Positions 1 through 64,000 of a stretch of DNA of 64,000 nt are shown here, one piece after another. The translations under genes were made by a program, and so were the position numbers. The stretch comes from Rhodoligotrophos defluvii (GTDB taxonomy: Bacteria > Pseudomonadota > Alphaproteobacteria > Rhizobiales > Im1). The notes beneath the pieces are model-generated. The model was given only the letters and a program-made list of their open reading frames with translations, was not told where the DNA came from and searched no databases. How positions within the stretch are numbered: position 1 is the first letter of the stretch; every line of letters begins with the position of its first letter. The stretch spans positions 272 through 64,271 of the forward strand of contig NZ_SZZM01000001.1 in assembly GCF_005281615.1 (NCBI RefSeq). The letters are read 5' to 3'.

Positions 1-1
1 C

Positions 2-589
2 CCCTTCACATCAGCCAAGCGCAGCTTCGGCATCGAGGAGGAATGGTTCTCCACCAAGGCCAGCTACACCATGGCCGCCATCCACGGCTCGATCGGCGCA
101 GGCTACTGGCTCCCCGCCGGCCACAGCGCCATCCTCACCCCCTTCGTCGAGATCAACGGCCTCTATCTCTACCGGCCCAAGGTCGAGGAGAAGGGCGCCG
201 GCAATGCCGGCCTCGACGTCCATGCCGAGAGCATCGCCTCCGCCGAGGCGGTCGTCGGCCTCAGCCTGCAGGGCCATATCGCCAGCCTTGTCCCCGCCGA
301 CACCGGCTCACTCTTCGCCGATCTCGCCCTGCGGCCCGAACTCATGCTCTCCTATGGCCGCGGCTTCGGCGACATCGACGACACCGTCGCCTCCGCCTTC
401 CTCGGCGCCAAGGGCCTCACCTTCCAAACCGAGGGCGCCAAGCTGGGCAAGGACCGCTTCCGCGCCAACCTGGCGCTCGCCGCCGAGGCCCCCCAAGCCC
501 CCGTCACCTTCGCCATCGGCTACGGCTTCGAATACGCCTCGCGCCAGACAAACCACTATCTCTCCCTCTCAGGCCAAATCCAATGGTGA
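2..589 (+). CDS. Autotransporter outer-membrane beta-barrel, C-terminal part
   Basis: The reading frame is open from the left window edge and stops at a TGA at 587-589, so only the last 195 residues or so are present. The protein alternates short hydrophobic and polar strands with Gly/Ala-rich turns and ends in Gln-Trp. A terminal aromatic residue on the last strand is the usual signal for barrel insertion by the BAM complex. The phrases 'LTPFVEINGLYLY' and 'ELMLSYGRGFGD' fit type V autotransporter translocator domains. The passenger domain lies outside the window, so the function of the full protein is unknown. The ATG at 71 is inside the frame and is not the likely start. Confidence 0.7.
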   Translation, partial: PFTSAKRSFGIEEEWFSTKASYTMAAIHGSIGAGYWLPAGHSAILTPFVEINGLYLYRPKVEEKGAGNAGLDVHAESIASAEAVVGLSLQGHIASLVPADTGSLFADLALRPELMLSYGRGFGDIDDTVASAFLGAKGLTFQTEGAKLGKDRFRANLALAAEAPQAPVTFAIGYGFEYASRQTNHYLSLSGQIQW

Positions 590-1300
590 GCCAAGCCAAC
601 GCGCCAACGCCCTCCCTGCGAGCGTAAACCTCGAGGGCCCGCCACCCAGCACGCCCGAGTCAGTCTATGTTCCGTCCCTCGATGAGCATGAAACGAAAAC
701 AATGGATGGCAAAGCCAACGAGGATCAGGTGCCCGCCAGCAATTCGCCCGCCGCTATGCAAAGCCGGAACAGCGCTGCAGGCGTTCACTCCCGGTGAGGT
801 TAACGGCTGGGCGGGCAAGGACCTATACCTTCAGATCGGCCCGCGAAGGCTTTCCTTCACGTCGGAGACGTTCATTCTCTCCTTCTCACTGCCACATTTC
901 CATTTTCACGCCGTCACCTCATAGAACATCCTGCGATCACGGGGCGTGCCGCTCGGTAAACGTGATTACGAGGTTCGGCTACGCACTAGATCACCCCAAG
1001 ATTAAAATCCTCAATGCGACGACCGGATCGCCACCAGCCAAACAATCCAATCATTTGCCGTTTATGGTCACAGCCTAGCAGCCTCTGCACCTCTCGCGGG
1101 TTCAATGCCAAACCCCTGGGTCGGCGACATCGATTTACCACGGAATCAATAAACTAAGCGCCAAAAAGCATTGCACTACTACACGCACGCTTAATTCATG
1201 GGATCTACGTTCTCACTCGTGATGTCGGACGCTGCTAGTGCCTAGCGGCGGCTGAATGTGCAGGGGCCACATTCTCGGCAGCCTAGCCGGAGTAGGTGCC
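590..1300. other. Intergenic stretch, no gene seen
   Basis: About 700 bases between the autotransporter end and arcD. Open frames here are short and have Ser/Arg-rich, low-complexity translations typical of non-coding GC-rich DNA. I looked for an FNR/ANR-type box (TTGAT-N4-ATCAA), which would fit arginine deiminase regulation, and found none. The last 150 bases are somewhat AT-richer and probably hold the arcD promoter. Confidence 0.5.
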
Positions 1301-2740
1301 ATGACAGCCGGTGGCTCTACGCAAAAGCTTTCTCTCCTAGCCCTGACTGCGATGGTCGTCGGTTCCATGATTGGAGCCGGTATTTTTTCGCTCCCACGGA
1401 CTTTTGGCATCGCAACCGGCCCTTTCGGGGCAATCATCGCGTGGTGCATAGCAGGCACCGGGATGTACTTGCTCGCCCGCGTCTTCCAGACGCTCGCCGC
1501 ACGAAAGCCTGAGCTTGATGCTGGCGTGTTTGCCTACGCTAGGGCGGGCTTCGGGGACTATCCAGGCTTTTTGTCGGCTTTCGGCTACTGGATCGGCAGT
1601 TGTATCGGCAATGTCTCCTACTGGGTCCTCATCAAATCAACCCTTGGAGCCTTTTTCCCCGTGTTCGGTGATGGCAATACCGCAACCGCGATCATCGTCG
1701 CTTCCATCGGTATCTGGCTCTTCCACTTCATGATCCTGAGAGGGGTCCAGCAGGCGGCGTTCATCAACACGATTGTAACGATCGCGAAAATCGTCCCTAT
1801 CCTGGTGTTCATCGCGATCCTGATTTTCGCCTTCAAGGCTGATCTCTTCCGGACGAATTTCTGGGGCGGCGGCGGCATGCCGGAAACCAGCCTCTTTGAG
1901 CAAATTCGTGCAACTATGCTGGTCACCGTCTTCGTTTTCCTCGGCATTGAAGGCGCAAGCGTCTACTCTCGCTATGCGCAGAAGCGCTCCCATGTCGGCC
2001 TCGCGACGATTTCCGGCTTTCTTAGCGTCACCACCCTAATGGTCCTGGTGACGCTCTTGCCATATGCGGTCCTGGAGCGTGCGGATATCGCAGAGATGCG
2101 GCAGCCCTCAATGGCAACGGTGCTCGAAGCTGTCGTCGGACCTTGGGGCTCCGTTTTTGTGAGCGCCGGGCTGATCGTCTCTGTGCTTGGCGCCTATCTG
2201 GCCTGGTCGCTGATCTGCGCGGAAGTGCTGTTCGCAGCAGCTCGCTCGAAAGATATGCCTAAGATTTTCGCCACGGAGAACTCAAACAAGGTGCCTGCGA
2301 CCGCATTGTGGGCGACCAACATCATTGTGCAAATCCTTGTTGTCAGCACCTACTGGTCGAATGACGCATTCGCGCTGATGCTCAACCTGACAAGCGTGAT
2401 GGCACTCATCCCGTTTTTCTTTGTGGCTGCTTACGGCGTACTGCTCGTCGGCCGCGGACAGACCTACGAGCTCGATCCGCAGGCGCGAAGGCGCGACCTC
2501 ATCATCGCCGGCCTCGCCCTTTTCTACACTGTCTTCCTGGTCTTTGCAGGAGGTCTGAAATTCCTCCTGCTCTCGGCCATTCTGTATGGCCCCGGATCAC
2601 TCCTCTATTTCTGGGCGCGTCGCGAACAGGGACAAGGCGTGTTCTTTACCCGGCCGATCGACTGGCTGCTGTTCGGTGCTGCGATTGTCGGTTGCGTTGC
2701 GGGTATTTACGGCCTTGCGACAGGTCGAATCACAGTCTGA
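1301..2740 (+). CDS. arcD: Basic amino acid antiporter (arginine:ornithine type, APC superfamily)
   Basis: A very hydrophobic protein of 479 residues with about 12-13 membrane segments. The N-terminal segment contains 'GSMIGAGIFSLP', the glycine-rich helix-1 substrate motif of the APC amino acid transporters, and the sequence most resembles the basic amino acid/polyamine antiporter group that includes ArcD. The frame is open 45 bases further upstream, but the ATG at 1301 follows a GGAG-like ribosome site and puts the usual short N-tail before helix 1. It lies 12 bases before an arginine deiminase gene, so exchange of arginine for ornithine or citrulline is the likely role. Substrate specificity is inferred from that neighbour. 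Confidence 0.88.
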   Translation: MTAGGSTQKLSLLALTAMVVGSMIGAGIFSLPRTFGIATGPFGAIIAWCIAGTGMYLLARVFQTLAARKPELDAGVFAYARAGFGDYPGFLSAFGYWIGSCIGNVSYWVLIKSTLGAFFPVFGDGNTATAIIVASIGIWLFHFMILRGVQQAAFINTIVTIAKIVPILVFIAILIFAFKADLFRTNFWGGGGMPETSLFEQIRATMLVTVFVFLGIEGASVYSRYAQKRSHVGLATISGFLSVTTLMVLVTLLPYAVLERADIAEMRQPSMATVLEAVVGPWGSVFVSAGLIVSVLGAYLAWSLICAEVLFAAARSKDMPKIFATENSNKVPATALWATNIIVQILVVSTYWSNDAFALMLNLTSVMALIPFFFVAAYGVLLVGRGQTYELDPQARRRDLIIAGLALFYTVFLVFAGGLKFLLLSAILYGPGSLLYFWARREQGQGVFFTRPIDWLLFGAAIVGCVAGIYGLATGRITV

Positions 2741-2752
2741 CAGGAGAGTGCT

Positions 2753-4000
2753 ATGGCCACTCAAGCCTCAGCCTTTGGTGTTTATTCGGAAGTCGGGCAG
2801 TTGCGTAAGGTGATGGTCTGCGCGCCCGCCAGAGCCCATGAGCGGCTGACGCCCAGCAACTGCGATGCTCTCCTGTTCGATGATGTCCTGTGGGTCGACA
2901 ATGCCAAACGCGACCATTTCGACTTCGTTCAGAAGATGCGGTCCCGCGGCATTGACGTGGTCGAGATGCATAATCTTCTGACGGAGACGGTCGCGATCCC
3001 GGAAGCGAAGAAATGGATCCTGGATAATCAGATCGTCCCAAACCAGGTCGGGCTCGAACTTGTGAACGAGGTGCGCAGCTACCTCGAAGGTCTGCTGGAC
3101 CGGCAACTCGCGGAGACGTTGATCGGCGGCCTGTCGACATACGATTTCCCGGAAACCCGTAGCAGCGACCTGTTCAAGCTGGTCCGGGATGGTGCGGGGG
3201 TCAGCGACTATCTGCTGCCACCGCTGCCGAACACGATCTTCACGCGTGACACGAGCTGCTGGATCTATGGCGGCTGCACGCTCAATCCGCTCTATTGGCC
3301 TGCGCGACACGAGGAGACGATCCTGGTTGCGGCGATCTATCGGTTTCATCCAGACTTCGCCGGCAAGGTCGCTGTGTGGTGGGGCGACCCAACAGCCGAT
3401 CACGGCCTTGCGACGCTCGAAGGCGGAGACGTCATGCCGATCGGCAAAGGCAATGTCCTGATCGGTATGAGCGAGCGTACTTCGCGCCAGGCCATCGGGC
3501 AGCTCGCGGCGACGTTGTTCAAGCAGGGTGTGGCTGAGCGCGTCATTGTCGCCGCGATGCCGAAACTGCGGGCGGCGATGCACCTGGATACGGTGTTCAC
3601 CTTCGCGGATCGCGACTGCGTGCTCGTCTATCCGGATATCGTGGATACCATCCACACCTATTCCATTCGGCCAGCGAGCGTACCCAGCGGTATCGACGTG
3701 CGCAAAGACGACAAGTCGCTAGCCGATACGGTGGCGGAGGCGCTGGGGCTCAAAAAGATGCGCGTTGTCGAGATGGGCGGCACCAACTATCTGCGGGAGC
3801 GCTCGCAGTGGGATAGCGGGGCAAACCTGGTCTGCGCCTCACCGGGCGTGGTCTTCGCCTATGACCGCAACGTCTACACGAATACGCTGCTGCGCAAGCA
3901 GGGCATTGAAGTCATCACCATTTCGGGCGCCGAGCTCGGCCGCGGCCGCGGCGGCGGCCATTGCATGACCTGCCCGATCATCCGTGATCCGGCAGACTAG
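2753..4000 (+). CDS. arcA: Arginine deiminase
   Basis: 415 residues, the usual length. The enzyme hydrolyses L-arginine to citrulline and ammonia in the cytoplasm. Visible family motifs are 'FTRDTS' (substrate Asp region), 'MHLDTVFTF' containing the catalytic His, and the C-terminal '[10 protein letters not shown]', where the first Cys (about residue 404) is the nucleophile. Start ATG follows an AGGAGAG ribosome site. It is co-transcribed with the antiporter upstream. The usual partners arcB (ornithine carbamoyltransferase) and arcC (carbamate kinase) are not in the window, so ATP production by the full ADI route is not supported here; ammonia production and acid tolerance or arginine use remain possible. 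Confidence 0.95.
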
Positions 4001-4090
4001 ATAGGCTTGCCAATAACAGGGAACCTCGTTTCCGTCGCGCCATTGAATCCACATGGACGGACGTGCGGATGTGACTAAGGCACTGGACCC

Positions 4091-4572
4091 TTGAAATTCC
4101 TCACCGATCTCTATGCCAGCGAGATCAATTGGGGCATCTCCACCTTTGCTCTTGCGGCTATCGGGCGTGGCTCGGCGACGGGCTCAACGGATACGAGGGT
4201 GAAGGGGAGTTTCAGGATCTCACCGACGCCATAGTTTTCCTGGCCCGTGAGGCGGTCCGGCGCTATCCCGATAGCCCGTTCGCAGAGAAATACGCAGAGC
4301 TGGCCTCCGGCCGCACCCCGGTGCGTGCGTCCGCTCATCCAAAAAGCTTTTTCGGGAGCGCAAATAAGGGCCCGGGCTCGGAGCCGCCATCACTCGACGC
4401 GCCGGGCGTCGACATTGTGGCCGAGGACCTGCATGGCCTCGATCACTTTCTAGAGCAGCAGAAGAAGCGGCACAATGGCAAAGCCCGGGTTGATCGCGGG
4501 TCCATCGTCGGACATGGGTATGAAGCCAATCTGATCATCGGCCGTTCAGATCATCGAGAGCTGGGCGCATAG
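4091..4572 (+). pseudogene. Small unknown protein gene, apparently frameshifted
   Basis: From a TTG at 4091 one frame reads 'LKFLTDLYASEINWGISTF' and then degrades to a stop near 4232. The +1-shifted frame, open from 4129, carries a plausible continuation 'GYRAWLGDGLNGYEGEGEF' followed by 'DAIVFLAREAVRRYPDSPFAEKY'. Together they read like one small soluble protein interrupted by a one-base indel near 4150. The C-terminal part runs to a stop at 4572 and overlaps the convergent response regulator by 27 bases. I do not recognise a named family. A sequencing error is as likely as true decay, and the joined reading is inference. Confidence 0.4.
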
Positions 4573-4923
4573 ATCTCCTACTGCATCGAGCACTTTGCGT
4601 GTGTCTGCCGGCTTCTGCAGGCAGGGAACGCTTGCGAGATCCGCAGGAATGACAGTTGCGTCGTAGCCCGTCAGGAGCACGACTTTCACGCCTCGGGCCA
4701 TCAGGGTTCGGGCGGGTTCGAAGGTCGGTCCATCGCCCAGGTTGAGGTCCACGAGAGCGCAATCCACCTTACGAGCCTCAAGTGCCGCAGCAACGGCGGT
4801 GGCGTTCCCGAAAGGCCCTATGACCTCAGCGCCAGCATCTTCAAGCGTCTGGCGCATGTCGTCGGCCAATAGGAAATTGTCCTCTATGATGAGTACGCTA
4901 CAGCCCTGCAAGCCAGCCTTCAT
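4546..4923 (-). CDS. Single-domain response regulator
   Basis: 125 residues forming one receiver domain: acidic pair in 'LIIEDNF' near residue 14, phosphoacceptor Asp59 in 'ALVDLNLGDG', conserved Thr in 'VVLLTGYD' and Lys in 'CLQKPAD'. There is no output domain. The ATG at 4923 is chosen because it has a GAGGCGAGG ribosome site and places the receiver at the N-terminus; an upstream extension of the frame would run into the kinase gene. It lies 10 bases downstream of the HWE kinase on the same strand, so the kinase is its likely phosphodonor. This FixJ/Spo0F-like layout with an HWE kinase is common in Rhizobiales. Confidence 0.9.
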   Translation of the reverse strand: MKAGLQGCSVLIIEDNFLLADDMRQTLEDAGAEVIGPFGNATAVAAALEARKVDCALVDLNLGDGPTFEPARTLMARGVKVVLLTGYDATVIPADLASVPCLQKPADTRKVLDAVGDLCAQLSMI

Positions 4924-4933
4924 CCTCGCCTCG

Positions 4934-6475
4934 TTATGCTCTGCCTTGATCGAAGAACGTCGGCGGTTCTGTCTCCAGGGTGCTCCCACCGGGCACGATC
5001 GGAAAAGCGATCGTGCAGCAAATCCCATCAGGTCGGCGCTCGATTTGACCGCGGCCGTTTAGTTCGTATGGAACCCTGAGTGTAATCAGTTCAGTGCCAA
5101 AGCCCTTTCGAGGCGCCGGGCCAGGAGCAATTTGTACCCCTCGTTCTCGCCACGCGAATTCAAGCCAGTCTGCCTCAGCTTCTCTGCTGATTTGCCAACG
5201 GATTTCGAGCTGTCCTGCCTCACGACCAAGTGCTCCATACTTGATTGAGTTCGTCGCGAGTTCGTGCACGGCCAGGGTCAGGACCTCGGCGGCCTTGGCT
5301 GTGAGATGAACGGCTGGCCCATCAAGGCTTACACGGCCCTCCTCAAAAGGATGTGCTGCAAGCTCCTCTTGCACCAGCCCGCGCAGATCGACACCCGCGC
5401 CTGCGCTACGGGTCAGGAGAGCTTGGGTGCGCGCCATCGCGGCGATCCGACCGTCCAGCTCGACCCGAAACTCGGCCACGGTCCCCGGGTCTCGTCCACG
5501 GTTTACGAGCGATCGCACCATCGCAAGCACATTGCGCACCCGATGCTGCAGCTCGGCCAGGAGAACGCCTTGCCTTTCCTCGTGACGCCTGCGCTCGGTC
5601 ACGTCCTGGCCGATCTTTATGAAGCCCCGCAAAGTTCCGTCCGGCCATTGCAAGCGAACGACTTGGCCTTCGATGAAAACGCGTGAGCCGTCCCGGCGAA
5701 GGTGCCAGCGTACGTTCGGCGCCGTACCATTCTGCTTCGCCTCCTCGATTTCCTTGGCCGGTAGGCCTGCTGCCTGGTCCTCGGGTGTGAATATCACTGC
5801 ACCAGGCTTTCCAATGATCTCCTCCGCACTCCACCCGAAGATCGCCGCTGCCCCAGGAAACCAGTCGGTGATGATGTCGTCGGCATCCGACATAAAGATC
5901 GCGTAGTCTCGAGCATTCTCGACAATAAGACGGAACCGCGCTGATGCGTGATCCAGCTCATCAGCCTGCCGGAGACGGTCTATGAGGGGGCCCAGCACTG
6001 ACGCGTAGGTTCGCAGGAACTGAATATCTTCGTCGCCAAAATCGCGCGGTCGGCGTGCATCTACTTGCAGCACACCGTAAGGCTCGCCACCAGGAAGGAA
6101 GATCGGCACGTTTACGATCGCAACGACGCCGTGGTCCGTCATGAATTGCGGAAATTCGAAACGCTTCTCCTCTTCTATGTTCCCGGTGACCACCGGCTTT
6201 GAGTGCTCGATGGCATAGGCTTCTGAGGAGCCTGGATCCAATGTAAAGCGCGCATGCCCGACCACGCCCTCATTCCAGCCGATGCCCGCCCGGACCAGCC
6301 CCGTATTGCGATCCCGCTCTATTTCGACAACCTTCGCGAGATCCGTTCCAAGTGCGTCAGCAATGAGCCGGCAGCCTTCGGTTAAAATCGCCTGCAGGTC
6401 ATCGCAGCGAAGCACAAAATCTCCAAACTGCGCCAACGCACCTTGGCGCTTAATAAGTTCCTCGCGATCGACCAT
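4934..6475 (-). CDS. GAF-PAS sensor histidine kinase, HWE family
   Basis: 513 residues, no membrane segments. Order: GAF domain about 15-165, PAS domain about 175-295 with a PAC-like end ('GFIKIGQDVTERRRHEE'), then an HWE-type dimerization and kinase domain. The phosphorylated His is H311 in 'LAELQHRVRNVLAMV', the N-box is 'HELATNSIKYGAL', and a Trp-x-Glu ('FAWRE') follows; the His in the N-box and the WxE define the HWE family. The GAF part may bind a tetrapyrrole or small ligand, but the Cys expected for a bilin-binding phytochrome is not evident. It is transcribed into the response regulator gene just downstream. Confidence 0.93.
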   Translation of the reverse strand: MVDREELIKRQGALAQFGDFVLRCDDLQAILTEGCRLIADALGTDLAKVVEIERDRNTGLVRAGIGWNEGVVGHARFTLDPGSSEAYAIEHSKPVVTGNIEEEKRFEFPQFMTDHGVVAIVNVPIFLPGGEPYGVLQVDARRPRDFGDEDIQFLRTYASVLGPLIDRLRQADELDHASARFRLIVENARDYAIFMSDADDIITDWFPGAAAIFGWSAEEIIGKPGAVIFTPEDQAAGLPAKEIEEAKQNGTAPNVRWHLRRDGSRVFIEGQVVRLQWPDGTLRGFIKIGQDVTERRRHEERQGVLLAELQHRVRNVLAMVRSLVNRGRDPGTVAEFRVELDGRIAAMARTQALLTRSAGAGVDLRGLVQEELAAHPFEEGRVSLDGPAVHLTAKAAEVLTLAVHELATNSIKYGALGREAGQLEIRWQISREAEADWLEFAWRERGVQIAPGPAPRKGFGTELITLRVPYELNGRGQIERRPDGICCTIAFPIVPGGSTLETEPPTFFDQGRA

Positions 6476-6653
6476 TCGCTGGAGGCCCGTTGCTGCGTCT
6501 CCTCAAGCAGTGTTAACGCACACAGCGCTCAATAGTGCCGTTTGGATCAATGACACCTTATGGCGCTGCTCTGGAAAATTGCTGGTGCCGCGCCTAGGGC
6601 CCCTACATCACTCCTTCCCGCATCTCAGGAACAAATCCTCACACCTTCTGGTT

Positions 6654-6815
6654 TAGCTGGAGCGGCGGAGTGTTTCGCCTTAAGTCCTGCGGGTTGATCC
6701 CGAGGTTCATTCCAAAGCCGCCATAGCCGCGGAATTTGCGGGCAAGAGCCTCAATCAGTGGGGCGAAGAGGTGCTTGCTAGGGCGGCCGACAAAGCGGTC
6801 GGCAGCTGATTTCAT
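6654..6815 (-). CDS. Short unknown ORF overlapping the DUF2460 remnant
   Basis: A 53-residue frame starting with ATG that overlaps the stop codon of the DUF2460 remnant as CTATGA. The product is basic and contains 'FRGYGGFGMNLGINPQDLRR'. In gene transfer agents and related phages the gene after the DUF2460 gene is a DUF2163 tail protein, but this sequence does not look like one. It may be a rebuilt remnant. Support is only the tight ATGA-type overlap and a peptide that is not low-complexity. Confidence 0.3.
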
Positions 6816-7190
6816 AGCCTGATCTCGACAATCGGGATGTTGGGGATCTCGCCGGCCTCGAAAGTAGCAAGGTTGATCTGGATCAGGTCAGTGTCGAACC
6901 GCACCGGCACATCGAACGCAAAGCCGCGGTGATCGCCGCGCCTAGCGCTGGCGGCACCGCAAGAGTTACTACGCCGGTTGTGTCGTCCACCGTGAAGTCG
7001 GCACCGGCCGTAAGTTGGATACCGTTGGTCGCCACCTGCATGCTGGCCGCGAGCGCTTTCTGACCTCGCGCACGCCGGTGGGGCCGACCCGCAAACTGCG
7101 CGGGAGCATTCGGGTCTCGACCACCCTGAAGGAAACCCAGCGTCGCGCCCACGAGATGAAAGGTGAAGGACGCTTCAACCATGGCGGTGC
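6812..7190 (-). pseudogene. DUF2460 phage/GTA tail protein remnant, frameshifted
   Basis: Read on the minus strand, the last part 'FDVPVRFDTDLIQINLATF' followed by 'EAGEIPNIPIVEIRL' and a stop is the typical C-terminus of DUF2460 (TIGR02217) proteins of gene transfer agents and siphophages. In a different frame just upstream are 'LTAGADFTVDDTTGVVTLAV' and 'PPALGAAITA', which precede that end in intact homologues. Further upstream 'FTFHLVG...GGRDPN' resembles the 'FQLVKTYG' region in yet another register. At least two frameshifts are therefore present and the N-terminal half is missing, so the gene is dead. No other tail genes lie next to it. Confidence 0.7.
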
Positions 7191-7292
7191 TCCGCAGCGG
7201 ATGAGTCATGTCGTCATCCCGACACTCGCAATGTAAGGAAGTCGGAATGCAGGCGGGCATGAACGCGACGGCGTGTTAGCCGTGGAGGTGTT

Positions 7293-7550
7293 GTGAGTCT
7301 CTCGAAAACGGCAAGGCGGTATAGAAACTGTTTATTTTGGCTGCAGCCGTTTCCGGTATTCTGGCCGGTCAGCGTTCCGCCGTACCTTATTTTGATGGGA
7401 TTCTTTTCGTCGATCATTTTCGGGGTATTCGGATACCAGCTGAGATGCCCGAACTGCAGCCATCCAGTTTTTAAGACGTTCCGATGGGTTGGGCTGGACG
7501 TCGTTTGTTTCCTCACGGTGCAGAAAATGCGGGAGCGAGATTTGAGGTAG
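7293..7550 (+). CDS. Small membrane protein with a CxxC pair, unknown
   Basis: 85 residues. A GTG start at 7293 sits four bases after a strong GGAGG site. After a basic N-tail the protein has one or two hydrophobic stretches (about residues 14-47), then 'LRCPNCSHPVFK', a single Cys-x2-Cys knuckle resembling half of a zinc ribbon, and a charged C-terminus. Base composition is lower in GC than in the flanking genes. I do not recognise a family. The good ribosome site and the ordered hydrophobic-then-CxxC layout argue for a real gene in an otherwise decayed stretch. Confidence 0.5.
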   Translation: MSLSKTARRYRNCLFWLQPFPVFWPVSVPPYLILMGFFSSIIFGVFGYQLRCPNCSHPVFKTFRWVGLDVVCFLTVQKMRERDLR

Positions 7551-7732
7551 GTTCTGGAAGTTGCCGCTAGTCGCAGTAAGGTAATGTCGGTTACGCGCCC
7601 CTATTCCCTCCAGTCAGCCAGTGAAACGTCGACCCTTAAGGTGCCACAATCGGATTATTCACACGAGCGATCGCAGAACTATCAATGCTATTTTCGGCGG
7701 GGCCAGCCGACGGGGAGTTCAGCAGAGCGCGA

Positions 7733-8965
7733 TCAACGTTCGGCGATCGTAGAATTCGCCATCCATCCGACCGTATTCTCGTTTACCCGGACACGACTCC
7801 ATGCTCCCTTGGCTTCCATTATTGAGACCTCGGTCCCTTTTGGGACAACCGTAACTACGGCGAATTTGGTGCCAGGTCCTTCGCGCAGATTCACGGCGGT
7901 CTTCGTGTAGCGTATCGCCTGTTCCGTTTCTTGCTTAGTGATCGCCTCCGATCGAAACACGTCAGTTGCCACGACCGTCGTCACTTGAGGCATAAGATCG
8001 GCCCGGTTTTCTTCGCTCAGGGCCACACCGTTCTCTGCTGCGGTTAGCGTGTCGGATTGTTCCTCAACTAAGGCAGGTGGCAATCCAGTATCCGCCTTCT
8101 TGCTGTCGGATCCGAAGACGGTTGTAAGGACTGGAATGCTCACAAGCACGCCCAAAACCGTCAATAATGCGGCCCTGAGGGGGCTGCGGTTCCTCTCGGT
8201 TGCCGTAGCGGGAGCAACATCCACGGCATTGCCCGTAGGTGCGGATGGCAACCCGACCGTGCGTTCCCGCGGCAGCGTCGCAAGCATCCGGCACCCATTC
8301 ACGAAAGCCGCAGCCACCCCGGTCCTGGAAAACTCGACAAGCTCGTTAAGGCCACTGTTGCTCGTGAGATGCATCGCCTCGTATAGGCAGATCGGGATCT
8401 GTCTGTTGTCCTTGAAGCGTCGGTCGGGTCCGCCGCTTTTGTTAGGATGTTTCCAGGTATGACCTACGATCTTAGCGTCGCTCGGCACACGTTCGGTCTC
8501 GATGAACGCGGAATCCTGCCACCGCACATTTAGTTCAGCGTAATTCACCGCCCCTATTCGGCTTCCGTGCTGCACGAGCACAATATCGGGCATAAAGAAC
8601 ATGACCTGCTTGCCCATATGCAGGGCAGGAGGGATCACGTTGCTCTTGATTACTGCCGGCAGATTATAGGCGAGGGTGGTCACCTTTCTGTTTACGAGGT
8701 GTGAAGCTCCCGCGTTGCGCTTCCACGCCATGAGGCTCTGGACTGCGCCGCCGGATTCGATATGCCATTTGGCGGCACACCCCATTAAACCGTCGAACCC
8801 TTCTACGAGGCGACCAAAAGCGATCTCTGCGTCCCCTTCGAGGTCATAGTAGAGCACTGTGGTCCTGCGATAGGAGTCTAGCCACTTGCCGATCGCCCCC
8901 GCTGGTAGCGCAACGGTTGACGGCTCTCTATTTGATCGGCTGAAGGCCGAACGCGCGCCGATCAA
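7733..8965 (-). CDS. DUF4236-relative without the DUF4236 head, with SH3 tail
   Basis: About 410 residues. Residues about 25-205 resemble the conserved middle of long DUF4236-domain proteins ('VLYYDLEGDAEIAF', 'WKRNAGASHLV', 'GPDRRFKDNRQIPICLYEAM'). The Arg-rich beta repeats of DUF4236 itself, expected at the N-terminus, are absent. A Pro-rich linker and a single membrane helix (about 248-270) follow, then a bacterial SH3 domain at the C-terminus ('AVNLREGPGTKFAVVTVVPK', 'VGWMAN'). The SH3 part would be periplasmic and could bind peptidoglycan. A TTG at 8965 just past the doxX stop is preferred, because ATG starts at 9025-9040 would lie inside doxX. The function is unknown. Confidence 0.65.
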   Translation of the reverse strand: MIGARSAFSRSNREPSTVALPAGAIGKWLDSYRRTTVLYYDLEGDAEIAFGRLVEGFDGLMGCAAKWHIESGGAVQSLMAWKRNAGASHLVNRKVTTLAYNLPAVIKSNVIPPALHMGKQVMFFMPDIVLVQHGSRIGAVNYAELNVRWQDSAFIETERVPSDAKIVGHTWKHPNKSGGPDRRFKDNRQIPICLYEAMHLTSNSGLNELVEFSRTGVAAAFVNGCRMLATLPRERTVGLPSAPTGNAVDVAPATATERNRSPLRAALLTVLGVLVSIPVLTTVFGSDSKKADTGLPPALVEEQSDTLTAAENGVALSEENRADLMPQVTTVVATDVFRSEAITKQETEQAIRYTKTAVNLREGPGTKFAVVTVVPKGTEVSIMEAKGAWSRVRVNENTVGWMANSTIAER

Positions 8966-8967
8966 AT
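8930..8967. repeat. Perfect 11-bp inverted repeat at the doxX end
   Basis: Arms ATTTGATCGGC (8930-8940) and GCCGATCAAAT (8957-8967) are separated by 16 bases. The right arm covers the last base of the doxX stop codon and the putative TTG start of the next gene. There is no T-tract after the stem on either strand, so it is not a standard rho-independent terminator. It could be an operator, an mRNA-stabilising hairpin or an attenuator that controls entry into the downstream gene. Confidence 0.6.
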
Positions 8968-9401
8968 CACGCCGCCGTCTCCAAGCGGGATGAAGTCGTT
9001 CCGGCCTTGCGCTCCCGGAGCGCATCCAAGCTCCAGACACCCGGACCGGCTGCGGAAATATAGAGAAACAGGAAGCAATACAGCATCGCGGCTTCGCCGT
9101 GGTTGAGTACCGGGAAGAAACTATTCGAGCTGTGCGCGATGAAGTATGCGAAGGCCATCAATCCCGAAAGCAGAAATGCAACTGGGCGAGAAAAAAGACC
9201 AAGGACCAACAGAAGGCCGCCAACCACTTCAAGAACTCCAGCCGTGTAAAGCATCGGGTTCAGGGGATATTCGAAGGGCGCGGGCCAGCTGAACAGTTTC
9301 ATCGTACCGTGAGTGAAGAATGATCCTGCTGCAAAAATGCGCAAGACACTCAGAAGATGAGGGGCGTAGTCGCGGATGTAGGGTATCTGCAATGCGGGCA
9401 C
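8967..9401 (-). CDS. DoxX family membrane protein
   Basis: 144 residues with four membrane segments. 'LRIFAAGSFFTHGTMKLF' at the first helix and 'GVLEVVGGLLLVLGLFSRPV' at the second are hallmarks of DoxX/DoxD-like proteins. Members are linked to thiosulfate:quinone oxidoreductase or to redox and oxidative stress in other bacteria, but most are uncharacterised, so no substrate is given. A divergent TetR gene starts 673 bases away and may regulate it. The following SH3-protein gene overlaps or abuts the doxX stop, suggesting one transcript. Confidence 0.88.
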   Translation of the reverse strand: MPALQIPYIRDYAPHLLSVLRIFAAGSFFTHGTMKLFSWPAPFEYPLNPMLYTAGVLEVVGGLLLVLGLFSRPVAFLLSGLMAFAYFIAHSSNSFFPVLNHGEAAMLYCFLFLYISAAGPGVWSLDALRERKAGTTSSRLETAA

Positions 9402-9607
9402 GTTTGCCTCCAGGTTACTAGAGTTTTCGCTCTTATCTGATCACGAATACGCTATAAATTCTTGTTTTGTCGCATTTTCTTCGCGCGAACCAGACTCACT
9501 TAGCTTGAAAATGCTCTAGAGGGATTGGCAGTTGTGGTTGCGAAGCTTCACCGGTCCTGCGCCGTCAGAGCACGTCTTCTATGCGTATCGGCAGCTTTCG
9601 TATGTGA
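9402..9607. promoter_or_regulatory. Presumed doxX promoter region
   Basis: The 80 bases before the doxX start (9402-9480) are clearly AT-rich relative to the flanks and contain no gene on either strand, so they most likely carry the leftward promoter. I could not assign -35 and -10 boxes with confidence. Confidence 0.35.
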
Positions 9608-9832
9608 TTACCGTTGCGTGATAGATTGCATTGGCGATGCAGGCGCTGTTCCGAGCATCCTAGCTCGCCCATTCCACCGCAGTGCAGGCCTGACTGGTGC
9701 CAAGACCGGCTTGAGTGCGATCGAGCCCGCCGATGGCGGCGCAACCAGCAGCCCGGCTCCGCTGGCGAGCACAGCGCGACGTGTGACACTGCAGGCCTGT
9801 GTAGTCTCGGACCCTTCGTCTTCCATGGGCAT
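9608..9832 (-). pseudogene. Truncated Tat-signal protein fragment
   Basis: From an ATG at 9832 behind a GAAGAGGCG ribosome site, the frame gives a 74-residue peptide. Its first 30 residues contain a twin-arginine signal: polar N-region, 'TRRAVLASGAGLLVAP', then an Ala/Pro region. The rest ('VRPALRWNGRARMLG...') looks like out-of-frame coding sequence, so this seems to be the 5' end of a gene for an exported protein that has lost its remainder. Alternatively it is a chance ORF; the Tat motif is the only strong sign. Confidence 0.35.
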
Positions 9833-9994
9833 CGCCTCTTCGCGCTTCCAAGTTGGAGCCTTGATTGTGCTGCGAAAACATTGCGCCGAAAGCGGGACCA
9901 TGAACGCCTCGATAGCCGCAGCCATTGCGCGTTCCGTTGTGCGTGTTCACCGCCGCATTGACCAAGCGTACGAGCATTAGCACTCGCGCCACAC

Positions 9995-10041
9995 TGTCAG
10001 GATCTGACAATTCTTAGCATAATTGTCAGGCCCTGACAATT
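9995..10041. promoter_or_regulatory. Two inverted repeats, probable TetR operators
   Basis: Site 1, 9995-10009: TGTCAG-N3-CTGACA. Site 2, 10021-10041: perfect 10-base arms AATTGTCAGG/CCTGACAATT around one central base. They share the half-site TGTCAG, their centres are 29 bp apart, and they lie 34-80 bases before the tetR start. TetR proteins commonly bind such palindromes near their own promoter, so autorepression is likely. Control of the divergent doxX gene is possible but it starts 600 bases away. Confidence 0.75.
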
Positions 10042-10074
10042 GGGGTAGGTTCACAAAACTGAGAAGGATTTGGA

Positions 10075-10659
10075 ATGGTCAAGAGGGCAGAAAATGCGCG
10101 CGAGCGGTTCGAGGCTGCCGCGTACAGTCTTTTTAAGCAGCAGGGCTACGCCGCAACGACTGTGCCAGAGATTGCTGCGGAAGCCGGGCTGACGGAGCGG
10201 ACCTTCTACCGTTACTTCACCGACAAACGAGAAGTAATGTTCTGGCGAGCCGGTGATCACCAAGCCTCGATAACGAACGAAATTGCGAGAGCCCAGGCCG
10301 GCGTGCATCCACTGACAATAGTAGCGGACGCCTTTCAATCGGTCGCTCCCTTCATTGACGGCCACCACTCCATCGTAAAGCTGCGCCAGCTTCTGATATC
10401 AACGCATGGCGACCTGCAAGAGCGGGAACTGATGAAGCTGCATAAGCTCGCTTCCGCAATCGATCTGGCTCTGCAGCAACGGGGCATCCAGCCCTCGTTT
10501 TCGCGCGCCGTAGCAGAGATAGGCGCGGCCATCTGGAAAGTTGCACTGGAGAACTGGCACGCCGACGAAACAGAGAAGCCCTTTTCAAGTCACGTGCAGG
10601 CGGCTCTTACCGAATTCAAGCAGGCCTGCACCAAGTCGCAGGCCATCAAAGGCCGGTGA
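10075..10659 (+). CDS. TetR/AcrR family transcriptional regulator
   Basis: 194 residues. The N-terminal helix-turn-helix is typical of the family: 'ARERFEAAAYSLFKQQGYAATTVPEIAAEAGLTERTFYRYF' in outline, with the recognition helix 'LTERTFYRYF' near residues 40-50. The C-terminal ligand and dimer domain is divergent, so the inducer is unknown. The ATG follows a GAAGGA ribosome site. Two matching inverted repeats lie immediately upstream (9995-10041) and are the likely operators. Confidence 0.92.
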   Translation: MVKRAENARERFEAAAYSLFKQQGYAATTVPEIAAEAGLTERTFYRYFTDKREVMFWRAGDHQASITNEIARAQAGVHPLTIVADAFQSVAPFIDGHHSIVKLRQLLISTHGDLQERELMKLHKLASAIDLALQQRGIQPSFSRAVAEIGAAIWKVALENWHADETEKPFSSHVQAALTEFKQACTKSQAIKGR

Positions 10660-10746
10660 GCCCGTCATATTTCTGGTCAAAGGACGCCTAAGCGAGTTGC
10701 TTGGTCACGATGCGTTCCGCAGCGCCAAGGTCTGCGGGGAGGCTGA

Positions 10747-10767
10747 TGGTAGCGGAGGACCGCTACC
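10747..10767. repeat. Hairpin that repeats 13 bases of the tRNA-Met 3' end
   Basis: Arms GGTAGCGG (10748-10755) and CCGCTACC (10760-10767) enclose AGGA, giving a short hairpin between the convergent tetR and hflC genes. No T-run follows, so a terminator role is weak. The 13 bases TGGTAGCGGAGGA (10747-10759) are identical to plus-strand bases 39695-39707, the CCA end of the tRNA-Met gene. This may be chance or an integration scar. Confidence 0.45.
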
Positions 10768-10840
10768 GCCAATACAGTGCTGCAATCGAGTTCATGTGTT
10801 GACGACCCAAAGAGTAGACCAACCGCAAAGCAAGGACATT

Positions 10841-11872
10841 TCAGCGGAGCGCGCCACGTGCGACCTCGCCGCCATTTGACGGCTCCTTGCCAGTGGCGTC
10901 GACCGTGTTACCGGGATCCATGCCTTTGAGGAATTTGAAGAGTTCGCTATCCGTGGACAGGACAAGCGTCGTGTTCTCAGAAATCATCGCCTTGTACGAC
11001 TGCATGGTTCGCGTGAATTCGTAGAACGCCACCGATGCAGGAGTTTGATTGTAAGCCCTCGCGTAGATTTCGGTGGCTTTCGCGTCGGCAAGGCCCCTGA
11101 TCTCTTCGACCTCGCGATAGGCTTCCGACTGAATCTTGTTCAGGTCGCGGACGCGGTTGCCGCGGATTCTGGCTGCCTCGCCGTTGCCCTCCGACAAAAA
11201 GCGCTCCGCGATCTGACGGCGCTCGCTGATCATGCGGTCGTAGATCTTGGGTCGGACGCTTTCATTGTAGTTGATCCGCTTGAACCGAATATCGAGCGAT
11301 TCGATACCGAACACCCGAACCTTGTCGGCCGCGGCAGTGAAGATCTCTTCTTCGACCAGTTTGCGCCCCTTCTGAATCGGCACGAGAGATCCAATATCCT
11401 GCTCTCGTTCCGCCTCGGTCAGGAGCGCGTCGCGCAGGGGCTCGCGATCTTTGGTGGTTCGGATGATCTCGATCAATTCGTGCTTGGCGACGGCGTTGCG
11501 GGTTTCACTGCCGAGGATGTCGTCGAGACGGGACTGGGCGCTGCGCTCATCATGCAATCGGAGAAAATACTGGAGGGGATCGGTGATCCGCCAACGGGCG
11601 AAGAGATCAACCGAGATATAGAGCTTGTCCTTGGTCGGCATGTCCGACGGGTTGCCGTCCCATTCGAGGACCCGCCGGTCGATCGGATTGACTACCTGGA
11701 TGAAGGGCATCTTGAATTTCAGGCCGGCTGTGGTCACCGGGTCGCCAATGGGCCTGCCGAACTGGGTGATGATCGCCTGCTCGACTTCGCTGACCGTATA
11801 GATCGAACTCACCGAAACATACGTTCCAACGGCAAGGAGCCCCACGACGGCTATCACTGTTCCCTTATTCAT
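10841..11872 (-). CDS. hflC: HflC, band-7/SPFH protease modulator
   Basis: 343 residues. One N-terminal membrane anchor (about 4-22) is followed by a prohibitin-like SPFH domain ('SEVEQAIITQFGRPIGDP', 'GLKFKMPF') and a long Ala/Glu/Arg coiled region typical of HflC ('SEGNGEAARIRGNRV'). With HflK it forms a large periplasmic-side cage around the membrane protease FtsH in Escherichia coli and limits its action on membrane proteins. The start overlaps the hflK stop by four bases (ATGA), so translation is coupled. ftsH is not next to it. This pair lies in an accessory-looking block and may be a second copy in the genome. Confidence 0.94.
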   Translation of the reverse strand: MNKGTVIAVVGLLAVGTYVSVSSIYTVSEVEQAIITQFGRPIGDPVTTAGLKFKMPFIQVVNPIDRRVLEWDGNPSDMPTKDKLYISVDLFARWRITDPLQYFLRLHDERSAQSRLDDILGSETRNAVAKHELIEIIRTTKDREPLRDALLTEAEREQDIGSLVPIQKGRKLVEEEIFTAAADKVRVFGIESLDIRFKRINYNESVRPKIYDRMISERRQIAERFLSEGNGEAARIRGNRVRDLNKIQSEAYREVEEIRGLADAKATEIYARAYNQTPASVAFYEFTRTMQSYKAMISENTTLVLSTDSELFKFLKGMDPGNTVDATGKEPSNGGEVARGALR

Positions 11873-12933
11873 GGCCTCTCTCCCTGTGGCGAGCCGAGAT
11901 TGAGCAGCGGCAGAATGCTGCGTGTCTGCTCATCGACGATGATCTTCGAGCGGAGTCCGGGCATGACGTCCTGCAGGGTCTCGACATAGATGCGGCGGCG
12001 CGTAACCTCGGGGGCCTTGTTGTACTCCGTCAGCAAGGCACCGAACCGGGCGACATCGCCTTCCGCCTCATTGATTCTTTTCAGGCGGTAGCCATCGGCT
12101 TCGCGAATACGCTGATCCTTCTCGCCCTCGGCCAAGGGTATCACTTTGTTATAGTCACGCCGGGCCTCGTTGATCAGTTTCTCCTTCTCCTGCTGGGCCT
12201 GGTTCACCTCGTTAAACGATTCCTGTACCGGCTCAGGCGGATTGATGTTCTTGAGCTGGACCTGATCGATGCTGATCCCCATGGCGTATTTGGTCGAGAG
12301 CGCCTGCATCTTGTTCAACGCCTCGGACTCGATCTCTTGACGGCCGATTGTGATCACCTCGTCGACGGTGCGGTCACCTACGACCTCTCGCATGACGGAT
12401 TCGGAAACATAGCGCAGCGTTTCGCTCGGCTCGCGGACCTCGAAGAGAAATTTGACGGGATCCGAAATGCGGTACTGGATCACCCATTCCACCAACGCGG
12501 CGTTCAAATCGCCGGTCACCATCTGAGTCTCGCGCGTCGCTTCCTGTGGGCGGGGACTTTGAAACGGATCTGCAGCACCAGGGGTTGTGAAGCCAAACTC
12601 CTGTTTCAATTGCCGCTTGACGGGAACGATCGTTGCCGTATCGACCCCCAGCGGTATCTTGAAGTGTAGGCCGGGTGGAACATCCTTCAGGTACTTCCCG
12701 AAACGCTGCACGACAGCGACGGAGTCGCTCGGCACGGTATAATAGGCGGTCCATGCCCCCAGTGCGACAAGTGCGAGCCCGACAAAGATCAGCAATCCAC
12801 GCGGGTTGCCGCCGGGCATGAACTGTTTGAGTCCGTCCTGCGCCTGTCGGATGAAATCTTCGAGGTCGGCGCCGGGCTTGGTTCCGCCGCCCCAGGGGCC
12901 ACCTCTGCCGCCGTTATCGTTCTGGGATGACAT
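11869..12933 (-). CDS. hflK: HflK, band-7/SPFH protease modulator
   Basis: 354 residues. Gly-rich N-terminus ('GGRGGPWGGG'), a membrane helix near residues 48-66, then the SPFH domain ('SDSVAVVQRFGKY', 'PPGLHFKIP') and a helical C-terminal region ('EGDVARFGALLTEY') that matches HflK. It is the first gene of the hflK-hflC operon and has the usual order and overlap. The gene faces away from the NdvB block's small genes in sequence position but shares their strand, so it is downstream of them. Confidence 0.95.
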   Translation of the reverse strand: MSSQNDNGGRGGPWGGGTKPGADLEDFIRQAQDGLKQFMPGGNPRGLLIFVGLALVALGAWTAYYTVPSDSVAVVQRFGKYLKDVPPGLHFKIPLGVDTATIVPVKRQLKQEFGFTTPGAADPFQSPRPQEATRETQMVTGDLNAALVEWVIQYRISDPVKFLFEVREPSETLRYVSESVMREVVGDRTVDEVITIGRQEIESEALNKMQALSTKYAMGISIDQVQLKNINPPEPVQESFNEVNQAQQEKEKLINEARRDYNKVIPLAEGEKDQRIREADGYRLKRINEAEGDVARFGALLTEYNKAPEVTRRRIYVETLQDVMPGLRSKIIVDEQTRSILPLLNLGSPQGERP

Positions 12934-13106
12934 TATGGTATCCTTTCATGCCCGTGCACGGCATTGGTTCACGAACTCGGCCTGATGATGGGCGGTGCTC
13001 CATCATGGCCGCGCGATGCGCCACGTTTCGTGCGCGGGATGATTCATCACGCGTTCAGCGGAACTCAGCGCCTGCCGAAACCGCTCGGGAGCCTTGTCGT
13101 AAAGTG

Positions 13107-13325
13107 TCAGAACCGCTTGCCTTGCATCCAGGCGCCGACATCCAGTTTCGCCTGTTCATCTGTGATGCCGCTGCGCGTCTTGACCATCGATCCGAGCTGA
13201 CCTTCTGTCTTGATCGTCGAGCAATCGAAATTGGTCAGAAATGGCCACTTTTGCTGCGCGTCTTTCATATAGGCCTTCTTGCGCGCGATAGTGTCCGTGC
13301 TTTCGCCGCCTTGAAATCCGAACAT
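13107..13325 (-). CDS. Small conserved hypothetical protein
   Basis: 72 residues from the ATG at 13325, which has a GGAG ribosome site. The frame is open for 45 more codons upstream but that part is AT-rich promoter DNA with an implausible translation. The protein starts 'MFGFQGGESTDTIARKKAYM', then 'KWPFLTNFDCSTIKTEGQLG', and has no membrane segment. I have an impression of similar short alphaproteobacterial proteins but cannot name the family. It lies upstream of hflKC on the same strand. Confidence 0.65.
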   Translation of the reverse strand: MFGFQGGESTDTIARKKAYMKDAQQKWPFLTNFDCSTIKTEGQLGSMVKTRSGITDEQAKLDVGAWMQGKRF

Positions 13326-13652
13326 GATTGATCTCCGCGAGAGCGGGTGATTCCAAAACATTCCCGTAAGGAAAAAGAGTTTATGAAGCTGCTCTCTTGT
13401 TTTATATATGTATGAATTGAGACGATTCAAGATAGGATAAAAAATTATTATTGCGTACATGCAAAGAGATAATATTTGGATATGTTTTGAGTATCAAATT
13501 TACCTTTGATGAAATTTAATTCTATACTCAACTATACTCTATACTTCAGGTCTGCGCAACCAACGAGAATTCGACCATAAGATTGCGCCGGTCAAGCGCA
13601 TCATCAGCCCACCCGGCCTGACGCTGCGTTCGTTGAATTCGAAGTCGAGTTG
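13326..13652. promoter_or_regulatory. AT-rich gap with probable promoter
   Basis: The stretch 13370-13560 is the most AT-rich in this part of the window, with runs such as TATATATG and repeated CTATACT motifs (13530-13552). It lies directly upstream of the small gene starting at 13325 and downstream of the gene ending at 13653. No gene is seen. It most likely holds the leftward promoter for the 13325 gene and possibly hflKC. Confidence 0.45.
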
Positions 13653-14399
13653 TCAGGTTCTCCCTGTCTTTTGTTTCTTCGTGCGCCGCCTGGCGCCTTT
13701 CGAGTCGTCTTCCGACCTGTGCTGCGCCTCGGCGGATGAATGTCCTCCGATCGCTCCGCCCTCATTGTCCCACTGCTCGAGCGCCATCCGCTTGGGTGTT
13801 TCGGAAGCCGTAGGGATGTCAAAATTGATATCGAAGCCCGCGGAAGAAGCTTCGCTGGCAATAGCATCCAGAAGACCGTCATCCGAGATTTCGAGGTCGG
13901 GAAAGATGCGCCGTACCGCATCCAGCGCTTCCGATACGGCAAACGATCGGGTATTTTTCTGGCATTCGCTGAGAAATGCGCTGATCGCGGCCCGCACATC
14001 GGCGGGAATATGATGTGTCCTTCTTGATTCGTTCATGGCAGTGCTCTCAAGTCCAGCTGCGAGGTCGTCTGCACGCGATGATTTCGCGCTCACTTCAGCA
14101 AGTTCAGCCTCTAGCATTGAAATCCGATCAGCTGCCTGACGCATGAGGTGATCGGCATTGACGATGTAGCGGAGCGTGTTGTCGACTTCCGCATCGGCAT
14201 GCCGTCTTAGCTGGTCGATGAGGCGGTCCGTCGGCAGAAAGGAGAGATACGCCCTGATGCAATCCCGCATTCTTTCGGCCAATTGTTCGGAACTTTCAAT
14301 GCGCAAGTCTGAATAGCGCGAGGCATCGGAGCCCACGGCAGTTAGGTAGGCGGCCAGTCCAGCATCGAGCGCGCGCTCATCGAGGTGAATCGGGATCAT
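13653..14399 (-). CDS. Hypothetical protein, partly coiled
   Basis: 248 residues from the ATG at 14399, which overlaps the stop of the upstream gene (14396-14398) as ATGA. The protein is acidic and soluble with a heptad-like stretch near residues 80-125 ('DRISMLEAELAEVSAKSSRA') and a basic tail ('RRRTKKQKTGR'). The middle region ('DVRAAISAFLSECQKNTRSF') could be a helical bundle. I do not recognise a family. Translational coupling to the 14929 gene suggests the two work together. Confidence 0.6.
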   Translation of the reverse strand: MIPIHLDERALDAGLAAYLTAVGSDASRYSDLRIESSEQLAERMRDCIRAYLSFLPTDRLIDQLRRHADAEVDNTLRYIVNADHLMRQAADRISMLEAELAEVSAKSSRADDLAAGLESTAMNESRRTHHIPADVRAAISAFLSECQKNTRSFAVSEALDAVRRIFPDLEISDDGLLDAIASEASSAGFDINFDIPTASETPKRMALEQWDNEGGAIGGHSSAEAQHRSEDDSKGARRRTKKQKTGRT

Positions 14400-14929
14400 C
14401 TTGTGGATCCCACGCTCGAATGTTCCAGCGCCTCGATCGCCGTCCATATCGTTCGCACCCAGTGAACGGCCTCGAAAGGCTTGCCGTCATCCACACGTAC
14501 CCAGTGTCCGCTGCGGTCATCCGCACCGCAGCCGGGGACCCAAGAGATAACGGCCGTTTCGCCAGCGGCATTTCGGCCAATTAGTGTCTCGCCATCGTGG
14601 GGTGCGGCGGTCATCGGATGGATTGTCTCGGCCGCGTTGAACTCCTCCTCGGGTGACGGGAGCATGTGCTCTTGTCTGTGGGAGGGCGCGTCAGCTTCAG
14701 CCCTCCACCGGCGAGACGAACGATCGAGACTGTTGTTTAGGGAAATGTGTTTGGCCAAAAGGCTGCGCAAGTCCGCCTCGACCGAGATTCCGTCCGCAAA
14801 CGCGTAGATGAGCAGGCGCGCCTGGGCGGTCTCGATATCCAAATCGCGGTCAGGTCCGATGACTCGAAACTCGGTAAGCAGCCGTTCGATCATCGTCAGG
14901 TTGTCGGAAGTGAGATGGTTGGAAGACAT
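14396..14929 (-). CDS. Hypothetical protein with a Trp-rich C-terminal half
   Basis: 177 residues from an ATG with a strong AAGGAGGAC ribosome site. The N-terminal 75 residues are helical ('NLTMIERLLTEFRVIG...'). The C-terminal half contains 'IHPMTAAPHDGETLIGRN', 'ISWVPGCG', 'GHWVRVDDG' and 'AVHWVRTI'. This pattern of PxxDG and spaced Trp residues recalls short beta-rich proteins common in Rhizobiales ('...APRDGTWILA...W...'). No function can be given. It shares its 5' region with the micro-ORF at 25829-25903 (see the repeat entries). Confidence 0.65.
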   Translation of the reverse strand: MSSNHLTSDNLTMIERLLTEFRVIGPDRDLDIETAQARLLIYAFADGISVEADLRSLLAKHISLNNSLDRSSRRWRAEADAPSHRQEHMLPSPEEEFNAAETIHPMTAAPHDGETLIGRNAAGETAVISWVPGCGADDRSGHWVRVDDGKPFEAVHWVRTIWTAIEALEHSSVGSTR

Positions 14930-15008
14930 AATGTCCTCCTTAGGTCAGGGCTAGGGCGCAAAGGCCACCCTCAATCGACGGCGCCCGTGCAAGTTAACCG
15001 CCGACATT
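14926..15008 (-). promoter_or_regulatory. Leader/promoter element, copy A
   Basis: On the minus strand this reads GTCGGCGG (15004-14997), then CGATTGAGGGT about 20 bases on, then an AAGGAGG ribosome site and ATGTCTTCC. A second, diverged copy with the same order of blocks lies at 25895-25985. The shared blocks before the ribosome site may be a promoter or a leader RNA element. It controls the 14929 gene and its coupled partner. Confidence 0.5.
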
Positions 15009-15066
15009 TTCACCATACGCTTCTTCTGCGTTTGCCGCAAAGTGATTCAGTCGCACAATCGTCGAA

Positions 15067-18000
15067 TCACCTTAAATCGAGGCTGTGTTTGAGTCCGTCC
15101 AGCGGAACGCGCACATAGACTCCTAGGTTCTGCAAAGCCTCGTTGTCCATCACTGCGGACCATGTATCCGAACCTCCTTTCATCGTATTGTCCACGCGGA
15201 TCTCGTAGCGGGTTGAACCCACCTGCACGGTGGCTTCGAAACCCGGCCAGGCCGACGGGATACACGGATCAACAACGAGGAATTCACCCTCGCGCCGGAT
15301 GCCCAGAATGCCTTCAATACCCGAACGATACATCCACGCGGCCGAGCCGGTGTACCAGGTCCATCCGCCGCGGCCGACATGTGGCGCAACGGAATAAACG
15401 TCGGCGGCAACGACATAGGGCTCTACCTTGTAGCGTTCGCTCTCCTCGGGCGTAAGCGCATGGTTGATGGGATTGAGCAGTGCGAACAGATCGTGCGCCT
15501 TGTCGCCCGCACCCGCTTTCGCAAAGGCCAGGATCGCCCACATGGCCGCATGGCTGTACTGGCCTCCATTTTCGCGCAGGCCCGGCGGGTAGCCCTTGAT
15601 GTAGCCGGGGTCGCGCGGCGTCTTGTCGAAGGGGGGCGTGAACAGAAGTGCCAGGCCATCTTCACGGCGGATGAGATGCTTTTCCAGCGACGCCATCGCC
15701 GTGGCCGCCCGAGCCGGGTCGGCGGCGCCCGTCAGGATGGCCCAGGACTGGGCTATGGAGTCGATCCGGCATTCCTCGCTGTCCTTGGAGCCGAGCCAGG
15801 TGCCGTCGTCGAAGGTCGCGCGGCGATACCATTCACCGTCCCACGCGTGCGCCTCAAGCGCCTCGCGCACCGAGGCCGCGTGGGCCCGCCAGCGTTCGAT
15901 ACGGCTTGGGTCGCGACCTTCCGCCAATGGCGCGAACAGCTCGATGGTGCGCGTGAGCAGCCAGCCGAGCCAGACGCTCTCGCCCTTGCCGCCTTCGCCG
16001 ACGCGGTTCATGCCGTCGTTCCAGTCGCCCGTGCCCATAAGGGGCAGGCCAAGCGCGCCCGTGAGTTCGAGGCACTGGTCGAGGCCGCCGGCGCAGTGTT
16101 CGAACAGCGAGGCGGATTCGGCCGCCTCCGTGGGATGAAAGAAGGCGTCGTGCTCGCCTGGTCCAAGCGGTGGACCCTCGAGAAACGGGATGGTCTCCTC
16201 CAGAATGGCGCTATCACCCGTGGCATTCACGTAGGTCGCCGCCGCGAATGCCAGCCAGACGCGGTCGTCCGAAATCCGCGTGCGGACGCCTTGCCCGGAT
16301 TGCGGCAGCCACCAATGCTGAACGTCGCCTTCGACGAACTGGCGGCCGGCCGCACGCAGGAGATGGCGCCGCGTCTCTTCGGGCCTTGCGAGCACCAGGG
16401 CCATTCCGTCCTGAAGCTGATCGCGGAAACCATAAGCGCCGCTCGCCTGATAGAAGGCCGAGCGCGCCCAGATGCGGCAGGCGAGCGTCTGATAGAGGAG
16501 CCAGCCATTGAGCATGATGTCCATGGCGCGGTCCGGTGTCTTGACCTGGACCGCCTGCAAAAGGCACGTCCAGTGATCCGTCACCTCCTGGAGAACGGCA
16601 TCGAGATCGATTGCGCGATAGTGCGTAAGCAGCGCCTGGACCTCTTCCTGCGAGCCGCACTGCCCGAAAAACGAGACAATTTCGACCGTCTCGCCCGCGC
16701 CGATCTCGATCGTCTGCTGGAGCGCCGCGCAGGGGTCGAGCCCGGCACCCGTCGTCCCCGACAGCGGCAGATCGCTGGCGAGCGCGCGAGGCGCCGACGG
16801 GTTGCCGTAGCGGCCGAGGAATTCCGTCCGGTCGGCCGTCCAGGCGGTCTGCCGTCCGCAGAGGTCGGCAAAGGCAATGCCATCGGACGAATTGATGCTC
16901 CAGGGATTGCGCGCCAGCATCGCGCCGGTGTCCGCGTCGATCTCAGACACCAGGAAGGGTGCCGTGGCGCTGCGCGAGGTGCCGAGCACCAGCTCCGCAT
17001 AGCTCGTGACAGACAGGCGCCGCGGCCGGCCGGAAAGGTTTCGAAGGGTCAGGCGCGATATCTTGACGGGGTCGGACAGAGGTACGTATTGCAGGAGATC
17101 GAGCGCGATGCCGTTCGCCTCGTGCTCGAAGCGGCTGTAGCCGAAACCGTGGCGCGAGACATAGGTGCCGCCGCCACGGATCGGCCGGGCGGTCGGGCTC
17201 CACAGGTCGAGGGTCTCCTCGTCGCGGATGTAGATCGTCTCTCCGCTCGGATCGACGACGGGATCATTCGACCATGGGGTGAGCTGGTTCTCGCGGCTGT
17301 TTTGCGCCCAGGTATAGCCGTTTCCCTCCGCCGAGACCTGGAAGCCGAAACCTGGATTGGCGATCACATTGATCCATGGCGCGGGCGTGACGGCGCCTCC
17401 CTCAAGGATCGTCACATACTCCCGTCCGTCCTTATCAAAGCCGCCGAGCTCATTGAAGAACTCGAGCGGAGACGTGTGCGGCACTGAGGGCTCGGAGATC
17501 GGGCGCGCAGGCTCTTGCAGGACGGAGACGAGGGGTTGATCGACGGGTGCGTTCGGCACATGATCGAGATGCTCTTCTATCGATCCACGTCGCGCTGAGA
17601 GCGTGACACGGGCGATCGAATGGAGCCGGGCGCGCGCATCGGCGCTCATCAGATCCGCGCGAAGTGCAAAGACAGAGCCTTGCGCCAGCTCCAATCCGAA
17701 ATGCGGCCGCGACTGGCTGCTGCGCACAGCCGTCTCGATGGCGATCTGCAGATCCTGTGTATAGGAGGATGCGCGCTCGTTGACGATCACCAGGTCGACG
17801 GCGAGGCTTTTCATGCGCCAATATTCGTGAGCGCGCAGCAACTGGCGGACCTGGGCCATGTCTTCGGGATCGTCTATGCCCAGCAAGACGATCGGCAGGT
17901 CGCCGGAGATGGCGAGATGCCACAGGCCGGATTGCGAGCCGGCACCGCGGACAATTTCCTCCGACGGCGCCCTGTAGCGCGGGTCGGCGTAGAGGATGGG

Positions 18001-21000
18001 TGCGGCCAGGCGTTGAAAGTCCGCGGCCTCTCCGGCATCGACATCAAGGTGGCGAAGCTGGACCTGCGCCTGGGTCCACGCCAATGTCCTGGCGCGTTCG
18101 AACGCGCTGCGATCATGGTGCTTGTCGATCATGTCCATGAGCTCGGCGCGCGACGATGCGACGATAGTCCAGAAGGCGATGCGCGCGACCTTTCCGGGCG
18201 CGATCCTCACGCCCTGGCGCAGCGAAAAGATCGGATCGAGAACCGTCCCCACCGTGTTCGAGAGCGCTTCATCTTCCGCCATTGCCGCTGCAGTGCGCAT
18301 GGTATGGCCGCGCCCGATGAAGCGGGCCCGGTCGGTCTCGTATTGCGGATCGGAGACGATCTCCCCATCGACGACGGCGAGATGTGCAGCCCAAACCTCC
18401 GGTTCGGCCTGCGAACGCCTGCGCCGCGTTGCGATGAGCGCGCCGAATTCGGCGGCATGTTCGGTCTGCACAAACATCTTGGAGAACGCCGGATGCGCCG
18501 TGTCGGCGGCCGGCGGCGCAAGGACGATTTCGGCGTAAGACGTTACTTCGATCTCGCGCGTCTGCCGCCCTCCATTGCTCAAGGACACGCGGCGCACCTC
18601 GCAATCGTCTTCGCCGGAAACCAGAATGTCCATTGTGGTCGTCAGCCTGCCATCGCGGCGTATAAACTGGGCGCGATCCTCATCGAAGATGACTTCGCGA
18701 CTGTTCCCCTCGACGCCGAGAGGCTGGGCACCGGCGGACCAGACCTCCCCGCTTTGGACATCGCGCAGGAAGATGAAGGTACCCCAGTCGTCGCGGGTGG
18801 CATCTTCTCGCCAGCGCGTGACGGCGATATCGCGCCAACGGCTGTAACCTGCGCCGGCGGCCGTCAACATTACCGCATAGCGGCCGTTCGATAGCAACTG
18901 GGTGACCGGTGCGCCCTCTGTGGTCGCGGTAACGCGGCGCGAGGTGGGGATTTTCGCAACCGCCGTGGCTGGGGATACTTTTACCTCTTCGGCCTTCGGA
19001 TGGGCGATCGCAACGTTGCGGGGCATGCGTTCCTGCAGCAGGAGTTCGCAGGCCTGGATCATCGGCTCGCGATGGAAACGGGCGCGCATCTCGCCATCGT
19101 GCAGCGTGTTGGCGATGGCGACGATGATCATGCCCTGATGATGGGCCATGAAGGCGCGTACGATGGCTACGTTCTTTTTCTCGGGAAGTCGGGAGCGGGT
19201 GAAATCGAGCGCTTCGAAGAAGCCGTAGCGTCCACTGGCGCCCATTTGCGCGAGACGGGCGTAGTTCTCGCGCGCGCCGTGCGGGTCTATCATCGCAGCG
19301 AGCCCGGTCGCGTATGGCGCGATCACAATGTGTTCAGAGAGACCGCGCTTCAGACCGAGCCCCGGAACGCCGAAGTTGGAGTACTGATACGTCAGTTCCA
19401 TGTCGCGCGCGTAAAAGGCGGACTCGGATACCCCCCATGGAATGCCGAGCGACCGTCCGTAAGCCTGCTGGCGCTCCACCACCAGCCGATTGGTCTGTTC
19501 AAGCAGGCTGCCTGCGGGAGCGCGTATGACGAGCGACGGCATGAGATATTCGAACATCGAGCCGGACCAGGAGATGAGTGCCGACGAGTTTGCGAGTGGC
19601 GTCGCCGTCCGCCCCAGGCGAAACCAGTGCCGTGTCTCGACATCGCCTTTGGCGATGGCGAAAAGGCTGGCAAGCCGGGCTTCCGAAGCGAGCAGATCGT
19701 AACAGCTCGGGTCGAGGCTATCGTCGGCGAGGGAGTATCCGATCGACAACAGCTTGCGTTCGGGATCGAGAAGAAAGGCGAAATCCATCGCCAGCGCCAT
19801 CTCGCGCATACCTGCGGCAAGTGCCCGAAATCGGCCTTTCAGAGCGTGGTCCGCGCCTCGGTCGCGCGCCTGTTCGGACACAGTCTTCTTGATGGCCTCG
19901 ATCCAGAAGACGAGATCCGATGCACCGTCGTCGATACCCTTCGGGATCATGTCGCGCGCCACGCCGGCGGCTTTGTCCGCCAGCCGCGACAGGGAGGGAG
20001 ACAGTGCGTCTAGCGTCAGTGGGCCATTCAGCTGGGCTTCCATGTCGTCGAGCAGCAGGGCGAACCGCGCTCCACGGTCGTTGCGAGCGATAGACAGAGC
20101 GTCAAACGCTTGGCGGGCCAATTGGAGATTATCACGCATGCCGAGCCGGGCATTCGGCGCAGCGCTGTCGTTCGCCCATGCCTCGCATGCATTGGCGAGC
20201 GCGATCAGATGCCCGGCGAGGTTTCCGCTATCGACCGATGAGATATAGGCGGGTTCCAAGACACGCAGGTCCTGTGTCCCGTACCAGTTGAAGAAGTGGC
20301 CCTTGTGTCGTGGAAGCTTGCGCATGGTCTGCAACGCGGCTTCAAGCCGCTCCACGGTCTCGAGCGTACCGGCCCAGCCGAAGTCGCGGGCGGCAACTGC
20401 GGAGATGAGATAGAGCCCGATATTGGTAGGCGATGTCCTGTGCGCGACGACCGGCTTTGGATCCTCCTGGAAATTGTCCGGGGGCAGCATGTTGTCCTCG
20501 GGCGTCACGAAGGTTTCGAAAAAGCGCCAGGTGCGACGTGCGATGAGGCGCAGTTCGGTCGCGTCCTGATCGGAGATCGCAAGCCGCGGTCCGGCTTTCG
20601 GCGATCGGCTTGCCCACAAGGCGAGCGCCGGGGCGGCCAGCCACAACAGCGCGAAGGGCAGGATCAGCGGCCAGGAGGAGGGCGAAAGCGCCATCGCGCC
20701 AACTGCGATTGCAAGCCCGAGCAGCGTACCGGATGCCATGTGGCGATAGAATCCAGCGAAGTTCAGGCGCGGGCTTCCCTTCGACTGCGCGGCAGTGGTC
20801 CATTCCAACAGATCGCGGCGGGTCCAGGTGAGCCGGACCAGCGTTCTGACAATGGCATCCACCATTCGCCACGCATGGTCGGGCAGGAAAACGATGGAAA
20901 GGACGCTCTGGATAGCTGCGAGCCGCAGGTCTGCGGCAAGCATCGCAAAGTGATTGCGCATGCGAGTGCCGGCGCGGAGCGGCACGAGGGTGAAGAAAAT

Positions 21001-23568
21001 CGGCAGGAAGGCCGGGATCGCGACGGCCACTAGGAGGAGCGACGTTCCCGTCACCGCGGCCGGCACCGGCATCAGCCACGTAACACCCAGAGCAAGGAGC
21101 GTGAACGGCGCCAACAGCGACCGCCTCAGATTGTCCAGCATCTTTCCACGGCCGATGGATGGGATCGCAAAACGTCCGCTTCGCAGCCCTGTCGCCCAGG
21201 GAAGTAGTTGCCAGTCTCCGCGCGTCCAGCGATGCTGGCGTTTGGCGGCGACGTCGTATCGGGACGGGAACTCTTCGATCACCTCGACATCGGAAGCCAG
21301 GCCGGCGCGGGCGAACACGCCCTCGAAGAGATCGTGGCTGAGCATGGTGTTCTCCGGCACGCGGCCGGACAAGGACGCCTCGAAGGTGTCGACATCGTAG
21401 ATGCCCTTGCCGGTATAGGTGCCTTCACCGAAAAGATCCTGGTACACGTCCGAGGCGGCAGCGGCGTAGGGATCGATTCCTCCGGGGGCGGAGAAAACAC
21501 GTTGATAGAAGGATCCTTCGCGGCCGACCGGAAGCGAGGGGGTGACGCGCGGCTGGAGAATGCCATAGCCGTCAACGACACGCTGCTCGGCATCGCTGAA
21601 GCGCGGTCGGTTGAGCGGATGCGCCATCTTGCCGATCAGACAATGCGCGGCATCGCGCGGCAGCCGCGTGTCGGCGTCCAGCGTGATGACGTAGCGCACA
21701 TCTGGCGGCACCTGCGGCGGCCTCCCGCCGATGGGCATGAAGGTGGTGTCGTCAGCGCCGCGCAGAAGCCGGTTCAGTTCGTGCAGTTTTCCACGCTTGC
21801 GTTCCCACCCCATCCATTTGCCTTCGCCCGGGTTGAAGACGCGGCGCCGATGCAGAAGCAGAAACCTGTCCCCGCCGGCAGCGGGTTCGTGACGCCGGTT
21901 GAGTGCGGCGATCGCTTCGGCGGCTATGCCGAGCAGTCGGGCATCGTTCTCCATAACTTCCTGGTCCGCGTCCGTTCCATCGCTGAGGAGCGCGAAGACG
22001 AGGTCGCCGCCAACGCCGGAAAGGTGGTGGACCTCGAGCCGTTCCACCTGCTCTAGAAGATCGGCTTCACTGGTGAGAAGCGTCGGCACCGCGACGAGCG
22101 TTCGCATGGATTCGGGAACGCCCTGCTTGAGCGCAAGGCCGGGCAGGATCGTCGCGCCGAAACTCCAGGTCATCGCACGGTTGACGAGGGCGGTCGCCAC
22201 CTCGCTCGCGGGGAGAAATCCGATCAGGGCGAACAGCACGAGCCAGTCGGTGTCGAGCCCGGAGCGCGAAAGCGCCCACAGTGCGACGGCCAGCAACATC
22301 GCCGTTACGAGCAGGATCGACCCGATATAGCCGCCAAAGCCGAGGCGCGTGTTGAAGCGGCTGATGCGCAGCTGCGGGGGCGGGCGAAACCGGATCGCCC
22401 ACTCGAGGGCCGCACGGCCCTGGGCGATAAGGTGGTAGCCCGGATCACTGGCGCGCTCCGCGCCAACTGCGTCCTCGGCTACAGCCGCCGCTTGGCGCGC
22501 AGCATCGAGTGCGTGGTCCACAATCTCGAGTTCCGAGAACGAGGAGCCGCGGGCGAGTTGCTCGATGGCGTTCCGGTAAAGGTCGCGGGTCGGGAAATCC
22601 ATGTCGGCAAAGGCGCTTCCCGCCCGCAGCCGCTCGTCCACTAGGCTGACGCTCTCAAACAGCTCGGCCCAGTCGATATCGGAGATCAGCCGCATGCTGG
22701 TGACGATGTTGCGAACGGTGACATTGGATGCGCCCTGCCTCTGCTGGGCATGCTGCACCACGTCGTCGACCGAAACGCCTTGATGTGCGAGACGCTCCTC
22801 CAGCCATCCGAGCGCCGGCGTCGTTTCAGGATCCTGGTTCCTCAACTGTTTGGCCAACTGCGCGGCGAAAACTTCGGACAACGGCTCCGGTGAGCGGGAG
22901 GCGATGTCCGTTTCGAGCGCCGTCCTGCCGCAGCCCGACAGGAGAAGCCGCTCGGCCAGCGCTGCCGCATCCGCGCGCGCCGCGCGGCCCACGGTCATCT
23001 GATCGGCCAGCCGGCGCAGGTTCTCGATGAGGACCCAACGCAGGGTGATCGCTACTGCCCACAGCTCGCCGATCGTCAGGGGCTGAACCCGCTGATAGGC
23101 CACCAGAAACCGCCGCAGCTTCTCCCGGTCGAAGAGGCTGTCGGTATGCGCGACAAAGGCCCAGGCAAGCCCGAGAACCCGCGGATAGCCCGCAAACGGC
23201 CCTTCTCTCAGTTTCGGCAATTGGCGATAATAACCGGGAGGCAGGTCATCCCTGATCTCGTGGATTTGCTCCTCGACCAGATGATAATTGTCCAGCAGCC
23301 ATTCCGCGGCAGGGACCACCTCCCTGCCGCTCTCCAGTTCCGCGGCACTCGCCCGATAGGCGGCAAGCAGAACAGCCGCATTGTTATTGAGCCTCTTGTG
23401 CAGGGACAGGACGGCTGGCGGGCGGTCGGTCACCGGCTGCGCGGCGGCGAGGCTTTGTGCGTGCTGCTCGAGCCGCTCCACGCTGAAAAGCTCCTCCCTC
23501 ACGGGCGCCGCATCGTTCCATGGCGGCAATGAAGAGCGACGTAAGTGTAGGCGAGGGGTCGATTTCAA
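15067..23568 (-). CDS. ndvB: Cyclic beta-1,2-glucan synthase
   Basis: About 2833 residues, close to the roughly 2830 of ChvB/NdvB. It makes cyclic beta-1,2-glucan from UDP-glucose at the inner membrane. Order: N-terminal region beginning 'PPWNDAAPVREELFSVERLE', membrane helices, a GT84 glycosyltransferase with 'YVITLDADTRLPRD' near residue 630, more helices, a glucoamylase-like domain, then tandem carbohydrate-binding and GH94 phosphorylase domains with 'GTGDWNDGMNRVG' near residue 2520 that set ring size. A TTG at 23568 is preferred as start: it has GGAAAGG six bases upstream and gives the family length, whereas an ATG at 23826 would overlap the upstream gene. In rhizobia the glucan works in osmoadaptation and host interaction. 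Confidence 0.95.
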   Translation of the reverse strand: MKSTPRLHLRRSSLPPWNDAAPVREELFSVERLEQHAQSLAAAQPVTDRPPAVLSLHKRLNNNAAVLLAAYRASAAELESGREVVPAAEWLLDNYHLVEEQIHEIRDDLPPGYYRQLPKLREGPFAGYPRVLGLAWAFVAHTDSLFDREKLRRFLVAYQRVQPLTIGELWAVAITLRWVLIENLRRLADQMTVGRAARADAAALAERLLLSGCGRTALETDIASRSPEPLSEVFAAQLAKQLRNQDPETTPALGWLEERLAHQGVSVDDVVQHAQQRQGASNVTVRNIVTSMRLISDIDWAELFESVSLVDERLRAGSAFADMDFPTRDLYRNAIEQLARGSSFSELEIVDHALDAARQAAAVAEDAVGAERASDPGYHLIAQGRAALEWAIRFRPPPQLRISRFNTRLGFGGYIGSILLVTAMLLAVALWALSRSGLDTDWLVLFALIGFLPASEVATALVNRAMTWSFGATILPGLALKQGVPESMRTLVAVPTLLTSEADLLEQVERLEVHHLSGVGGDLVFALLSDGTDADQEVMENDARLLGIAAEAIAALNRRHEPAAGGDRFLLLHRRRVFNPGEGKWMGWERKRGKLHELNRLLRGADDTTFMPIGGRPPQVPPDVRYVITLDADTRLPRDAAHCLIGKMAHPLNRPRFSDAEQRVVDGYGILQPRVTPSLPVGREGSFYQRVFSAPGGIDPYAAAASDVYQDLFGEGTYTGKGIYDVDTFEASLSGRVPENTMLSHDLFEGVFARAGLASDVEVIEEFPSRYDVAAKRQHRWTRGDWQLLPWATGLRSGRFAIPSIGRGKMLDNLRRSLLAPFTLLALGVTWLMPVPAAVTGTSLLLVAVAIPAFLPIFFTLVPLRAGTRMRNHFAMLAADLRLAAIQSVLSIVFLPDHAWRMVDAIVRTLVRLTWTRRDLLEWTTAAQSKGSPRLNFAGFYRHMASGTLLGLAIAVGAMALSPSSWPLILPFALLWLAAPALALWASRSPKAGPRLAISDQDATELRLIARRTWRFFETFVTPEDNMLPPDNFQEDPKPVVAHRTSPTNIGLYLISAVAARDFGWAGTLETVERLEAALQTMRKLPRHKGHFFNWYGTQDLRVLEPAYISSVDSGNLAGHLIALANACEAWANDSAAPNARLGMRDNLQLARQAFDALSIARNDRGARFALLLDDMEAQLNGPLTLDALSPSLSRLADKAAGVARDMIPKGIDDGASDLVFWIEAIKKTVSEQARDRGADHALKGRFRALAAGMREMALAMDFAFLLDPERKLLSIGYSLADDSLDPSCYDLLASEARLASLFAIAKGDVETRHWFRLGRTATPLANSSALISWSGSMFEYLMPSLVIRAPAGSLLEQTNRLVVERQQAYGRSLGIPWGVSESAFYARDMELTYQYSNFGVPGLGLKRGLSEHIVIAPYATGLAAMIDPHGARENYARLAQMGASGRYGFFEALDFTRSRLPEKKNVAIVRAFMAHHQGMIIVAIANTLHDGEMRARFHREPMIQACELLLQERMPRNVAIAHPKAEEVKVSPATAVAKIPTSRRVTATTEGAPVTQLLSNGRYAVMLTAAGAGYSRWRDIAVTRWREDATRDDWGTFIFLRDVQSGEVWSAGAQPLGVEGNSREVIFDEDRAQFIRRDGRLTTTMDILVSGEDDCEVRRVSLSNGGRQTREIEVTSYAEIVLAPPAADTAHPAFSKMFVQTEHAAEFGALIATRRRRSQAEPEVWAAHLAVVDGEIVSDPQYETDRARFIGRGHTMRTAAAMAEDEALSNTVGTVLDPIFSLRQGVRIAPGKVARIAFWTIVASSRAELMDMIDKHHDRSAFERARTLAWTQAQVQLRHLDVDAGEAADFQRLAAPILYADPRYRAPSEEIVRGAGSQSGLWHLAISGDLPIVLLGIDDPEDMAQVRQLLRAHEYWRMKSLAVDLVIVNERASSYTQDLQIAIETAVRSSQSRPHFGLELAQGSVFALRADLMSADARARLHSIARVTLSARRGSIEEHLDHVPNAPVDQPLVSVLQEPARPISEPSVPHTSPLEFFNELGGFDKDGREYVTILEGGAVTPAPWINVIANPGFGFQVSAEGNGYTWAQNSRENQLTPWSNDPVVDPSGETIYIRDEETLDLWSPTARPIRGGGTYVSRHGFGYSRFEHEANGIALDLLQYVPLSDPVKISRLTLRNLSGRPRRLSVTSYAELVLGTSRSATAPFLVSEIDADTGAMLARNPWSINSSDGIAFADLCGRQTAWTADRTEFLGRYGNPSAPRALASDLPLSGTTGAGLDPCAALQQTIEIGAGETVEIVSFFGQCGSQEEVQALLTHYRAIDLDAVLQEVTDHWTCLLQAVQVKTPDRAMDIMLNGWLLYQTLACRIWARSAFYQASGAYGFRDQLQDGMALVLARPEETRRHLLRAAGRQFVEGDVQHWWLPQSGQGVRTRISDDRVWLAFAAATYVNATGDSAILEETIPFLEGPPLGPGEHDAFFHPTEAAESASLFEHCAGGLDQCLELTGALGLPLMGTGDWNDGMNRVGEGGKGESVWLGWLLTRTIELFAPLAEGRDPSRIERWRAHAASVREALEAHAWDGEWYRRATFDDGTWLGSKDSEECRIDSIAQSWAILTGAADPARAATAMASLEKHLIRREDGLALLFTPPFDKTPRDPGYIKGYPPGLRENGGQYSHAAMWAILAFAKAGAGDKAHDLFALLNPINHALTPEESERYKVEPYVVAADVYSVAPHVGRGGWTWYTGSAAWMYRSGIEGILGIRREGEFLVVDPCIPSAWPGFEATVQVGSTRYEIRVDNTMKGGSDTWSAVMDNEALQNLGVYVRVPLDGLKHSLDLR

Positions 23569-23710
23569 GGAGTACCTTTCCAGCCCGCGCGCGCGTACGC
23601 CGCACGGGCTGATTTGTTGGAGTGTCGACTCCAATGCGGCTTCGGACAAGGCGACGGGTCGATCTTCAACTTGGATCGATCGACGATCACATACCGAGGA
23701 GATCGGTCGG

Positions 23711-24016
23711 TCAGTGGCGCCATTCGGATTGCGGCGGCAGGTCGCCTGCGACATCCACATGAGCGGCATCGCTGGCCGCCGGTAGATACTTTTCGGAGAA
23801 GCGAAGGCGCAGAAGCCGTCCGTCACCCGTCAGGAGATGGAGATCCTCGCGGCCGAATACCTGCCGCAGAGTTTCGGGAAGCATCCGGATTTCGCCGCTG
23901 CCAATCACGTCTCCCGGCTTCCTCAGGAAACCGTCAAAATCATAGATCACGCGGGCAAGTGTCTTACCCCCACCTTTCAGGACGCCGGTTCCGTGGATTC
24001 CACCTAGATGCCGCAT
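23711..24016 (-). CDS. Conserved hypothetical protein
   Basis: 101 residues, soluble, beginning 'MRHLGGIHGTGVLKGGG'. It looks like a compact all-beta protein ('ARVIYDFDGFLRKPGDVIGS', 'GEIRMLPETL', 'LLTGDGRLLRLRFSEKYLP'). I recall similar short proteins in Rhizobiales but know no function. It is the first gene upstream of ndvB on the same strand (142 bases apart) and follows the 24301 gene by six bases, so it probably belongs to that small operon. Confidence 0.65.
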   Translation of the reverse strand: MRHLGGIHGTGVLKGGGKTLARVIYDFDGFLRKPGDVIGSGEIRMLPETLRQVFGREDLHLLTGDGRLLRLRFSEKYLPAASDAAHVDVAGDLPPQSEWRH

Positions 24017-24022
24017 GACCGA

Positions 24023-24301
24023 CTACTTCTCGATAGTCCGGCACGCGAGCGCATCCGCGTCCAATGCCGCCGCCAGCTCCTCCGGATCGACCTCCACCAC
24101 CTGATGTCGGTCGCATTCATTGGAAATCGCCGGAATGTGAAGCATCGTGGCTGTGCGCCGGTAAGCAAGAAAGGAAAGACCGAGAATTTCCTCCTCTTCG
24201 ATCGCCACATGATAGATTCCCGCAGGTTGCGGAGCGTCGAAGGCGCTCAGCGAGAATGGTCGCATGAATGTGATCTCTGTATCTGTGGTGCGAACGGTCA
24301 T
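24023..24301 (-). CDS. Hypothetical protein
   Basis: 92 residues, acidic C-terminus ('VVEVDPEELAAALDADALAC'), with a beta-rich first half ('GIYHVAIEEEEILGLSFLAY'). No known motif. The next gene (23711-24016) begins six bases beyond its stop, which argues for co-transcription. Codon use and the lack of low-complexity sequence support a real gene. Confidence 0.6.
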   Translation of the reverse strand: MTVRTTDTEITFMRPFSLSAFDAPQPAGIYHVAIEEEEILGLSFLAYRRTATMLHIPAISNECDRHQVVEVDPEELAAALDADALACRTIEK

Positions 24302-24361
24302 GGCAACATCCAGGTATTCCAGCGTATTGGCATTGAGGGTGGGGCTGGAGAAGCCACAGGG

Positions 24362-24619
24362 TTACCGGAAATCCGCCGCCGTCAGCACATAGACGGTCCT
24401 GCGGGCGTTCCCGTAAATTTCTCGCGCGACATCGTGGATCGTGGTGCGTGCCGCATCGAATGCGGCCAGACAATGTGCTTCGCCGGCCGCTGCCGGACGG
24501 AGCGCAGCGGTCTCCACGAAGAACGGCACCTCGAACATGCCGTCATGGCCGATAAAGCGAACACGCTGCCCGACTTCGTCATAGCTACGGCTTCTATTGG
24601 GGAAAGTGAGTGTCATGGT
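24362..24619 (-). CDS. DUF1488 family protein
   Basis: 85 residues from the ATG at 24619 (another ATG lies at 24637). 'LTFPNRSRSYDEVGQRVRFI' followed by 'GHDGMFEVPFFVE' and a C-terminal 'REIYGNARRTVYVLTAADF' match the DUF1488 pattern of a small two-layer protein. The function of the family is not known. It overlaps the end of the gene upstream (24594-24974), which puts both on one transcript with the downstream hypotheticals and perhaps ndvB. Confidence 0.75.
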   Translation of the reverse strand, partial: TMTLTFPNRSRSYDEVGQRVRFIGHDGMFEVPFFVETAALRPAAAGEAHCLAAFDAARTTIHDVAREIYGNARRTVYVLTAADFR

Positions 24620-24974
24620 CGGATACCTCATTGGCATTGGAAGGAGAAAAATCTACTGATCGCGGCCCTGCGGCTCCCGGTAAGGATGAGCGGGCGACAG
24701 CGCCGCCTTCATTCTCCCAGATGCTGATCTCGCGAGCGTCATGATCCATCCCGGCAACGCCGCCGGATCCGACCGCCGCGCAATAGAAGGCATTCCCCTG
24801 ATCGTCAGAGATCGTGACGATGTCCGGTTCTTGCGGCATGGCGAGTGAGCACGGCAGTGACGCGGCCAACTCGATCGCCGCTTCCGTACTGATCACATCG
24901 CGGCTGACATGGCCGACCTTTGCGCGAGCGTCGTCGACCGCGCGGACCCTGTAAAATTCGATGACAACCTTCAT
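24594..24974 (-). CDS. Hypothetical protein
   Basis: 126 residues starting 'MKVVIEFYRVRAVDDARAKV'. The first 75 residues form a beta-alpha pattern ending in 'VTISDDQGNAFYCAAVG'; the rest is low in order. Its last 26 bases overlap the preferred DUF1488 start. Short proteins starting 'MKV-I-EFYR' occur in Rhizobiales near stress loci, from memory. No function can be given. Confidence 0.6.
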   Translation of the reverse strand: MKVVIEFYRVRAVDDARAKVGHVSRDVISTEAAIELAASLPCSLAMPQEPDIVTISDDQGNAFYCAAVGSGGVAGMDHDAREISIWENEGGAVARSSLPGAAGPRSVDFSPSNANEVSDHDTHFPQ

Positions 24975-25007
24975 CCTGATACCTGTCGGTGGAGCGCAAT
25001 CCCTCTG

Positions 25008-25160
25008 CTAACCAGGCCGGACCTTCTCCGTGCCGCGGGGTGTGTTGCTGTTGCCCGCTTGCTTGACCTGACTGCCGAACGGCGCCTCCATTTTCGCGGG
25101 CACCTTCTTCTGCTTCGGCTTTCTTATCTCGCGATTGCTGCGCTTTTGTCCCTTGGCCAT
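25008..25160 (-). CDS. Small basic protein, unknown
   Basis: 50 residues, very rich in Lys and Arg: 'MAKGQKRSNREIRKPKQKKV' then 'PFGSQVKQAGN' to the end. The ATG at 25160 is chosen because the upstream part of the frame has an unlikely composition and the family seems to start MAKGQ. Such short basic proteins are widespread in Rhizobiales and are often annotated as hypothetical. The charge suggests nucleic acid contact, which is inference. Confidence 0.6.
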   Translation of the reverse strand: MAKGQKRSNREIRKPKQKKVPAKMEAPFGSQVKQAGNSNTPRGTEKVRPG

Positions 25161-25718
25161 TGTCAAGCTCCGTTCTTCGGTTGCGGCGACGCCCGGCCGG
25201 GCTGCGCCTCCAGATTGCAAAAACGATGGTCTGTCATGCTCTTCACCTGACCGGTGCCGCAGGTGGTGATCGTGCAGGATTGTCACAATCCAGCTGCCGT
25301 AGCGCGCGACGCTTGAAGGCGCTCAGGCTCCAAGTGCCGACGGTGCGGTCGTCGGCTGCGCGGCAGCCTGTCATTCTCGGCGCTGCGATCGATCAGGCGG
25401 GTGGTCGGTTGCGTAAGAACTGCCTTCGGCGCATCGAGCAACAACAGCGAAGGGAACGATTTTTATATGCGTTCTTTCTTGAAGCCGCGTCTTTGAGGCC
25501 ACATCCTCATATAGGTTCTACGGCGGATGAATAACAGGAGCGTCGGTACGATTGTTCAAGAACCAGGGATTTCCCCGGTGCGGGCCCTGTGCGACGTGGC
25601 TTCGCTCATCGGCTCGCCTTTCGGTTTCTGGTAGTGGATGTCGGAGACGTGGTCGTGCTTCTCCGGCATCCCGCGCCGTTCGAGCGATAGGCCCGGTGCC
25701 AAGACCCGACATGGTTGC
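25161..25718. other. Gap without convincing genes
   Basis: About 560 bases between two minus-strand small genes. Open frames give Arg/Pro-rich shadow translations. A mildly AT-rich patch at 25455-25490 could be a promoter. I see no repeat, terminator or RNA gene. Confidence 0.45.
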
Positions 25719-25832
25719 TCAAAAAGTGATGCTGGTCAGAACCACGTACAGAAGAGCGCTTCCTGCACCGCCGATCATGAGGAAGAGCAGCCAGAGCGTC
25801 GGATCGGTGCCCAGTTTGCCGAGATATTTCAT
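25719..25832 (-). CDS. 37-residue single-pass membrane peptide
   Basis: From the ATG at 25832: a short basic N-tail 'MKYLGKLGTDP', one strong hydrophobic helix ('TLWLLFLMIGGAGSALLYVV') and a short tail. The ATG overlaps the stop of the 24-residue ORF upstream as ATGA, which suggests coupled translation. Single-helix peptides of this kind often act as membrane-stress or transporter-associated micro-proteins; no specific role is claimed. Confidence 0.5.
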   Translation of the reverse strand: MKYLGKLGTDPTLWLLFLMIGGAGSALLYVVLTSITF

Positions 25833-25903
25833 GCGACGGCGTCCACCATGATCGTCATGGTTGCCAACGTCGGATGTTGTGGATGTAACGAGGCGGAAGA
25901 CAT
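25829..25903 (-). CDS. 24-residue leader-like ORF
   Basis: A tiny frame, 'MSSASLHPQHPTLATMTIMV' plus four residues, behind a very strong GGAAGGAGGG ribosome site. It ends in ATGA shared with the start of the 37-residue membrane peptide. Its first bases and upstream DNA resemble those of the 14929 gene, so it may be a decayed copy of that gene's 5' end that now serves as a coupling leader. Confidence 0.4.
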   Translation of the reverse strand: MSSASLHPQHPTLATMTIMVDAVA

Positions 25904-25985
25904 GACTGCCCTCCTTCCTTGGCTGGGGCGGGGGTGCCACATAGGGCGACCCTCAATCGGCAGCGCCCTGTTTGAAGCCGCCGAC
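25895..25985 (-). promoter_or_regulatory. Leader/promoter element, copy B
   Basis: Minus strand, in order: GTCGGCGG (25985-25978), GGGCGC, CGATTGAGGGT, a GC-rich stretch, then the AAGGAGG ribosome site and ATGTCTTCC. The same blocks in the same order occur at 14926-15008. CGATTGAGGGT is identical in the two copies. The remaining bases to 26217 hold no gene that I can see; the divergent 26218 gene's promoter must lie there. Confidence 0.5.
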
Positions 25986-26217
25986 GGATCAAACGGTACC
26001 AGTATTCGTCCGGGAAGGCGAGGATATTCGCTGGAATCGCGCACTGCCGTCGGGCGGTTCTGTCCGCGCGGATCTCTCAACGAACCGGCAGGTGCCGGTC
26101 TGCATCGTCGCCCATGACGGTTTTAACGGAATTTTGCTTGCTGTCATGTTTCGTGATATGTTTTTCCCACTCGCACGCGATCATGCGTGCTTGTCCTCAC
26201 TCTGATTGGACAATCTC

Positions 26218-26631
26218 ATGGAATCCCCCGTATGGACGAAACCCGCCCTCGTTGGCGCGGGCGCTGGAGCTGTGGCGGCAATGATCGTCGGGTTCAGCTG
26301 GGGCGGCTGGGTCACTGGCGGCACCGCCAGTGAAATGGCTGCAAAGGCATCCCGGAACGCCGGCGAGCAACTGGTCGCTTCGATTTGTGTCGAAGCCTTT
26401 GTCGCCGACGCAAACGCCGCCGGCAATCTGGTCTTGCTCAAGGAAGCCAAGACCTACGAGCGAGACAATTTCATCGAGGACGGAGGCTGGATCATCGTTC
26501 CGGGCCTTGAGAAGCAGATTACTGGCGCCGCGGACGTCTGTGCGCAGCGGCTCCTGGCTCTGGAAAGCCTGCCGGAAAGGGTGGTCGTGCCCGAAGCATC
26601 CACCACCGATACCATGCCCACCAAAGGTTGA
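26218..26631 (+). CDS. Rhizobiales hypothetical with one membrane helix
   Basis: 137 residues from the ATG at 26218. A membrane or signal helix near residues 6-26 ('PALVGAGAGAVAAMIVGFSW') is followed by 'GGWVTGGTASEMA' and a soluble region with two Cys ('SICVEAF', 'DVCAQRL') that could form a periplasmic disulfide. 'YERDNFIEDGGWIIVPG' is a well-ordered block. I recall this type as a frequent uncharacterised Rhizobiales family. It stands alone, 260 bases before cspA. Confidence 0.65.
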   Translation: MESPVWTKPALVGAGAGAVAAMIVGFSWGGWVTGGTASEMAAKASRNAGEQLVASICVEAFVADANAAGNLVLLKEAKTYERDNFIEDGGWIIVPGLEKQITGAADVCAQRLLALESLPERVVVPEASTTDTMPTKG

Positions 26632-26892
26632 ACCCGAGCAAGCGCCTCGCGATGCCGCAAACGGCTCCGTTGCGGCGGAGCCCTCGCGTGACCTACCAGA
26701 TAGTTGGCTGTGTGATGGAACCTTGTCTTGCGGACCGGTGAGGCTTATATGTTGGAAATCGATCTTGTTTGCCGAACTTTGTTTCCGCGCCCCAGGCGCT
26801 CTGATGATCTTCCCTCTCAATGTCGACCTACATTGTTCTCCGTGCTCCGTGCACGGCGAACATTCTCTATGACTGATTGAAAGGAAATCGTC

Positions 26893-27102
26893 ATGAACAC
26901 TGGAACCGTAAAATTCTTCAACGCGACCAAGGGCTTCGGTTTCATCCAGCCTGACGATGGCGCTTCGGACGTTTTTGTCCATATCTCTGCCGTCGAACGC
27001 GCCGGCATGCGCACCATCGTGGAAGGCCAGAAGCTGAGCTTCGACGTTGTCCAGGACAGCCGTTCGGGCAAGAGTGCTGCGGATAACCTGCACGTTGCAT
27101 AA
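26893..27102 (+). CDS. cspA: Cold shock protein, CspA family
   Basis: 69 residues, one OB-fold cold shock domain. RNP1 is 'KGFGFIQP' and RNP2 is 'VFVHIS', the two single-stranded nucleic acid binding motifs. It would act as an RNA chaperone. The start has an AAAGGAAA ribosome site. The 260 bases upstream contain no gene and probably hold a long 5' leader, as is common for cspA. A terminator follows at 27163-27188. Confidence 0.95.
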   Translation: MNTGTVKFFNATKGFGFIQPDDGASDVFVHISAVERAGMRTIVEGQKLSFDVVQDSRSGKSAADNLHVA

Positions 27103-27162
27103 GCATTCGTCTTCGAGACGTGACCACGGATGTACTGGCACGGATCGTCGAGACGAGAGGAG

Positions 27163-27188
27163 AGGTCGGGCTTCCGCCCGACCTTTTT
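27163..27188 (+). terminator. Rho-independent terminator after cspA
   Basis: Arms AGGTCGGGC (27163-27171) and GCCCGACCT (27176-27184) close a TTCC loop and are followed by a run of T to 27188. The next gene begins 33 bases later, so read-through into it is likely to be partial or regulated. Confidence 0.85.
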
Positions 27189-27220
27189 GCTTTCAACCCT
27201 GTCGGAAGGAGACCGACGAC

Positions 27221-27478
27221 ATGGCTGTAGCCATAACCAAGGACAATCTGTTCCGGCTTGTGCGGCCGGGCCCGCAGACCAAGGCTGAGATCACGAACAG
27301 CACAGCGCGCGCGATCATCCAGGCGGAAGCCGACAGCCGCGAGGCCAAGACCCGAAAGCTGCGGCAGGCCCGTCTGCAAATGAAAGCACGGCAACCGAAG
27401 CCTGCGCCGGCCAAAGGCCGCGGCAGAAAGTGGCCGGACGCATGCGCAACCTGGAAATCTGATGAAAAGCAACATTGA
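27221..27478 (+). CDS. Small basic protein found after cspA
   Basis: 85 residues from the ATG at 27221 with a GGAAGGAGAC ribosome site. A helical Lys/Arg/Ala-rich body ('STARAIIQAEADSREAKTRK', 'KAPAKGRGRKW' in outline) gives it a strong positive charge. Short basic proteins of this kind often follow cspA in Rhizobiales, from memory, and may assist RNA or ribosome handling in the cold; that role is inferred. Its end overlaps the desaturase start by 17 bases. Confidence 0.6.
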   Translation: MAVAITKDNLFRLVRPGPQTKAEITNSTARAIIQAEADSREAKTRKLRQARLQMKARQPKPAPAKGRGRKWPDACATWKSDEKQH

Positions 27479-28490
27479 CGGCGGTGCGGCCGTTGAACCA
27501 AAGGGCGCCTCCTGGACTACGGTTCTCGCGCAGTATCGCAAACCCAGTGCGATCCGCAGTACGGTCGAGGTCGCCACAACGGCGCTTCCTTTTGTCGCGC
27601 TGTGGGCATTGACGGCGGTGGCTGTTGCAAATGGCTATTGGTGGGGTCTCCTGCTGACGGTCCCTGCGGCCGGCTTTCTGGTCCGCCTCTTCATCCTGCA
27701 GCACGATTGCGGCCATGGCGCCCTCTTCGCAAGTCGCGGCATCAACGATTGGACCGGGCGCGTGATCGGCGTCTTCACGCTCACGCCTTACGACTACTGG
27801 CGCCGCACCCATGCTGTCCACCACGCCACGGCGGGCAATCTGGACAAGCGCGGGATCGGAGACGTTAATACGCTTACGGTCGGGGAATATCGCGCGCTAT
27901 CCTGGTGGGGACGCGTACGCTATAGGCTCTATCGCCACCCTGCGGTGATGTTCGGTCTCGGTCCGGCCTGGCTGTTCATCTGCCAGTACAGATTGCCGCT
28001 CGGCCTCATGCGGGCCGGTGTTCAGCCATGGGTTTCCACGATCGCCACCAACATCGGCGCGGCTCTTCCGGTGGCTGGCTTGATGTGGTTCATGGGGATC
28101 GGTCCCTTCCTCATGGTGCAAGTGCCGATCACCCTGATGGCGGCAACCACCGGCGTCTGGCTCTTCTACATTCAGCACCAGTTCGAGCAGACGCACTGGT
28201 CGGACGGCGAGGACTGGAAGTTCCAGGATGCCGCGCTCTACGGTAGCTCGCACTATGATCTTCCGTTCCCGCTTCGCTGGATTACGGGCAATATCGGAAT
28301 CCACCACGTCCACCATCTGGCTGCGAAAGTGCCGTTCTACCGTCTGCCCGAGGTGCTGCGGGATCATCCCGATTTGCGGCACATCGGCCGCATCACGCTT
28401 CTTCAGAGCCTCAGCTGCGTCAAACTCGTGTTGTGGGACGAAAAAGCGAAGCGCCTCGTATCGTTTCGAGAGGCACAGGTGGCCACCTGA
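27462..28490 (+). CDS. Membrane fatty acid desaturase
   Basis: 342 residues with four to six membrane segments. The three histidine boxes of acyl-lipid desaturases are present: HDCGH at 81-85, HAVHH at 117-121 and HHVHH near residue 280. These bind the di-iron centre that introduces a double bond into membrane acyl chains. The gene overlaps the small basic protein gene and lies just after cspA, so it probably helps keep membranes fluid in the cold. The regiospecificity (delta-9 or delta-12) cannot be told from the sequence alone. Confidence 0.9.
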   Translation: MKSNIDGGAAVEPKGASWTTVLAQYRKPSAIRSTVEVATTALPFVALWALTAVAVANGYWWGLLLTVPAAGFLVRLFILQHDCGHGALFASRGINDWTGRVIGVFTLTPYDYWRRTHAVHHATAGNLDKRGIGDVNTLTVGEYRALSWWGRVRYRLYRHPAVMFGLGPAWLFICQYRLPLGLMRAGVQPWVSTIATNIGAALPVAGLMWFMGIGPFLMVQVPITLMAATTGVWLFYIQHQFEQTHWSDGEDWKFQDAALYGSSHYDLPFPLRWITGNIGIHHVHHLAAKVPFYRLPEVLRDHPDLRHIGRITLLQSLSCVKLVLWDEKAKRLVSFREAQVAT

Positions 28491-28952
28491 TCTCCAGCGC
28501 GTCCGGCGCGAAGGGACCTCTCCTGGCGTCGCGACGATCCGCCGTGATCCGAACTTCCAATCGGTGCTTCGGTTCCATTATCCGCCCCGATTGTTGCGCG
28601 GACTATGACCACGCCTAGTCGACGCAGTCTTCTGTTGCGAGGTGCGGTCGATCAAAATCCGTTGTATCGGATGTCTCTCGAGTTGGCCTGCTGCCCTCTG
28701 TAGAACTTGTCATCCAGGGCGATAAGAACTGACCGACATGCGGTTGGCTGTTATGCTTGACCGAACGTCGTCCTGGCGGGAGCCAACACCAGGCTAACGA
28801 AGTGCAGGACATGGAAATCCGAGAAATGCGGTCCATCCTATGCCCTTGTCTCAGAAATCGGCACCAGCTCATCCCGAGGTGCTTGGCGCCTGCGGGCGCT
28901 CCCTAACAACGATGTTTCGGGTCTGTCATTCGGAGTTCTTGAGGATCCGATC
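28491..28952. other. Gap without genes
   Basis: About 460 bases between the desaturase and the metallopeptidase. Frames are short and broken on both strands. A GAGGATC ribosome site serves the next gene. I see no terminator hairpin with a T-run and no repeat. Confidence 0.45.
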
Positions 28953-30038
28953 ATGAAGCTATTCGAGTGCCAGCACTGCGGCCAGTTGCTTTATTTCGAG
29001 AATACCCGGTGTGAGCGCTGCGGGCACGTCCTGGGTTATCTGGCGGAACGATCGATATTGAGTGCCCTGACGGCCGTAGGCGACAGGCGCTGGCGCCCGC
29101 TGGCCGTTTCTGACGAGGAGTACCGCTTCTGCGCCAATGCCGACCATGGCGTCTGCAACTGGCTGGTAGCGGCAGATGGTGCGGATGCATTGTGTCGTGC
29201 CTGTCGCCTCAACCGGACGATTCCCAATCTCGACACTTCCGGTAACCTCGTGCTCTGGCAGCGTCTGGAGACGGCAAAGCATCGGCTGGTCTATGGTCTG
29301 TTGCGGTTCGGACTGCCGCTTTCAGACAGGTTCGAGGATGCCGAGCAGGGCCTTGCATTCGACTTCCTCGCCGGCTCGGGCAGAGCGTTTCAGGAAGGAC
29401 CGCAGGTGCTCACAGGTCATGCTCACGGGCTGATCACCATCGACATCGCTGAGGCCGACGATGCCGAACGCGAACGCCAGCGCCGCGACATGGCGGAGCC
29501 GTACCGAACAGTTCTCGGCCATTTTCGTCATGAAGTGGGTCACTATTATTGGGAGCGCCTTGTCCAGAACGGGGTTTGGCACGAAGCCTTCCGGGAGATG
29601 TTCGGCGATGAGCGCCGTAACTATTCCGCAGCCTTGGCTGCGCATTATGCGAACGGCCCGCTGCCCGATTGGCAGGAACGTCATGTAAGTAGCTATGCCG
29701 GGTCCCATCCTTGGGAGGACTTCGCCGAAACCTGGGCACATTATCTGCACATTGTGGATACGCTGGAGACTGCGGCTGCATTCGGCCTCCGCGTCCACCC
29801 CCGGCTCGGCCGCTACCCCGCAATCGAGATGGATGTCGATTTCGATCCCTATGAGCAGCGTGACTTCAACGCGCTGACAGCAGCATGGTTGCCCTTGGCC
29901 TATGCGGTCAACAGTCTCAACCACAGCATGGGGCAGCCCGACCTCTACCCATTCGTGCTGACACCGGCGGTTATGGGAAAGCTGCGCTTCGTCCATGGAT
30001 TGGTCCACGGGACCGGGGCGGGTGAAGAACTGTCATGA
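28953..30038 (+). CDS. Zinc-ribbon metallopeptidase, Peptidase_Mx-like
   Basis: 361 residues, soluble. The N-terminus has a zinc ribbon (C6-x2-C9 ... C20-x2-C23) and further Cys at 60, 68, 81 and 84. A zincin site HEVGH lies at 193-197 within 'VLGHFRHEVGHYYWERL', and 'SSYAGSHPWEDFAETWAHY' in outline supplies the downstream Glu and His region. This layout fits the putative zinc-binding metallopeptidase family (PF15887), whose substrates are unknown. Its stop overlaps the nhaA start as TCATGA, so the two are translationally coupled. Confidence 0.85.
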   Translation: MKLFECQHCGQLLYFENTRCERCGHVLGYLAERSILSALTAVGDRRWRPLAVSDEEYRFCANADHGVCNWLVAADGADALCRACRLNRTIPNLDTSGNLVLWQRLETAKHRLVYGLLRFGLPLSDRFEDAEQGLAFDFLAGSGRAFQEGPQVLTGHAHGLITIDIAEADDAERERQRRDMAEPYRTVLGHFRHEVGHYYWERLVQNGVWHEAFREMFGDERRNYSAALAAHYANGPLPDWQERHVSSYAGSHPWEDFAETWAHYLHIVDTLETAAAFGLRVHPRLGRYPAIEMDVDFDPYEQRDFNALTAAWLPLAYAVNSLNHSMGQPDLYPFVLTPAVMGKLRFVHGLVHGTGAGEELS

Positions 30039-31354
30039 CCGATCGAAGCAGCACGGACCTGCCGCACGCAATAGCCGACCGCGTTACCAAGCCGCTCGCG
30101 CGGTTTCTGAAGATCGAGGCGGCAGCAGGAGGACTGCTGCTCCTTGCAGTGCTCGTCGCGTTGCTCCTGGCAAACTCACCCTGGTCAGTGCAGTTTCTCA
30201 AGTTGTGGGAAACGCCGATCGGCCTTCATTTTGGTTCGCTGGATTTCAGCCGTTCACTGCGGCACTGGATCAACGACGGGTTGATGACGTTTTTCTTCTT
30301 CGTGATTTCCCTGGAGCTCAAACGAGAGATTGTGCTCGGTGAATTGCGGAATTTACGAACGGCAGCGCTTCCTTTCGCAGCCGCCCTGGGTGGCATGCTC
30401 GTTCCGGTGGCCGTCTATTTAGCGTTGATGAGCGGCCAACAGGGAACGCACGGATGGGGGACCGTCATGGCCACCGACACGGCGTTCGTGATCGGTTGCC
30501 TCGCGCTGTTCGGCTCCCGCATCCCGCCGGCCCTGCGCGTGTTTCTGTTGTCTCTGGCGATTTTCGACGACGTCGGGGCAATACTGGTGGTGGCTGTCGG
30601 CTACGGCGAAGCGTTGAATTGGCTTGCGCTCGGCCTCGGCCTGCTTGGACTTGGCACAGTTGCAGGCGTTGCCGGACTCGGAATTAGAAGCGTTCCCGTC
30701 TATTTCCTGCTGGGAGGCGTAGTATGGCTGTGCTTCGACGTATCCGGCGTGCATGCGACGATCGCCGGTGTTGTTCTCGGCTTGATGACGCCGACGCGCG
30801 TATGGGTAAGCGACCAGCGTCTGCGTGCGATCCTCGGGCGCGTGCTCGCCTATCCGGGAGGTGAGCGTTGGAGCGGCGACACCGCGAACCGCCGCGACCT
30901 CCGACAGGCGAGCAGGGCGGTCACGGAATCGCTTTCTCCGGTGGAGCGGCTAGAGACGATGCTGCACCCCTGGGTGGGCTTCGCGGTTATGCCTGTCTTC
31001 GCCCTGGCCAATGCCGGAGTGGCGATCACTGTCGAGGATATCGGCCAACCTGTTTCACTGGCGATTTTCGCAGGTCTGGCTCTGGGCAAGCCGGTCGGTG
31101 TTTTCTGTTTCAGCTGGCTTGCCGTGCGTTTCGGTCTGGTCGACCGGGCATCCAGCTTGAGTTGGCCATTCCTGGCTGCCGGCGCCTTCCTGACAGGCAT
31201 CGGCTTCACCATGTCTCTGTTCATCGCCGGCCTTGCATATGCCCCAGCAATGCTGGATGCCGCCAAGCTTGGTATTCTTGCCGGATCCGTCTTTTCAGCC
31301 GTGGCCGGCCTTGCGACGCTTGCTTGGTTGACCTCGCGAGAACGAGCTACCTGA
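30035..31354 (+). CDS. nhaA: Na+/H+ antiporter NhaA
   Basis: 439 residues with about 12 membrane segments. 'EAAAGGLLLLAVLVALLLAN', 'FFFVISLELKREI', 'WGTVMATDTAFVIG' and 'LSLAIFDDVGAILVVA' are family blocks; the adjacent Asp pair in 'IFDDVGA' is the ion-binding site (D163-D164 in E. coli). The C-terminus 'TGIGFTMSLFIAGLAY' is also typical. It exchanges Na+ out for H+ in and supports growth at alkaline pH or high salt. It is coupled to the metallopeptidase gene upstream. Confidence 0.95.
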   Translation: MTDRSSTDLPHAIADRVTKPLARFLKIEAAAGGLLLLAVLVALLLANSPWSVQFLKLWETPIGLHFGSLDFSRSLRHWINDGLMTFFFFVISLELKREIVLGELRNLRTAALPFAAALGGMLVPVAVYLALMSGQQGTHGWGTVMATDTAFVIGCLALFGSRIPPALRVFLLSLAIFDDVGAILVVAVGYGEALNWLALGLGLLGLGTVAGVAGLGIRSVPVYFLLGGVVWLCFDVSGVHATIAGVVLGLMTPTRVWVSDQRLRAILGRVLAYPGGERWSGDTANRRDLRQASRAVTESLSPVERLETMLHPWVGFAVMPVFALANAGVAITVEDIGQPVSLAIFAGLALGKPVGVFCFSWLAVRFGLVDRASSLSWPFLAAGAFLTGIGFTMSLFIAGLAYAPAMLDAAKLGILAGSVFSAVAGLATLAWLTSRERAT

Positions 31355-31489
31355 ATGTGAAACAAGTATTCACGGCAAACTCGGCAAGCGGTGGTCTATC
31401 GTCGGTATCGGTAACTCCCTTTCGGTCAGATTGAAGTCGCGAACGTCACTTTATCAACAGGCTTGATGACCACCCCCGGCCAGGTGGAA

Positions 31490-31787
31490 GCGACAACCAA
31501 TTCTTCACCTCAACCGCCCAAAACTTCCGGCGCGAATAGGCCCAGCACAGGGCGCTGGTCAAGGGCCCCGTATCGCGGTTCGCGCGATAGAGATCGTTGT
31601 ATCCGCCATACATCGGCTTGCAGGACCCCATGCGATCCGGCGAGGTGCTGATGGATTAATCCACTCGCGAACGCGGGAGAAGCGGAAGAACGCGGCCGGT
31701 GGCAACATTCCAAGGCCGGTCATCGCGCACATAGGTCCACAGACGGTCTTTTCGAACTGCCCCAAAGCGGAAGTCTATCTGATCCAT
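31490..31787 (-). pseudogene. IS66-type transposase remnant
   Basis: On the minus strand one frame reads 'RKDRLWTYVRDDRPWNVATG' and stops; a second frame continues 'YGGYNDLYRANRDTGPLTSA' and 'LCWAYSRRKF'. In intact IS66 transposases the WTYVRDDRP block is followed by the GYNxLY...CWAHxRRKF block of the DDE domain. Both ends and most of the gene are missing and at least one frameshift is present. The flanking stretch to 32080 has no gene. Confidence 0.8.
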
Positions 31788-32080
31788 TCGAACTCTCACT
31801 GATGGTCCAAGCGTGGCCGTCACCATTGCAGGTTCGTTACCCGGGTCAATTTGCTCCCTGTCAATAAAGAGCTTACGGTGACTGCGAGTCGAAGAAGAGG
31901 ATGCATCGCCTCATTTATCTGGCGTAACCCTATGACGCAGACACCATAACGGGATCGGCCTCATTCGGGTATCGGGTACAATGTCCCAATCACACTGCAT
32001 AATCCCGGTGGCGCAATTAGTCCGCCATCAACCAACCCGCCATCGTGATCACCAGTGGTTGACAGCATGGGAGAGTGACG

Positions 32081-32308
32081 ATGGCAAATATCGAATTGAT
32101 CAAAGTTGAGGAGCGGCCTGGTGGCCAGCTTCTATTTAGTGTTCGCGTGACCGCGGTCGCAGGCAAGATGGAATTGCCGATCGCAATCAAGGACCAAGGA
32201 TCGGTCGCTTCAAATGAAACGACGGTTCTTCAGTCCGCACTTGGTTTTGCCAAAGAACTGGAGGCTTCGATCCGGCTTCGTCTTGGAGTAGAGCAACAGA
32301 GTGTTTAG
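32081..32308 (+). CDS. Small hypothetical protein
   Basis: 75 residues from the ATG at 32081 behind a GGGAGAG site; a GTG two codons earlier is possible. The translation 'MANIELIKVEERPGGQLLFS' continues as a beta-rich acidic-to-neutral peptide with a helical end ('SALGFAKELEASIRLRLG'). No family recognised. It lies between two insertion-sequence scars and could be a survivor of an older gene set. Confidence 0.5.
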   Translation: MANIELIKVEERPGGQLLFSVRVTAVAGKMELPIAIKDQGSVASNETTVLQSALGFAKELEASIRLRLGVEQQSV

Positions 32309-32371
32309 CGGGGAGCCACTGCGTGCCAATCATCTGGCCCCGAACACGATGTGAACGCGATGCGCTGATCG

Positions 32372-32540
32372 GCCCCACAGACGGATCCAGTGTGAATGTT
32401 AGTGCATTGATGGTTCCGGTGCCTGCGCGGGCGGCGTCGCTGGTCTGGGTTGTAGAGCAGCCCGCGGCGAAGGCGGGGATGAAGACCTCCGGTGCGGGCG
32501 GCTTGTAGCCGAGCGATCCATGAGGGCGCACAGTATTCTA
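32372..32540 (-). pseudogene. IS3/IS481-type transposase C-terminal remnant
   Basis: Minus strand: 'NTVRPHGSLGYKPPAPEV' followed by 'FIPAFAAG', and further on 'LTFTLDPSVG'. The NTxRPHxxLGYxPPAPE block is the C-terminal end of rve-type integrases of IS3/IS481 elements. The rest of the transposase is absent; immediately on its 5' side is traD. The remnant therefore marks an insertion or deletion at the traD side of the transfer module. Confidence 0.75.
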
Positions 32541-32567
32541 CAACTCGCCGGCACCGCTCGCCATCGG

Positions 32568-32834
32568 TCATGCCTGATCGTGCTGCACTCGTGAAACGGC
32601 GGGCGTCTCGTCCTTGCCGTCTGCTGCGAACGCCTCTTTCCCCTTTCCGGTCCACAGTTCTCGTGCCCGTTCGCCGTCCTCGCTTTTGAGCTTTTCGGCC
32701 ATCCAGAGCAGAGCGCCGAGGATGGTGGCGCGCTCGTCGCCAGTCAGTTCCACGATGCCCGCCTTGACCACGAGGCCGCCGAGTTCGATCAGGTGCCGCG
32801 TGCGCTTCCGGCGCTCGACCTGCCATGTCCGCAT
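32568..32834 (-). CDS. traD: Conjugal transfer protein TraD (Ti type)
   Basis: 88 residues beginning 'MRTWQVERRKRTRHLIELGG' with 'KAGIVELTGDERATILGALL', the signature of the short TraD of Ti and related plasmids (not the large F-plasmid coupling protein of the same name). It is a small DNA-processing accessory. It follows traC with a one-base gap, as in Ti plasmids where traC-traD-traG are transcribed together; here traG is missing and an IS scar lies downstream. Confidence 0.85.
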   Translation of the reverse strand: MRTWQVERRKRTRHLIELGGLVVKAGIVELTGDERATILGALLWMAEKLKSEDGERARELWTGKGKEAFAADGKDETPAVSRVQHDQA

Positions 32835-32835
32835 G

Positions 32836-33162
32836 TCATGCCGCGCCCGTGCCGCCTGATGGCGGTAGCGCGCTGCCCGGTTGCGCTGGAGCGCCGCCAG
32901 CGTCGCGATCAGATGCAGGAGCAGATCGCCGCGACTTGCTTCGAAAGAAGGCGGCCCCGCGCTTCGCCCACGCCCCCCTCTTTGCGGGGTCTTTTGTTTC
33001 CGCCAGCGCGAGCAGCGCCCCAGCCAGTTCGTCGGCGGTGAGATTGTCCGCTCCGGTGGCGATCACCAGTTCGCCGAGTTGCTGCACCTTGCGGGTCTTG
33101 AGTGCTTTGGCCTTGTCGTCCAGCGCTTTCAGTTCCGCATCGAAGTCCCGTGGTTTGCGCAT
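32836..33162 (-). CDS. traC: Conjugal transfer protein TraC (Ti type)
   Basis: 108 residues. 'MRKPRDFDAELKALDDKAKA' and 'QQLGELVIATGADNLTADEL' give the helical, charged body typical of Ti-type TraC, a small relaxosome accessory. The ATG at 33162 is chosen because GGAG lies six bases upstream; an ATG four codons earlier overlaps that site. It is transcribed away from traA, the arrangement that brackets oriT in Ti plasmids. The C-terminal 30 residues are Ala/Pro/Gly-rich. Confidence 0.82.
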   Translation of the reverse strand: MRKPRDFDAELKALDDKAKALKTRKVQQLGELVIATGADNLTADELAGALLALAETKDPAKRGAWAKRGAAFFRSKSRRSAPASDRDAGGAPAQPGSALPPSGGTGAA

Positions 33163-33333
33163 TGCGTTCTCCATAAGCTGTTGATGCAGCGATGATAGTT
33201 GAGCGTCGAGCACAATGCTGTAAGGTTGCCAGGACGGTCTGGCACGGCCCGGTCCATCCCGAGATTTTTTCGAGGGAGGGCGCGCTTATACGTCGTTCCG
33301 ACGTGCGCTTCGTCGTGCCAATTCTTGATCGCG
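33163..33333. other. Probable origin of transfer (oriT)
   Basis: The gap between divergent traC and traA, where oriT lies in Ti plasmids. The stretch AGGGCGCGCTTATACGTCG (33278-33295 region) resembles the nick region of RSF1010/Ti-class oriTs, in which AGGGCGC is followed a few bases on by TTATACGTC or a related sequence. A perfect inverted repeat ACGTCG-TTC-CGACGT follows at 33290-33304. The similarity to the RSF1010 class is from memory; the exact nick cannot be fixed here. Promoters for both genes must also lie in this gap. Confidence 0.65.
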
Positions 33334-36315
33334 ATGGCGATCTATCATCTTCACGTCAAGGTCATCGGCCGCAAGGCCGGGTCGAGTGCGGTGGCCTCCG
33401 CCGCCTACCGCTCGGCCTCGCGGATGCGCGACGAGCGCATCGACCGCGTGCAGGACTTTTCCGCCAAGCGCGGCGTCGTCCATTCCGAGGTACTGTTGCC
33501 TGTTGGGGCTCCAGAACACTGGTCCGACCGCGAACGGCTGTGGAACGATGTCGAGGCGTTCGAGGTCAGGAAGGACGCCCAGCTCGCCCGCGAGGTGGAG
33601 TTTGCAATCCCGCGCGAGATGACGCAGGCACAGGGCATCGAACTCGCCCGCGACTTCGCGCAGTCCGAATTTGTCCATCAGGGCATGATCGCCGATTTGA
33701 ATGTGCATTGGGATTTTGCCGAGGACGGAAGCCCCAAACCCCATGCCCATGTCATGCTCACCATGCGCGAAGTCGATGAAGACGGGTTCGGCAAGAAGCA
33801 ACGCGACTGGAACCGCACGGAGATGGTCGAGCGGTGGCGCGAACGTTGGGCCGAGCATGTCAACGAGCGGCTTGCCGACCTCGACATTGATGCCCGCATC
33901 GATCATCGCAGTCTTGAGGCGCAGGGCATAGACCTGGAGCCGCAAACACAGATCGGCGCACCCGCGCAGCGCAAAGAGGGCGAAGGCATCGAGGTCGCCG
34001 ACCGTGCCGATATGCACCGCGAGATCGCTCGCAACAATGGCGAGCGCATCATTGCCGATCCATCCGTGGCGCTGGACGCGATCACGCACCAGCAATCGAC
34101 CTTCACCCGGCGTGACATGGCGATGTTCGCGCACCGGCACAGCGATGGCATCGACCAGTTCAACGAGGTCATGGGCGCGATACGCAATTCGCCCGATCTG
34201 GTGGAGTTGGGGCAAAACGGGCGCGGTCAGGATCGTTTCACCACGCGCGACATGATCGAGGCCGAACAGCGCCTGCATCGCGCGGCAGAACTGATGGCCG
34301 GGAAGGAATTGCACGAGGTCAGCGACAGAGATCGCGAAGCCGCTTTTGCGCGTGCGGAACAACGCGGACTTGTTCTCTCCCGCGAGCAGGCCGACGCCCT
34401 GGCGCATGTCACCGATGGGCGCGATCTCGGCATTGTCGTCGGCTATGCCGGAACGGGAAAGAGCGCCATGCTCGGCGTGGCGCGCGAGGCATGGGAAGCG
34501 GCAGGCTACGAGGTGCGCGGCGTTGCCCTTTCCGGTATCGCGGCGGAGAATCTGGAAGGCGGATCGGGCATTGCGTCCCGCACCATCGCCAGCATGGAAC
34601 ATGGCTGGGCGAACGGTCGCGACATGCTCACCAGCCGCGATGTGCTTGTCATCGATGAAGCGGGCATGGTCGGCACGCGGCAGTTGGAGCGTGTTCTATC
34701 CCATGCGGCAGAAGTCGGCGCAAAGGTGGTGCTGGTCGGCGATCCGCAGCAGTTGCAATCCATAGAAGCCGGAGCAGCGTTCCGGTCGATCCATGAGCGC
34801 CACGGCGGCGTCGAAATCGAGACCGTGCGCCGTCAGCGCGAAGACTGGCAGCAGGATGCAACGCGCGATCTGGCCACCGGCAAAACCCAAGATGCGATTC
34901 ATGCCTATGACCGTCACGACATGGTGCATGAGGCGCAAACGCGGGAGCAGGCGCGTAACGATCTGATCGAGCGCTGGGACCGCGACCGGCAAGCTTCACC
35001 GGTTGCCAGCCGCATCATCCTCACCCACACCAATGCAGAAGTGCGCGAACTCAACCAAGCGGCGCGGGAGAAAATGCGCGGGGCTGGCGATCTGGGCGAG
35101 GATGTGCGCCTGACGGTTGAACGCGGCGAACGTCACTTTGCCAGCGGTGACCGTATCATGTTCCTGCAGAACGAGCGCGGCCTTGGCGTCAAGAACGGCA
35201 CGCTCGGCACTATCGAGGATATCAGCACGCAATCCATGGCCGTTCGCACCGATGACGGGCGCAGCATCGCGTTCGACCTGAAAGACTACGACCGTATCGA
35301 CCACGGCTATGCGGCCACCATCCACAAATCCCAGGGCATGACGGTTGACCGTATCCATGTTCTGGCCACACCGGGGCTCGATGCCCATTCAAGCTATGTC
35401 GCCCTGTCGCGTCACTGCGACGGTATGGATCTGCATTATGGCCGCGACGATTTTGCCAGCCAGGACAGGCTCATCTCCACCCTGTCGCGCGACCGATCCA
35501 AGGACATGGCGAGCGACTACCAGCAGCAGATCGACCCGGCTCACAGCTTTGCCGAACGGCGCGGTATCAACTTTGCCACCCGTGCCGCCGAGATCGAACG
35601 CCAACAGATGCTGGAAACTGCCCGAGACAGAATCGGCGACATCGTCTTCGACACGCGCACGGCCGGTGATGGCACAGACCGACCGGAAAGGGCGGCGGTC
35701 GGTCAGGGATTGACACAGGAGATCGAGGCGGTGGCGCACGAAGCCGGGATCGATCTGGAAGACGCTATGCGCCACGCCCGCAGAATGGCGCTCATCCGTC
35801 ACGCCCAGGCCGTCAGCAGAATCTATGCAACCGAGGACGCATGCCACAAGGTCAGCCGCGAGCAATGGAATGAACTGGTTGAAGCCCGCACGACATTCGA
35901 TGAAGTGCGCCCCTTCGGTTCAAGGGATGCGGAGGAAGCCTATTCCCGGGATGCCAGGCTTTCCCACGAGGCGGCATCGGGCAAAGTCAACCGTGCCATC
36001 CGCGCCTTCCAGCTCGAAACCGAAATCCGCACCGATCCGCAGCGGCGTGCGGATCGCTTTGTCGAACGCTGGCAGAAACTCAGCCGGGCCAGCGAGCGCC
36101 AATATGCGGCGGGTGATTATTCCGGCTACAGGTCCACGCGGGCGGAGATGGGCAACATGGTTGCGGGCCTCGAACGCGACCCGCAGATGGAATCCCTGCT
36201 CGCCAACCGCAGGCGCGAACTGGGCATCCCCTTCGACAGGGGGCTGGGTATCGGCGGCGATCTGGCCCTCAGTCATGGTCTCGGCAGGGGAAGAGGGCTG
36301 GGCATCGGAATGTAG
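33334..36315 (+). CDS. traA: TraA relaxase-helicase (MobA/MobL plus TraI-like)
   Basis: 993 residues. The start 'MAIYHLHVKVIGRKAGSSAV' and 'ASAAYRSA' are characteristic of MobQ-type relaxases; the metal-binding histidines are in 'KPHAHVML' near residue 136. A superfamily 1 helicase follows with Walker A 'GYAGTGKSA' near 370, Walker B 'VIDEAGM' near 438 and a late motif 'GYAATIHKSQGMT'. The C-terminal third is charged and helical. The enzyme nicks oriT, stays on the DNA and unwinds it. The ATG at 33334 is used rather than an earlier in-frame codon because it matches the conserved N-terminus. It is about 100 residues shorter than Ti TraA. Confidence 0.92.
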   Translation: MAIYHLHVKVIGRKAGSSAVASAAYRSASRMRDERIDRVQDFSAKRGVVHSEVLLPVGAPEHWSDRERLWNDVEAFEVRKDAQLAREVEFAIPREMTQAQGIELARDFAQSEFVHQGMIADLNVHWDFAEDGSPKPHAHVMLTMREVDEDGFGKKQRDWNRTEMVERWRERWAEHVNERLADLDIDARIDHRSLEAQGIDLEPQTQIGAPAQRKEGEGIEVADRADMHREIARNNGERIIADPSVALDAITHQQSTFTRRDMAMFAHRHSDGIDQFNEVMGAIRNSPDLVELGQNGRGQDRFTTRDMIEAEQRLHRAAELMAGKELHEVSDRDREAAFARAEQRGLVLSREQADALAHVTDGRDLGIVVGYAGTGKSAMLGVAREAWEAAGYEVRGVALSGIAAENLEGGSGIASRTIASMEHGWANGRDMLTSRDVLVIDEAGMVGTRQLERVLSHAAEVGAKVVLVGDPQQLQSIEAGAAFRSIHERHGGVEIETVRRQREDWQQDATRDLATGKTQDAIHAYDRHDMVHEAQTREQARNDLIERWDRDRQASPVASRIILTHTNAEVRELNQAAREKMRGAGDLGEDVRLTVERGERHFASGDRIMFLQNERGLGVKNGTLGTIEDISTQSMAVRTDDGRSIAFDLKDYDRIDHGYAATIHKSQGMTVDRIHVLATPGLDAHSSYVALSRHCDGMDLHYGRDDFASQDRLISTLSRDRSKDMASDYQQQIDPAHSFAERRGINFATRAAEIERQQMLETARDRIGDIVFDTRTAGDGTDRPERAAVGQGLTQEIEAVAHEAGIDLEDAMRHARRMALIRHAQAVSRIYATEDACHKVSREQWNELVEARTTFDEVRPFGSRDAEEAYSRDARLSHEAASGKVNRAIRAFQLETEIRTDPQRRADRFVERWQKLSRASERQYAAGDYSGYRSTRAEMGNMVAGLERDPQMESLLANRRRELGIPFDRGLGIGGDLALSHGLGRGRGLGIGM

Positions 36316-36810
36316 CCACACGCTGCTCCGCCTATTCGCGGTGCGCGGAATGGCTGGCCAGGATTTGGAACCGGAAGGTTCGGAACAATCCTTTGTCGCT
36401 TCCCGAGATGGGGCCGGACCTGAACCGGGCAGTCAAGGCCGCAGCCGCTTCGCGGTGGCGCGTTCCGCGCCAGCCTAGACAGCCCGCTTCACGGCCCGGC
36501 AAAGCGTGAGGAAGCAGCAAAGGCTTGGTGGGAGCGCCGGCGCTCCCTTGTGCAAGTGGTCGCCTATATTGCGGTTGATTCCAGGACAGTAGAAGCCGAG
36601 CCCGAATCACCCTGTGCCTCAACCGGAGCTGGCCTTCATCAATAATATGCGTCTATGGCGGGCCGAGTATCGGATACGACAACTATCCTATTTACCGCCG
36701 GTTGCACGCCATAGCCCTACGACGGCTAAATGTCTGTTGCACAATGGCAACTCGTTGCTCTGACTGGTCCCTGCAATTGTCAGAACCGATCAGCAGGAGG
36801 CAATGCAGCC
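36316..36810. other. Gap between traA and the AlpA-like gene
   Basis: About 495 bases. In Ti plasmids traF and traB would follow traA, but no such sequence is present. Frames on both strands are short and Arg/Pro-rich. The last 150 bases are more AT-rich and probably hold the promoter for the AlpA-like gene. Confidence 0.45.
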
Positions 36811-37026
36811 ATGCGTCAACCAGATCGTATCGTCCGCATGAACACCGTGCTTGCTCGTACCGGCCTGTCGAAGTCCACCATCTACCGCAAGATGGCCGAG
36901 GGTACGTTCCCCGCTCAATTCAAGATCAGCACCAAGAGCGCCGGATGGCGCGAATCCGACATCGACCGCTGGGTTGCCAATCCGGTCAGGTGGCGACCGG
37001 AGGAAGAGGTCGGCGATGGGCGATGA
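36811..37026 (+). CDS. AlpA family regulator / excisionase-like protein
   Basis: 71 residues from the ATG at 36811 with AGGAGG upstream. 'RIVRMNTVLARTGLSKSTIY' and 'RKMAEGTFPAQFKIS' form the winged helix-turn-helix of AlpA proteins, ending in 'GWRESDIDRWV'. These proteins activate integrase or act as directionality factors in genomic islands. Here it is encoded with a serine recombinase 1.1 kb downstream, so control of excision is a reasonable guess. The stop overlaps the next gene. Confidence 0.88.
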   Translation: MRQPDRIVRMNTVLARTGLSKSTIYRKMAEGTFPAQFKISTKSAGWRESDIDRWVANPVRWRPEEEVGDGR

Positions 37027-37255
37027 AGGAAGGCATCGGGGTAGAGAGGCTCAGGCCAACGACAATGATCCGCCCGATGGAGATGCCAGCAACGAAAACA
37101 ATGTCGCCGCTCGGCTCGACGCGGTGGTGATGTCCATCGCCCGTCTGATCGGCAGGCGCATGGCGCGGGAACATTTCGAAGCGTTACAGGCTGCCAATGA
37201 CAATACGCCGCCAGCCAGCAACGGGACCGCGCGAGACACAGACGATAAGGATTGA
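37016..37255 (+). CDS. Small hypothetical protein coupled to the AlpA gene
   Basis: 79 residues, start ATG 11 bases inside the AlpA gene end. The N- and C-terminal parts are Asp/Asn-rich and disordered ('QANDNDPPDG', 'AANDNTPPASNG'); the middle helix is 'ARLDAVVMSIARLIGRRMAREHF'. Paired small ORFs of this kind after AlpA-type regulators are common in Rhizobiales islands, from memory. Function unknown. Confidence 0.6.
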   Translation: MGDEGRHRGREAQANDNDPPDGDASNENNVAARLDAVVMSIARLIGRRMAREHFEALQAANDNTPPASNGTARDTDDKD

Positions 37256-37330
37256 CCAGCGGGATATTGCCAATATCCGTGCCATCCTTCGTTGGATGGG
37301 GTGGCAACTGGTAATCCATTGCGTAAGTAA

Positions 37331-37358
37331 TTGACATCTTATGAGATGTCTCTATCAT
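37331..37358 (+). promoter_or_regulatory. Promoter with overlapping inverted repeat for the TA pair
   Basis: TTGACA (37331-37336), 16-base spacer, TATCAT (37353-37358): a near-consensus housekeeping promoter. An inverted repeat GACATCT-N4-AGATGTC (37333-37350) overlaps the -35 box and most of the spacer, the position expected for an autorepressor operator. The predicted transcription start is at about 37365-37366, at the ATG of the toxin, so the mRNA may be leaderless. Confidence 0.75.
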
Positions 37359-37365
37359 GCTTTCC

Positions 37366-37785
37366 ATGAGACTGGTTCTGGACACCAACGTGATCGTGGC
37401 GGCGTTCCGCAGCCGCAACGGGGCAAGCAACCTGCTCTTGCGGCTGATTGATCGCGGTGCGGTGACGCCGCTTTGCTCGACGGCGCTGTTTCTCGAATAT
37501 GAAGCAGTGTTGAGCCGGGAGGAAACCCGGCAGGTGACAGGCCATAGACTGGAAGATGTGGCTTCGGTGATGAGCGCGCTTGCTGCCGTGTCCGAGGGCG
37601 TTGACATCTCGTTTCGGACGCGACCGATGCTGTCTGATGTCGCCGATGAAATGGTGTTGGAAGCCGCATTGAACGGACAGGCCGAGGCCATAGTGACGCA
37701 CAACGTTAAGGATTTCCGCCCGGCGCTCAAGCTGGGCGTCACCATTGCAACACCGGGAGAGATCGTCAGGAGGCTGAACCCATGA
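37366..37785 (+). CDS. PIN domain toxin (putative ribonuclease)
   Basis: 139 residues from the ATG at 37366. The PIN fold acidic residues are in 'MRLVLDTNVIVAAF' (Asp6), 'FLEYEAVLSR' (Glu) and 'AIVTHNVKDF' (Asp near the end); the family cleaves RNA with a metal ion. An ATG at 37357 lies within the -10 box and is unlikely. The stop overlaps the start of the downstream ribbon-helix-helix gene by four bases. Toxin-first order is the reverse of most PIN systems. It probably stabilises the mobile element. Confidence 0.87.
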   Translation: MRLVLDTNVIVAAFRSRNGASNLLLRLIDRGAVTPLCSTALFLEYEAVLSREETRQVTGHRLEDVASVMSALAAVSEGVDISFRTRPMLSDVADEMVLEAALNGQAEAIVTHNVKDFRPALKLGVTIATPGEIVRRLNP

Positions 37786-38036
37786 CGCAGACCCAACGCT
37801 ACAAATACCCGCTGCAACTGCCGCAGTCGCTCAAGGAGACGGCGGCGCGTTTGGCACAAGAGGATGGCGTGTCGCTCAATCAATGGATCGTGTCGGCGGT
37901 CGCGCAGAAGATTGGTGCGGTGGAAACCGCCGCTGATTTTCTCAAGGTGCGCGCAGGCACGGCTAAGCGGGGTGATCTGACAAGACTTTTAGACCGGGCA
38001 CCGGACGTGCCGCCGACACCGGAGGATGCAATCTGA
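37782..38036 (+). CDS. Ribbon-helix-helix antitoxin
   Basis: 84 residues. 'YKYPLQLPQSLKETAARLAQ' followed by 'EDGVSLNQWIVSAVAQKIG' is a beta strand plus two helices of the Arc/MetJ/HicB type, which binds DNA as a dimer. The remaining acidic tail ('LDRAPDVPPTPEDA') could wrap the toxin. It is translationally coupled to the PIN gene and probably represses the promoter at 37331-37358 through its inverted repeat. Confidence 0.83.
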   Translation: MTQTQRYKYPLQLPQSLKETAARLAQEDGVSLNQWIVSAVAQKIGAVETAADFLKVRAGTAKRGDLTRLLDRAPDVPPTPEDAI

Positions 38037-38112
38037 TTTGCGTAGCAGCCTTGCCCCACCGCAAGGAGTGAGGGCGAAGCAGGAAAAAAATTGACTGAAC
38101 GGAAACTCGCCC

Positions 38113-39738
38113 ATGACCCGCGCAGCATTTTATGCCCGTTATTCGTCGGACAACCAGCGGGAAGCCTCGATTGAGGATCAATTGCGGCTATGCCGTGAGC
38201 GCGCGGAGCGCGAGGGATGGCAGGCCGTAGCAAATTATACCGACGCTGCAATTTCCGGTTCCAGCATGATCCTCCGTCCGGGGATCAAAACCCTCCTCGC
38301 GGATGCTCAGGCTGGGCGGTTCGACGTTGTTCTGGCCGAAGCCCTCGACAGGCTATCCCGTGACCAGGAAGACATCGCTGCATTATTCAAGCGGCTTCGC
38401 TTCGCCGGTGTTCGCATCGTTACCCTGTCAGAAGGAACGGTGGATGAGCTGCATGTCGGCTTGAAAGGCACCATGAACGCTCTCTTCCTTCGTGACCTGG
38501 CTGCCAAGATCAGGCGTGGCCAGTCCGGCCGTGTCATCAGCGGATATTCCGCCGGGGGCCTGTCCTACGGATATCGTGTGGTCAAGAAGCTCGACGAACG
38601 AGGGGAGCCTATCCGAGGCCTCCGCGAAGTGGATGAGGAACAGGCTGGTGTAATCCGGCGCATCTTCCAGGAGTTTGCCTCAGGACGTTCCGCCCGGACC
38701 ATCGCTGCCAGCCTTAACCGCGACGGCATTCCCTCTCCATTCGGTCGAGAATGGGGAGTCTCTACGATCAACGGCAATCTTAAACGTCGCAGCGGCATAC
38801 TCTACAACGAGGCCTATATCGGGCTTCTGATCTTTAATCGCGTTCAGATGGTCAAGGACCCGGAAACCGGCAAGCGCATCTCCCGCCCGAACCCGTCAGA
38901 ACAGTGGCAAGTGGTGGAGGCTCCTCACCTGCGCATCGTCAGCGACGAGCTATGGAACGCCGTCCAGGCACGCAAGAAGCTCTACGGTGGAACCCGGCTT
39001 CATAAACGCCGAAGGCCGAAGCATATGTTCTCCGGTCTTGTGCGGTGCGGTTGCTGTGGCGCTGCCTACACCATCAAGTCCCAGGATCAGCTTGCCTGCA
39101 CAGCGCATAGGGAACGCGGGACTTGCTCGAACAACCGAACTGTCCGTGTGCCTGACCTCGAACGCCGCGTGCTCGAAGGCATCAAGCAGCGACTACTCGC
39201 TCCCGATGCAGTTGCCGAATTTCTCGCTGAGTATCATGCCGAAAGGAAGCGCCTGAACGCGAAGATGCGACATGATCGGCAGCAGATTGGCACGCGGCTT
39301 GCCAATCTCGAAAGGCAAATCGCGAATATCATCGACGCGATTGCCGACGGTGTCGCAACGACAGGCATGAAGTCGCGCCTGATCGAGATGGAGGCAGAGA
39401 AGGGGCGCCTTGCCGCCGATCTGGCAGCGATCTCGGATGCCAGCGATGTCGTGGAATTGCATCCAGCTTCGATTGAGGTTTACCGCCGCAGAATCGCCGA
39501 ATTGCAGGAGGCGCTGCACTCCAGCGAAGATGATCGCCGGGCGGCGGTCAACGCCATTCGTTCACTTGTTACCAGCATCGAGGTGATACCGCGCGAAGAA
39601 CGTGGAAAATTTGACCTGACCGTCAACGGCGCACTGGCAGAACTGCTAAACCTGCCTCGCAGAAAACCGGGCGAACTCCCAAACACTGCAATGGTGGTAG
39701 CGGAGGAGGGACTTGAACCCCCGACACGCGGATTATGA
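38113..39738 (+). CDS. Large serine recombinase (site-specific integrase)
   Basis: 541 residues. Resolvase-type catalytic domain at the N-terminus with 'AFYARYSSDNQREASIEDQL'; the nucleophile is the Ser11 of Y-x-R-x-S. The Recombinase domain ('GYSAGGLSYGYRVV', 'SGRSARTIAASLNRDGIP') is followed by a zinc ribbon with CGCC and two further Cys near residues 310-345 and a coiled-coil. The last 15 codons ('VAEEGLEPPTRGL' end) are antisense to the tRNA-Met gene. Large serine recombinases insert elements by single-strand-pair exchange at short att sites, so this one most likely integrated the element into tRNA-Met. Confidence 0.93.
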   Translation: MTRAAFYARYSSDNQREASIEDQLRLCRERAEREGWQAVANYTDAAISGSSMILRPGIKTLLADAQAGRFDVVLAEALDRLSRDQEDIAALFKRLRFAGVRIVTLSEGTVDELHVGLKGTMNALFLRDLAAKIRRGQSGRVISGYSAGGLSYGYRVVKKLDERGEPIRGLREVDEEQAGVIRRIFQEFASGRSARTIAASLNRDGIPSPFGREWGVSTINGNLKRRSGILYNEAYIGLLIFNRVQMVKDPETGKRISRPNPSEQWQVVEAPHLRIVSDELWNAVQARKKLYGGTRLHKRRRPKHMFSGLVRCGCCGAAYTIKSQDQLACTAHRERGTCSNNRTVRVPDLERRVLEGIKQRLLAPDAVAEFLAEYHAERKRLNAKMRHDRQQIGTRLANLERQIANIIDAIADGVATTGMKSRLIEMEAEKGRLAADLAAISDASDVVELHPASIEVYRRRIAELQEALHSSEDDRRAAVNAIRSLVTSIEVIPREERGKFDLTVNGALAELLNLPRRKPGELPNTAMVVAEEGLEPPTRGL

Positions 39739-39771
39739 TTCCGCTGCTCTAACCAGCTGAGCTACTCCGCC
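39695..39771 (-). tRNA. tRNA-Met (CAT)
   Basis: A 77-base cloverleaf on the minus strand with CCA encoded at the 3' end (39697-39695). Acceptor GGCGGAG pairs with CTCCGCT, the D-arm contains AGCTCAG, the anticodon CAT is at 39737-39735 in a loop closed by GCGGA/TCCGC, and the T-arm contains GTTCAAGTC. The G1-U72 pair and overall sequence fit elongator Met rather than initiator. The 3' 44 bases are overlapped by the end of the serine recombinase gene on the other strand. Confidence 0.95.
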
Positions 39772-39906
39772 CCGGCGGGCGACAGGTTTCTCGCACGCGC
39801 GGTGGATATAAGGGGGCGTCGTCTCGCAAGTCAAGACAAGAGCCGAACTTGGCTGTCCGCGACAGCCGCCGCCAGCCATCCGCTGGCGCGTCGAGCGGCG
39901 TCCCCC

Positions 39907-40632
39907 TCAGGCCGGCACGTCCCTTACTTGCACCCGGCCCGAAGCGTGCACGGCATTCATTCCAGACTTCGGCATCAGCATGCCGGCACCCGGCTCCGTC
40001 TTGGCGAAGCGCAGCATGGTGAACAGCCCGAGAGGCTGCAGCGGCCGCTCGGCGACCAGCCGCAGATCGTCGCATACCAGGATCGTGTTCAGTGGAAATT
40101 CCGGCCGCCAGCCCAGCGCCTCGGCGAAGCGCGCCATGCCCCTTTCCAAGAGGCCGCGCAGCCCGTGCTCCTGGCTGAAGTGGTTGACGATGATGACCTC
40201 GCCGCCCAGCTTGCACACGCGAGAGAGCTCGCGCATGACCTTCTCGGGATCCGGCACCACCGTCATCACATACATGGCCACCACGACGTCGAAGGTGCCG
40301 TCCTCGAAGGCGAGGTCGGCCGCATCCATCTCGCGGAGCGCCTCCACATTATCGAGACCCTCTTCCTTCACCCGCGCCTGCGCCCTGGCCAACATCTCAG
40401 GCGAAAGGTCAACGCCGGTTATTTTCAGGTCGCGCTTGTAGCGCGGCAGCGAAATGCCCGTCCCGACCCCAACCTCGAGAACCCGGCCGCTGCGCCGGTT
40501 GATGAAATCAACCGTCCGTGCACGGCCATAATCCGCAATCAAACCGAAGGTCAGGTCGTAGATCGGCGCCCAGCGCGCATAAGCACGGCGGACAGCGTCC
40601 TCCTTCATGTCGACCAACTTGTTCGCGACCAA
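39907..40632 (-). CDS. pmtA: Phosphatidylethanolamine N-methyltransferase (Rhodobacter type)
   Basis: About 241 residues. SAM-binding motif I is 'VLEVGVGTGISLPRY', motif II-like 'ITGVDLSPEML', and the family block 'DVVVAMYVMTVVPDPEKVMR' with 'GGEVIIVNHFSQEHG' matches Rhodobacter-type PmtA. It methylates phosphatidylethanolamine stepwise to phosphatidylcholine at the membrane. A TTG at 40632 has AAGGAG six bases upstream; an ATG at 40608 without a good ribosome site and a GTG at 40662 are alternatives. It lies just after mnmA on the same strand. Confidence 0.85.
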   Translation of the reverse strand: MVANKLVDMKEDAVRRAYARWAPIYDLTFGLIADYGRARTVDFINRRSGRVLEVGVGTGISLPRYKRDLKITGVDLSPEMLARAQARVKEEGLDNVEALREMDAADLAFEDGTFDVVVAMYVMTVVPDPEKVMRELSRVCKLGGEVIIVNHFSQEHGLRGLLERGMARFAEALGWRPEFPLNTILVCDDLRLVAERPLQPLGLFTMLRFAKTEPGAGMLMPKSGMNAVHASGRVQVRDVPA

Positions 40633-40677
40633 AGGCTGCTCCTTCTCTGCACCGCTCCTCACCGGATGCGGCTTACC

Positions 40678-41898
40678 TCACGCAGGCGCGCTCTCCCGAG
40701 TTCTGCCCGACTTGGCGTATTTGTCTAGAATTTCCTTTGCGGCGGCTTCGATCCACCCTCCTCCGAGAATTCTCATGCTCGAAGCCAAAGGCTGGTAAAA
40801 GACACAGGCTTGACCTGGGGATACGCCGAATTCCTCATCTTCCAAGCGAATCTCGACCCTGCCGTCGCGCATCCGCAGGCGCGCCGGCACCGGAGGCCTG
40901 GTCGAGCGAATGCGCACCGACAGGGGCCGTTCCGCCGCACAGGCCGCTTCCAGCGATTCGTCTCCCAACCAGTTCACCTCGCGGAGGGCAAGCCGGTCGC
41001 ACGCCAGGGCCTCCCTCGGCCCGACCACGACCGTCTGTCGCGCCCGGTCGAGCGATACGACATAGAGCGGCTCAGCCCCAGAGACATTGAGCCCGCGCCG
41101 CTGACCGATCGTGTAGTGGATAATCCCCTGGTGGCGCCCGAGGATCCGTCCATCCACGTGAACGATGTCGCCGGGCTGCAGGGCTTCCGGCCGGAGCCGC
41201 TCGATGACGGAAACATAGCGGCCGTCGGGCACGAAGCAGATGTCCTGGCTGTCCGGCTTTGCGGCCACCGGCAGGCCGAAATGCTCGGCCAAGGCACGCA
41301 CCTCGGCTTTGCGCAGGCCGCCCAAGGGAAAGCGCAGGAAATCGAGCTGCGCCTGGGCGGTGGTGAAGAGGAAGTAGCTCTGATCACGCTCGCCATCCAC
41401 CGCGGTCAGCATATCGCGACGGCCCGAGCCATCGGTCCTCGCCGCGCTGGCGATGTAATGGCCGGTGGCCATGGCACTCGCGCCGAGATCCCGCGCAAAG
41501 CCGAGCAGGTCGCTGAACTTCACCTGCTGATTACAGCGGATGCAGGGCACCGGCGTCTCTCCCGCCAGATAGCTGTCGGCGAACTCCTCCATGACGCTCG
41601 CCCGGAAGCGCGCCTCGTAGTCGAGAACATAGTGCGGGATGCCGAGCCGGTCCGCCACGGCGCGCGCATCGTGTATATCGCGCCCCGCACAGCAGCTGCG
41701 CGCCCGCCCCACCGCCGCTCCATGATCATAGAGCTGCAGGGTGATGCCGATCACATCGAGCCCGAGATGCTTGGCGAGCGCGGCAACGACGGAACTGTCG
41801 ACACCGCCGGACATCGCCACGACGACACGAGCGCCGCTCGGCAGGTCAAAGCCCGCCATAGCCGCTCGCGTCGCATGCTCGACCAGTGACCCGTCCGC
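40678..41898 (-). CDS. mnmA: tRNA-specific 2-thiouridylase MnmA
   Basis: About 406 residues. The PP-loop '[15 protein letters not shown]' binds ATP; the two catalytic Cys are in '[13 protein letters not shown]' and '[10 protein letters not shown]'. The enzyme thiolates U34 of tRNA Glu, Gln and Lys. The ATG at 41898 ('[15 protein letters not shown]') is chosen over an earlier in-frame codon, whose extra 13 residues look non-coding. C-terminal beta-barrel ('[15 protein letters not shown]' in outline) is present, so the gene is full length. Confidence 0.95.
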
Positions 41899-42120
41899 CA
41901 TCCCGCCTCCGGTTAGGGCCTTACCAACAAAATACACGGATATATGGCGGAGCCGTGGCCAGGCTGCAACCTCGATAGTCGCGGATATAGAAATCGGGCC
42001 GCACCTTCTCGCCTGGCGCAGTCCGCGCGTTCTGGTCGTGCAAGAAATCGTTAATATTTGGGCTCCATGTGCAGATCTGAAACAGAATTCGACGCCCGTT
42101 TTCGAATTGTTTGCTAATCT

Positions 42121-42135
42121 TTAGCCCTTTTTTAA
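42121..42135 (+). promoter_or_regulatory. Possible CtrA box upstream of sciP
   Basis: TTAG-N7-TTAA at 42121-42135, one mismatch from the CtrA consensus TTAA-N7-TTAA, about 90 bases before the sciP start. In Caulobacter sciP is transcribed under CtrA control, so the site fits known regulation. Confidence 0.55.
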
Positions 42136-42222
42136 AGAGGACAATCTACCGTCCCTTTACAGAGGGGTGACGGCCACCACAGAGGCCGCGCCGTTGTCGT
42201 GGTTGTGTGCAGGTATTGGTAA

Positions 42223-42498
42223 ATGGTTGGTCCCATGCGTTCGCGGGTCAGTTATGTGATCGGACCCGATGGCAGTCCACTCACCATTGCGGATCTCCCG
42301 CCACCGAATACACGACGTTGGGTGATCCGGCGCAAAGCCGAGGTCGTGGCTGCCGTTCGCGGCGGCCTTCTGAGCATCGAGGATGCCTGCAACCGCTATC
42401 GTCTCACGGTCGAGGAATTCCTGAGCTGGCAACGATCCATCGACCGCCACGGTCTGCCGGGCTTGCGGGCAACACGCATCCAGCAATATCGCGGCTGA
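42223..42498 (+). CDS. sciP: CtrA inhibitor SciP (DUF1153)
   Basis: 91 residues. 'YVIGPDGSPLTIADLPPPNT' and 'RWVIRRKAEVVAAVRGGLLS' followed by 'YRLTVEEFLSWQ' are nearly invariant in SciP. It is a helix-turn-helix protein that binds CtrA at its target promoters and blocks transcription in the swarmer phase of Caulobacter. An in-frame ATG four codons later is possible. It lies 1.2 kb before ctrA on the same strand with fliJ on the opposite strand between. Confidence 0.95.
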   Translation: MVGPMRSRVSYVIGPDGSPLTIADLPPPNTRRWVIRRKAEVVAAVRGGLLSIEDACNRYRLTVEEFLSWQRSIDRHGLPGLRATRIQQYRG

Positions 42499-42911
42499 CC
42501 TCGCGGGCCGCAGCTCCCCCACCCGTCAATCTCGCTTGCTTTATTGAAAAGTCCATAGCGAGGCCGCCCCCACTCTTGGGCGCGCGGTTCGACCAAGTCA
42601 CATCATCACCGCGCTCCTTGCCGGACGCGCCGAATTTGCTCCCGCCTCATGGAACAGGTGCAAACGTTCGATCAAGCTGCTGATTTGCTGAAAAGATCGG
42701 CTCGCCGACAAGGCGGGAAGGCTTGCGGCATGGCCGCCATTGCCAAGGTGCTGTCGAAGCGTTGCTCGCTTCGTGGCACCGTCATCTGGGAAGCCGGTTC
42801 TGCGCGGCGCTCTGTGGGGTCCTACTGGGTAGGCCCGCCCCTGTCATGAGCGGATGACGGCTTACCGGATGGCGGCGGTCTAAGGGTCGTTTTGCTCAAC
42901 GGCGGCCTTGG
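42499..42911. other. Gap between sciP and fliJ
   Basis: About 410 bases between two convergent genes. The longest frame gives a composition I do not find convincing and it has no homology that I recognise. No hairpin with T-run is obvious. Confidence 0.4.
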
Positions 42912-43301
42912 TCAACGGCGCAATTCAACCCGGCGTGCCTCTTCGCGGCCACCATGCTGACGGCGCATGTCGCCGTCCTTCTCGATCAGCAGTTCCAGCT
43001 TGCGCAGCTCCGCCAGCTCCTGGTCGAGGCTCTCTTTGGCCTCCTTGAGCTGCTCACGCAGATCCTCGATGGACTTGTTGAGGTTCTCGCGGCGGATCAT
43101 CGCCGCACGCGCCGCTGTGGGATAGTTGAAATGGTTGGGATCGCTGACCCCTGTGCGCTCTTCTTCCGCCTTGATCTGGTAGGCCAGCTCCAGCTGCTTG
43201 CGCTCGAAATCCGCGATCATCATTTCGAGGTCTGCGGCTTGCACGCGTTTCTCTTCGACCCGAAACCTCTGCAGTCGTACAATCCCATCTCGTGAACGCA
43301 T
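42912..43301 (-). CDS. fliJ: Flagellar export protein FliJ
   Basis: 129 residues, almost entirely heptad coiled coil: 'MRSRDGIVRLQRFRVEEKRV' start, 'DPNHFNYPTAARAAMIRREN' in the middle, charged end. This matches alphaproteobacterial FliJ, the soluble stalk of the flagellar ATPase FliI that helps hand over export substrates. fliI is not in the window; in many Rhizobiales it lies next to fliJ, so here the gene is detached or fliI lies elsewhere. It is divergent from ctrA. Confidence 0.82.
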   Translation of the reverse strand: MRSRDGIVRLQRFRVEEKRVQAADLEMMIADFERKQLELAYQIKAEEERTGVSDPNHFNYPTAARAAMIRRENLNKSIEDLREQLKEAKESLDQELAELRKLELLIEKDGDMRRQHGGREEARRVELRR

Positions 43302-43750
43302 TTCATACCCCGTTACAAACTCATCGGCTTCGCCACGCGGCAGCCAGCCGGCGGCGACGCCGATGATGCGTACTCCTCGTGCTCCCCCACCAGATACTCT
43401 TCATCTCAATGCGAGAATCGCGTATGGAGAAGAGTCTCGGTCGATCTTGATCTTGATCCAGAGCGCTTAAGGCTCGGTAAATCGGGGGAGATTTGCGAAT
43501 CATCCGGATCGACGGCGACGCCGCGGCTCGTTCAATCGGGTTTCTTTGCAGATAAATGGCCGCCCAGTCGGGAGTTTGTGATGCACTTCGAGAGCAGTTT
43601 TGCTACCGCCCAGTGGCTCCCGGCATCCTTAGACTTTGTTAACCACTTATCGCGTAACTTAACCATCGGCGTTAACCGGTAGGTTAGAAGCGCTTTGGAA
43701 CGATATCCGGAGCGCCAACCCGTCTCGGGCAAGGTTGAGAGGGGAATCGA
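43302..43750. promoter_or_regulatory. ctrA/fliJ regulatory region with CtrA and GANTC sites
   Basis: Three TTAACC elements lie at 43639, 43659 (as TTAACCAT) and 43672, within 110 bases before ctrA. TTAACCAT and TTAA pairs are CtrA-binding motifs, so autoregulation is likely. GAATC at 43497-43501 and 43744-43748 and GAGTC at 43755-43759 are GANTC sites for CcrM methylation, which times ctrA transcription in Caulobacter. No gene is seen in the gap. Confidence 0.65.
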
Positions 43751-44458
43751 ATGAGAGTCCTTCTGATCGAGGACGATACTGCAACAGCGCAGAGCATCGA
43801 GCTGATGCTGAAGTCGGAAGGCTTCAACGTCTACACCACCGATCTCGGCGAGGAAGGTGTCGATCTCGGCAAATTGTATGACTACGATATTATTTTGCTT
43901 GATCTCAACCTGCCGGACATGAGCGGTTACGAAGTGCTCAAGTCCTTGCGGGTAAGCCGGGTCAATACTCCGATCTTGATCCTGTCGGGCCTTGCAGGCA
44001 TCGAAGACAAGGTTCGCGGACTTGGGATCGGCGCTGACGATTACATGACGAAGCCGTTCCACAAGGATGAGCTTGTCGCGCGGATTCACGCGGTCGTCCG
44101 GCGGTCCAAGGGGCATGCGCAATCGGTCATCCAGACCGGCGACCTGCGCGTGAACCTCGATACCAAGACCGTGGAGGTGAACGGCCAGCGCGTGCATCTG
44201 ACCGGCAAGGAATACCAGATGCTGGAGCTGCTCAGCCTGCGCAAGGGAACCACGCTGACCAAGGAGATGTTCCTGAACCATCTCTATGGCGGCATGGACG
44301 AGCCGGAGCTGAAGATCATCGACGTGTTCGTCTGCAAGCTGCGCAAGAAACTGGCAGCGGCAACGGGTGGCCGCCATCACATCGAAACGGTGTGGGGACG
44401 CGGCTATGTCCTTCGCGATCCGGTGAACGACGAAGCCGACACGCGCGCTTCCGCCTGA
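43751..44458 (+). CDS. ctrA: Cell-cycle response regulator CtrA
   Basis: 235 residues. Receiver domain with 'LLIEDDTAT' and phosphoacceptor Asp51 ('[18 protein letters not shown]'), then an OmpR-type winged helix with '[18 protein letters not shown]' and '[13 protein letters not shown]'. It is the master regulator of the alphaproteobacterial cell cycle and flagellar genes. The ATG follows AGAGGGG. In Caulobacter the C-terminal Ala pair directs ClpXP proteolysis; here the end is Ala-Ser-Ala. sciP and chpT, which act on CtrA, are adjacent. Confidence 0.98.
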
Positions 44459-44475
44459 CGGCCGTCAGCACACCA

Positions 44476-44526
44476 GAGCATCGCATTCTGGCAGGGAGCG
44501 CGGGGGCGCTCGCCTGCCAGATGCTC
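44476..44526. repeat. Long interrupted hairpin after ctrA
   Basis: Nested arms GAGCAT/ATGCTC, CTGGCAG/CTGCCAG and GAGCGC/GCGCTC span 44476-44526 in a single symmetrical stem. No T-run follows, so it is not a classical terminator; it may stabilise the mRNA 3' end or be a repeat element. Confidence 0.6.
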
Positions 44527-44550
44527 TTCCGGCGCCCCTATAACCCATGG

Positions 44551-44605
44551 CGTGATCCCGAAAGTGGGGACCGGGCTTTCGGGAAAGATCATCCTCAAGC
44601 AAAGG
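44551..44605. repeat. Rhizobiales intergenic palindromic repeat
   Basis: GATCCCGAAAG...CTTTCGGGAAAGATC with 8-base perfect arms at 44557-44564 and 44576-44583. Very similar GATC-CCGAAAG-type palindromes occur many times between genes in Rhizobiales genomes, from memory. It lies between the convergent ctrA and chpT genes. Confidence 0.65.
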
Positions 44606-44644
44606 ATTAGGCGGGATGGCGATTCAAAGACAAGTCATCCCGCT

Positions 44645-45328
44645 CTAAGGCTCGGCTCCAAGCTTCGCGTCGGCGACGGTCTCCCGATCCCGCGAGCGGT
44701 CAGGGCGCGCTGTGACCATAAAGGTCGTGCCCTCGAGCCGCATGTCGAGCGAGCAGCCGATCTCCTCCGCGATGCGCATGGCGTAGTAGACCTGCACGAG
44801 GCGGGGGTCGATCTCCTCGACCGGCACTTCGCCTTGAAACAGACGCAGCGGCTTCTCCGGCAGCTTGGCGCCCTCCCCTTCCGCAATGGCCGCGAATTCG
44901 TCGCCATCAAGCCGGACCGTCACCTGGCCGCCCCGCGGAATGCCCAAGAGCGCCACCATGAGCAGGTTCAGCAGCAGCTTCGCTTCTGCCTTGGGCCGCG
45001 TTTCCCGTGGCGCATCCCAGGCGAGCTTCACCTTCTCCTCGCCAATGAAGCCGCGGGCAACCTCTTCCGCCTCCGTTAGATCGAGATAGGCGCCGGCCGA
45101 GCCGGACGCGCCGAAGGCCATGCGACAGAACCGAAGCTTGGCGCTGGCGGTTTTGGCCGAGCGGCGGATGAGGTCCAGCGCGATTTCCTTCATCGCCTCA
45201 TCGTCCTCGTCATCGAGGACTTCGAGCCCGTTGGTGATCGCCCCGACCGGAGAAATGATGTCGTGACACACCCGACTGCACAGGAGCGCCGCCAGGTCCA
45301 GGTCACTCAGCAATGGCTTGTCGGACAT
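44645..45328 (-). CDS. chpT: Histidine phosphotransferase ChpT
   Basis: 227 residues. The phosphorylated His is in 'SRVCHDIISPVGAITNGLEV', a dimerization and phosphotransfer helix like that of histidine kinases but with no functional ATP-binding part, which is the ChpT layout. In Caulobacter ChpT passes phosphate from CckA to CtrA and CpdR. The position next to ctrA supports the assignment. The C-terminal part is a degenerate ATPase-like fold ('LLLNLLMVALLGIPRGGQVT'). Confidence 0.93.
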   Translation of the reverse strand: MSDKPLLSDLDLAALLCSRVCHDIISPVGAITNGLEVLDDEDDEAMKEIALDLIRRSAKTASAKLRFCRMAFGASGSAGAYLDLTEAEEVARGFIGEEKVKLAWDAPRETRPKAEAKLLLNLLMVALLGIPRGGQVTVRLDGDEFAAIAEGEGAKLPEKPLRLFQGEVPVEEIDPRLVQVYYAMRIAEEIGCSLDMRLEGTTFMVTARPDRSRDRETVADAKLGAEP

Positions 45329-45547
45329 CGCATTTCCTTCCGAGCGTCAGAATCAAGGGCTTGCGTCTGCTTCCCCTGATACACGGCACCTTGCCTCATG
45401 CCAACCCAAGCGGGCACCCCTGCTGGCAATGCTTGACCAATGCCGCCGTTTTCGCACCGTCACGCTTTTCCCCGGCCAAGCAGTGCCGCTCCGCCGGAAA
45501 ATGCTTTAGAGACAACGAGGACGTCATCCGAAGGGATCCACCAGTTC

Positions 45548-46375
<828 letters not shown>

Positions 46376-46618
46376 CGGTTTGGAAGGCCCCCCGGAGTTA
46401 CACTTCGGTAATGATGCCCGCCTGGGGCTCGGCGGAGCATTCGCGTCTCAACATCGCCAAAGACGTCGGGAATATGGCGCGTGAGATGGCAGACTGGCAA
46501 CGGAGGTGGGCGGTTGACCGGGTCGGGGGAACTGCAGCAGCCGGGCTGAACGCGGGCAATCGGTCAGAGATGCCGGTTCCGGGGAGGCAGGCGCAGTTGG
46601 AGCCTGAGTGGGAACATC

Positions 46619-47236
46619 ATGATGAAGTCGTTTCGCAAGAGCGTTAGATCCAACATCGTGGCCGCGTTCTATGGGGTTGTGCTCGGCCTTTTGGCCGCGG
46701 CGGTGACCCCGGCCCCGGCCATCTCGCAGACCGCAGGGCAAAATCCTGCAGGCCAGCACTACAGCTCCCGGGAAATCATTGATGCCGGGCACCAGTTCTT
46801 TGGCACCACCACGGCAGGGTTCGCCGACGTGATCGAACGTGTCTTCGCCGATTCCGGCCAACCCGCCGCCTATATCGTTGGCCAGGAGGCGGCCGGGGCC
46901 TTCTTCGGCGGGCTGCGCTATGGCGAAGGCACGATGTATTTCAAGAACGGCGGCAGCTACAAGGTCTACTGGCAGGGGCCGTCGATTGGTTTCGATTTCG
47001 GCGGCAATGGGTCGCGCGTGATGACGCTGGTGTACAACATCGCCTCGCCGAACCAGATCTACAACCGGTTCATCGGCGTTGAGGGATCTGCCTACATCAT
47101 CGGCGGCTTCGGCGTGAACTACCAGCAAAACCAGAACATCCGCCTTGCGCCGATCCGCACCGGGGTGGGCGCGCGGCTGGGTGCCAATGTGGGCTATCTC
47201 AAGTACACGCCTGAGCCCACGTGGAACCCGTTCTGA
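46619..47236 (+). CDS. eipA: EipA family envelope protein (DUF1134)
   Basis: 205 residues with a signal peptide ('VAAFYGVVLGLLAAAVTPAP' then 'AISQTAG'). The conserved body 'GHQFFGTTTAGFADVIERVF', 'GQEAAGAFFGGLRYGEGTMY' and 'YWQGPSIGFDFGGNGSRVM' is DUF1134. EipA of Brucella is a periplasmic protein needed for envelope integrity. Two ATGs are adjacent at the start (46619 and 46622). Confidence 0.88.
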   Translation: MMKSFRKSVRSNIVAAFYGVVLGLLAAAVTPAPAISQTAGQNPAGQHYSSREIIDAGHQFFGTTTAGFADVIERVFADSGQPAAYIVGQEAAGAFFGGLRYGEGTMYFKNGGSYKVYWQGPSIGFDFGGNGSRVMTLVYNIASPNQIYNRFIGVEGSAYIIGGFGVNYQQNQNIRLAPIRTGVGARLGANVGYLKYTPEPTWNPF

Positions 47237-47423
47237 TGTGCGTGCGTAATGTGAACGAGAGCAGCATTCTCATAACGGGTTCGACGCGATAAGCTTGCCT
47301 GGACGTGCATAGGGGTTTAATTGCTGCCGGCGAGTTCGCGACGAGAGCGGAAATCTCAATGCCCGAGCTGTCTCCGTCAGCCGACGGAACGCTCGTGAGC
47401 CGGGAAAGAGAGCGCAGATCTTG

Positions 47424-48461
47424 ATGGTCTATCTCGAGTCGATCATGTTGATCGCTCTGGGGTTTGTCCTCGCAAGCCTCATCGCGCTGTTCATGCTGCG
47501 CCTCGTCTGGCATCACGGCGAGCGGGTGGGGCGGCGCCGGGTTCAGCAGCAGTTTCCGACCACCAGCGAAGAGCTGCGGGCGGATCGGGCCAGGCTGCGC
47601 GCCGAGAATGCCATGCTGGTTCGGCGGCACGAGATGCGCATCCAAGACTACAAGTTGCTGCTCCATGAGCGGCATCGCGATTTTGCGGATGCGCGGGCAC
47701 AGATCGAGACGCTCACGCAGGAGCTTCGCCAGCGGGAAGACCAGATTACCAAGCTGCGCGCCGGCCGCAGCCCGCTTGAAGAAGAGCTCGCGGAACGTAC
47801 CGCCGCCCTACAGGCGCTGCAGCGGAGCGCGCGGGAATACCTGGATCAGATCCAGCGGCTGTCTCGGGAACTTGAAGCCGCACACGAGACGATCCGAGAC
47901 CGCGACAGGCAGATCGACCAGCTGGAGCAAAAGCTGGCAGACGTGCCGGCCGCCTCGGCTGGGGACGTGCCGGCCGCCTCGGCGGCGGTCCTTCCCTTCG
48001 CGAAGGCGAACGGCAGCGGCGAGCCTCATCATCTTCCCACCGGGCCGAGTGATCAAAAGCCCGACGTGGTGCCTGCAATCCTCTCGCTTCGGGAAGAACC
48101 GGAGGAGCATGGGGTGCAAGGCAAGCCCATCGCGGCGAAGAAGACCGCAAATGGCGAGCAGAGCGCCGAGGCCGCTGCGGGCCGGGAGCCTCATGGTGCG
48201 GAGTTGACCGGGTCAGGGGAAGCCAAGGCAGAATCCTCTGCAACGGAGCCCCTTTCGCCGCTGCCCAATGCCGCCGCACGCGAAAAGAACGGGGCGGCCC
48301 CCGCGGATAGCGTCGACGCTTCCGAGCCAAAGCTCGAAGATGCCGTGGCAGCTGAGGGCCGCAACCCGCTCGGCAAACTGCGTGCGGCCAAGAAGCGCCG
48401 GTCGGGCCGCGGGGCGGCCCCCGCCGCCCGGGACTCCAACGTCGCCAAGCTGGTTCAATAG
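47424..48461 (+). CDS. Membrane-anchored coiled-coil protein, unknown
   Basis: 345 residues from the ATG at 47424. One N-terminal helix ('SIMLIALGFVLASLIALFML'), then a long coiled coil to about residue 175 ('ELRADRARLRAENAMLVRRH', 'EEELAERTAALQALQRSARE'), then an Ala/Pro/Glu-rich disordered tail and a basic end. A tandem duplication, 'DVPAASAGDVPAASAA', lies near 172-188, with 20 identical bases repeated. I recall similar proteins near the ctrA region in other Rhizobiales but know no function. A role at the cell envelope or division site would be a guess. Confidence 0.7.
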   Translation: MVYLESIMLIALGFVLASLIALFMLRLVWHHGERVGRRRVQQQFPTTSEELRADRARLRAENAMLVRRHEMRIQDYKLLLHERHRDFADARAQIETLTQELRQREDQITKLRAGRSPLEEELAERTAALQALQRSAREYLDQIQRLSRELEAAHETIRDRDRQIDQLEQKLADVPAASAGDVPAASAAVLPFAKANGSGEPHHLPTGPSDQKPDVVPAILSLREEPEEHGVQGKPIAAKKTANGEQSAEAAAGREPHGAELTGSGEAKAESSATEPLSPLPNAAAREKNGAAPADSVDASEPKLEDAVAAEGRNPLGKLRAAKKRRSGRGAAPAARDSNVAKLVQ

Positions 48462-48529
48462 CGCCTCTCTCGAAGCAACCATTCATCGCCTGTGGCGTTT
48501 TGTGGGTCGCGGATGGAGGGCGGTAGGCC

Positions 48530-49606
48530 TTGGAGGCGTCGAAGGCGAAGAGATCTGGCGGTCCGGCAGTCCACGGTGCTCTGGACCTGCCTGCCGTAAC
48601 TGTCGAGAGCTATAATCTCGAGATCAAGGACGGGGATGCGTTCATTGGCGATCACGTGAGCGGACGGGCATTTCGCGCCCAGCTCGACGAGGCGCGCCGG
48701 GCGATCGCCAAGCACGGCAAGGACCCGCTAGGGGACGAGCCGAGCATCGCCTTGAGCAAGAAGACGCTCGACAAGATGGTGACCGAGGGGGACCCGAAGG
48801 CCGCGAGCATCATTATCGGCACGATATCCGAGTTCGGCGAAAACCTGGCCCATGTGGTGCGTCGGTTCCGGCGCCGGAAGGACTGGCGCAAAGTCACTGC
48901 GATCGTGGTGGGTGGCGGGCTGCGCCAGAGCCGGGTCGGGGAGCTCATCATCGGGCGCGCCGCCATGATCCTGCAGAGCGAAGGCGAACCGGTCGATCTC
49001 ATGCCGATCGCCCAGCACCCGGACAAGGCGGGGCTGATCGGGGCCGTTCAGCTTGCGCCGCGCTGGATGTTCGAGGGGTTCGACAGCATATTGGCGGTCG
49101 ACGTGGGCGGCTCCAACATCCGTTGCGGGCTCGTGACCCTGAACCGGAAGAAAGCCGCGGATCTTTCGGAGGCCAAGGTGCACCATCTGGAGCTTTGGCG
49201 GCATGCAAATGACGATCCGAGCCGGGACGAGGCTGTGGACCGCATGATCGCCATGCTGAAGTCGCTGATCAAGCTGGCCGAGCGGGAGAAACAGAAATTG
49301 GCGCCGGTCATCGGCATCGGCTGTCCGGGCGTGATCACGCCGGAAGGAAGGATCGAGCGGGGCGGACAGAACCTGCCCGGCAATTGGGAAGCGGGCCGCT
49401 TCAACCTACCCGAGATCGTCCAGGCGGCCATTCCCACCATCGGCGAGCACCCGCCCTATGTCATCATGCACAATGACGCGGTAATCCAGGGGCTAAGCCA
49501 GGCCCCGTTCCTGCGCGATGCCAAGCACTGGGGCGTGCTGACCATGGGAACGGGCCTGGGAAATGCCGCATTCACGACAAAGGAGGCCAACGGCGAGAAG
49601 GATTGA
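48530..49606 (+). CDS. ROK-like sugar kinase protein, apparently circularly permuted
   Basis: 358 residues, TTG start after GGAGGG. The second half starts with the phosphate-binding motif 'ILAVDVGGSNIRCGLV' (about 186-201) and continues with 'VIGIGCPGVITPEGRI', 'HNDAVIQG' and 'LTMGTGLGNAAF', then ends. In ordinary ROK kinases these motifs form the first half. The first half here contains 'GDPKAASIIIGTISEFGENL', 'AIVVGGGLRQSRVGE' and 'DKAGLIGAVQLAP', which normally form the C-terminal end. The zinc motif CxCGxxGC is absent. The substrate is unknown; it may act as a sugar kinase or a non-catalytic sensor. Confidence 0.7.
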   Translation: MEASKAKRSGGPAVHGALDLPAVTVESYNLEIKDGDAFIGDHVSGRAFRAQLDEARRAIAKHGKDPLGDEPSIALSKKTLDKMVTEGDPKAASIIIGTISEFGENLAHVVRRFRRRKDWRKVTAIVVGGGLRQSRVGELIIGRAAMILQSEGEPVDLMPIAQHPDKAGLIGAVQLAPRWMFEGFDSILAVDVGGSNIRCGLVTLNRKKAADLSEAKVHHLELWRHANDDPSRDEAVDRMIAMLKSLIKLAEREKQKLAPVIGIGCPGVITPEGRIERGGQNLPGNWEAGRFNLPEIVQAAIPTIGEHPPYVIMHNDAVIQGLSQAPFLRDAKHWGVLTMGTGLGNAAFTTKEANGEKD

Positions 49607-49626
49607 GCTGCGCGCCGAGACCTCCG

Positions 49627-49839
49627 TTACGCACCGAGCTTGAAGCGCCGCTCGATTTCACGCTCGGCGCTGTCCGTCAACACGTCGCCATTGAGGTGAA
49701 GCATGCGCGCGATTTCACGATCCGCCTGGCGCTGGCGGCTGGTCAGGATCGCTTGATACACGCGGCGCAAGAACCTGAGCGCCGCAGACTTTTCCCTTTC
49801 GCGAGAAACGGGAAAAGCGGTTGAAGCTGCTGATTTCAT
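49627..49839 (-). CDS. DUF1127-like small protein
   Basis: 70 residues, basic and helical. 'RFLRRVYQAILTSRQRQADR' and 'EIARMLHLNGDVLTDSAERE' are similar to DUF1127 proteins, which bind RNA or metal and affect phosphate and carbon metabolism in some Rhizobiales. The family core Cys/Arg pattern is only partly visible, so this is a tentative assignment. It is convergent with the ROK-like gene. Confidence 0.55.
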   Translation of the reverse strand: MKSAASTAFPVSREREKSAALRFLRRVYQAILTSRQRQADREIARMLHLNGDVLTDSAEREIERRFKLGA

Positions 49840-50270
49840 CGGTCTCGTCCTCGGTGTCCGATCTCACATTTACTGCTCCCTATATAGGCTAGATGTTGCA
49901 ATGCAGCATTATGGAATCGCAGCAATGGTGCCATGCACAATACGCATGCCTTTCCAAATAGTGTTGAAATTGTCACGGCTTGTAGATCAATTCGCCAAAA
50001 GCCGCTCGTCTTTGCATAAAAATTAACCAGATAATCTGAATGCGCCGCACAAAACGAAACCAGAAATCCTCGCGAAAGCATATCGGTGCTTTGCTGCGAT
50101 GGCGGATCGAGAGCGCCGGAACGCTTGTGCCCCTCACCTCGTTTCTCGCAAAGCGGGAGACGTTGACAGGCACTGGCGGGCCGTCAAATCATGGCTGACG
50201 ACAGGTGCCGCGGTGTGCTCTCGGGCGGTCACGACCGCCGGCGGCAGGCGCTTCGGAGGGTGAAGGCATC
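49840..50270. other. AT-rich gap, probable divergent promoters
   Basis: About 430 bases between divergent small genes. The part 49860-50060 is AT-rich for this genome and contains no gene. Promoters for the 49839 gene and the DUF2934 gene must lie here. I see no clear operator. Confidence 0.45.
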
Positions 50271-50711
50271 ATGACACGCGACAGGGATCGGCAAGAGAAG
50301 ATCAGACAACGTGCCTACGCGATCTGGGAAGCGGAAGGCCGCCCCCACAACCGGGACAGGGAGCACTGGCTCCAGGCCGAAAACGAGGTCATGGGCCATG
50401 CCGGCGCACGGAGCGCCACCCGCAGGCCCAGCAAGTCGCCTGGCGAGGAGGCAAGCGCCGCAACCGGCCGGTCAGGCGCCGCCCGGCCCGCAACCAAGAG
50501 ACCCGATGTGAGCGCGAAGGCCAAGGCTACTCCGGCGACAACCAAGCGGAAGGCCAGCCCCGCAGAAGCCAGCCCCGCGAACACCGCGCCATCCGCGGCC
50601 AAAGGTTCGAGCTCGCGAGGCAAGGCCAAGCCGGCCGCGGCCGGCGCGGCTCCTGAGAAACCCAGCGGCCGTAACAGCCGCAGATCCACGCAACCTCCGT
50701 CAGGAGGCTGA
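50271..50711 (+). CDS. DUF2934 protein with disordered tail
   Basis: 146 residues from the ATG at 50271. The first 45 residues, 'KIRQRAYAIWEAEGRPHNRD' then 'EHWLQAENEV', form the DUF2934 domain. The rest is low-complexity Ala/Lys/Pro/Ser, probably disordered and DNA- or protein-binding. The domain is common in Rhizobiales and its function is not known. Confidence 0.8.
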   Translation: MTRDRDRQEKIRQRAYAIWEAEGRPHNRDREHWLQAENEVMGHAGARSATRRPSKSPGEEASAATGRSGAARPATKRPDVSAKAKATPATTKRKASPAEASPANTAPSAAKGSSSRGKAKPAAAGAAPEKPSGRNSRRSTQPPSGG

Positions 50712-50846
50712 TGCCGCCGCGGTGCAGCACGCCCCTTGCGCGATGCACCGGATGGCACTATCAGCGACGATTTGAGCGTGGTCGACGCGCATTGCCTTTC
50801 CGCGCCTGCTTGCCCGAGCCTTCGGCCGGATCAGCACGAGGACATC

Positions 50847-51167
50847 ATGGCTTGGGTTTACCTGGTCGTCGCCGGACTGTTCGAAGTGGTCTGGGCCTTT
50901 TCGATGAAGGCATCCGAAGGCTTCACCAAGCCTCTGCAGACGACCGTCACCCTCATTACCATGGTGATCAGCTTCGGGTTGCTGGCCATCGCCATGCGGT
51001 CCCTGCCCCTGGGCACCGCATATGCTACCTGGACCGGTATCGGCGCTATCGGCGCCTTCATCGTCGGGGTCATCGTGCTGGGAGAGGAAGCCAGCTTGTT
51101 GCGGCTGGCTAGCGCCGGGCTGATCCTCGCCGGCATTGTGGGCCTCAAGATCAGCGCGGACAGCTGA
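50847..51167 (+). CDS. sugE: SMR exporter, SugE/Gdx type
   Basis: 106 residues, four helices. 'MAWVYLVVAGLFEVVWAFSM' includes the conserved Glu of the substrate site (Glu13), and 'KASEGFTKPL' resembles the SugE/Gdx loop rather than EmrE. Gdx proteins export guanidinium in exchange for protons. No guanidine riboswitch is evident upstream. The ATG at 50847 is chosen because it gives the exact family length. It is convergent with the GGDEF gene, with nine bases between stops. Confidence 0.85.
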   Translation: MAWVYLVVAGLFEVVWAFSMKASEGFTKPLQTTVTLITMVISFGLLAIAMRSLPLGTAYATWTGIGAIGAFIVGVIVLGEEASLLRLASAGLILAGIVGLKISADS

Positions 51168-51176
51168 AAAGGTGAG

Positions 51177-52022
51177 TCAGGAGCGGCCCGAGCCCGCTGT
51201 CAGCGTGAGGCGCGCCTCCAGCAACTCCGGCGGCAGCAAGGCGTTCAGATCGCCCGACAGGCACACGCGGTCGCGGCCCGATGCCTTCGCCTGGTACAGC
51301 GCCTTGTCGGCTTCCGCGTACAGCTCTTCCATCGACCGGTACAAGCGGATGGCCGCACCGATCGATACCGTCAGCTTGATGGCACGGCCTTCCGACAGGA
51401 TCGGAATGGAGCCCAGACGCTTGCACACGCGCGACAGCCGCCGCACCAACAGGTCTGGCGGGACGTCGGTCGTCAGAAGCGCAAATTCCTCGCCACCCAG
51501 CCGGCACAGCTTGCCCCAGTCCTCAAGCTCGGCAGCCATGATCTGGGCTACGGTCCGCAGCACCTGGTCGCCCGCACGGTGGCCATAGGTGTCGTTGATG
51601 AGTTTGAAATGATCGATATCGACGATGGCTAGCGCCATTCCAGCCTTCGTGGCCGGGGGGCCCTGCTGCTCCTCGAAGAAGCAGCGGCGATTGAGCAAGC
51701 CGGTCAGCGGGTCGGTTCGGCTCAGCTCGTCCACACGGCATTTCGCCTGCCACAGCTCGAGGTGAGCCTTGCCGATGAGAAACAGGATCGGAATCGCAAT
51801 GCCGGCGGCCGTAGCGACCGTGACCACCCAGGAGAGGATGGCTGCCGTCCAGGTGGTGAAGAACAGCAGGTGGACCGAGATGTCCATCACGAGCGCGCCA
51901 ACAATGGCAATCGAGGTCATGCCCACCACGTAACGGCGCAGATCGCTCCGGCTCTTCACCGAGGGCCGGATAATCCATTCCCAGTACATGGCTGCACGCC
52001 GTACCGCCCCTTGCAGGTCCAT
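51177..52022 (-). CDS. Membrane diguanylate cyclase (GGEEF)
   Basis: 281 residues. Two membrane helices (about 35-85) are followed by a GGDEF domain with 'DPLTGLLNRRCFFEEQ', 'IVDIDHFKLINDTYGH' and active-site GGEEF at 176-180. It should make cyclic di-GMP. The inhibitory RxxD site five residues before GGEEF is replaced by ELED, so product inhibition is probably lost. The ATG at 52022 is used; the open frame further upstream overlaps the DUF1185 gene. Confidence 0.9.
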   Translation of the reverse strand: MDLQGAVRRAAMYWEWIIRPSVKSRSDLRRYVVGMTSIAIVGALVMDISVHLLFFTTWTAAILSWVVTVATAAGIAIPILFLIGKAHLELWQAKCRVDELSRTDPLTGLLNRRCFFEEQQGPPATKAGMALAIVDIDHFKLINDTYGHRAGDQVLRTVAQIMAAELEDWGKLCRLGGEEFALLTTDVPPDLLVRRLSRVCKRLGSIPILSEGRAIKLTVSIGAAIRLYRSMEELYAEADKALYQAKASGRDRVCLSGDLNALLPPELLEARLTLTAGSGRS

Positions 52023-52063
52023 CGATCGATCCTTCTGGAACAGAGCCGCAGCTTTTACACGAA

Positions 52064-52645
52064 CTAGCCGGCTGCTTCCATCTCCTTCATGTCCTGGAAG
52101 CGATCGCCGATACGCGGATGCATACGGCCGCCATCGGAGGCGCCGATCGCGATCAGCACTTCGTCGGGCGCTGGGGCATCCGCGATCGAGAAGGTTGCGG
52201 TGATGAAATGGGACCGTGTGCCGGTGACCGTCTTGTGGGTCATGGGCAGCGAAACCAGCACGCCGGCGGCCGCGCGGGTGTTGGTGAAGCTCAAATAGGT
52301 GGTGCCGCCGACCGCATTGCGGAACAGATTGCCGAAGCGCAAGGTGTGGATCAGGGCCGAGCCGTGCTCGATCTCGCCATTGGTGCCGACCACCGCTGCC
52401 TTGCCATAGGCCTCGATCTGGTCCGCCGGCAAGCGCTTGAGCAGACGGCTCACCAGGTCCTCGCCGAGCACCGGCGCCAAAGCCAAAATCTCGGGTCTGA
52501 GGTCTTCGACGAAGCCACGCCCTGCCCAGGGATTGCGCAGCACGGCCGCTGCCACGGCCATGGTGATGGGCCGCGCGCCTGCTTTGCCGCCCTCGATGAA
52601 GGTCTCTTCCGTCTGGCACACGATCTTGCGGATCTCGGGCTTCAT
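52064..52645 (-). CDS. DUF1185 'amino acid synthesis' family protein
   Basis: 193 residues. 'ALAPVLGEDLVSRLLKRLPA' and 'IEAYGKAAVVGTNGEIEHGS' followed by 'LIHTLRFGNLFRNAVGGTTY' and 'VSLPMTHKTVTGTRSHFIT' match DUF1185 (PF06684). Members have been associated with amino acid synthesis but have no proven reaction; many occur beside luciferase-like monooxygenases and PucR regulators, as here. It is divergent from the PucR-type gene with 84 bases between the starts, so the two probably share a control region. Confidence 0.85.
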   Translation of the reverse strand: MKPEIRKIVCQTEETFIEGGKAGARPITMAVAAAVLRNPWAGRGFVEDLRPEILALAPVLGEDLVSRLLKRLPADQIEAYGKAAVVGTNGEIEHGSALIHTLRFGNLFRNAVGGTTYLSFTNTRAAAGVLVSLPMTHKTVTGTRSHFITATFSIADAPAPDEVLIAIGASDGGRMHPRIGDRFQDMKEMEAAG

Positions 52646-52729
52646 CGTCAGGTCTCACGCGAAAATGAGCAGGCGGGCGGGACGCTACTCGCAAATCGCG
52701 ATGGACTCTTCCTCCGATCCGGAGGAATT

Positions 52730-54589
52730 ATGAGCCCGATCTATCCAAGAAATCGAGAAAAAGTGCGACCTGACAGTATTCCAGTTACCATTGTCGACCG
52801 ATCGCAGTTCCGATCGTTGCGCGATGTTGCTAGTCTGATCAATTCGAGCGGCGATATCGATACGATATTGCACCACCTCGTCTATGCGGCATGCCACCAC
52901 GCCCATTGGTCCATGGGCGGCGTCATGAGCGTCGACCAGCACAGCGGCTATGCCCATGTCATTGCCCGCCACAATCCCGATCTCCTGGAGAATGCGCTGG
53001 AGGATCGCTGGGCGCTGACCACCAGCCCCGCGCTGATCGCGCTCACCCGGAACCAGCCGGTGATCATTCCCGATGCTCAGATCTCCGAAGAATTTCCCGG
53101 TTACCGTCAGGAAGCAATCGAGCGCGGCTATCGCACCGTGGTGGTGATGCCGATGAACTGCCGTGATCTGCAGGGGCGGGTCATGGTGATGTCGCTGCAG
53201 TCGATGCAGGTGGTCAATGTCACCGAGAACGAGCTCGCGTTCCTCGAAACGATCATGCATCTCGGGGCGATCGCCATCGACAAAGCGAAGCGTCTGCGGG
53301 CCGAGCAGGCCTTCGCCGAGCGGTTGCAGAGCACGTTGAGCGCCCATTCCTCGCTGATGCAGCGAGTGCTGTCGGATGGGTCCGTCACGTCAGCCACCTC
53401 GATGATCGGCAAGCTCCTGCTGAACCCCATCGTTGTGGTCGACCTAACCGCCAACCTGGTGGTGGCGGAGCGATCGCCGCGCACCGATCTGTGCGACGAT
53501 GCCGCGTGGCAAGCGGCCGTTCACGGCAGCCTCGGCCGGCAGTTCATGCGCGCGGCGCGCAACGCGGGGACCACCCGGCCTGGGGAGATCACCGATCTCG
53601 ACCTGGTCATCGGCAGCAAACCGATCCGGCTCTCGGCCATGATCGAGCCGCTGATCGTGGACGGCAACACGGTGGGCGCGCTGTTCGTGTTCCCGCGTAT
53701 GGCCGATTTCAGCGATCTTGACCACCTGCTGCTCGATAGCGCCAAATTTGCGCTCAGCGTGCAGATGATGCGCAGCCACATCCGCTTCAGCAGCGAGTCC
53801 CGCGGGCTCAGCGACTTGTTCGCAGAGATCTTCGAAGCCCGCTGGCGGAATGCCGAGGACGTCACGGCGCGAGCGCGGCGGCTTGGTATCGATCTCAGCG
53901 AGCCGGCGCGGCTGATCGCGATCGACGCCACGGGCGCGGACAAGGAGAGCGGCATAGCCTCGCTTGAGTTGCACCGGTCCATCGCGCGTATCGCCCATCA
54001 GCAGGATAGCGGCGTCGGTGTCGCCGCGCTGGACGGCATGATCGTCTGCCGCGTGCCGGGAGAGGATGCGAAAGCCGAGGAGAAGACCCGCGTGCTGATG
54101 CGCAAGATCCTCGAGGAAGCGCGCTGGATACTGGACGAAGCGCCCGCCGTGGTGATGAGTAAGCCTTTCCGCGGTGTCGAAGGCCACCCGGCAGCCTGGG
54201 AGGAATGTACCAGGCTGGTTCGACTTGCCCGCCGGCTCAACAGGCACGGTGCACTCACCTCGAAGGACTTCGGGCCGTTCCCGGTGCTGCTCTCGGCCGC
54301 GGACACCCAGGAAATCCGCGCCTTTATCGAGAGCACCATAGGCCAAATCCTCGCCCATGACCGCGAGCACGGTACCGCCTATATCGAAACCCTGACCGAG
54401 TTCCTCAACCAGGGCTGCCGCAGCCAGGCCTGCGCCGATGCCATGGGGCTGCACGTCACCACGCTGCGGTACCGGCTGTCGCGCATTCATGACCTCTTCG
54501 GCGTCGAGATGGACACGCCTGAGCGCCGCTTTACCCTGGAGCTCGCCATCCGCCTGAATGCCAGCCTCGCGGACGGTCCGGGCTGTTAA
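52730..54589 (+). CDS. GAF/PucR-type transcriptional regulator
   Basis: 619 residues from the ATG at 52730 with GGAGGAATT upstream. A GAF domain spans about residues 20-195 ('DVASLINSSGDIDTILHHLV', 'HLGAIAIDKAKRLRAEQAF'), a middle helical region follows, and the C-terminus is the PucR helix-turn-helix ('LTEFLNQGCRSQACADAMGL', 'TTLRYRLSRI'). Such proteins activate catabolic genes when the GAF part binds a substrate. It is placed between DUF1185 and the flavin-monooxygenase operon and probably controls both. Confidence 0.9.
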   Translation: MSPIYPRNREKVRPDSIPVTIVDRSQFRSLRDVASLINSSGDIDTILHHLVYAACHHAHWSMGGVMSVDQHSGYAHVIARHNPDLLENALEDRWALTTSPALIALTRNQPVIIPDAQISEEFPGYRQEAIERGYRTVVVMPMNCRDLQGRVMVMSLQSMQVVNVTENELAFLETIMHLGAIAIDKAKRLRAEQAFAERLQSTLSAHSSLMQRVLSDGSVTSATSMIGKLLLNPIVVVDLTANLVVAERSPRTDLCDDAAWQAAVHGSLGRQFMRAARNAGTTRPGEITDLDLVIGSKPIRLSAMIEPLIVDGNTVGALFVFPRMADFSDLDHLLLDSAKFALSVQMMRSHIRFSSESRGLSDLFAEIFEARWRNAEDVTARARRLGIDLSEPARLIAIDATGADKESGIASLELHRSIARIAHQQDSGVGVAALDGMIVCRVPGEDAKAEEKTRVLMRKILEEARWILDEAPAVVMSKPFRGVEGHPAAWEECTRLVRLARRLNRHGALTSKDFGPFPVLLSAADTQEIRAFIESTIGQILAHDREHGTAYIETLTEFLNQGCRSQACADAMGLHVTTLRYRLSRIHDLFGVEMDTPERRFTLELAIRLNASLADGPGC

Positions 54590-54706
54590 CGCTGCATCGC
54601 ACATGCTCCGTGCCATAGGACAGCACGCGGCACTCTCTCCTGCAGAGTGAAGGAAGAATACCGGGCAAGGACGGTCTAGCCTCCTCCAAAGCGATGGAGA
54701 GGCAAG

Positions 54707-55735
54707 GTGACGTCCGCAACCGCGCAGAACTATCAGCCGGAGCTTGATCCGCGCGAGCTTCGCCGGGCCTTCGGCTCCTATGTGACCGGGATCACCATCA
54801 TCACCACCTGGGGTGACGACGGGAGCCCGCGCGGAATGACCGCGAATTCCTTCACCTCCGTCTCGCTCGACCCGCCGCTGCTGCTGGTCTGCGTCGGCAA
54901 GAGCGCGTCGAGCTATCCGGCATTCCGCAAGGCAACCGTGTTCGGCGTGAACCTCCTCCACGAGGGCCAGAAGGATATCTCGTCCCTGTTCGCCTCGAAG
55001 GTGACCGACAAGTTCGCTGGGGTGGGCCACGGCCCCGTGCATACCGGCGCGCCCATTCTCAAGGACTGCCTGACCTGGTTCGACTGCACGGTTCATGAGC
55101 GGATCGATGCGGGCGATCACATGATCCTCATCGGCCGCATCCATGCGTTCGAGACCCGGCCGGCCATGCCGCTGGGCTTCTATAGCGGCCGCTACATGTC
55201 GGTCGATCCCACACTGCGGCAGGGCGGATCACCGTCTCACACTATGCTGGTGGGCTACCTCATCGAGCACGAGGGCAAGGTCCTGCTGCGCGAGGATGGC
55301 GAGGGCCGCCTCATGCTGCCGGTGGCGCGGCACCGCCGCGCGGGCGCCGTCCTGCAGCTCGACGACAGCAGGACTTTGGCGCTGCGCCCGGAGGAAACGT
55401 TTCTCTATTCCGTGTTCGACGTGGGCGAGCGCGAGCCGGGCTACATCATCTACCGCACGAGGCTGGCCGCTTCGGGGGAGGCGGAGACCCAACTGCCTCC
55501 CGGATATCGCTTCTTCGGCCCGCTCGACCTGCCCTGGGATCGGCTGCCCCTGACGGAGATCCGCGGCATGCTGCGCCGCTACTTGGCCGAGCGCCGGGAG
55601 GGCCGGTTCAGCGTCTATATCGATTCCAGCGATGGCGGGCGGCTTGCCATGATCGATGGCTCGTCGCGGCCGTGGCGCGCACCCGACTTCGTGGCCGAGT
55701 CGATCGCCGAGACGGAGGGCACCCCGACGTCATGA
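54707..55735 (+). CDS. Flavin reductase with a Nudix-like tail
   Basis: 342 residues, GTG start. The first 165 residues form a flavin reductase domain like those of two-component monooxygenases ('RRAFGSYVTGITIITTWG', 'GMTANSFTSVSLDPPLLLVC', 'GFYSGRYMSVDP'). The C-terminal 170 residues read like a Nudix beta sheet ('HTMLVGYLIEHEGKVLLRED') but lack the Nudix box, so it probably has no hydrolase activity. It is the first gene of the operon and its stop overlaps the ALDH start by four bases. It should supply reduced FMN to the luciferase-like enzyme two genes downstream. Confidence 0.87.
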   Translation: MTSATAQNYQPELDPRELRRAFGSYVTGITIITTWGDDGSPRGMTANSFTSVSLDPPLLLVCVGKSASSYPAFRKATVFGVNLLHEGQKDISSLFASKVTDKFAGVGHGPVHTGAPILKDCLTWFDCTVHERIDAGDHMILIGRIHAFETRPAMPLGFYSGRYMSVDPTLRQGGSPSHTMLVGYLIEHEGKVLLREDGEGRLMLPVARHRRAGAVLQLDDSRTLALRPEETFLYSVFDVGEREPGYIIYRTRLAASGEAETQLPPGYRFFGPLDLPWDRLPLTEIRGMLRRYLAERREGRFSVYIDSSDGGRLAMIDGSSRPWRAPDFVAESIAETEGTPTS

Positions 55736-57243
55736 CCTTGACCGTGGCTTCGATCGAGGGGAGACGCCTCGACCATTTCATTGGCGGACGGCGCACTGCT
55801 CCACATTCCGGACAGTATCTGCAGAGTTTCGATCCGACCACCGGCGCCCCCTGGTACGAGGCCGCAGACGGCGATGCGGCCGATATAGATGCGGCGGTGC
55901 GCGTGGCACAGGCTGCCTCCATGGACCCGGCCTGGCGGCGCATCACGCAGACCGATCGTGGCCGGCTGGTGCGCCGGCTGGCGGAGCTGGTGGCGCGGGA
56001 GGCGGACGCGCTTGCGCTGATGGAAATGCGCGACAACGGCAAGTTGCTGCGCGAGATGCAGGCGCAGCTCAAGGCCATGCCGGACGCCTATCATTATTTT
56101 GCGGGAATGGCGGACAAGCTGCAGGGCGACACCATCCCGGTGAACAAGCTCGACATGCTGAATTTCACCCTGCGCGAGCCGATCGGCGTGGTCGGCATGA
56201 TCACGCCGTGGAATTCGCCGCTGATGCTGCTGACCGGTACGCTGGCGCCTTGCCTGGCCATTGGCAATACGGTGGTGATCAAGCCCTCCGAACACACGTC
56301 GGCCTCCACCCTGGCCTTGGCCGAACTGGTCAAGGAGGCGGGGTTCCCCGACGGGGTGGTCAATGTGGTGACCGGCCATGGCCGCACCGCCGGTGAGGCG
56401 CTCACGCGCCATCCCGGGGTCGCCAAGATCGTGTTCACCGGCAGCACCGCTACGGGCCGCCGCATCGCCGCCAATGCCGCGGGCAACCTGGTGCCATGCC
56501 AGATGGAGCTGGGGGGCAAGTCGCCGCATGTTGTGTTCGACGACGTAGACCTCGATCGGGCGGTGAACGGGGTGATGGCCGGCGTGTTCGCCGCCGGCGG
56601 CCAAACCTGTATCGCCGGCTCGCGCTGCTTCGTCGAGGCCGGCATCTATGACACGTTTGTCGAGCGGCTGGTCGATCGCGCCCGTCGCGTGCGGATCGGA
56701 CACCCCGCCCAGGAGGACACCGAGCTCGGCCCTTTGGCCCTCGCGGCCCAGCTCGAGAAGGTCGAGACCTATGTAGGGTACGGGGTGGCCGATGGCGCAA
56801 CCATCGCCACCGGTGGCCGGCGGCCGCAAGACGGAGAGCTTGCTGCCGGGTGGTATTACGAGCCCACGGTTCTCGTCGATGCCAAGAACGACATGCGCTT
56901 CATGCGCGACGAGATCTTCGGACCGGTCGTCGGTGTGATGCCGTTCCGCGGCGAGGACGAGCTCATCCGCCTGGCCAACGACACCCGTTACGGACTGGCC
57001 GCCGGCATCTGGACCCGGGACATCGACCGGGCCATGCGTTTCGCCCGCAACGTGGATGCCGGCACCGTCTGGATCAACACCTATCGCTCGGCGGCATTCA
57101 TGTCGCCCTCCGGCGGCTTCAAGGAAAGCGGCTATGGCCGGCGCGGCGGCTTCGAGGTGATGCGCGAGTTCTCGCGGCTCAAGAACGTCGTCGTCGACTA
57201 TTCCGGAGCCACCCAGGACCCGTTCGTCATCCGCCTGCGCTGA
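55732..57243 (+). CDS. Aldehyde dehydrogenase
   Basis: 503 residues. Signature blocks are 'ITPWNSPLMLLTGTLAPCLA', catalytic Glu in 'MELGGKSPHVVF', catalytic Cys in 'GGQTCIAGSRC', and the C-terminal 'GTVWINTYRS' with 'GGFKESGYG'. It oxidises an aldehyde with NAD(P)+. The overlap with the flavin reductase gene gives coupled translation. With the luciferase-like monooxygenase next door, its substrate may be the aldehyde released by that enzyme. The exact substrate cannot be read from the sequence. Confidence 0.95.
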   Translation: MTLTVASIEGRRLDHFIGGRRTAPHSGQYLQSFDPTTGAPWYEAADGDAADIDAAVRVAQAASMDPAWRRITQTDRGRLVRRLAELVAREADALALMEMRDNGKLLREMQAQLKAMPDAYHYFAGMADKLQGDTIPVNKLDMLNFTLREPIGVVGMITPWNSPLMLLTGTLAPCLAIGNTVVIKPSEHTSASTLALAELVKEAGFPDGVVNVVTGHGRTAGEALTRHPGVAKIVFTGSTATGRRIAANAAGNLVPCQMELGGKSPHVVFDDVDLDRAVNGVMAGVFAAGGQTCIAGSRCFVEAGIYDTFVERLVDRARRVRIGHPAQEDTELGPLALAAQLEKVETYVGYGVADGATIATGGRRPQDGELAAGWYYEPTVLVDAKNDMRFMRDEIFGPVVGVMPFRGEDELIRLANDTRYGLAAGIWTRDIDRAMRFARNVDAGTVWINTYRSAAFMSPSGGFKESGYGRRGGFEVMREFSRLKNVVVDYSGATQDPFVIRLR

Positions 57244-57275
57244 GGCCCGATATTTCCAGAGAAAGAGATGGACCC

Positions 57276-58376
57276 ATGAAATTCTCGCTCTCGCTTCATA
57301 TGGAACGGTTCAGCCCGTCAGAGGACCTGACCCGGATCAAGAATGAGGTTCTGACGCTGGTGCGCATGGCCGACGAAGGCGGCTTCGTCACGGTGTGGAC
57401 GCCGGAGCATCACACGATCGAATTCACCATCGCGCCCGGCCCATTCTCCATTCTCACCTGGTGGGCGGCTCATACGGAGCGGGTGCGGCTTGGCACGGCG
57501 ACCATCGTTGCGCCCTATTGGACGCCCATCCGGCTCGCGGGCGAGGCTGCGTTGTGCGACCATTTGATCGACGGCCGATTGGAGCTGGGCATCGCGCGCG
57601 GCGCCTATCAATACGAGTTCGACCGCATGGCCGGCGGCATACCCCAGCAGCTGGGCGGCGCCTATCTGCGTGAGCTGGTTCCGGCGGTGAAGAAGCTATG
57701 GGAGGGCGATTATGCCCATGATGGCGAGTTCTATAAGTTCCCCACCGCCACGTCGGTGCCCAAGCCGCTGCAGCAGCCGCATCCGCCGCTCTGGGTGGCG
57801 GCGCGCGACCCGCAGACCTATGACTGGGCCCTGAAGGTGGGCGCCAATATCATGGCAACCCCCCTCTCCTCGCCCATGGCGGAGGTGGCCAATCTGGGCA
57901 ACAAGTTCCGCAAGGCCTGCGCGGATAATCCCGACGTGCCCCGTCCGAAGTTCATGATGCTGCGCCGCGCCTGCGTCTATGAGCGGCCGGAGGATTGGGA
58001 GATCCCGGTCAAGATGTCGATCGACTACGGCCGCAGCTTCGAAAACCTGTTCCAGAACATCGGCACCGTGAAGAACGGCTTCCCCGAATGGGTGTCCTAC
58101 GACAATGTCGCCAACCGGCAGAACTATGACCCGCACGCGGTGCGCGACGCCATGCTGTTCGGCACGCCGGACGAGGTCGTCGAGAAGCTGTTCGCCTACG
58201 AAGCCGCTGGCGTCGACGAGGTCTGTCTTGGCATCTCCTTCAACAACCCATTCGAGATGCAGAAGAAGACGCTGGAGCTGTTCATTCGCGAGGTGATGCC
58301 GGTGTTCGCCGAGCGGCAGAAGGAGCGCGCGAAGGATAAGGGCCAGGCGGCCGCGTCAACCGCTCTGGCGGGTTGA
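57276..58376 (+). CDS. Luciferase-like flavin-dependent monooxygenase (LLM class)
   Basis: 366 residues, TIM-barrel family. 'MKFSLSLHMERFSPSEDLTR' start, 'VTVWTPEHHTIEFTIAPGPF', 'RVRLGTATIVAPYWTPIRLA', 'GRLELGIARGAYQYEF' and 'HPPLWVAARDPQTYDWA' match bacterial luciferase-like alkane or heterocycle monooxygenases. It uses reduced flavin from a separate reductase and O2. The substrate is unknown. It is the third gene of the operon, 32 bases after the ALDH gene. Confidence 0.93.
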   Translation: MKFSLSLHMERFSPSEDLTRIKNEVLTLVRMADEGGFVTVWTPEHHTIEFTIAPGPFSILTWWAAHTERVRLGTATIVAPYWTPIRLAGEAALCDHLIDGRLELGIARGAYQYEFDRMAGGIPQQLGGAYLRELVPAVKKLWEGDYAHDGEFYKFPTATSVPKPLQQPHPPLWVAARDPQTYDWALKVGANIMATPLSSPMAEVANLGNKFRKACADNPDVPRPKFMMLRRACVYERPEDWEIPVKMSIDYGRSFENLFQNIGTVKNGFPEWVSYDNVANRQNYDPHAVRDAMLFGTPDEVVEKLFAYEAAGVDEVCLGISFNNPFEMQKKTLELFIREVMPVFAERQKERAKDKGQAAASTALAG

Positions 58377-58384
58377 TCCAGAGC

Positions 58385-58996
58385 TTAGGTGAGCGTGATC
58401 GCTTCAGCCGGCATCACCCAGCCATAATTGCGGGCGAAGCCGTCGAGGGCGGCGCGCTTCGCGCCGGGATCGTTGGACGAGACCGCGTCCGAGACCATGA
58501 CCGTCGGCAGGCCGAAATGGACAGCATGCCGGGCGGTGTCCTCGACGCACATCTCGACCACCGTGCCGGTGACCACGACGCTGCCCACCGCGAGAGAGGC
58601 CAGCCGCTGCTCCAGGTCGGTACCGTGGAACGCGCTGAAGTAGATCTTGTCCACGATAGGGTCTGCGGCACTTGGGGGCAGCTCGTCGACGACAGCGGCA
58701 ACATCGCGCATACCCTCCACATCACCATAGGCGCGCATGAAACCGGGCACGCAGGCATTGATGGGTGGTTCGAGGGCGGCGATCCAGGTGAGTTTGTGCT
58801 TCAGCGGCAGATATAAGGGATGGGCGAGATAGCGGGTGAAAATCACAGGGCGGCCTTGTGCGCGAAAACGCGCGATCAGGCGGGCGATCGTCGGAATCGT
58901 TTCCCGGGCCTCGGGCACTTCGAAGGGCGCGCCCTGCCGGACGAAGTCGTTCTGCATATCAACGACGATGAGCGCCGGATCTTTCAACGGATTCAA
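58385..58996 (-). CDS. Isochorismatase family cysteine hydrolase
   Basis: 203 residues. The catalytic triad fits the family: Asp13 in 'LIVVDMQNDF', Lys in 'IVDKIYFSAF' and Cys in 'TVVEMCVEDTARHA'. Such enzymes hydrolyse amides or carbamates of small heterocycles (N-carbamoylsarcosine, nicotinamide, ureidoacrylate types). Their stops are eight bases apart, convergent with the LLM gene, so it belongs to the same locus but is transcribed leftward from a promoter near 59000. Confidence 0.9.
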   Translation of the reverse strand: MNPLKDPALIVVDMQNDFVRQGAPFEVPEARETIPTIARLIARFRAQGRPVIFTRYLAHPLYLPLKHKLTWIAALEPPINACVPGFMRAYGDVEGMRDVAAVVDELPPSAADPIVDKIYFSAFHGTDLEQRLASLAVGSVVVTGTVVEMCVEDTARHAVHFGLPTVMVSDAVSSNDPGAKRAALDGFARNYGWVMPAEAITLT

Positions 58997-59196
58997 TGGA
59001 CTGAATTCCTCAGTAGGATAGCTGCGACATGTATGCTAAAGCACCCGACCGCTAACTCATGCTATCGTTCATAGGACAGGCTGCCGACCGACCTCCTAGG
59101 CAACGCCGGAAGACGTTCAGGCAAAATCCTTCACCAATATGTAACAATTGGGCCGCAAGCGGCACGGAACTCAATCGAGCAAGACCAGAGGCGAGC

Positions 59197-60408
59197 GTGA
59201 CGGACCGGATCACGATCGAGCATCTATATAAGATCTTCGGCGACGCGCCGCAGCAGGCATTGGAGATGCTGAGGGCCGGCGAGACCAAGGACAGTGTTCT
59301 CGCCAAGACGGAGCATGTTGTCGGCCTCAACGACGTGACTCTCTCGGTGCCGGCGCAGGCCATTTACATGGTCATGGGCCTGTCCGGCTCGGGCAAGTCC
59401 ACGCTGGCGCGCTGCATCAACCGGCTGATCGAGCCGACCAGCGGCCGCATCCTGCTCGATGGCGAGGACATCGTGAGTGCTGACGAGGACCGCCTGCGCG
59501 AGCTGCGGCGCACCCGCATCTCCATGGTGTTCCAGCATTTCGCGCTGCTGCCGAACAAGAGCGTGATCGAGAATGTGGAGTTCGGCCTCAAGATTCGCGG
59601 CGTTCCGGCCAGGGAGCGGCGGCGGAAGGCCGACGAGGTGCTGGCGGTGGTAGGGCTTGCCGCTTGGGGCAATCACCGGCCGGATGCATTGAGCGGTGGC
59701 ATGCGCCAGCGGGTGGGCCTTGCCCGCGCCTTGGCAACGGACGCGGACGTGCTGATCATGGACGAAGCGTTCAGCGCCCTCGACCCGCTGATCCGCAGCG
59801 AAATGCAGGACGAGCTCCTGCGCCTGCAGCGTGTCCTCAAGAAGACTATCCTGTTCATCACCCACGATTTCCAGGAGGCCCTCAAGCTCGGCACCCGTAT
59901 TGCCATCATGTCGGATGGTGCGGTGGTGCGCGAGGGCTCGCCGCAGGACATCGTGCTCAGCCCCGGCAATGACTACGTGGCTGCGTTCACCCGCGACGTG
60001 GACCGGGCGCGGCTGTTCGATGCGGCATCGGTGATGGTGAAGGCCGACCCGATCATGCTCGATACGGCGGGCCGTACCGCCGGGGCCGATCTCAATGGAA
60101 TTGCACCCGCCTTCGTTACGGACTCAGCGGGACGGCCCGTCGGCGTGCTGCCGGCCGAGGCGCTCCGACGGATCAGAGAAGGTGCCGCCGTCCAGGCGGT
60201 GATGTCGCGGAATTATGGAACCGTGCGCCCCGGCACCAAGCTGGCTGACGTCGCGAGCCTGTTCGGCGAGGACAAGCCCATGGCGGTGGTGGACGACGAC
60301 GGCCGCCTGCTCGGACGCATCGATCCGGTCCGCGTGCTCGCGCGCATCGGCACACCGGCGGCGATGGCCGCGCCCCAGACCAACAATTCGGCCGGGAACC
60401 AATGCTGA
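59197..60408 (+). CDS. Glycine betaine/choline ABC transporter ATPase, ProV type
   Basis: 403 residues, GTG start. Walker A 'GLSGSGKSTLARCINRLI', signature 'LSGGMRQRVGLARALA', Walker B 'VLIMDEAFSALDPL' and the H-loop 'FITHDFQEA' are all present. The long N-terminal lead-in ('KIFGDAPQQALEML') and two C-terminal CBS-like repeats are typical of ProV/OpuAA, where CBS domains sense ionic strength. It is the first gene of a three-gene importer for betaine-like quaternary amines. The permease overlaps its end by seven bases. Confidence 0.93.
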   Translation: MTDRITIEHLYKIFGDAPQQALEMLRAGETKDSVLAKTEHVVGLNDVTLSVPAQAIYMVMGLSGSGKSTLARCINRLIEPTSGRILLDGEDIVSADEDRLRELRRTRISMVFQHFALLPNKSVIENVEFGLKIRGVPARERRRKADEVLAVVGLAAWGNHRPDALSGGMRQRVGLARALATDADVLIMDEAFSALDPLIRSEMQDELLRLQRVLKKTILFITHDFQEALKLGTRIAIMSDGAVVREGSPQDIVLSPGNDYVAAFTRDVDRARLFDAASVMVKADPIMLDTAGRTAGADLNGIAPAFVTDSAGRPVGVLPAEALRRIREGAAVQAVMSRNYGTVRPGTKLADVASLFGEDKPMAVVDDDGRLLGRIDPVRVLARIGTPAAMAAPQTNNSAGNQC

Positions 60409-61370
60409 AACCCGAAGATCTCTATATCCTGCCTCTGGACCAGTGGATTCAAGACGGTGTCCGCTGGGTCGCCATACATTTCCGGCCGGTGTTCCAGACG
60501 ATCAAGTGGCCGGTTGAGACACTGCTCTCGGCCATCGAAACGGCGCTGCACGCCGTGCCATTCCCGATCCTCATCATCGCCTTCGCGCTAATCGCCTGGC
60601 GGGTTGCTTCCCGCGGGGTCGGTGTGTTCACCTTCATTTCGTTGATCGTGATCGCGTTCATCGGCCTCTGGTCGGAAGCGATGACCACCCTCTCGCTGAT
60701 CGCCACGGCCATCGTGGTCTGCGTCATCCTCGGTGTGCCGATCGGCGTTTTATGCGCGCGCAGCAATCGCGCGTGGAGCATCACCCGCCCCATTCTCGAC
60801 GTGATGCAGACGACCCCGAGCTTCGTCTATCTCGTGCCGGTGGTGATGCTGTTCGGGGTCGGCACCATACCGGGCGGCGTCGCGGTGATCGTGGCGGCGC
60901 TGCCGCCGCTCATCCGCTTCACCAATCTCGGCATCCGGATGGTGGACAAGGAAATGGTCGAGGCGGGCCTCGCCTTTGGCGCCACTAGCCGCCAGCTTCT
61001 CTGGGAAATCCAGCTGCCGCTCGCCCTACCCACCATTCTCGGCGGCCTCAACCAGACGGTGCTCATGGCCATGGTCATGTCGGTGATCGTGGCGATGATC
61101 GGCGCCGAGGGGCTGGGCCTCGTGGTGCTGCAGGGGCTGGGACGCCTGGATGTGGGCCGCGCGGCTCTCGGCGGCATCGCCATCGTCCTTTTGGCCATGA
61201 TCCTCGACCGCATCACCCAGGCGCTTGCCCGGCCGGACCAGCGCAAGGGCGGCGGTCGCAGCCTGCTTGCCACCCTCGCACAGGTGGTGCGTCCCCGCCG
61301 CGACGCGGTGGAAGAGCTCGAAACCCATGAGCCTGCGAAATCCGGCGGCGCGGCACAGGCCAGGGGCTGA
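60402..61370 (+). CDS. Glycine betaine/choline ABC transporter permease, ProW type
   Basis: 322 residues, six to seven membrane helices. The EAA loop that docks to the ATPase reads 'MVEAGLAFGATSRQLLWEIQ' followed by 'LPLALPTILGGLNQ', and 'ILDVMQTTPSFVYLVPVVML' is typical of ProW. The N-terminal tail before helix 1 is long, as in ProW. It overlaps the ATPase gene by seven bases. Confidence 0.94.
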   Translation: MLKPEDLYILPLDQWIQDGVRWVAIHFRPVFQTIKWPVETLLSAIETALHAVPFPILIIAFALIAWRVASRGVGVFTFISLIVIAFIGLWSEAMTTLSLIATAIVVCVILGVPIGVLCARSNRAWSITRPILDVMQTTPSFVYLVPVVMLFGVGTIPGGVAVIVAALPPLIRFTNLGIRMVDKEMVEAGLAFGATSRQLLWEIQLPLALPTILGGLNQTVLMAMVMSVIVAMIGAEGLGLVVLQGLGRLDVGRAALGGIAIVLLAMILDRITQALARPDQRKGGGRSLLATLAQVVRPRRDAVEELETHEPAKSGGAAQARG

Positions 61371-61403
61371 TTGTTCACTCGTCTCACGAAAAGGGGAGAG
61401 CCT

Positions 61404-62453
61404 ATGATACTGAATTCCAGCAGATGGTCGAGACTGGCAGGGGCCGCGACGGTTGCCGCCCTGCTCATGACCGGGCCGCAGGCGTTTGCCCAGGACCTCC
61501 CGGGTGAGGGCAAGACGATCCGCTTTGCCTCGTCCGACAGCCTCGGCGCCAATTACGTGCAGGACCAGATCCTCATGGCCGGTCTTAAGAAGCTTGGCTA
61601 TGACGTTGAACTGTCGACCATGAACATGTCCGCGATCCTGCAGGCGATTTCGCAGGGCGACCTCGACATGACCGGTGACATCAACTGGCCGCAGGCGCAG
61701 CCTGCGATCGAGAAGATCGCCGATCAGGTCGAGCTGACCAACGAAGGCACCATCATCGGCGGCGGCATCAACGGCTATGTCATCGACAAAAAGACCGCCG
61801 AAGCCAATAACATCACCAATATCCAGCAGCTGAAGGATCCCAAGCTCGCCGCCATTTTCGATACCGACGGCGACGGCAAGGCCAATCTCAACAACTGCGA
61901 CCCGGCCTGGAAGTGCGGTGACGTGGTGGATTTCCAGATCAAGGAATTCGGCCTGTCGGACACGGTCGAGTCGGTCCGCGCCAAATACGAGCCGCTGGTG
62001 GCGGAGGTGTTCGCCCGGGTCGATCGCGGCGAGCCCATCCTGCTCTATACCTGGAGCCCGTCCTGGATCGTCTACACCATCAAGCCGGGCGAGGACGTGG
62101 TTTGGGTGCCAATTCCTTATGATGCCCTGCCGGAGGGCGTGAGCAAGCCGAAGACCCACGAAGTGAAGGACGTTGTCGGCTGTGCGGGCGGGCAGAATCC
62201 CTGCCGCATGGCGGTTGGGCCCTGGAACTGGCGCACCCTCGCCAACAAGGAATTCATCGAGGCAAATCCTGCGGTGAAGAAGTTCAGCGAGCTGGCGAAA
62301 TGGCCGCTGTCGACCTGGAGCGAATGGGAAGGGGCTCTCGGCAAGGGCGCCAAGACCAATGCCGACATGAAGAGGATCGCCGACGAGTGGATCAGCAAGA
62401 ACCAAGCGGAGTTCGACAGCTGGATCCAGCAGGCAGTGGCAGCCGCGAAGTAA
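61404..62453 (+). CDS. Glycine betaine-type periplasmic binding protein, ProX
   Basis: 349 residues from the ATG at 61404. Signal peptide 'LAGAATVAALLMTGPQAFAQ' followed by a type 2 periplasmic binding protein ('IRFASSDSLGANYVQDQILM', 'LTNEGTIIGGGINGYVID', 'ILLYTWSPSWIVYTIKPGED'). The Trp-rich box for quaternary ammonium is plausible but not fixed. It is the last gene of the importer and a strong terminator follows at 62477-62506. Confidence 0.93.
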   Translation: MILNSSRWSRLAGAATVAALLMTGPQAFAQDLPGEGKTIRFASSDSLGANYVQDQILMAGLKKLGYDVELSTMNMSAILQAISQGDLDMTGDINWPQAQPAIEKIADQVELTNEGTIIGGGINGYVIDKKTAEANNITNIQQLKDPKLAAIFDTDGDGKANLNNCDPAWKCGDVVDFQIKEFGLSDTVESVRAKYEPLVAEVFARVDRGEPILLYTWSPSWIVYTIKPGEDVVWVPIPYDALPEGVSKPKTHEVKDVVGCAGGQNPCRMAVGPWNWRTLANKEFIEANPAVKKFSELAKWPLSTWSEWEGALGKGAKTNADMKRIADEWISKNQAEFDSWIQQAVAAAK

Positions 62454-62476
62454 GCGTTGACCGGCTTGCCCAGCAA

Positions 62477-62506
62477 GGCGTGCGGCTTCGGCCGCGCGCC
62501 TTTTTT
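62477..62506 (+). terminator. Rho-independent terminator after the betaine importer
   Basis: GGCGTGCGGC (62477-62486), TTCG loop, GCCGCGCGCC (62491-62500), then TTTTTT to 62506. One T-G mismatch in a ten-base stem. It closes the importer operon and lies at the 3' end of the convergent GGDEF gene, which stops at 62508. Confidence 0.9.
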
Positions 62507-62507
62507 A

Positions 62508-63686
62508 CTATGCGGCGGGCCCCAACGCCGCTTTGCCTGCCAGCAGGCTGCGGTTACGGCCCGAACGCTTGGCCCCGTAGAGCGCGCCATCGGCGGCGCG
62601 GAGCAGACGGTCGAGCTCGATCGGCCCGTCCTCGACCGCGGCAACGCCCACGCTGATCGTGGCATTGATCGGCTGTCCCGCCACGGTATTCGCGGCAAAC
62701 TGGAAGGCTTCACGCAGGCGCTCCGCCGCGGCCACCGCCTGCGTGGCTGTGGTATCGGGCAGCAGACAGACGAATTCCTCGCCGCCTATGCGGAACACCC
62801 TGTCCTGGGCGCGCAGGGTTTGTTCGGCCGTTCGCGCCGCGATGGCTATCACCTTGTCGCCGATCGCGTGGCCGAACTGGTCGTTTATCGCCTTGAAGCG
62901 ATCGATGTCGAAGACCAGCAGCGCGAGGGTCGCTGGGGCAGCTTTCGGCTGGGCTTGCCATTCGGCCAACTGCTCGTCGAAGCCGCGGCGGTTGCGGACC
63001 CCTGTCAAGGGATCAATCAGTGCCATACGGTAGTTTTGCTGGGAAACGCGCTCCCGCGACAGGGCAATCATCAACGCGGCCGCGAGCAGGGCCTGGGCGA
63101 TCACGCTGAGATTATAGGTGACCACTGACCACACCTCGGTTTGGGCAGCACCCAGCGGCGCCGGCAGCATCGGTGCGAGCGCAAGGCGGGTGACCGTCAG
63201 GCCGCAGAACAGCGCAAACAGCCAGAACAGCATGTTTGCGGAAGGCAGCCGCTCCTCGCGGTTGCGCCAGAATTCCCAGGCGATCAGACCGTTGAACGCG
63301 GCAACGATGGCCAGCCGGACATAGGTGCTCACCACCGGCAGGTCGAAAGGCTCGAACACGGCGGCGGAGAGCACGAGCCAGATCAGCGTTGGCCAGACGC
63401 TGTGGATGAGGATCGGCGGCCGTTCGCAAAGCACCCGAGCGGCCTGCCAGGCGGCGCCATAGGCAAGCAGGATGAACCATGCGCCGAGCCGCAGATTCCA
63501 CAAGCCGGGAAAGATGGGCGGATTGACCAGGAATGCGGCACCGACCACCCCGAGCAGGAAGGGGAGGCTGAACCAGAGGAACTTCCTGGAGCTGCGTTCC
63601 CTCCACCAGAAGCCAAGCAGCAGTATCCCGATCAGCCCGAGCAGGGCTGCGGTGTAGGCGATCAATGTCGATACGTCGATGCTCAC
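62508..63686 (-). CDS. Membrane diguanylate cyclase (GGEEF)
   Basis: 392 residues from a GTG at 63686, which has GAGGG five bases upstream. The open frame continues 79 codons further but gives an implausible N-terminus. Six or so membrane helices (to about residue 205) are followed by a GGDEF domain with 'DPLTGVRNRRGFDEQ', 'VFDIDRFKAINDQFGH' and GGEEF preceded by RAQD, an intact inhibitory site. It should make cyclic di-GMP under product feedback. The membrane part may be a ligand sensor; no ligand is known. Confidence 0.9.
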   Translation of the reverse strand: MSIDVSTLIAYTAALLGLIGILLLGFWWRERSSRKFLWFSLPFLLGVVGAAFLVNPPIFPGLWNLRLGAWFILLAYGAAWQAARVLCERPPILIHSVWPTLIWLVLSAAVFEPFDLPVVSTYVRLAIVAAFNGLIAWEFWRNREERLPSANMLFWLFALFCGLTVTRLALAPMLPAPLGAAQTEVWSVVTYNLSVIAQALLAAALMIALSRERVSQQNYRMALIDPLTGVRNRRGFDEQLAEWQAQPKAAPATLALLVFDIDRFKAINDQFGHAIGDKVIAIAARTAEQTLRAQDRVFRIGGEEFVCLLPDTTATQAVAAAERLREAFQFAANTVAGQPINATISVGVAAVEDGPIELDRLLRAADGALYGAKRSGRNRSLLAGKAALGPAA

Positions 63687-64000
63687 AGGAACCCTCGCAC
63701 CAACTCCCGGGCGCAGACAGACGCTGCCGCCAAGCGCATGTCCCATTCGCTGCGCTTGGTTAGCAGAGAAAAGACCTTCTTCTAAGACTGTTTTCCCATC
63801 TATGCTAATCAACGCTACAAAGCGGCGCTTTTTTTCATAAGCCCGAGCCCCGTTGTTCCGATATTGAACCCGCCATCCGCAGCGCGGAATTCCCCCTCCC
63901 CCGGTGCCTGCTATCGCTTGCATTGACAGGATTTAGACGTAGGTTGCCGCCGGCGCTGCACGATCGTGTGGCTTGCCGAATTGCGAGCTAGCCAGGATCC
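63687..64000. other. Right-edge gap, no gene seen
   Basis: About 310 bases before the window end. It is upstream of the leftward GGDEF gene and probably holds its promoter; the stretch 63770-63840 is relatively AT-rich. No other gene is supported. Confidence 0.4.

Follow-up and report, generated by a model that had tools for sequence, protein, structure and literature searches.

The stretch of DNA analysed here, the window, comprises 64,000 nucleotides from Rhodoligotrophos defluvii and carries a gene for a large serine recombinase whose 3' end runs into a tRNA-Met gene on the opposite strand. An N-terminal Resolvase domain (PF00239, 6e-25) is followed in the encoded protein by a Recombinase domain (PF07508, 8e-24) and a zinc ribbon (Zn_ribbon_recom PF13408, 2e-11), which is the domain composition of large serine recombinases, or serine integrases. 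Sequence relatives in the PDB are the TP901-1 integrase and SPbeta YokA. By its sequence the product is a serine integrase, and catalysis of attP x attB recombination is predicted for it. The features of the gene and of the ends of its element are as follows.

38113-39738, plus strand: large serine recombinase, integrated form, 541 aa (ORF and Pfam)
39695-39771, minus strand: tRNA-Met(CAU), attB (ARAGORN; Rfam 65 bits)
39695-39707, plus strand: right att core TGGTAGCGGAGGA, the same 13 bp at both element ends
10747-10759, plus strand: left att core TGGTAGCGGAGGA, the other end of a 28,948-bp element; 12-13-mer of the tRNA 3' end
10760-10802, plus strand: stranded 3' piece of the recombinase gene, with the tail codons ...DRYRQYSAAIEFMC and a TGA stop for the predicted circle
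10649-10746, plus strand: 98-bp remnant of another serine recombinase gene (its 3' end), G001 type (blastn against G001 region L057)

An earlier note on this DNA had claimed that the recombinase frame enters the tRNA gene by 44 bases, and the coordinates of the ORF and of the ARAGORN and Rfam matches confirm this observation (39695-39738). The last 15 codons were said to come from the tRNA complement; they are indeed read from the tRNA antisense, but the shared 44 nt hold 14 codons plus the stop. This TGA stop (39736-39738) lies, as their complement, opposite U33 and the first two bases of the tRNA-Met anticodon. Among eight homologues measured, the identical 44-nt overlap with an intact tRNA-Met was found in five (L005, L007-L010) and was absent at L006, L011 and L012. 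As relatives keep the same register, an overlap by chance was ruled out. Besides itself, the tRNA region matched only tRNA-Phe, -Trp and -Arg genes in its own genome; no second copy of tRNA-Met(CAU) was found in this search, and restoring the tRNA on integration therefore matters.

The 12-13-mer from the 3' end of tRNA-Met has one further occurrence in the window, at 10747-10759. The two 13-bp cores are identical, lie 28,948 bp apart and correspond to the end of the tRNA acceptor stem plus CCA; the sequence after the left junction is CCGCTACCGCCAATACAG. In the attP site of a serine integrase, two half-sites form an inverted repeat around a central dinucleotide, and the common core is short. 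When the right arm was joined to the left arm, the predicted attP formed an inverted repeat about GG, with matches at 18 of 25 half-site positions. GG was the only centre tested with >=10/20 matches (16/20 there), and none of 2000 shuffles attained the observed total. An inverted repeat about GG with a 13-bp core thus fits the expectation for a serine-integrase attP, in which the GG at 39705-39706 would be the crossover dinucleotide.

The alignment of a Nitratireductor element with window positions 10726-39707 consists of three blocks, of 24.9 kb (91%), 0.4 kb (69%) and 3.1 kb (84%); its right limit is the last base of the core and its left limit lies 21 bp outside the core. The left ends of related elements have the arm and the reading frame in common with the window element. 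In a genome of the same family (G003), near the same neighbour genes, tRNA-Met is present and a close recombinase homologue is absent. The same holds beside the tRNA-Met of a genome of the same genus (G002), in another neighbourhood, and in a further genome of the genus (G001) the same tRNA is occupied by a different serine recombinase, 45% identical. The identical cores at both ends, the limits of the Nitratireductor alignment and the tRNA without a close recombinase homologue beside it in G002 and G003 bear out the proposal that tRNA-Met is attB. The companion claim, that the 3' half of the tRNA is both the crossover region and the source of the last codons of the enzyme, misplaces the emphasis, since only the 13-bp core is common and the codons past the crossover are host tRNA, not a contribution of the element. 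With blastn, the left flank matched G001 region L057 at 79% over 113 columns, core included, and we interpret the remnant at 10649-10746 as the leftover of an older accreted element. Given this gene end just left of the element, the site seems to have served for integration on more than one occasion. The Nitratireductor locus L006 was considered as proof of a circle and rejected: there the right end next to a window-type recombinase meets the left end of another element, of group II, which makes it a tandem junction. No recognisable core was seen in the homologues L012 and L127 and in the phage L183.

Within the element, the following genes were recognised.

37357-38036, plus strand: PIN-domain toxin and HicB/YlcI-like partner beside the recombinase
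36730-37026, plus strand: AlpA-like small DNA-binding protein (Pfam Phage_AlpA 6e-18)
33325-36315, plus strand: Ti-type TraA / MobQ relaxase-helicase
10841-31354, no strand assigned: cargo, consisting of an HflK/HflC-like SPFH pair, a 2919-aa GH94-domain protein (which we take to be cyclic-glucan-synthase-like), a fatty acid desaturase, a zinc metallopeptidase and an NhaA antiporter

The two genes beside the recombinase likely form a toxin-antitoxin pair, the AlpA-like protein is a candidate directionality factor, and the relaxase suggests that the element is mobilizable. The SPFH pair and the 2919-aa GH94 protein (10841-23826) are a large cargo for a relaxase-bearing element. An Rfam match inside the element (27062-27192) corresponds to the alphaproteobacterial sRNA ar35 (46.9 bits, gathering 45). 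Toxin-antitoxin-like genes (PIN/HicB-like, VapBC, RelBE, MazF) also adjoin the recombinase in several other elements (L178, L181 and others), and on a Komagataeibacter plasmid the recombinase neighbour is annotated as a tRNA(fMet)-specific VapC, while the core of this recombinase matches the end of tRNA-fMet. When the window recombinase was searched against its own genome, no second match lay within the element; a short, distant DsiA-like protein could be missed in this way.

In its integrated form, the recombinase has 541 aa and ends ...VVAEEGLEPPTRGL. With the ends joined in silico (39707|10760), a circle-form protein of 545 aa is predicted that ends ...VVAEDRYRQYSAAIEFMC. The two forms agree over residues 1-531 and first differ at residue 532. 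Beyond the crossover, the ten residues of the integrated form (EGLEPPTRGL) are encoded by host tRNA and not by element sequence; the tail codons of the element itself lie about 29 kb off, at its other end (10760-10802). The joined ends thus support, as a sequence prediction, the earlier guess that excision alters the end of the protein. On the circle, attP would lie inside the 3' end of the recombinase gene, which would be complete, with the codons for its native C-terminal tail. When the element inserts at the 3' end of tRNA-Met, this gene would be severed at codon 531/532. The domains recognised by Pfam would stay on the tRNA side and gain a 10-residue tRNA-antisense tail with its stop over the anticodon, and the native tail codons would end up 29 kb off, where the element has its other end. 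Since the core carries the 3' end of the tRNA, the element would restore CCA and the 3' end of the acceptor stem to the tRNA.

Excised tails were compared within five groups: group I (window, Aliihoeflea, Rhodovulum and Aurantimonas) and groups II, III, IV and V with eight, four, three and two sequences. The other group I tails (Aliihoeflea VAEERYRQYSVALNFIC, Rhodovulum VAEERCRQYSATTTFVC, Aurantimonas VAEERCRHYSAMTKFVC) are of equal length, have the same stop and show several conservative changes; DNA identity is 69% in the tail versus 22% in the 45 bp past the stop. All eight left ends of group II encode 28 residues (e.g., VAEDRYRQSPHLPEIRYRLRLFSRLLAA), with a pN/pS of 0.35-0.43. Conservation in this group reaches about 75 bp beyond the crossover and drops at the stop codon, from 80% to 34%. 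Identity falls from 64% to 24% after the stop in group III and from 83% to 47% in group IV, and in group V (two sequences) it does not fall (85% in the tail, 87% beyond). Pooled over the five groups, at least 23, 27 and 51 changes are needed at the first, second and third codon position, respectively (p = 0.0003); these counts ignore shared ancestry. Taken alone, group II has a significant third-position excess (p = 0.004 and 0.02), that of group I is not significant (p ~0.08 and 0.13), and group III has almost none (5/7/8). A tail that is conserved up to its stop, with a fall beyond it and an excess of third-position changes, is probably translated and under selection in the excised form. Therefore, judged from these comparisons, the excised-form tail looks like the native one and the integrated-form tail like a makeshift.

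How widely this layout occurs was assessed on 75 homologous hits (E <= 1e-100), which include the window copy and come from 65 of the 397 genomes of the order; L159 is a re-measured gene of L146, which leaves 74 distinct genes, and L166 and L170 are broken genes. A tRNA is overlapped in 48 of the 75 hits, nearly always tRNA-Met. The exact 44-nt overlap with a CAU-anticodon tRNA occurs in 42 hits, namely with 26 initiator tRNA-Met and 16 other CAU tRNAs; a short motif served to separate elongator from initiator, and two of the tRNAs placed with the elongators, those of L148 and L150, may be tRNA-Ile(CAU). Six hits have other registers or tRNA-His or tRNA-Thr targets. The remaining ones have a full tail but only the 3' half of a tRNA (5), run off their contigs (4) or are of other kinds (18), and many of the latter, read by eye, cross a tRNA-end-like core outside any tRNA. 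The core is crossed in three reading frames (overlaps of 44 nt, of 22 and 58 nt, and of 114 nt), and the excised tails have 7-77 residues, with a sequence that varies between lineages. In the tree, the window clade adjoins a large clade made up mostly of recombinases at initiator tRNAs (support 93/88) and stands apart from another clade that targets elongators. On plasmids, for which 58 records matched, the 44-nt overlap was found in 6 of the 12 loci opened (Sphingobium, Novosphingobium, Haematobacter, Shinella, Ensifer and Loktanella). Relatives on the Rhizobium phage RR1-A and on a circular 159-kb Komagataeibacter plasmid cross the core and end in FVA and LVA, respectively; no tRNA was found beside them in the ~4.5-kb stretches opened, and both look like the free form. 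Thus, the arrangement is common in this recombinase family and not unique to the window.

Some loci of the survey show other arrangements. VAGPRN-like tails (L104, L105, L111, L112, L115, L116, L121, L122) were rejected as attP forms, as they belong to one clade with L100 and, by eye, are read from the opposite end of the element into a displaced tRNA 3' end. L136, L139, L140 and L096 were likewise discarded as other attP forms, since by eye a second element seems to have split the tRNA there in its anticodon loop. Such a split, at or just past the recombinase stop, is also seen at L106 and L118; L118 crosses the core in another frame and the others keep the full tRNA-encoded tail. The ORF after the split tRNA of L136 presumably resembles the start of a tyrosine integrase. 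At L011 (5001-6929, a Rhizobiaceae MAG), a 94%-identical recombinase ends in mutated tRNA-like sequence and continues into other DNA; with its degraded tRNA-like end this locus was unusable. One or two older att cores lie in frame within the C-termini of L107, L108 (own genome, C3) and L182, and also of L106, L131, L137, L142 and L143 (e.g., QVKMVAGAGSNLHLLPEQVKMVAGTGFEPVTFRL); this would fit a protein that lengthens by taking in its former tails as it gains a new att site further downstream. Two serine recombinase genes stand tail to tail at G204:C2:85388-88639 (L104, L124), where they meet over one palindromic att site, and at G386:C118:935-4050 (L146). The left-end type of these pairs forms the clade of its own named above (L100, L104, L105, L111, L112, L115, L116, L121, L122); possibly, they are elements with one recombinase at each end.

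Many excised tails end in Ala. In the recombinase frame this is the case for 24 of 44 left ends versus 9 of 87 in the two wrong frames (p = 1e-7); for comparison, Ala endings were counted in 49 of 387 long ORFs and in 370 of 3298 random frames. The left ends came from pattern searches. For the elongator pattern, the reversed control gave 10 matches versus 7 for the real pattern in one search and 14 versus 20 in another; for the initiator pattern, it gave 2 versus 35. Such chance hits make left ends without a same-contig partner or a conserved tail less sure, and because of those in the elongator searches the Ala count was redone on 17 stricter left ends (same-contig partner in the right orientation, or natural junction). 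Ala endings make up 10 of these 17, 8 of 11 when counted by lineage (p = 8e-6) and 6 of 9 with related lineages merged (p = 2e-4). From the elongator search with 20 places, 17 were taken as left ends and L194, L200 and L067 were dropped. In the initiator search, 22 of 30 places with loci were used and five more places without loci were left out; excluded were L232, L212, L233, L213, L235 and L217, which lie inside recombinase 3' ends, and the two-recombinase junctions L216 and L237. The whole set (27 of 49 Ala; 19 of 30 lineages) adds five hand-picked gene ends without tRNA to the 44 left ends and leaves out L137, L152 and L169, which have no Ala ending, so that the 44-end and 17-end counts are the cleaner tests. 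Several lineages are related, and the Ala endings are not all independent. A composition effect was rejected by the wrong-frame, long-ORF and random-frame comparisons together with the stricter set. Endings seen include LAA, LVA, FVA, AAA, SAA and LTA. G001, G106 and G318, which cross the core in another frame, end in LVA, LTA and LVA in that frame, the left end of G106 being on another contig. No Ala ending occurs among the integrated tails of the 44-nt class, whose last residues are -GL, -RL or -PL. The own lineage of the window ends in FMC, FIC or FVC (window FMC), with Cys and not Ala.

ssrA-like tags are known on mycobacteriophage repressors and integrases, and integration removes the tag of the repressor, according to passages of PMC8092301, PMC9934374 and PMC4557955. 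Together with the Ala endings, this makes a degradation tag the leading guess for the recombinase family: in many lineages the excised tail may, by analogy, resemble an ssrA-type Ala tag. We consider it probable (about 85%) that the window encodes a serine recombinase with attP inside its own gene, that its native tail is swapped for tRNA antisense and that the swap matters, most likely via lifetime or activity of the enzyme. The excised-form tail would shorten enzyme life or tune activity, and integration would take it away; of the two, an effect on protein stability is the probable one. This reading draws on both element ends, their identical core, the predicted attP, the change of frame and the conservation of the tail to its stop in four of five groups; that excision occurs, that the circle-form tail is produced and that the swap is important, we infer. 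Possible, though more doubtful than an even bet, is the wider proposal of a self-editing recombinase, in which the conserved and often ssrA-like circle tail makes the enzyme short-lived or integration-specific and integration swaps in a neutral tRNA-antisense tail. The DNA rearrangement would then give the enzyme an inbuilt switch for memory and timing that works in a single step, and tRNA-targeting serine recombinases of Alphaproteobacteria would have kept it, in more than one reading frame.

Several other explanations were weighed against the proposed tail swap. Potentially, attP merely abuts the end of the gene for compactness, the tails are irrelevant and their swap is without consequence. 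Tails that differ between lineages in length (7-77 residues) and sequence would agree with this, as would group V without its drop past the stop and the three frames across the core, which imply that no single tail is needed. However, irrelevant tails should not be conserved to their stop and much less beyond it, as in four of five groups, nor should the pooled changes favour third positions or Ala endings be enriched in the recombinase frame and not in wrong frames, and we regard this explanation as unlikely. Still less probable is that the conserved left end is a DNA signal, such as an attP arm or a binding site for a directionality factor, rather than coding sequence. Its first 20-25 bp would be the attP arm, with strong half-site symmetry, but in group II conservation extends ~75 bp past the crossover to fall where the stop codon lies, and the pooled changes lean towards third codon positions (23/27/51).

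The two remaining alternatives concern the tail of the integrated form. The earlier note, in its stronger version, saw in the tRNA-antisense tail an adaptation of the element, selected as protein, and the register common to 42 of 75 hits would suit this. Yet what is read as codons here is host tRNA sequence held constant by the function of the tRNA, and relatives use other frames and other tRNAs (His, Thr), which makes such an adaptation very improbable. That the ORF is over-called and the true protein stops before the tRNA has next to no probability: no supporting point was found, no intact gene with a recognisable core was seen to stop before it among the sequences read by eye, and the excised tail is conserved beyond the core.

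The attP-in-gene tail swap would provide comparative evidence for the idea, put forward in 2011 for DsiB, that the true C-terminus of an integrase exists only on the circle, and extend it to a family at tRNA-Met genes. It also qualifies a review in which recombinases that cut their own gene are confined to archaea. Serine integrases of this kind that are taken from genomes would bring the tRNA-encoded tail and not the circle-form one, and the swap would have a regulatory consequence that is possibly general. If the tail is a degradation tag, it would be a compact natural coupling of recombinase level to integration state.

Integration of serine recombinases into tRNA genes is called rare in the excerpted text of PMC3218068, in line with the earlier remark that tRNA genes are an unusual target for them, and the term tRNA is absent from the main text of a large survey of serine-integrase sites (PMC10083194). 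In searches of open-licence papers, we found no description of circle-form tails for the family of the window recombinase. The phiRSM phages (tRNA-Ser) and mycobacterial AICEs (tRNA-Leu) resemble the window element in that a serine recombinase uses a tRNA gene, and in phiRSM the core, of 13 nt, is likewise identical to the 3' end of the tRNA; in contrast to the window, the phiRSM serine recombinase is small and its attP lies between two ORFs (PMC3816273, PMC3218068). The excerpted descriptions in these two papers mention no tail swap. Closest is DsiB of the Dehalococcoides ssrA (tmRNA) islands, a serine recombinase of ~540 residues whose 3' end overlaps the att site and continues into a neighbouring island or the antisense strand of tmRNA (PMC3146451). 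According to passages of that paper, the gene always overlaps attL, and its authors suggest that it is fully functional maybe only on the circle. As in DsiB, the window ORF crosses the att core into the target RNA gene; the target, however, is tRNA-Met and not tmRNA, and DsiB is CcrB-like and accompanied by a second, small recombinase, DsiA. The C-terminal part of DsiB is called divergent, and the same passages name no conserved circle-form tail or degradation tag. In the integration-dependent immunity of mycobacteriophages, as far as described in excerpts of PMC4557955, PMC9934374, PMC8092301 and PMC6109161, attP also lies inside the 3' end of a gene, different frames cross one core and some targets are tRNA genes. 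There, however, the repressor gene is cut and the integrase is of the tyrosine type, whereas in the window attP lies in the serine recombinase gene and the recombinase itself is cut. The suicidal integrases of SSV type in archaea share with the window enzyme a recombination site inside the integrase's own gene, which integration cuts; these are tyrosine recombinases in two pieces that are thought to be inactive (excerpted text of PMC8371274), whereas the window enzyme, a serine recombinase, would exchange only its tail and keep its recognised domains together. Thus, the principle of attP within a gene and the overlap of DsiB were already known, and new here are the predicted circle tail of serine recombinases that target tRNA-Met and its exchange on integration.
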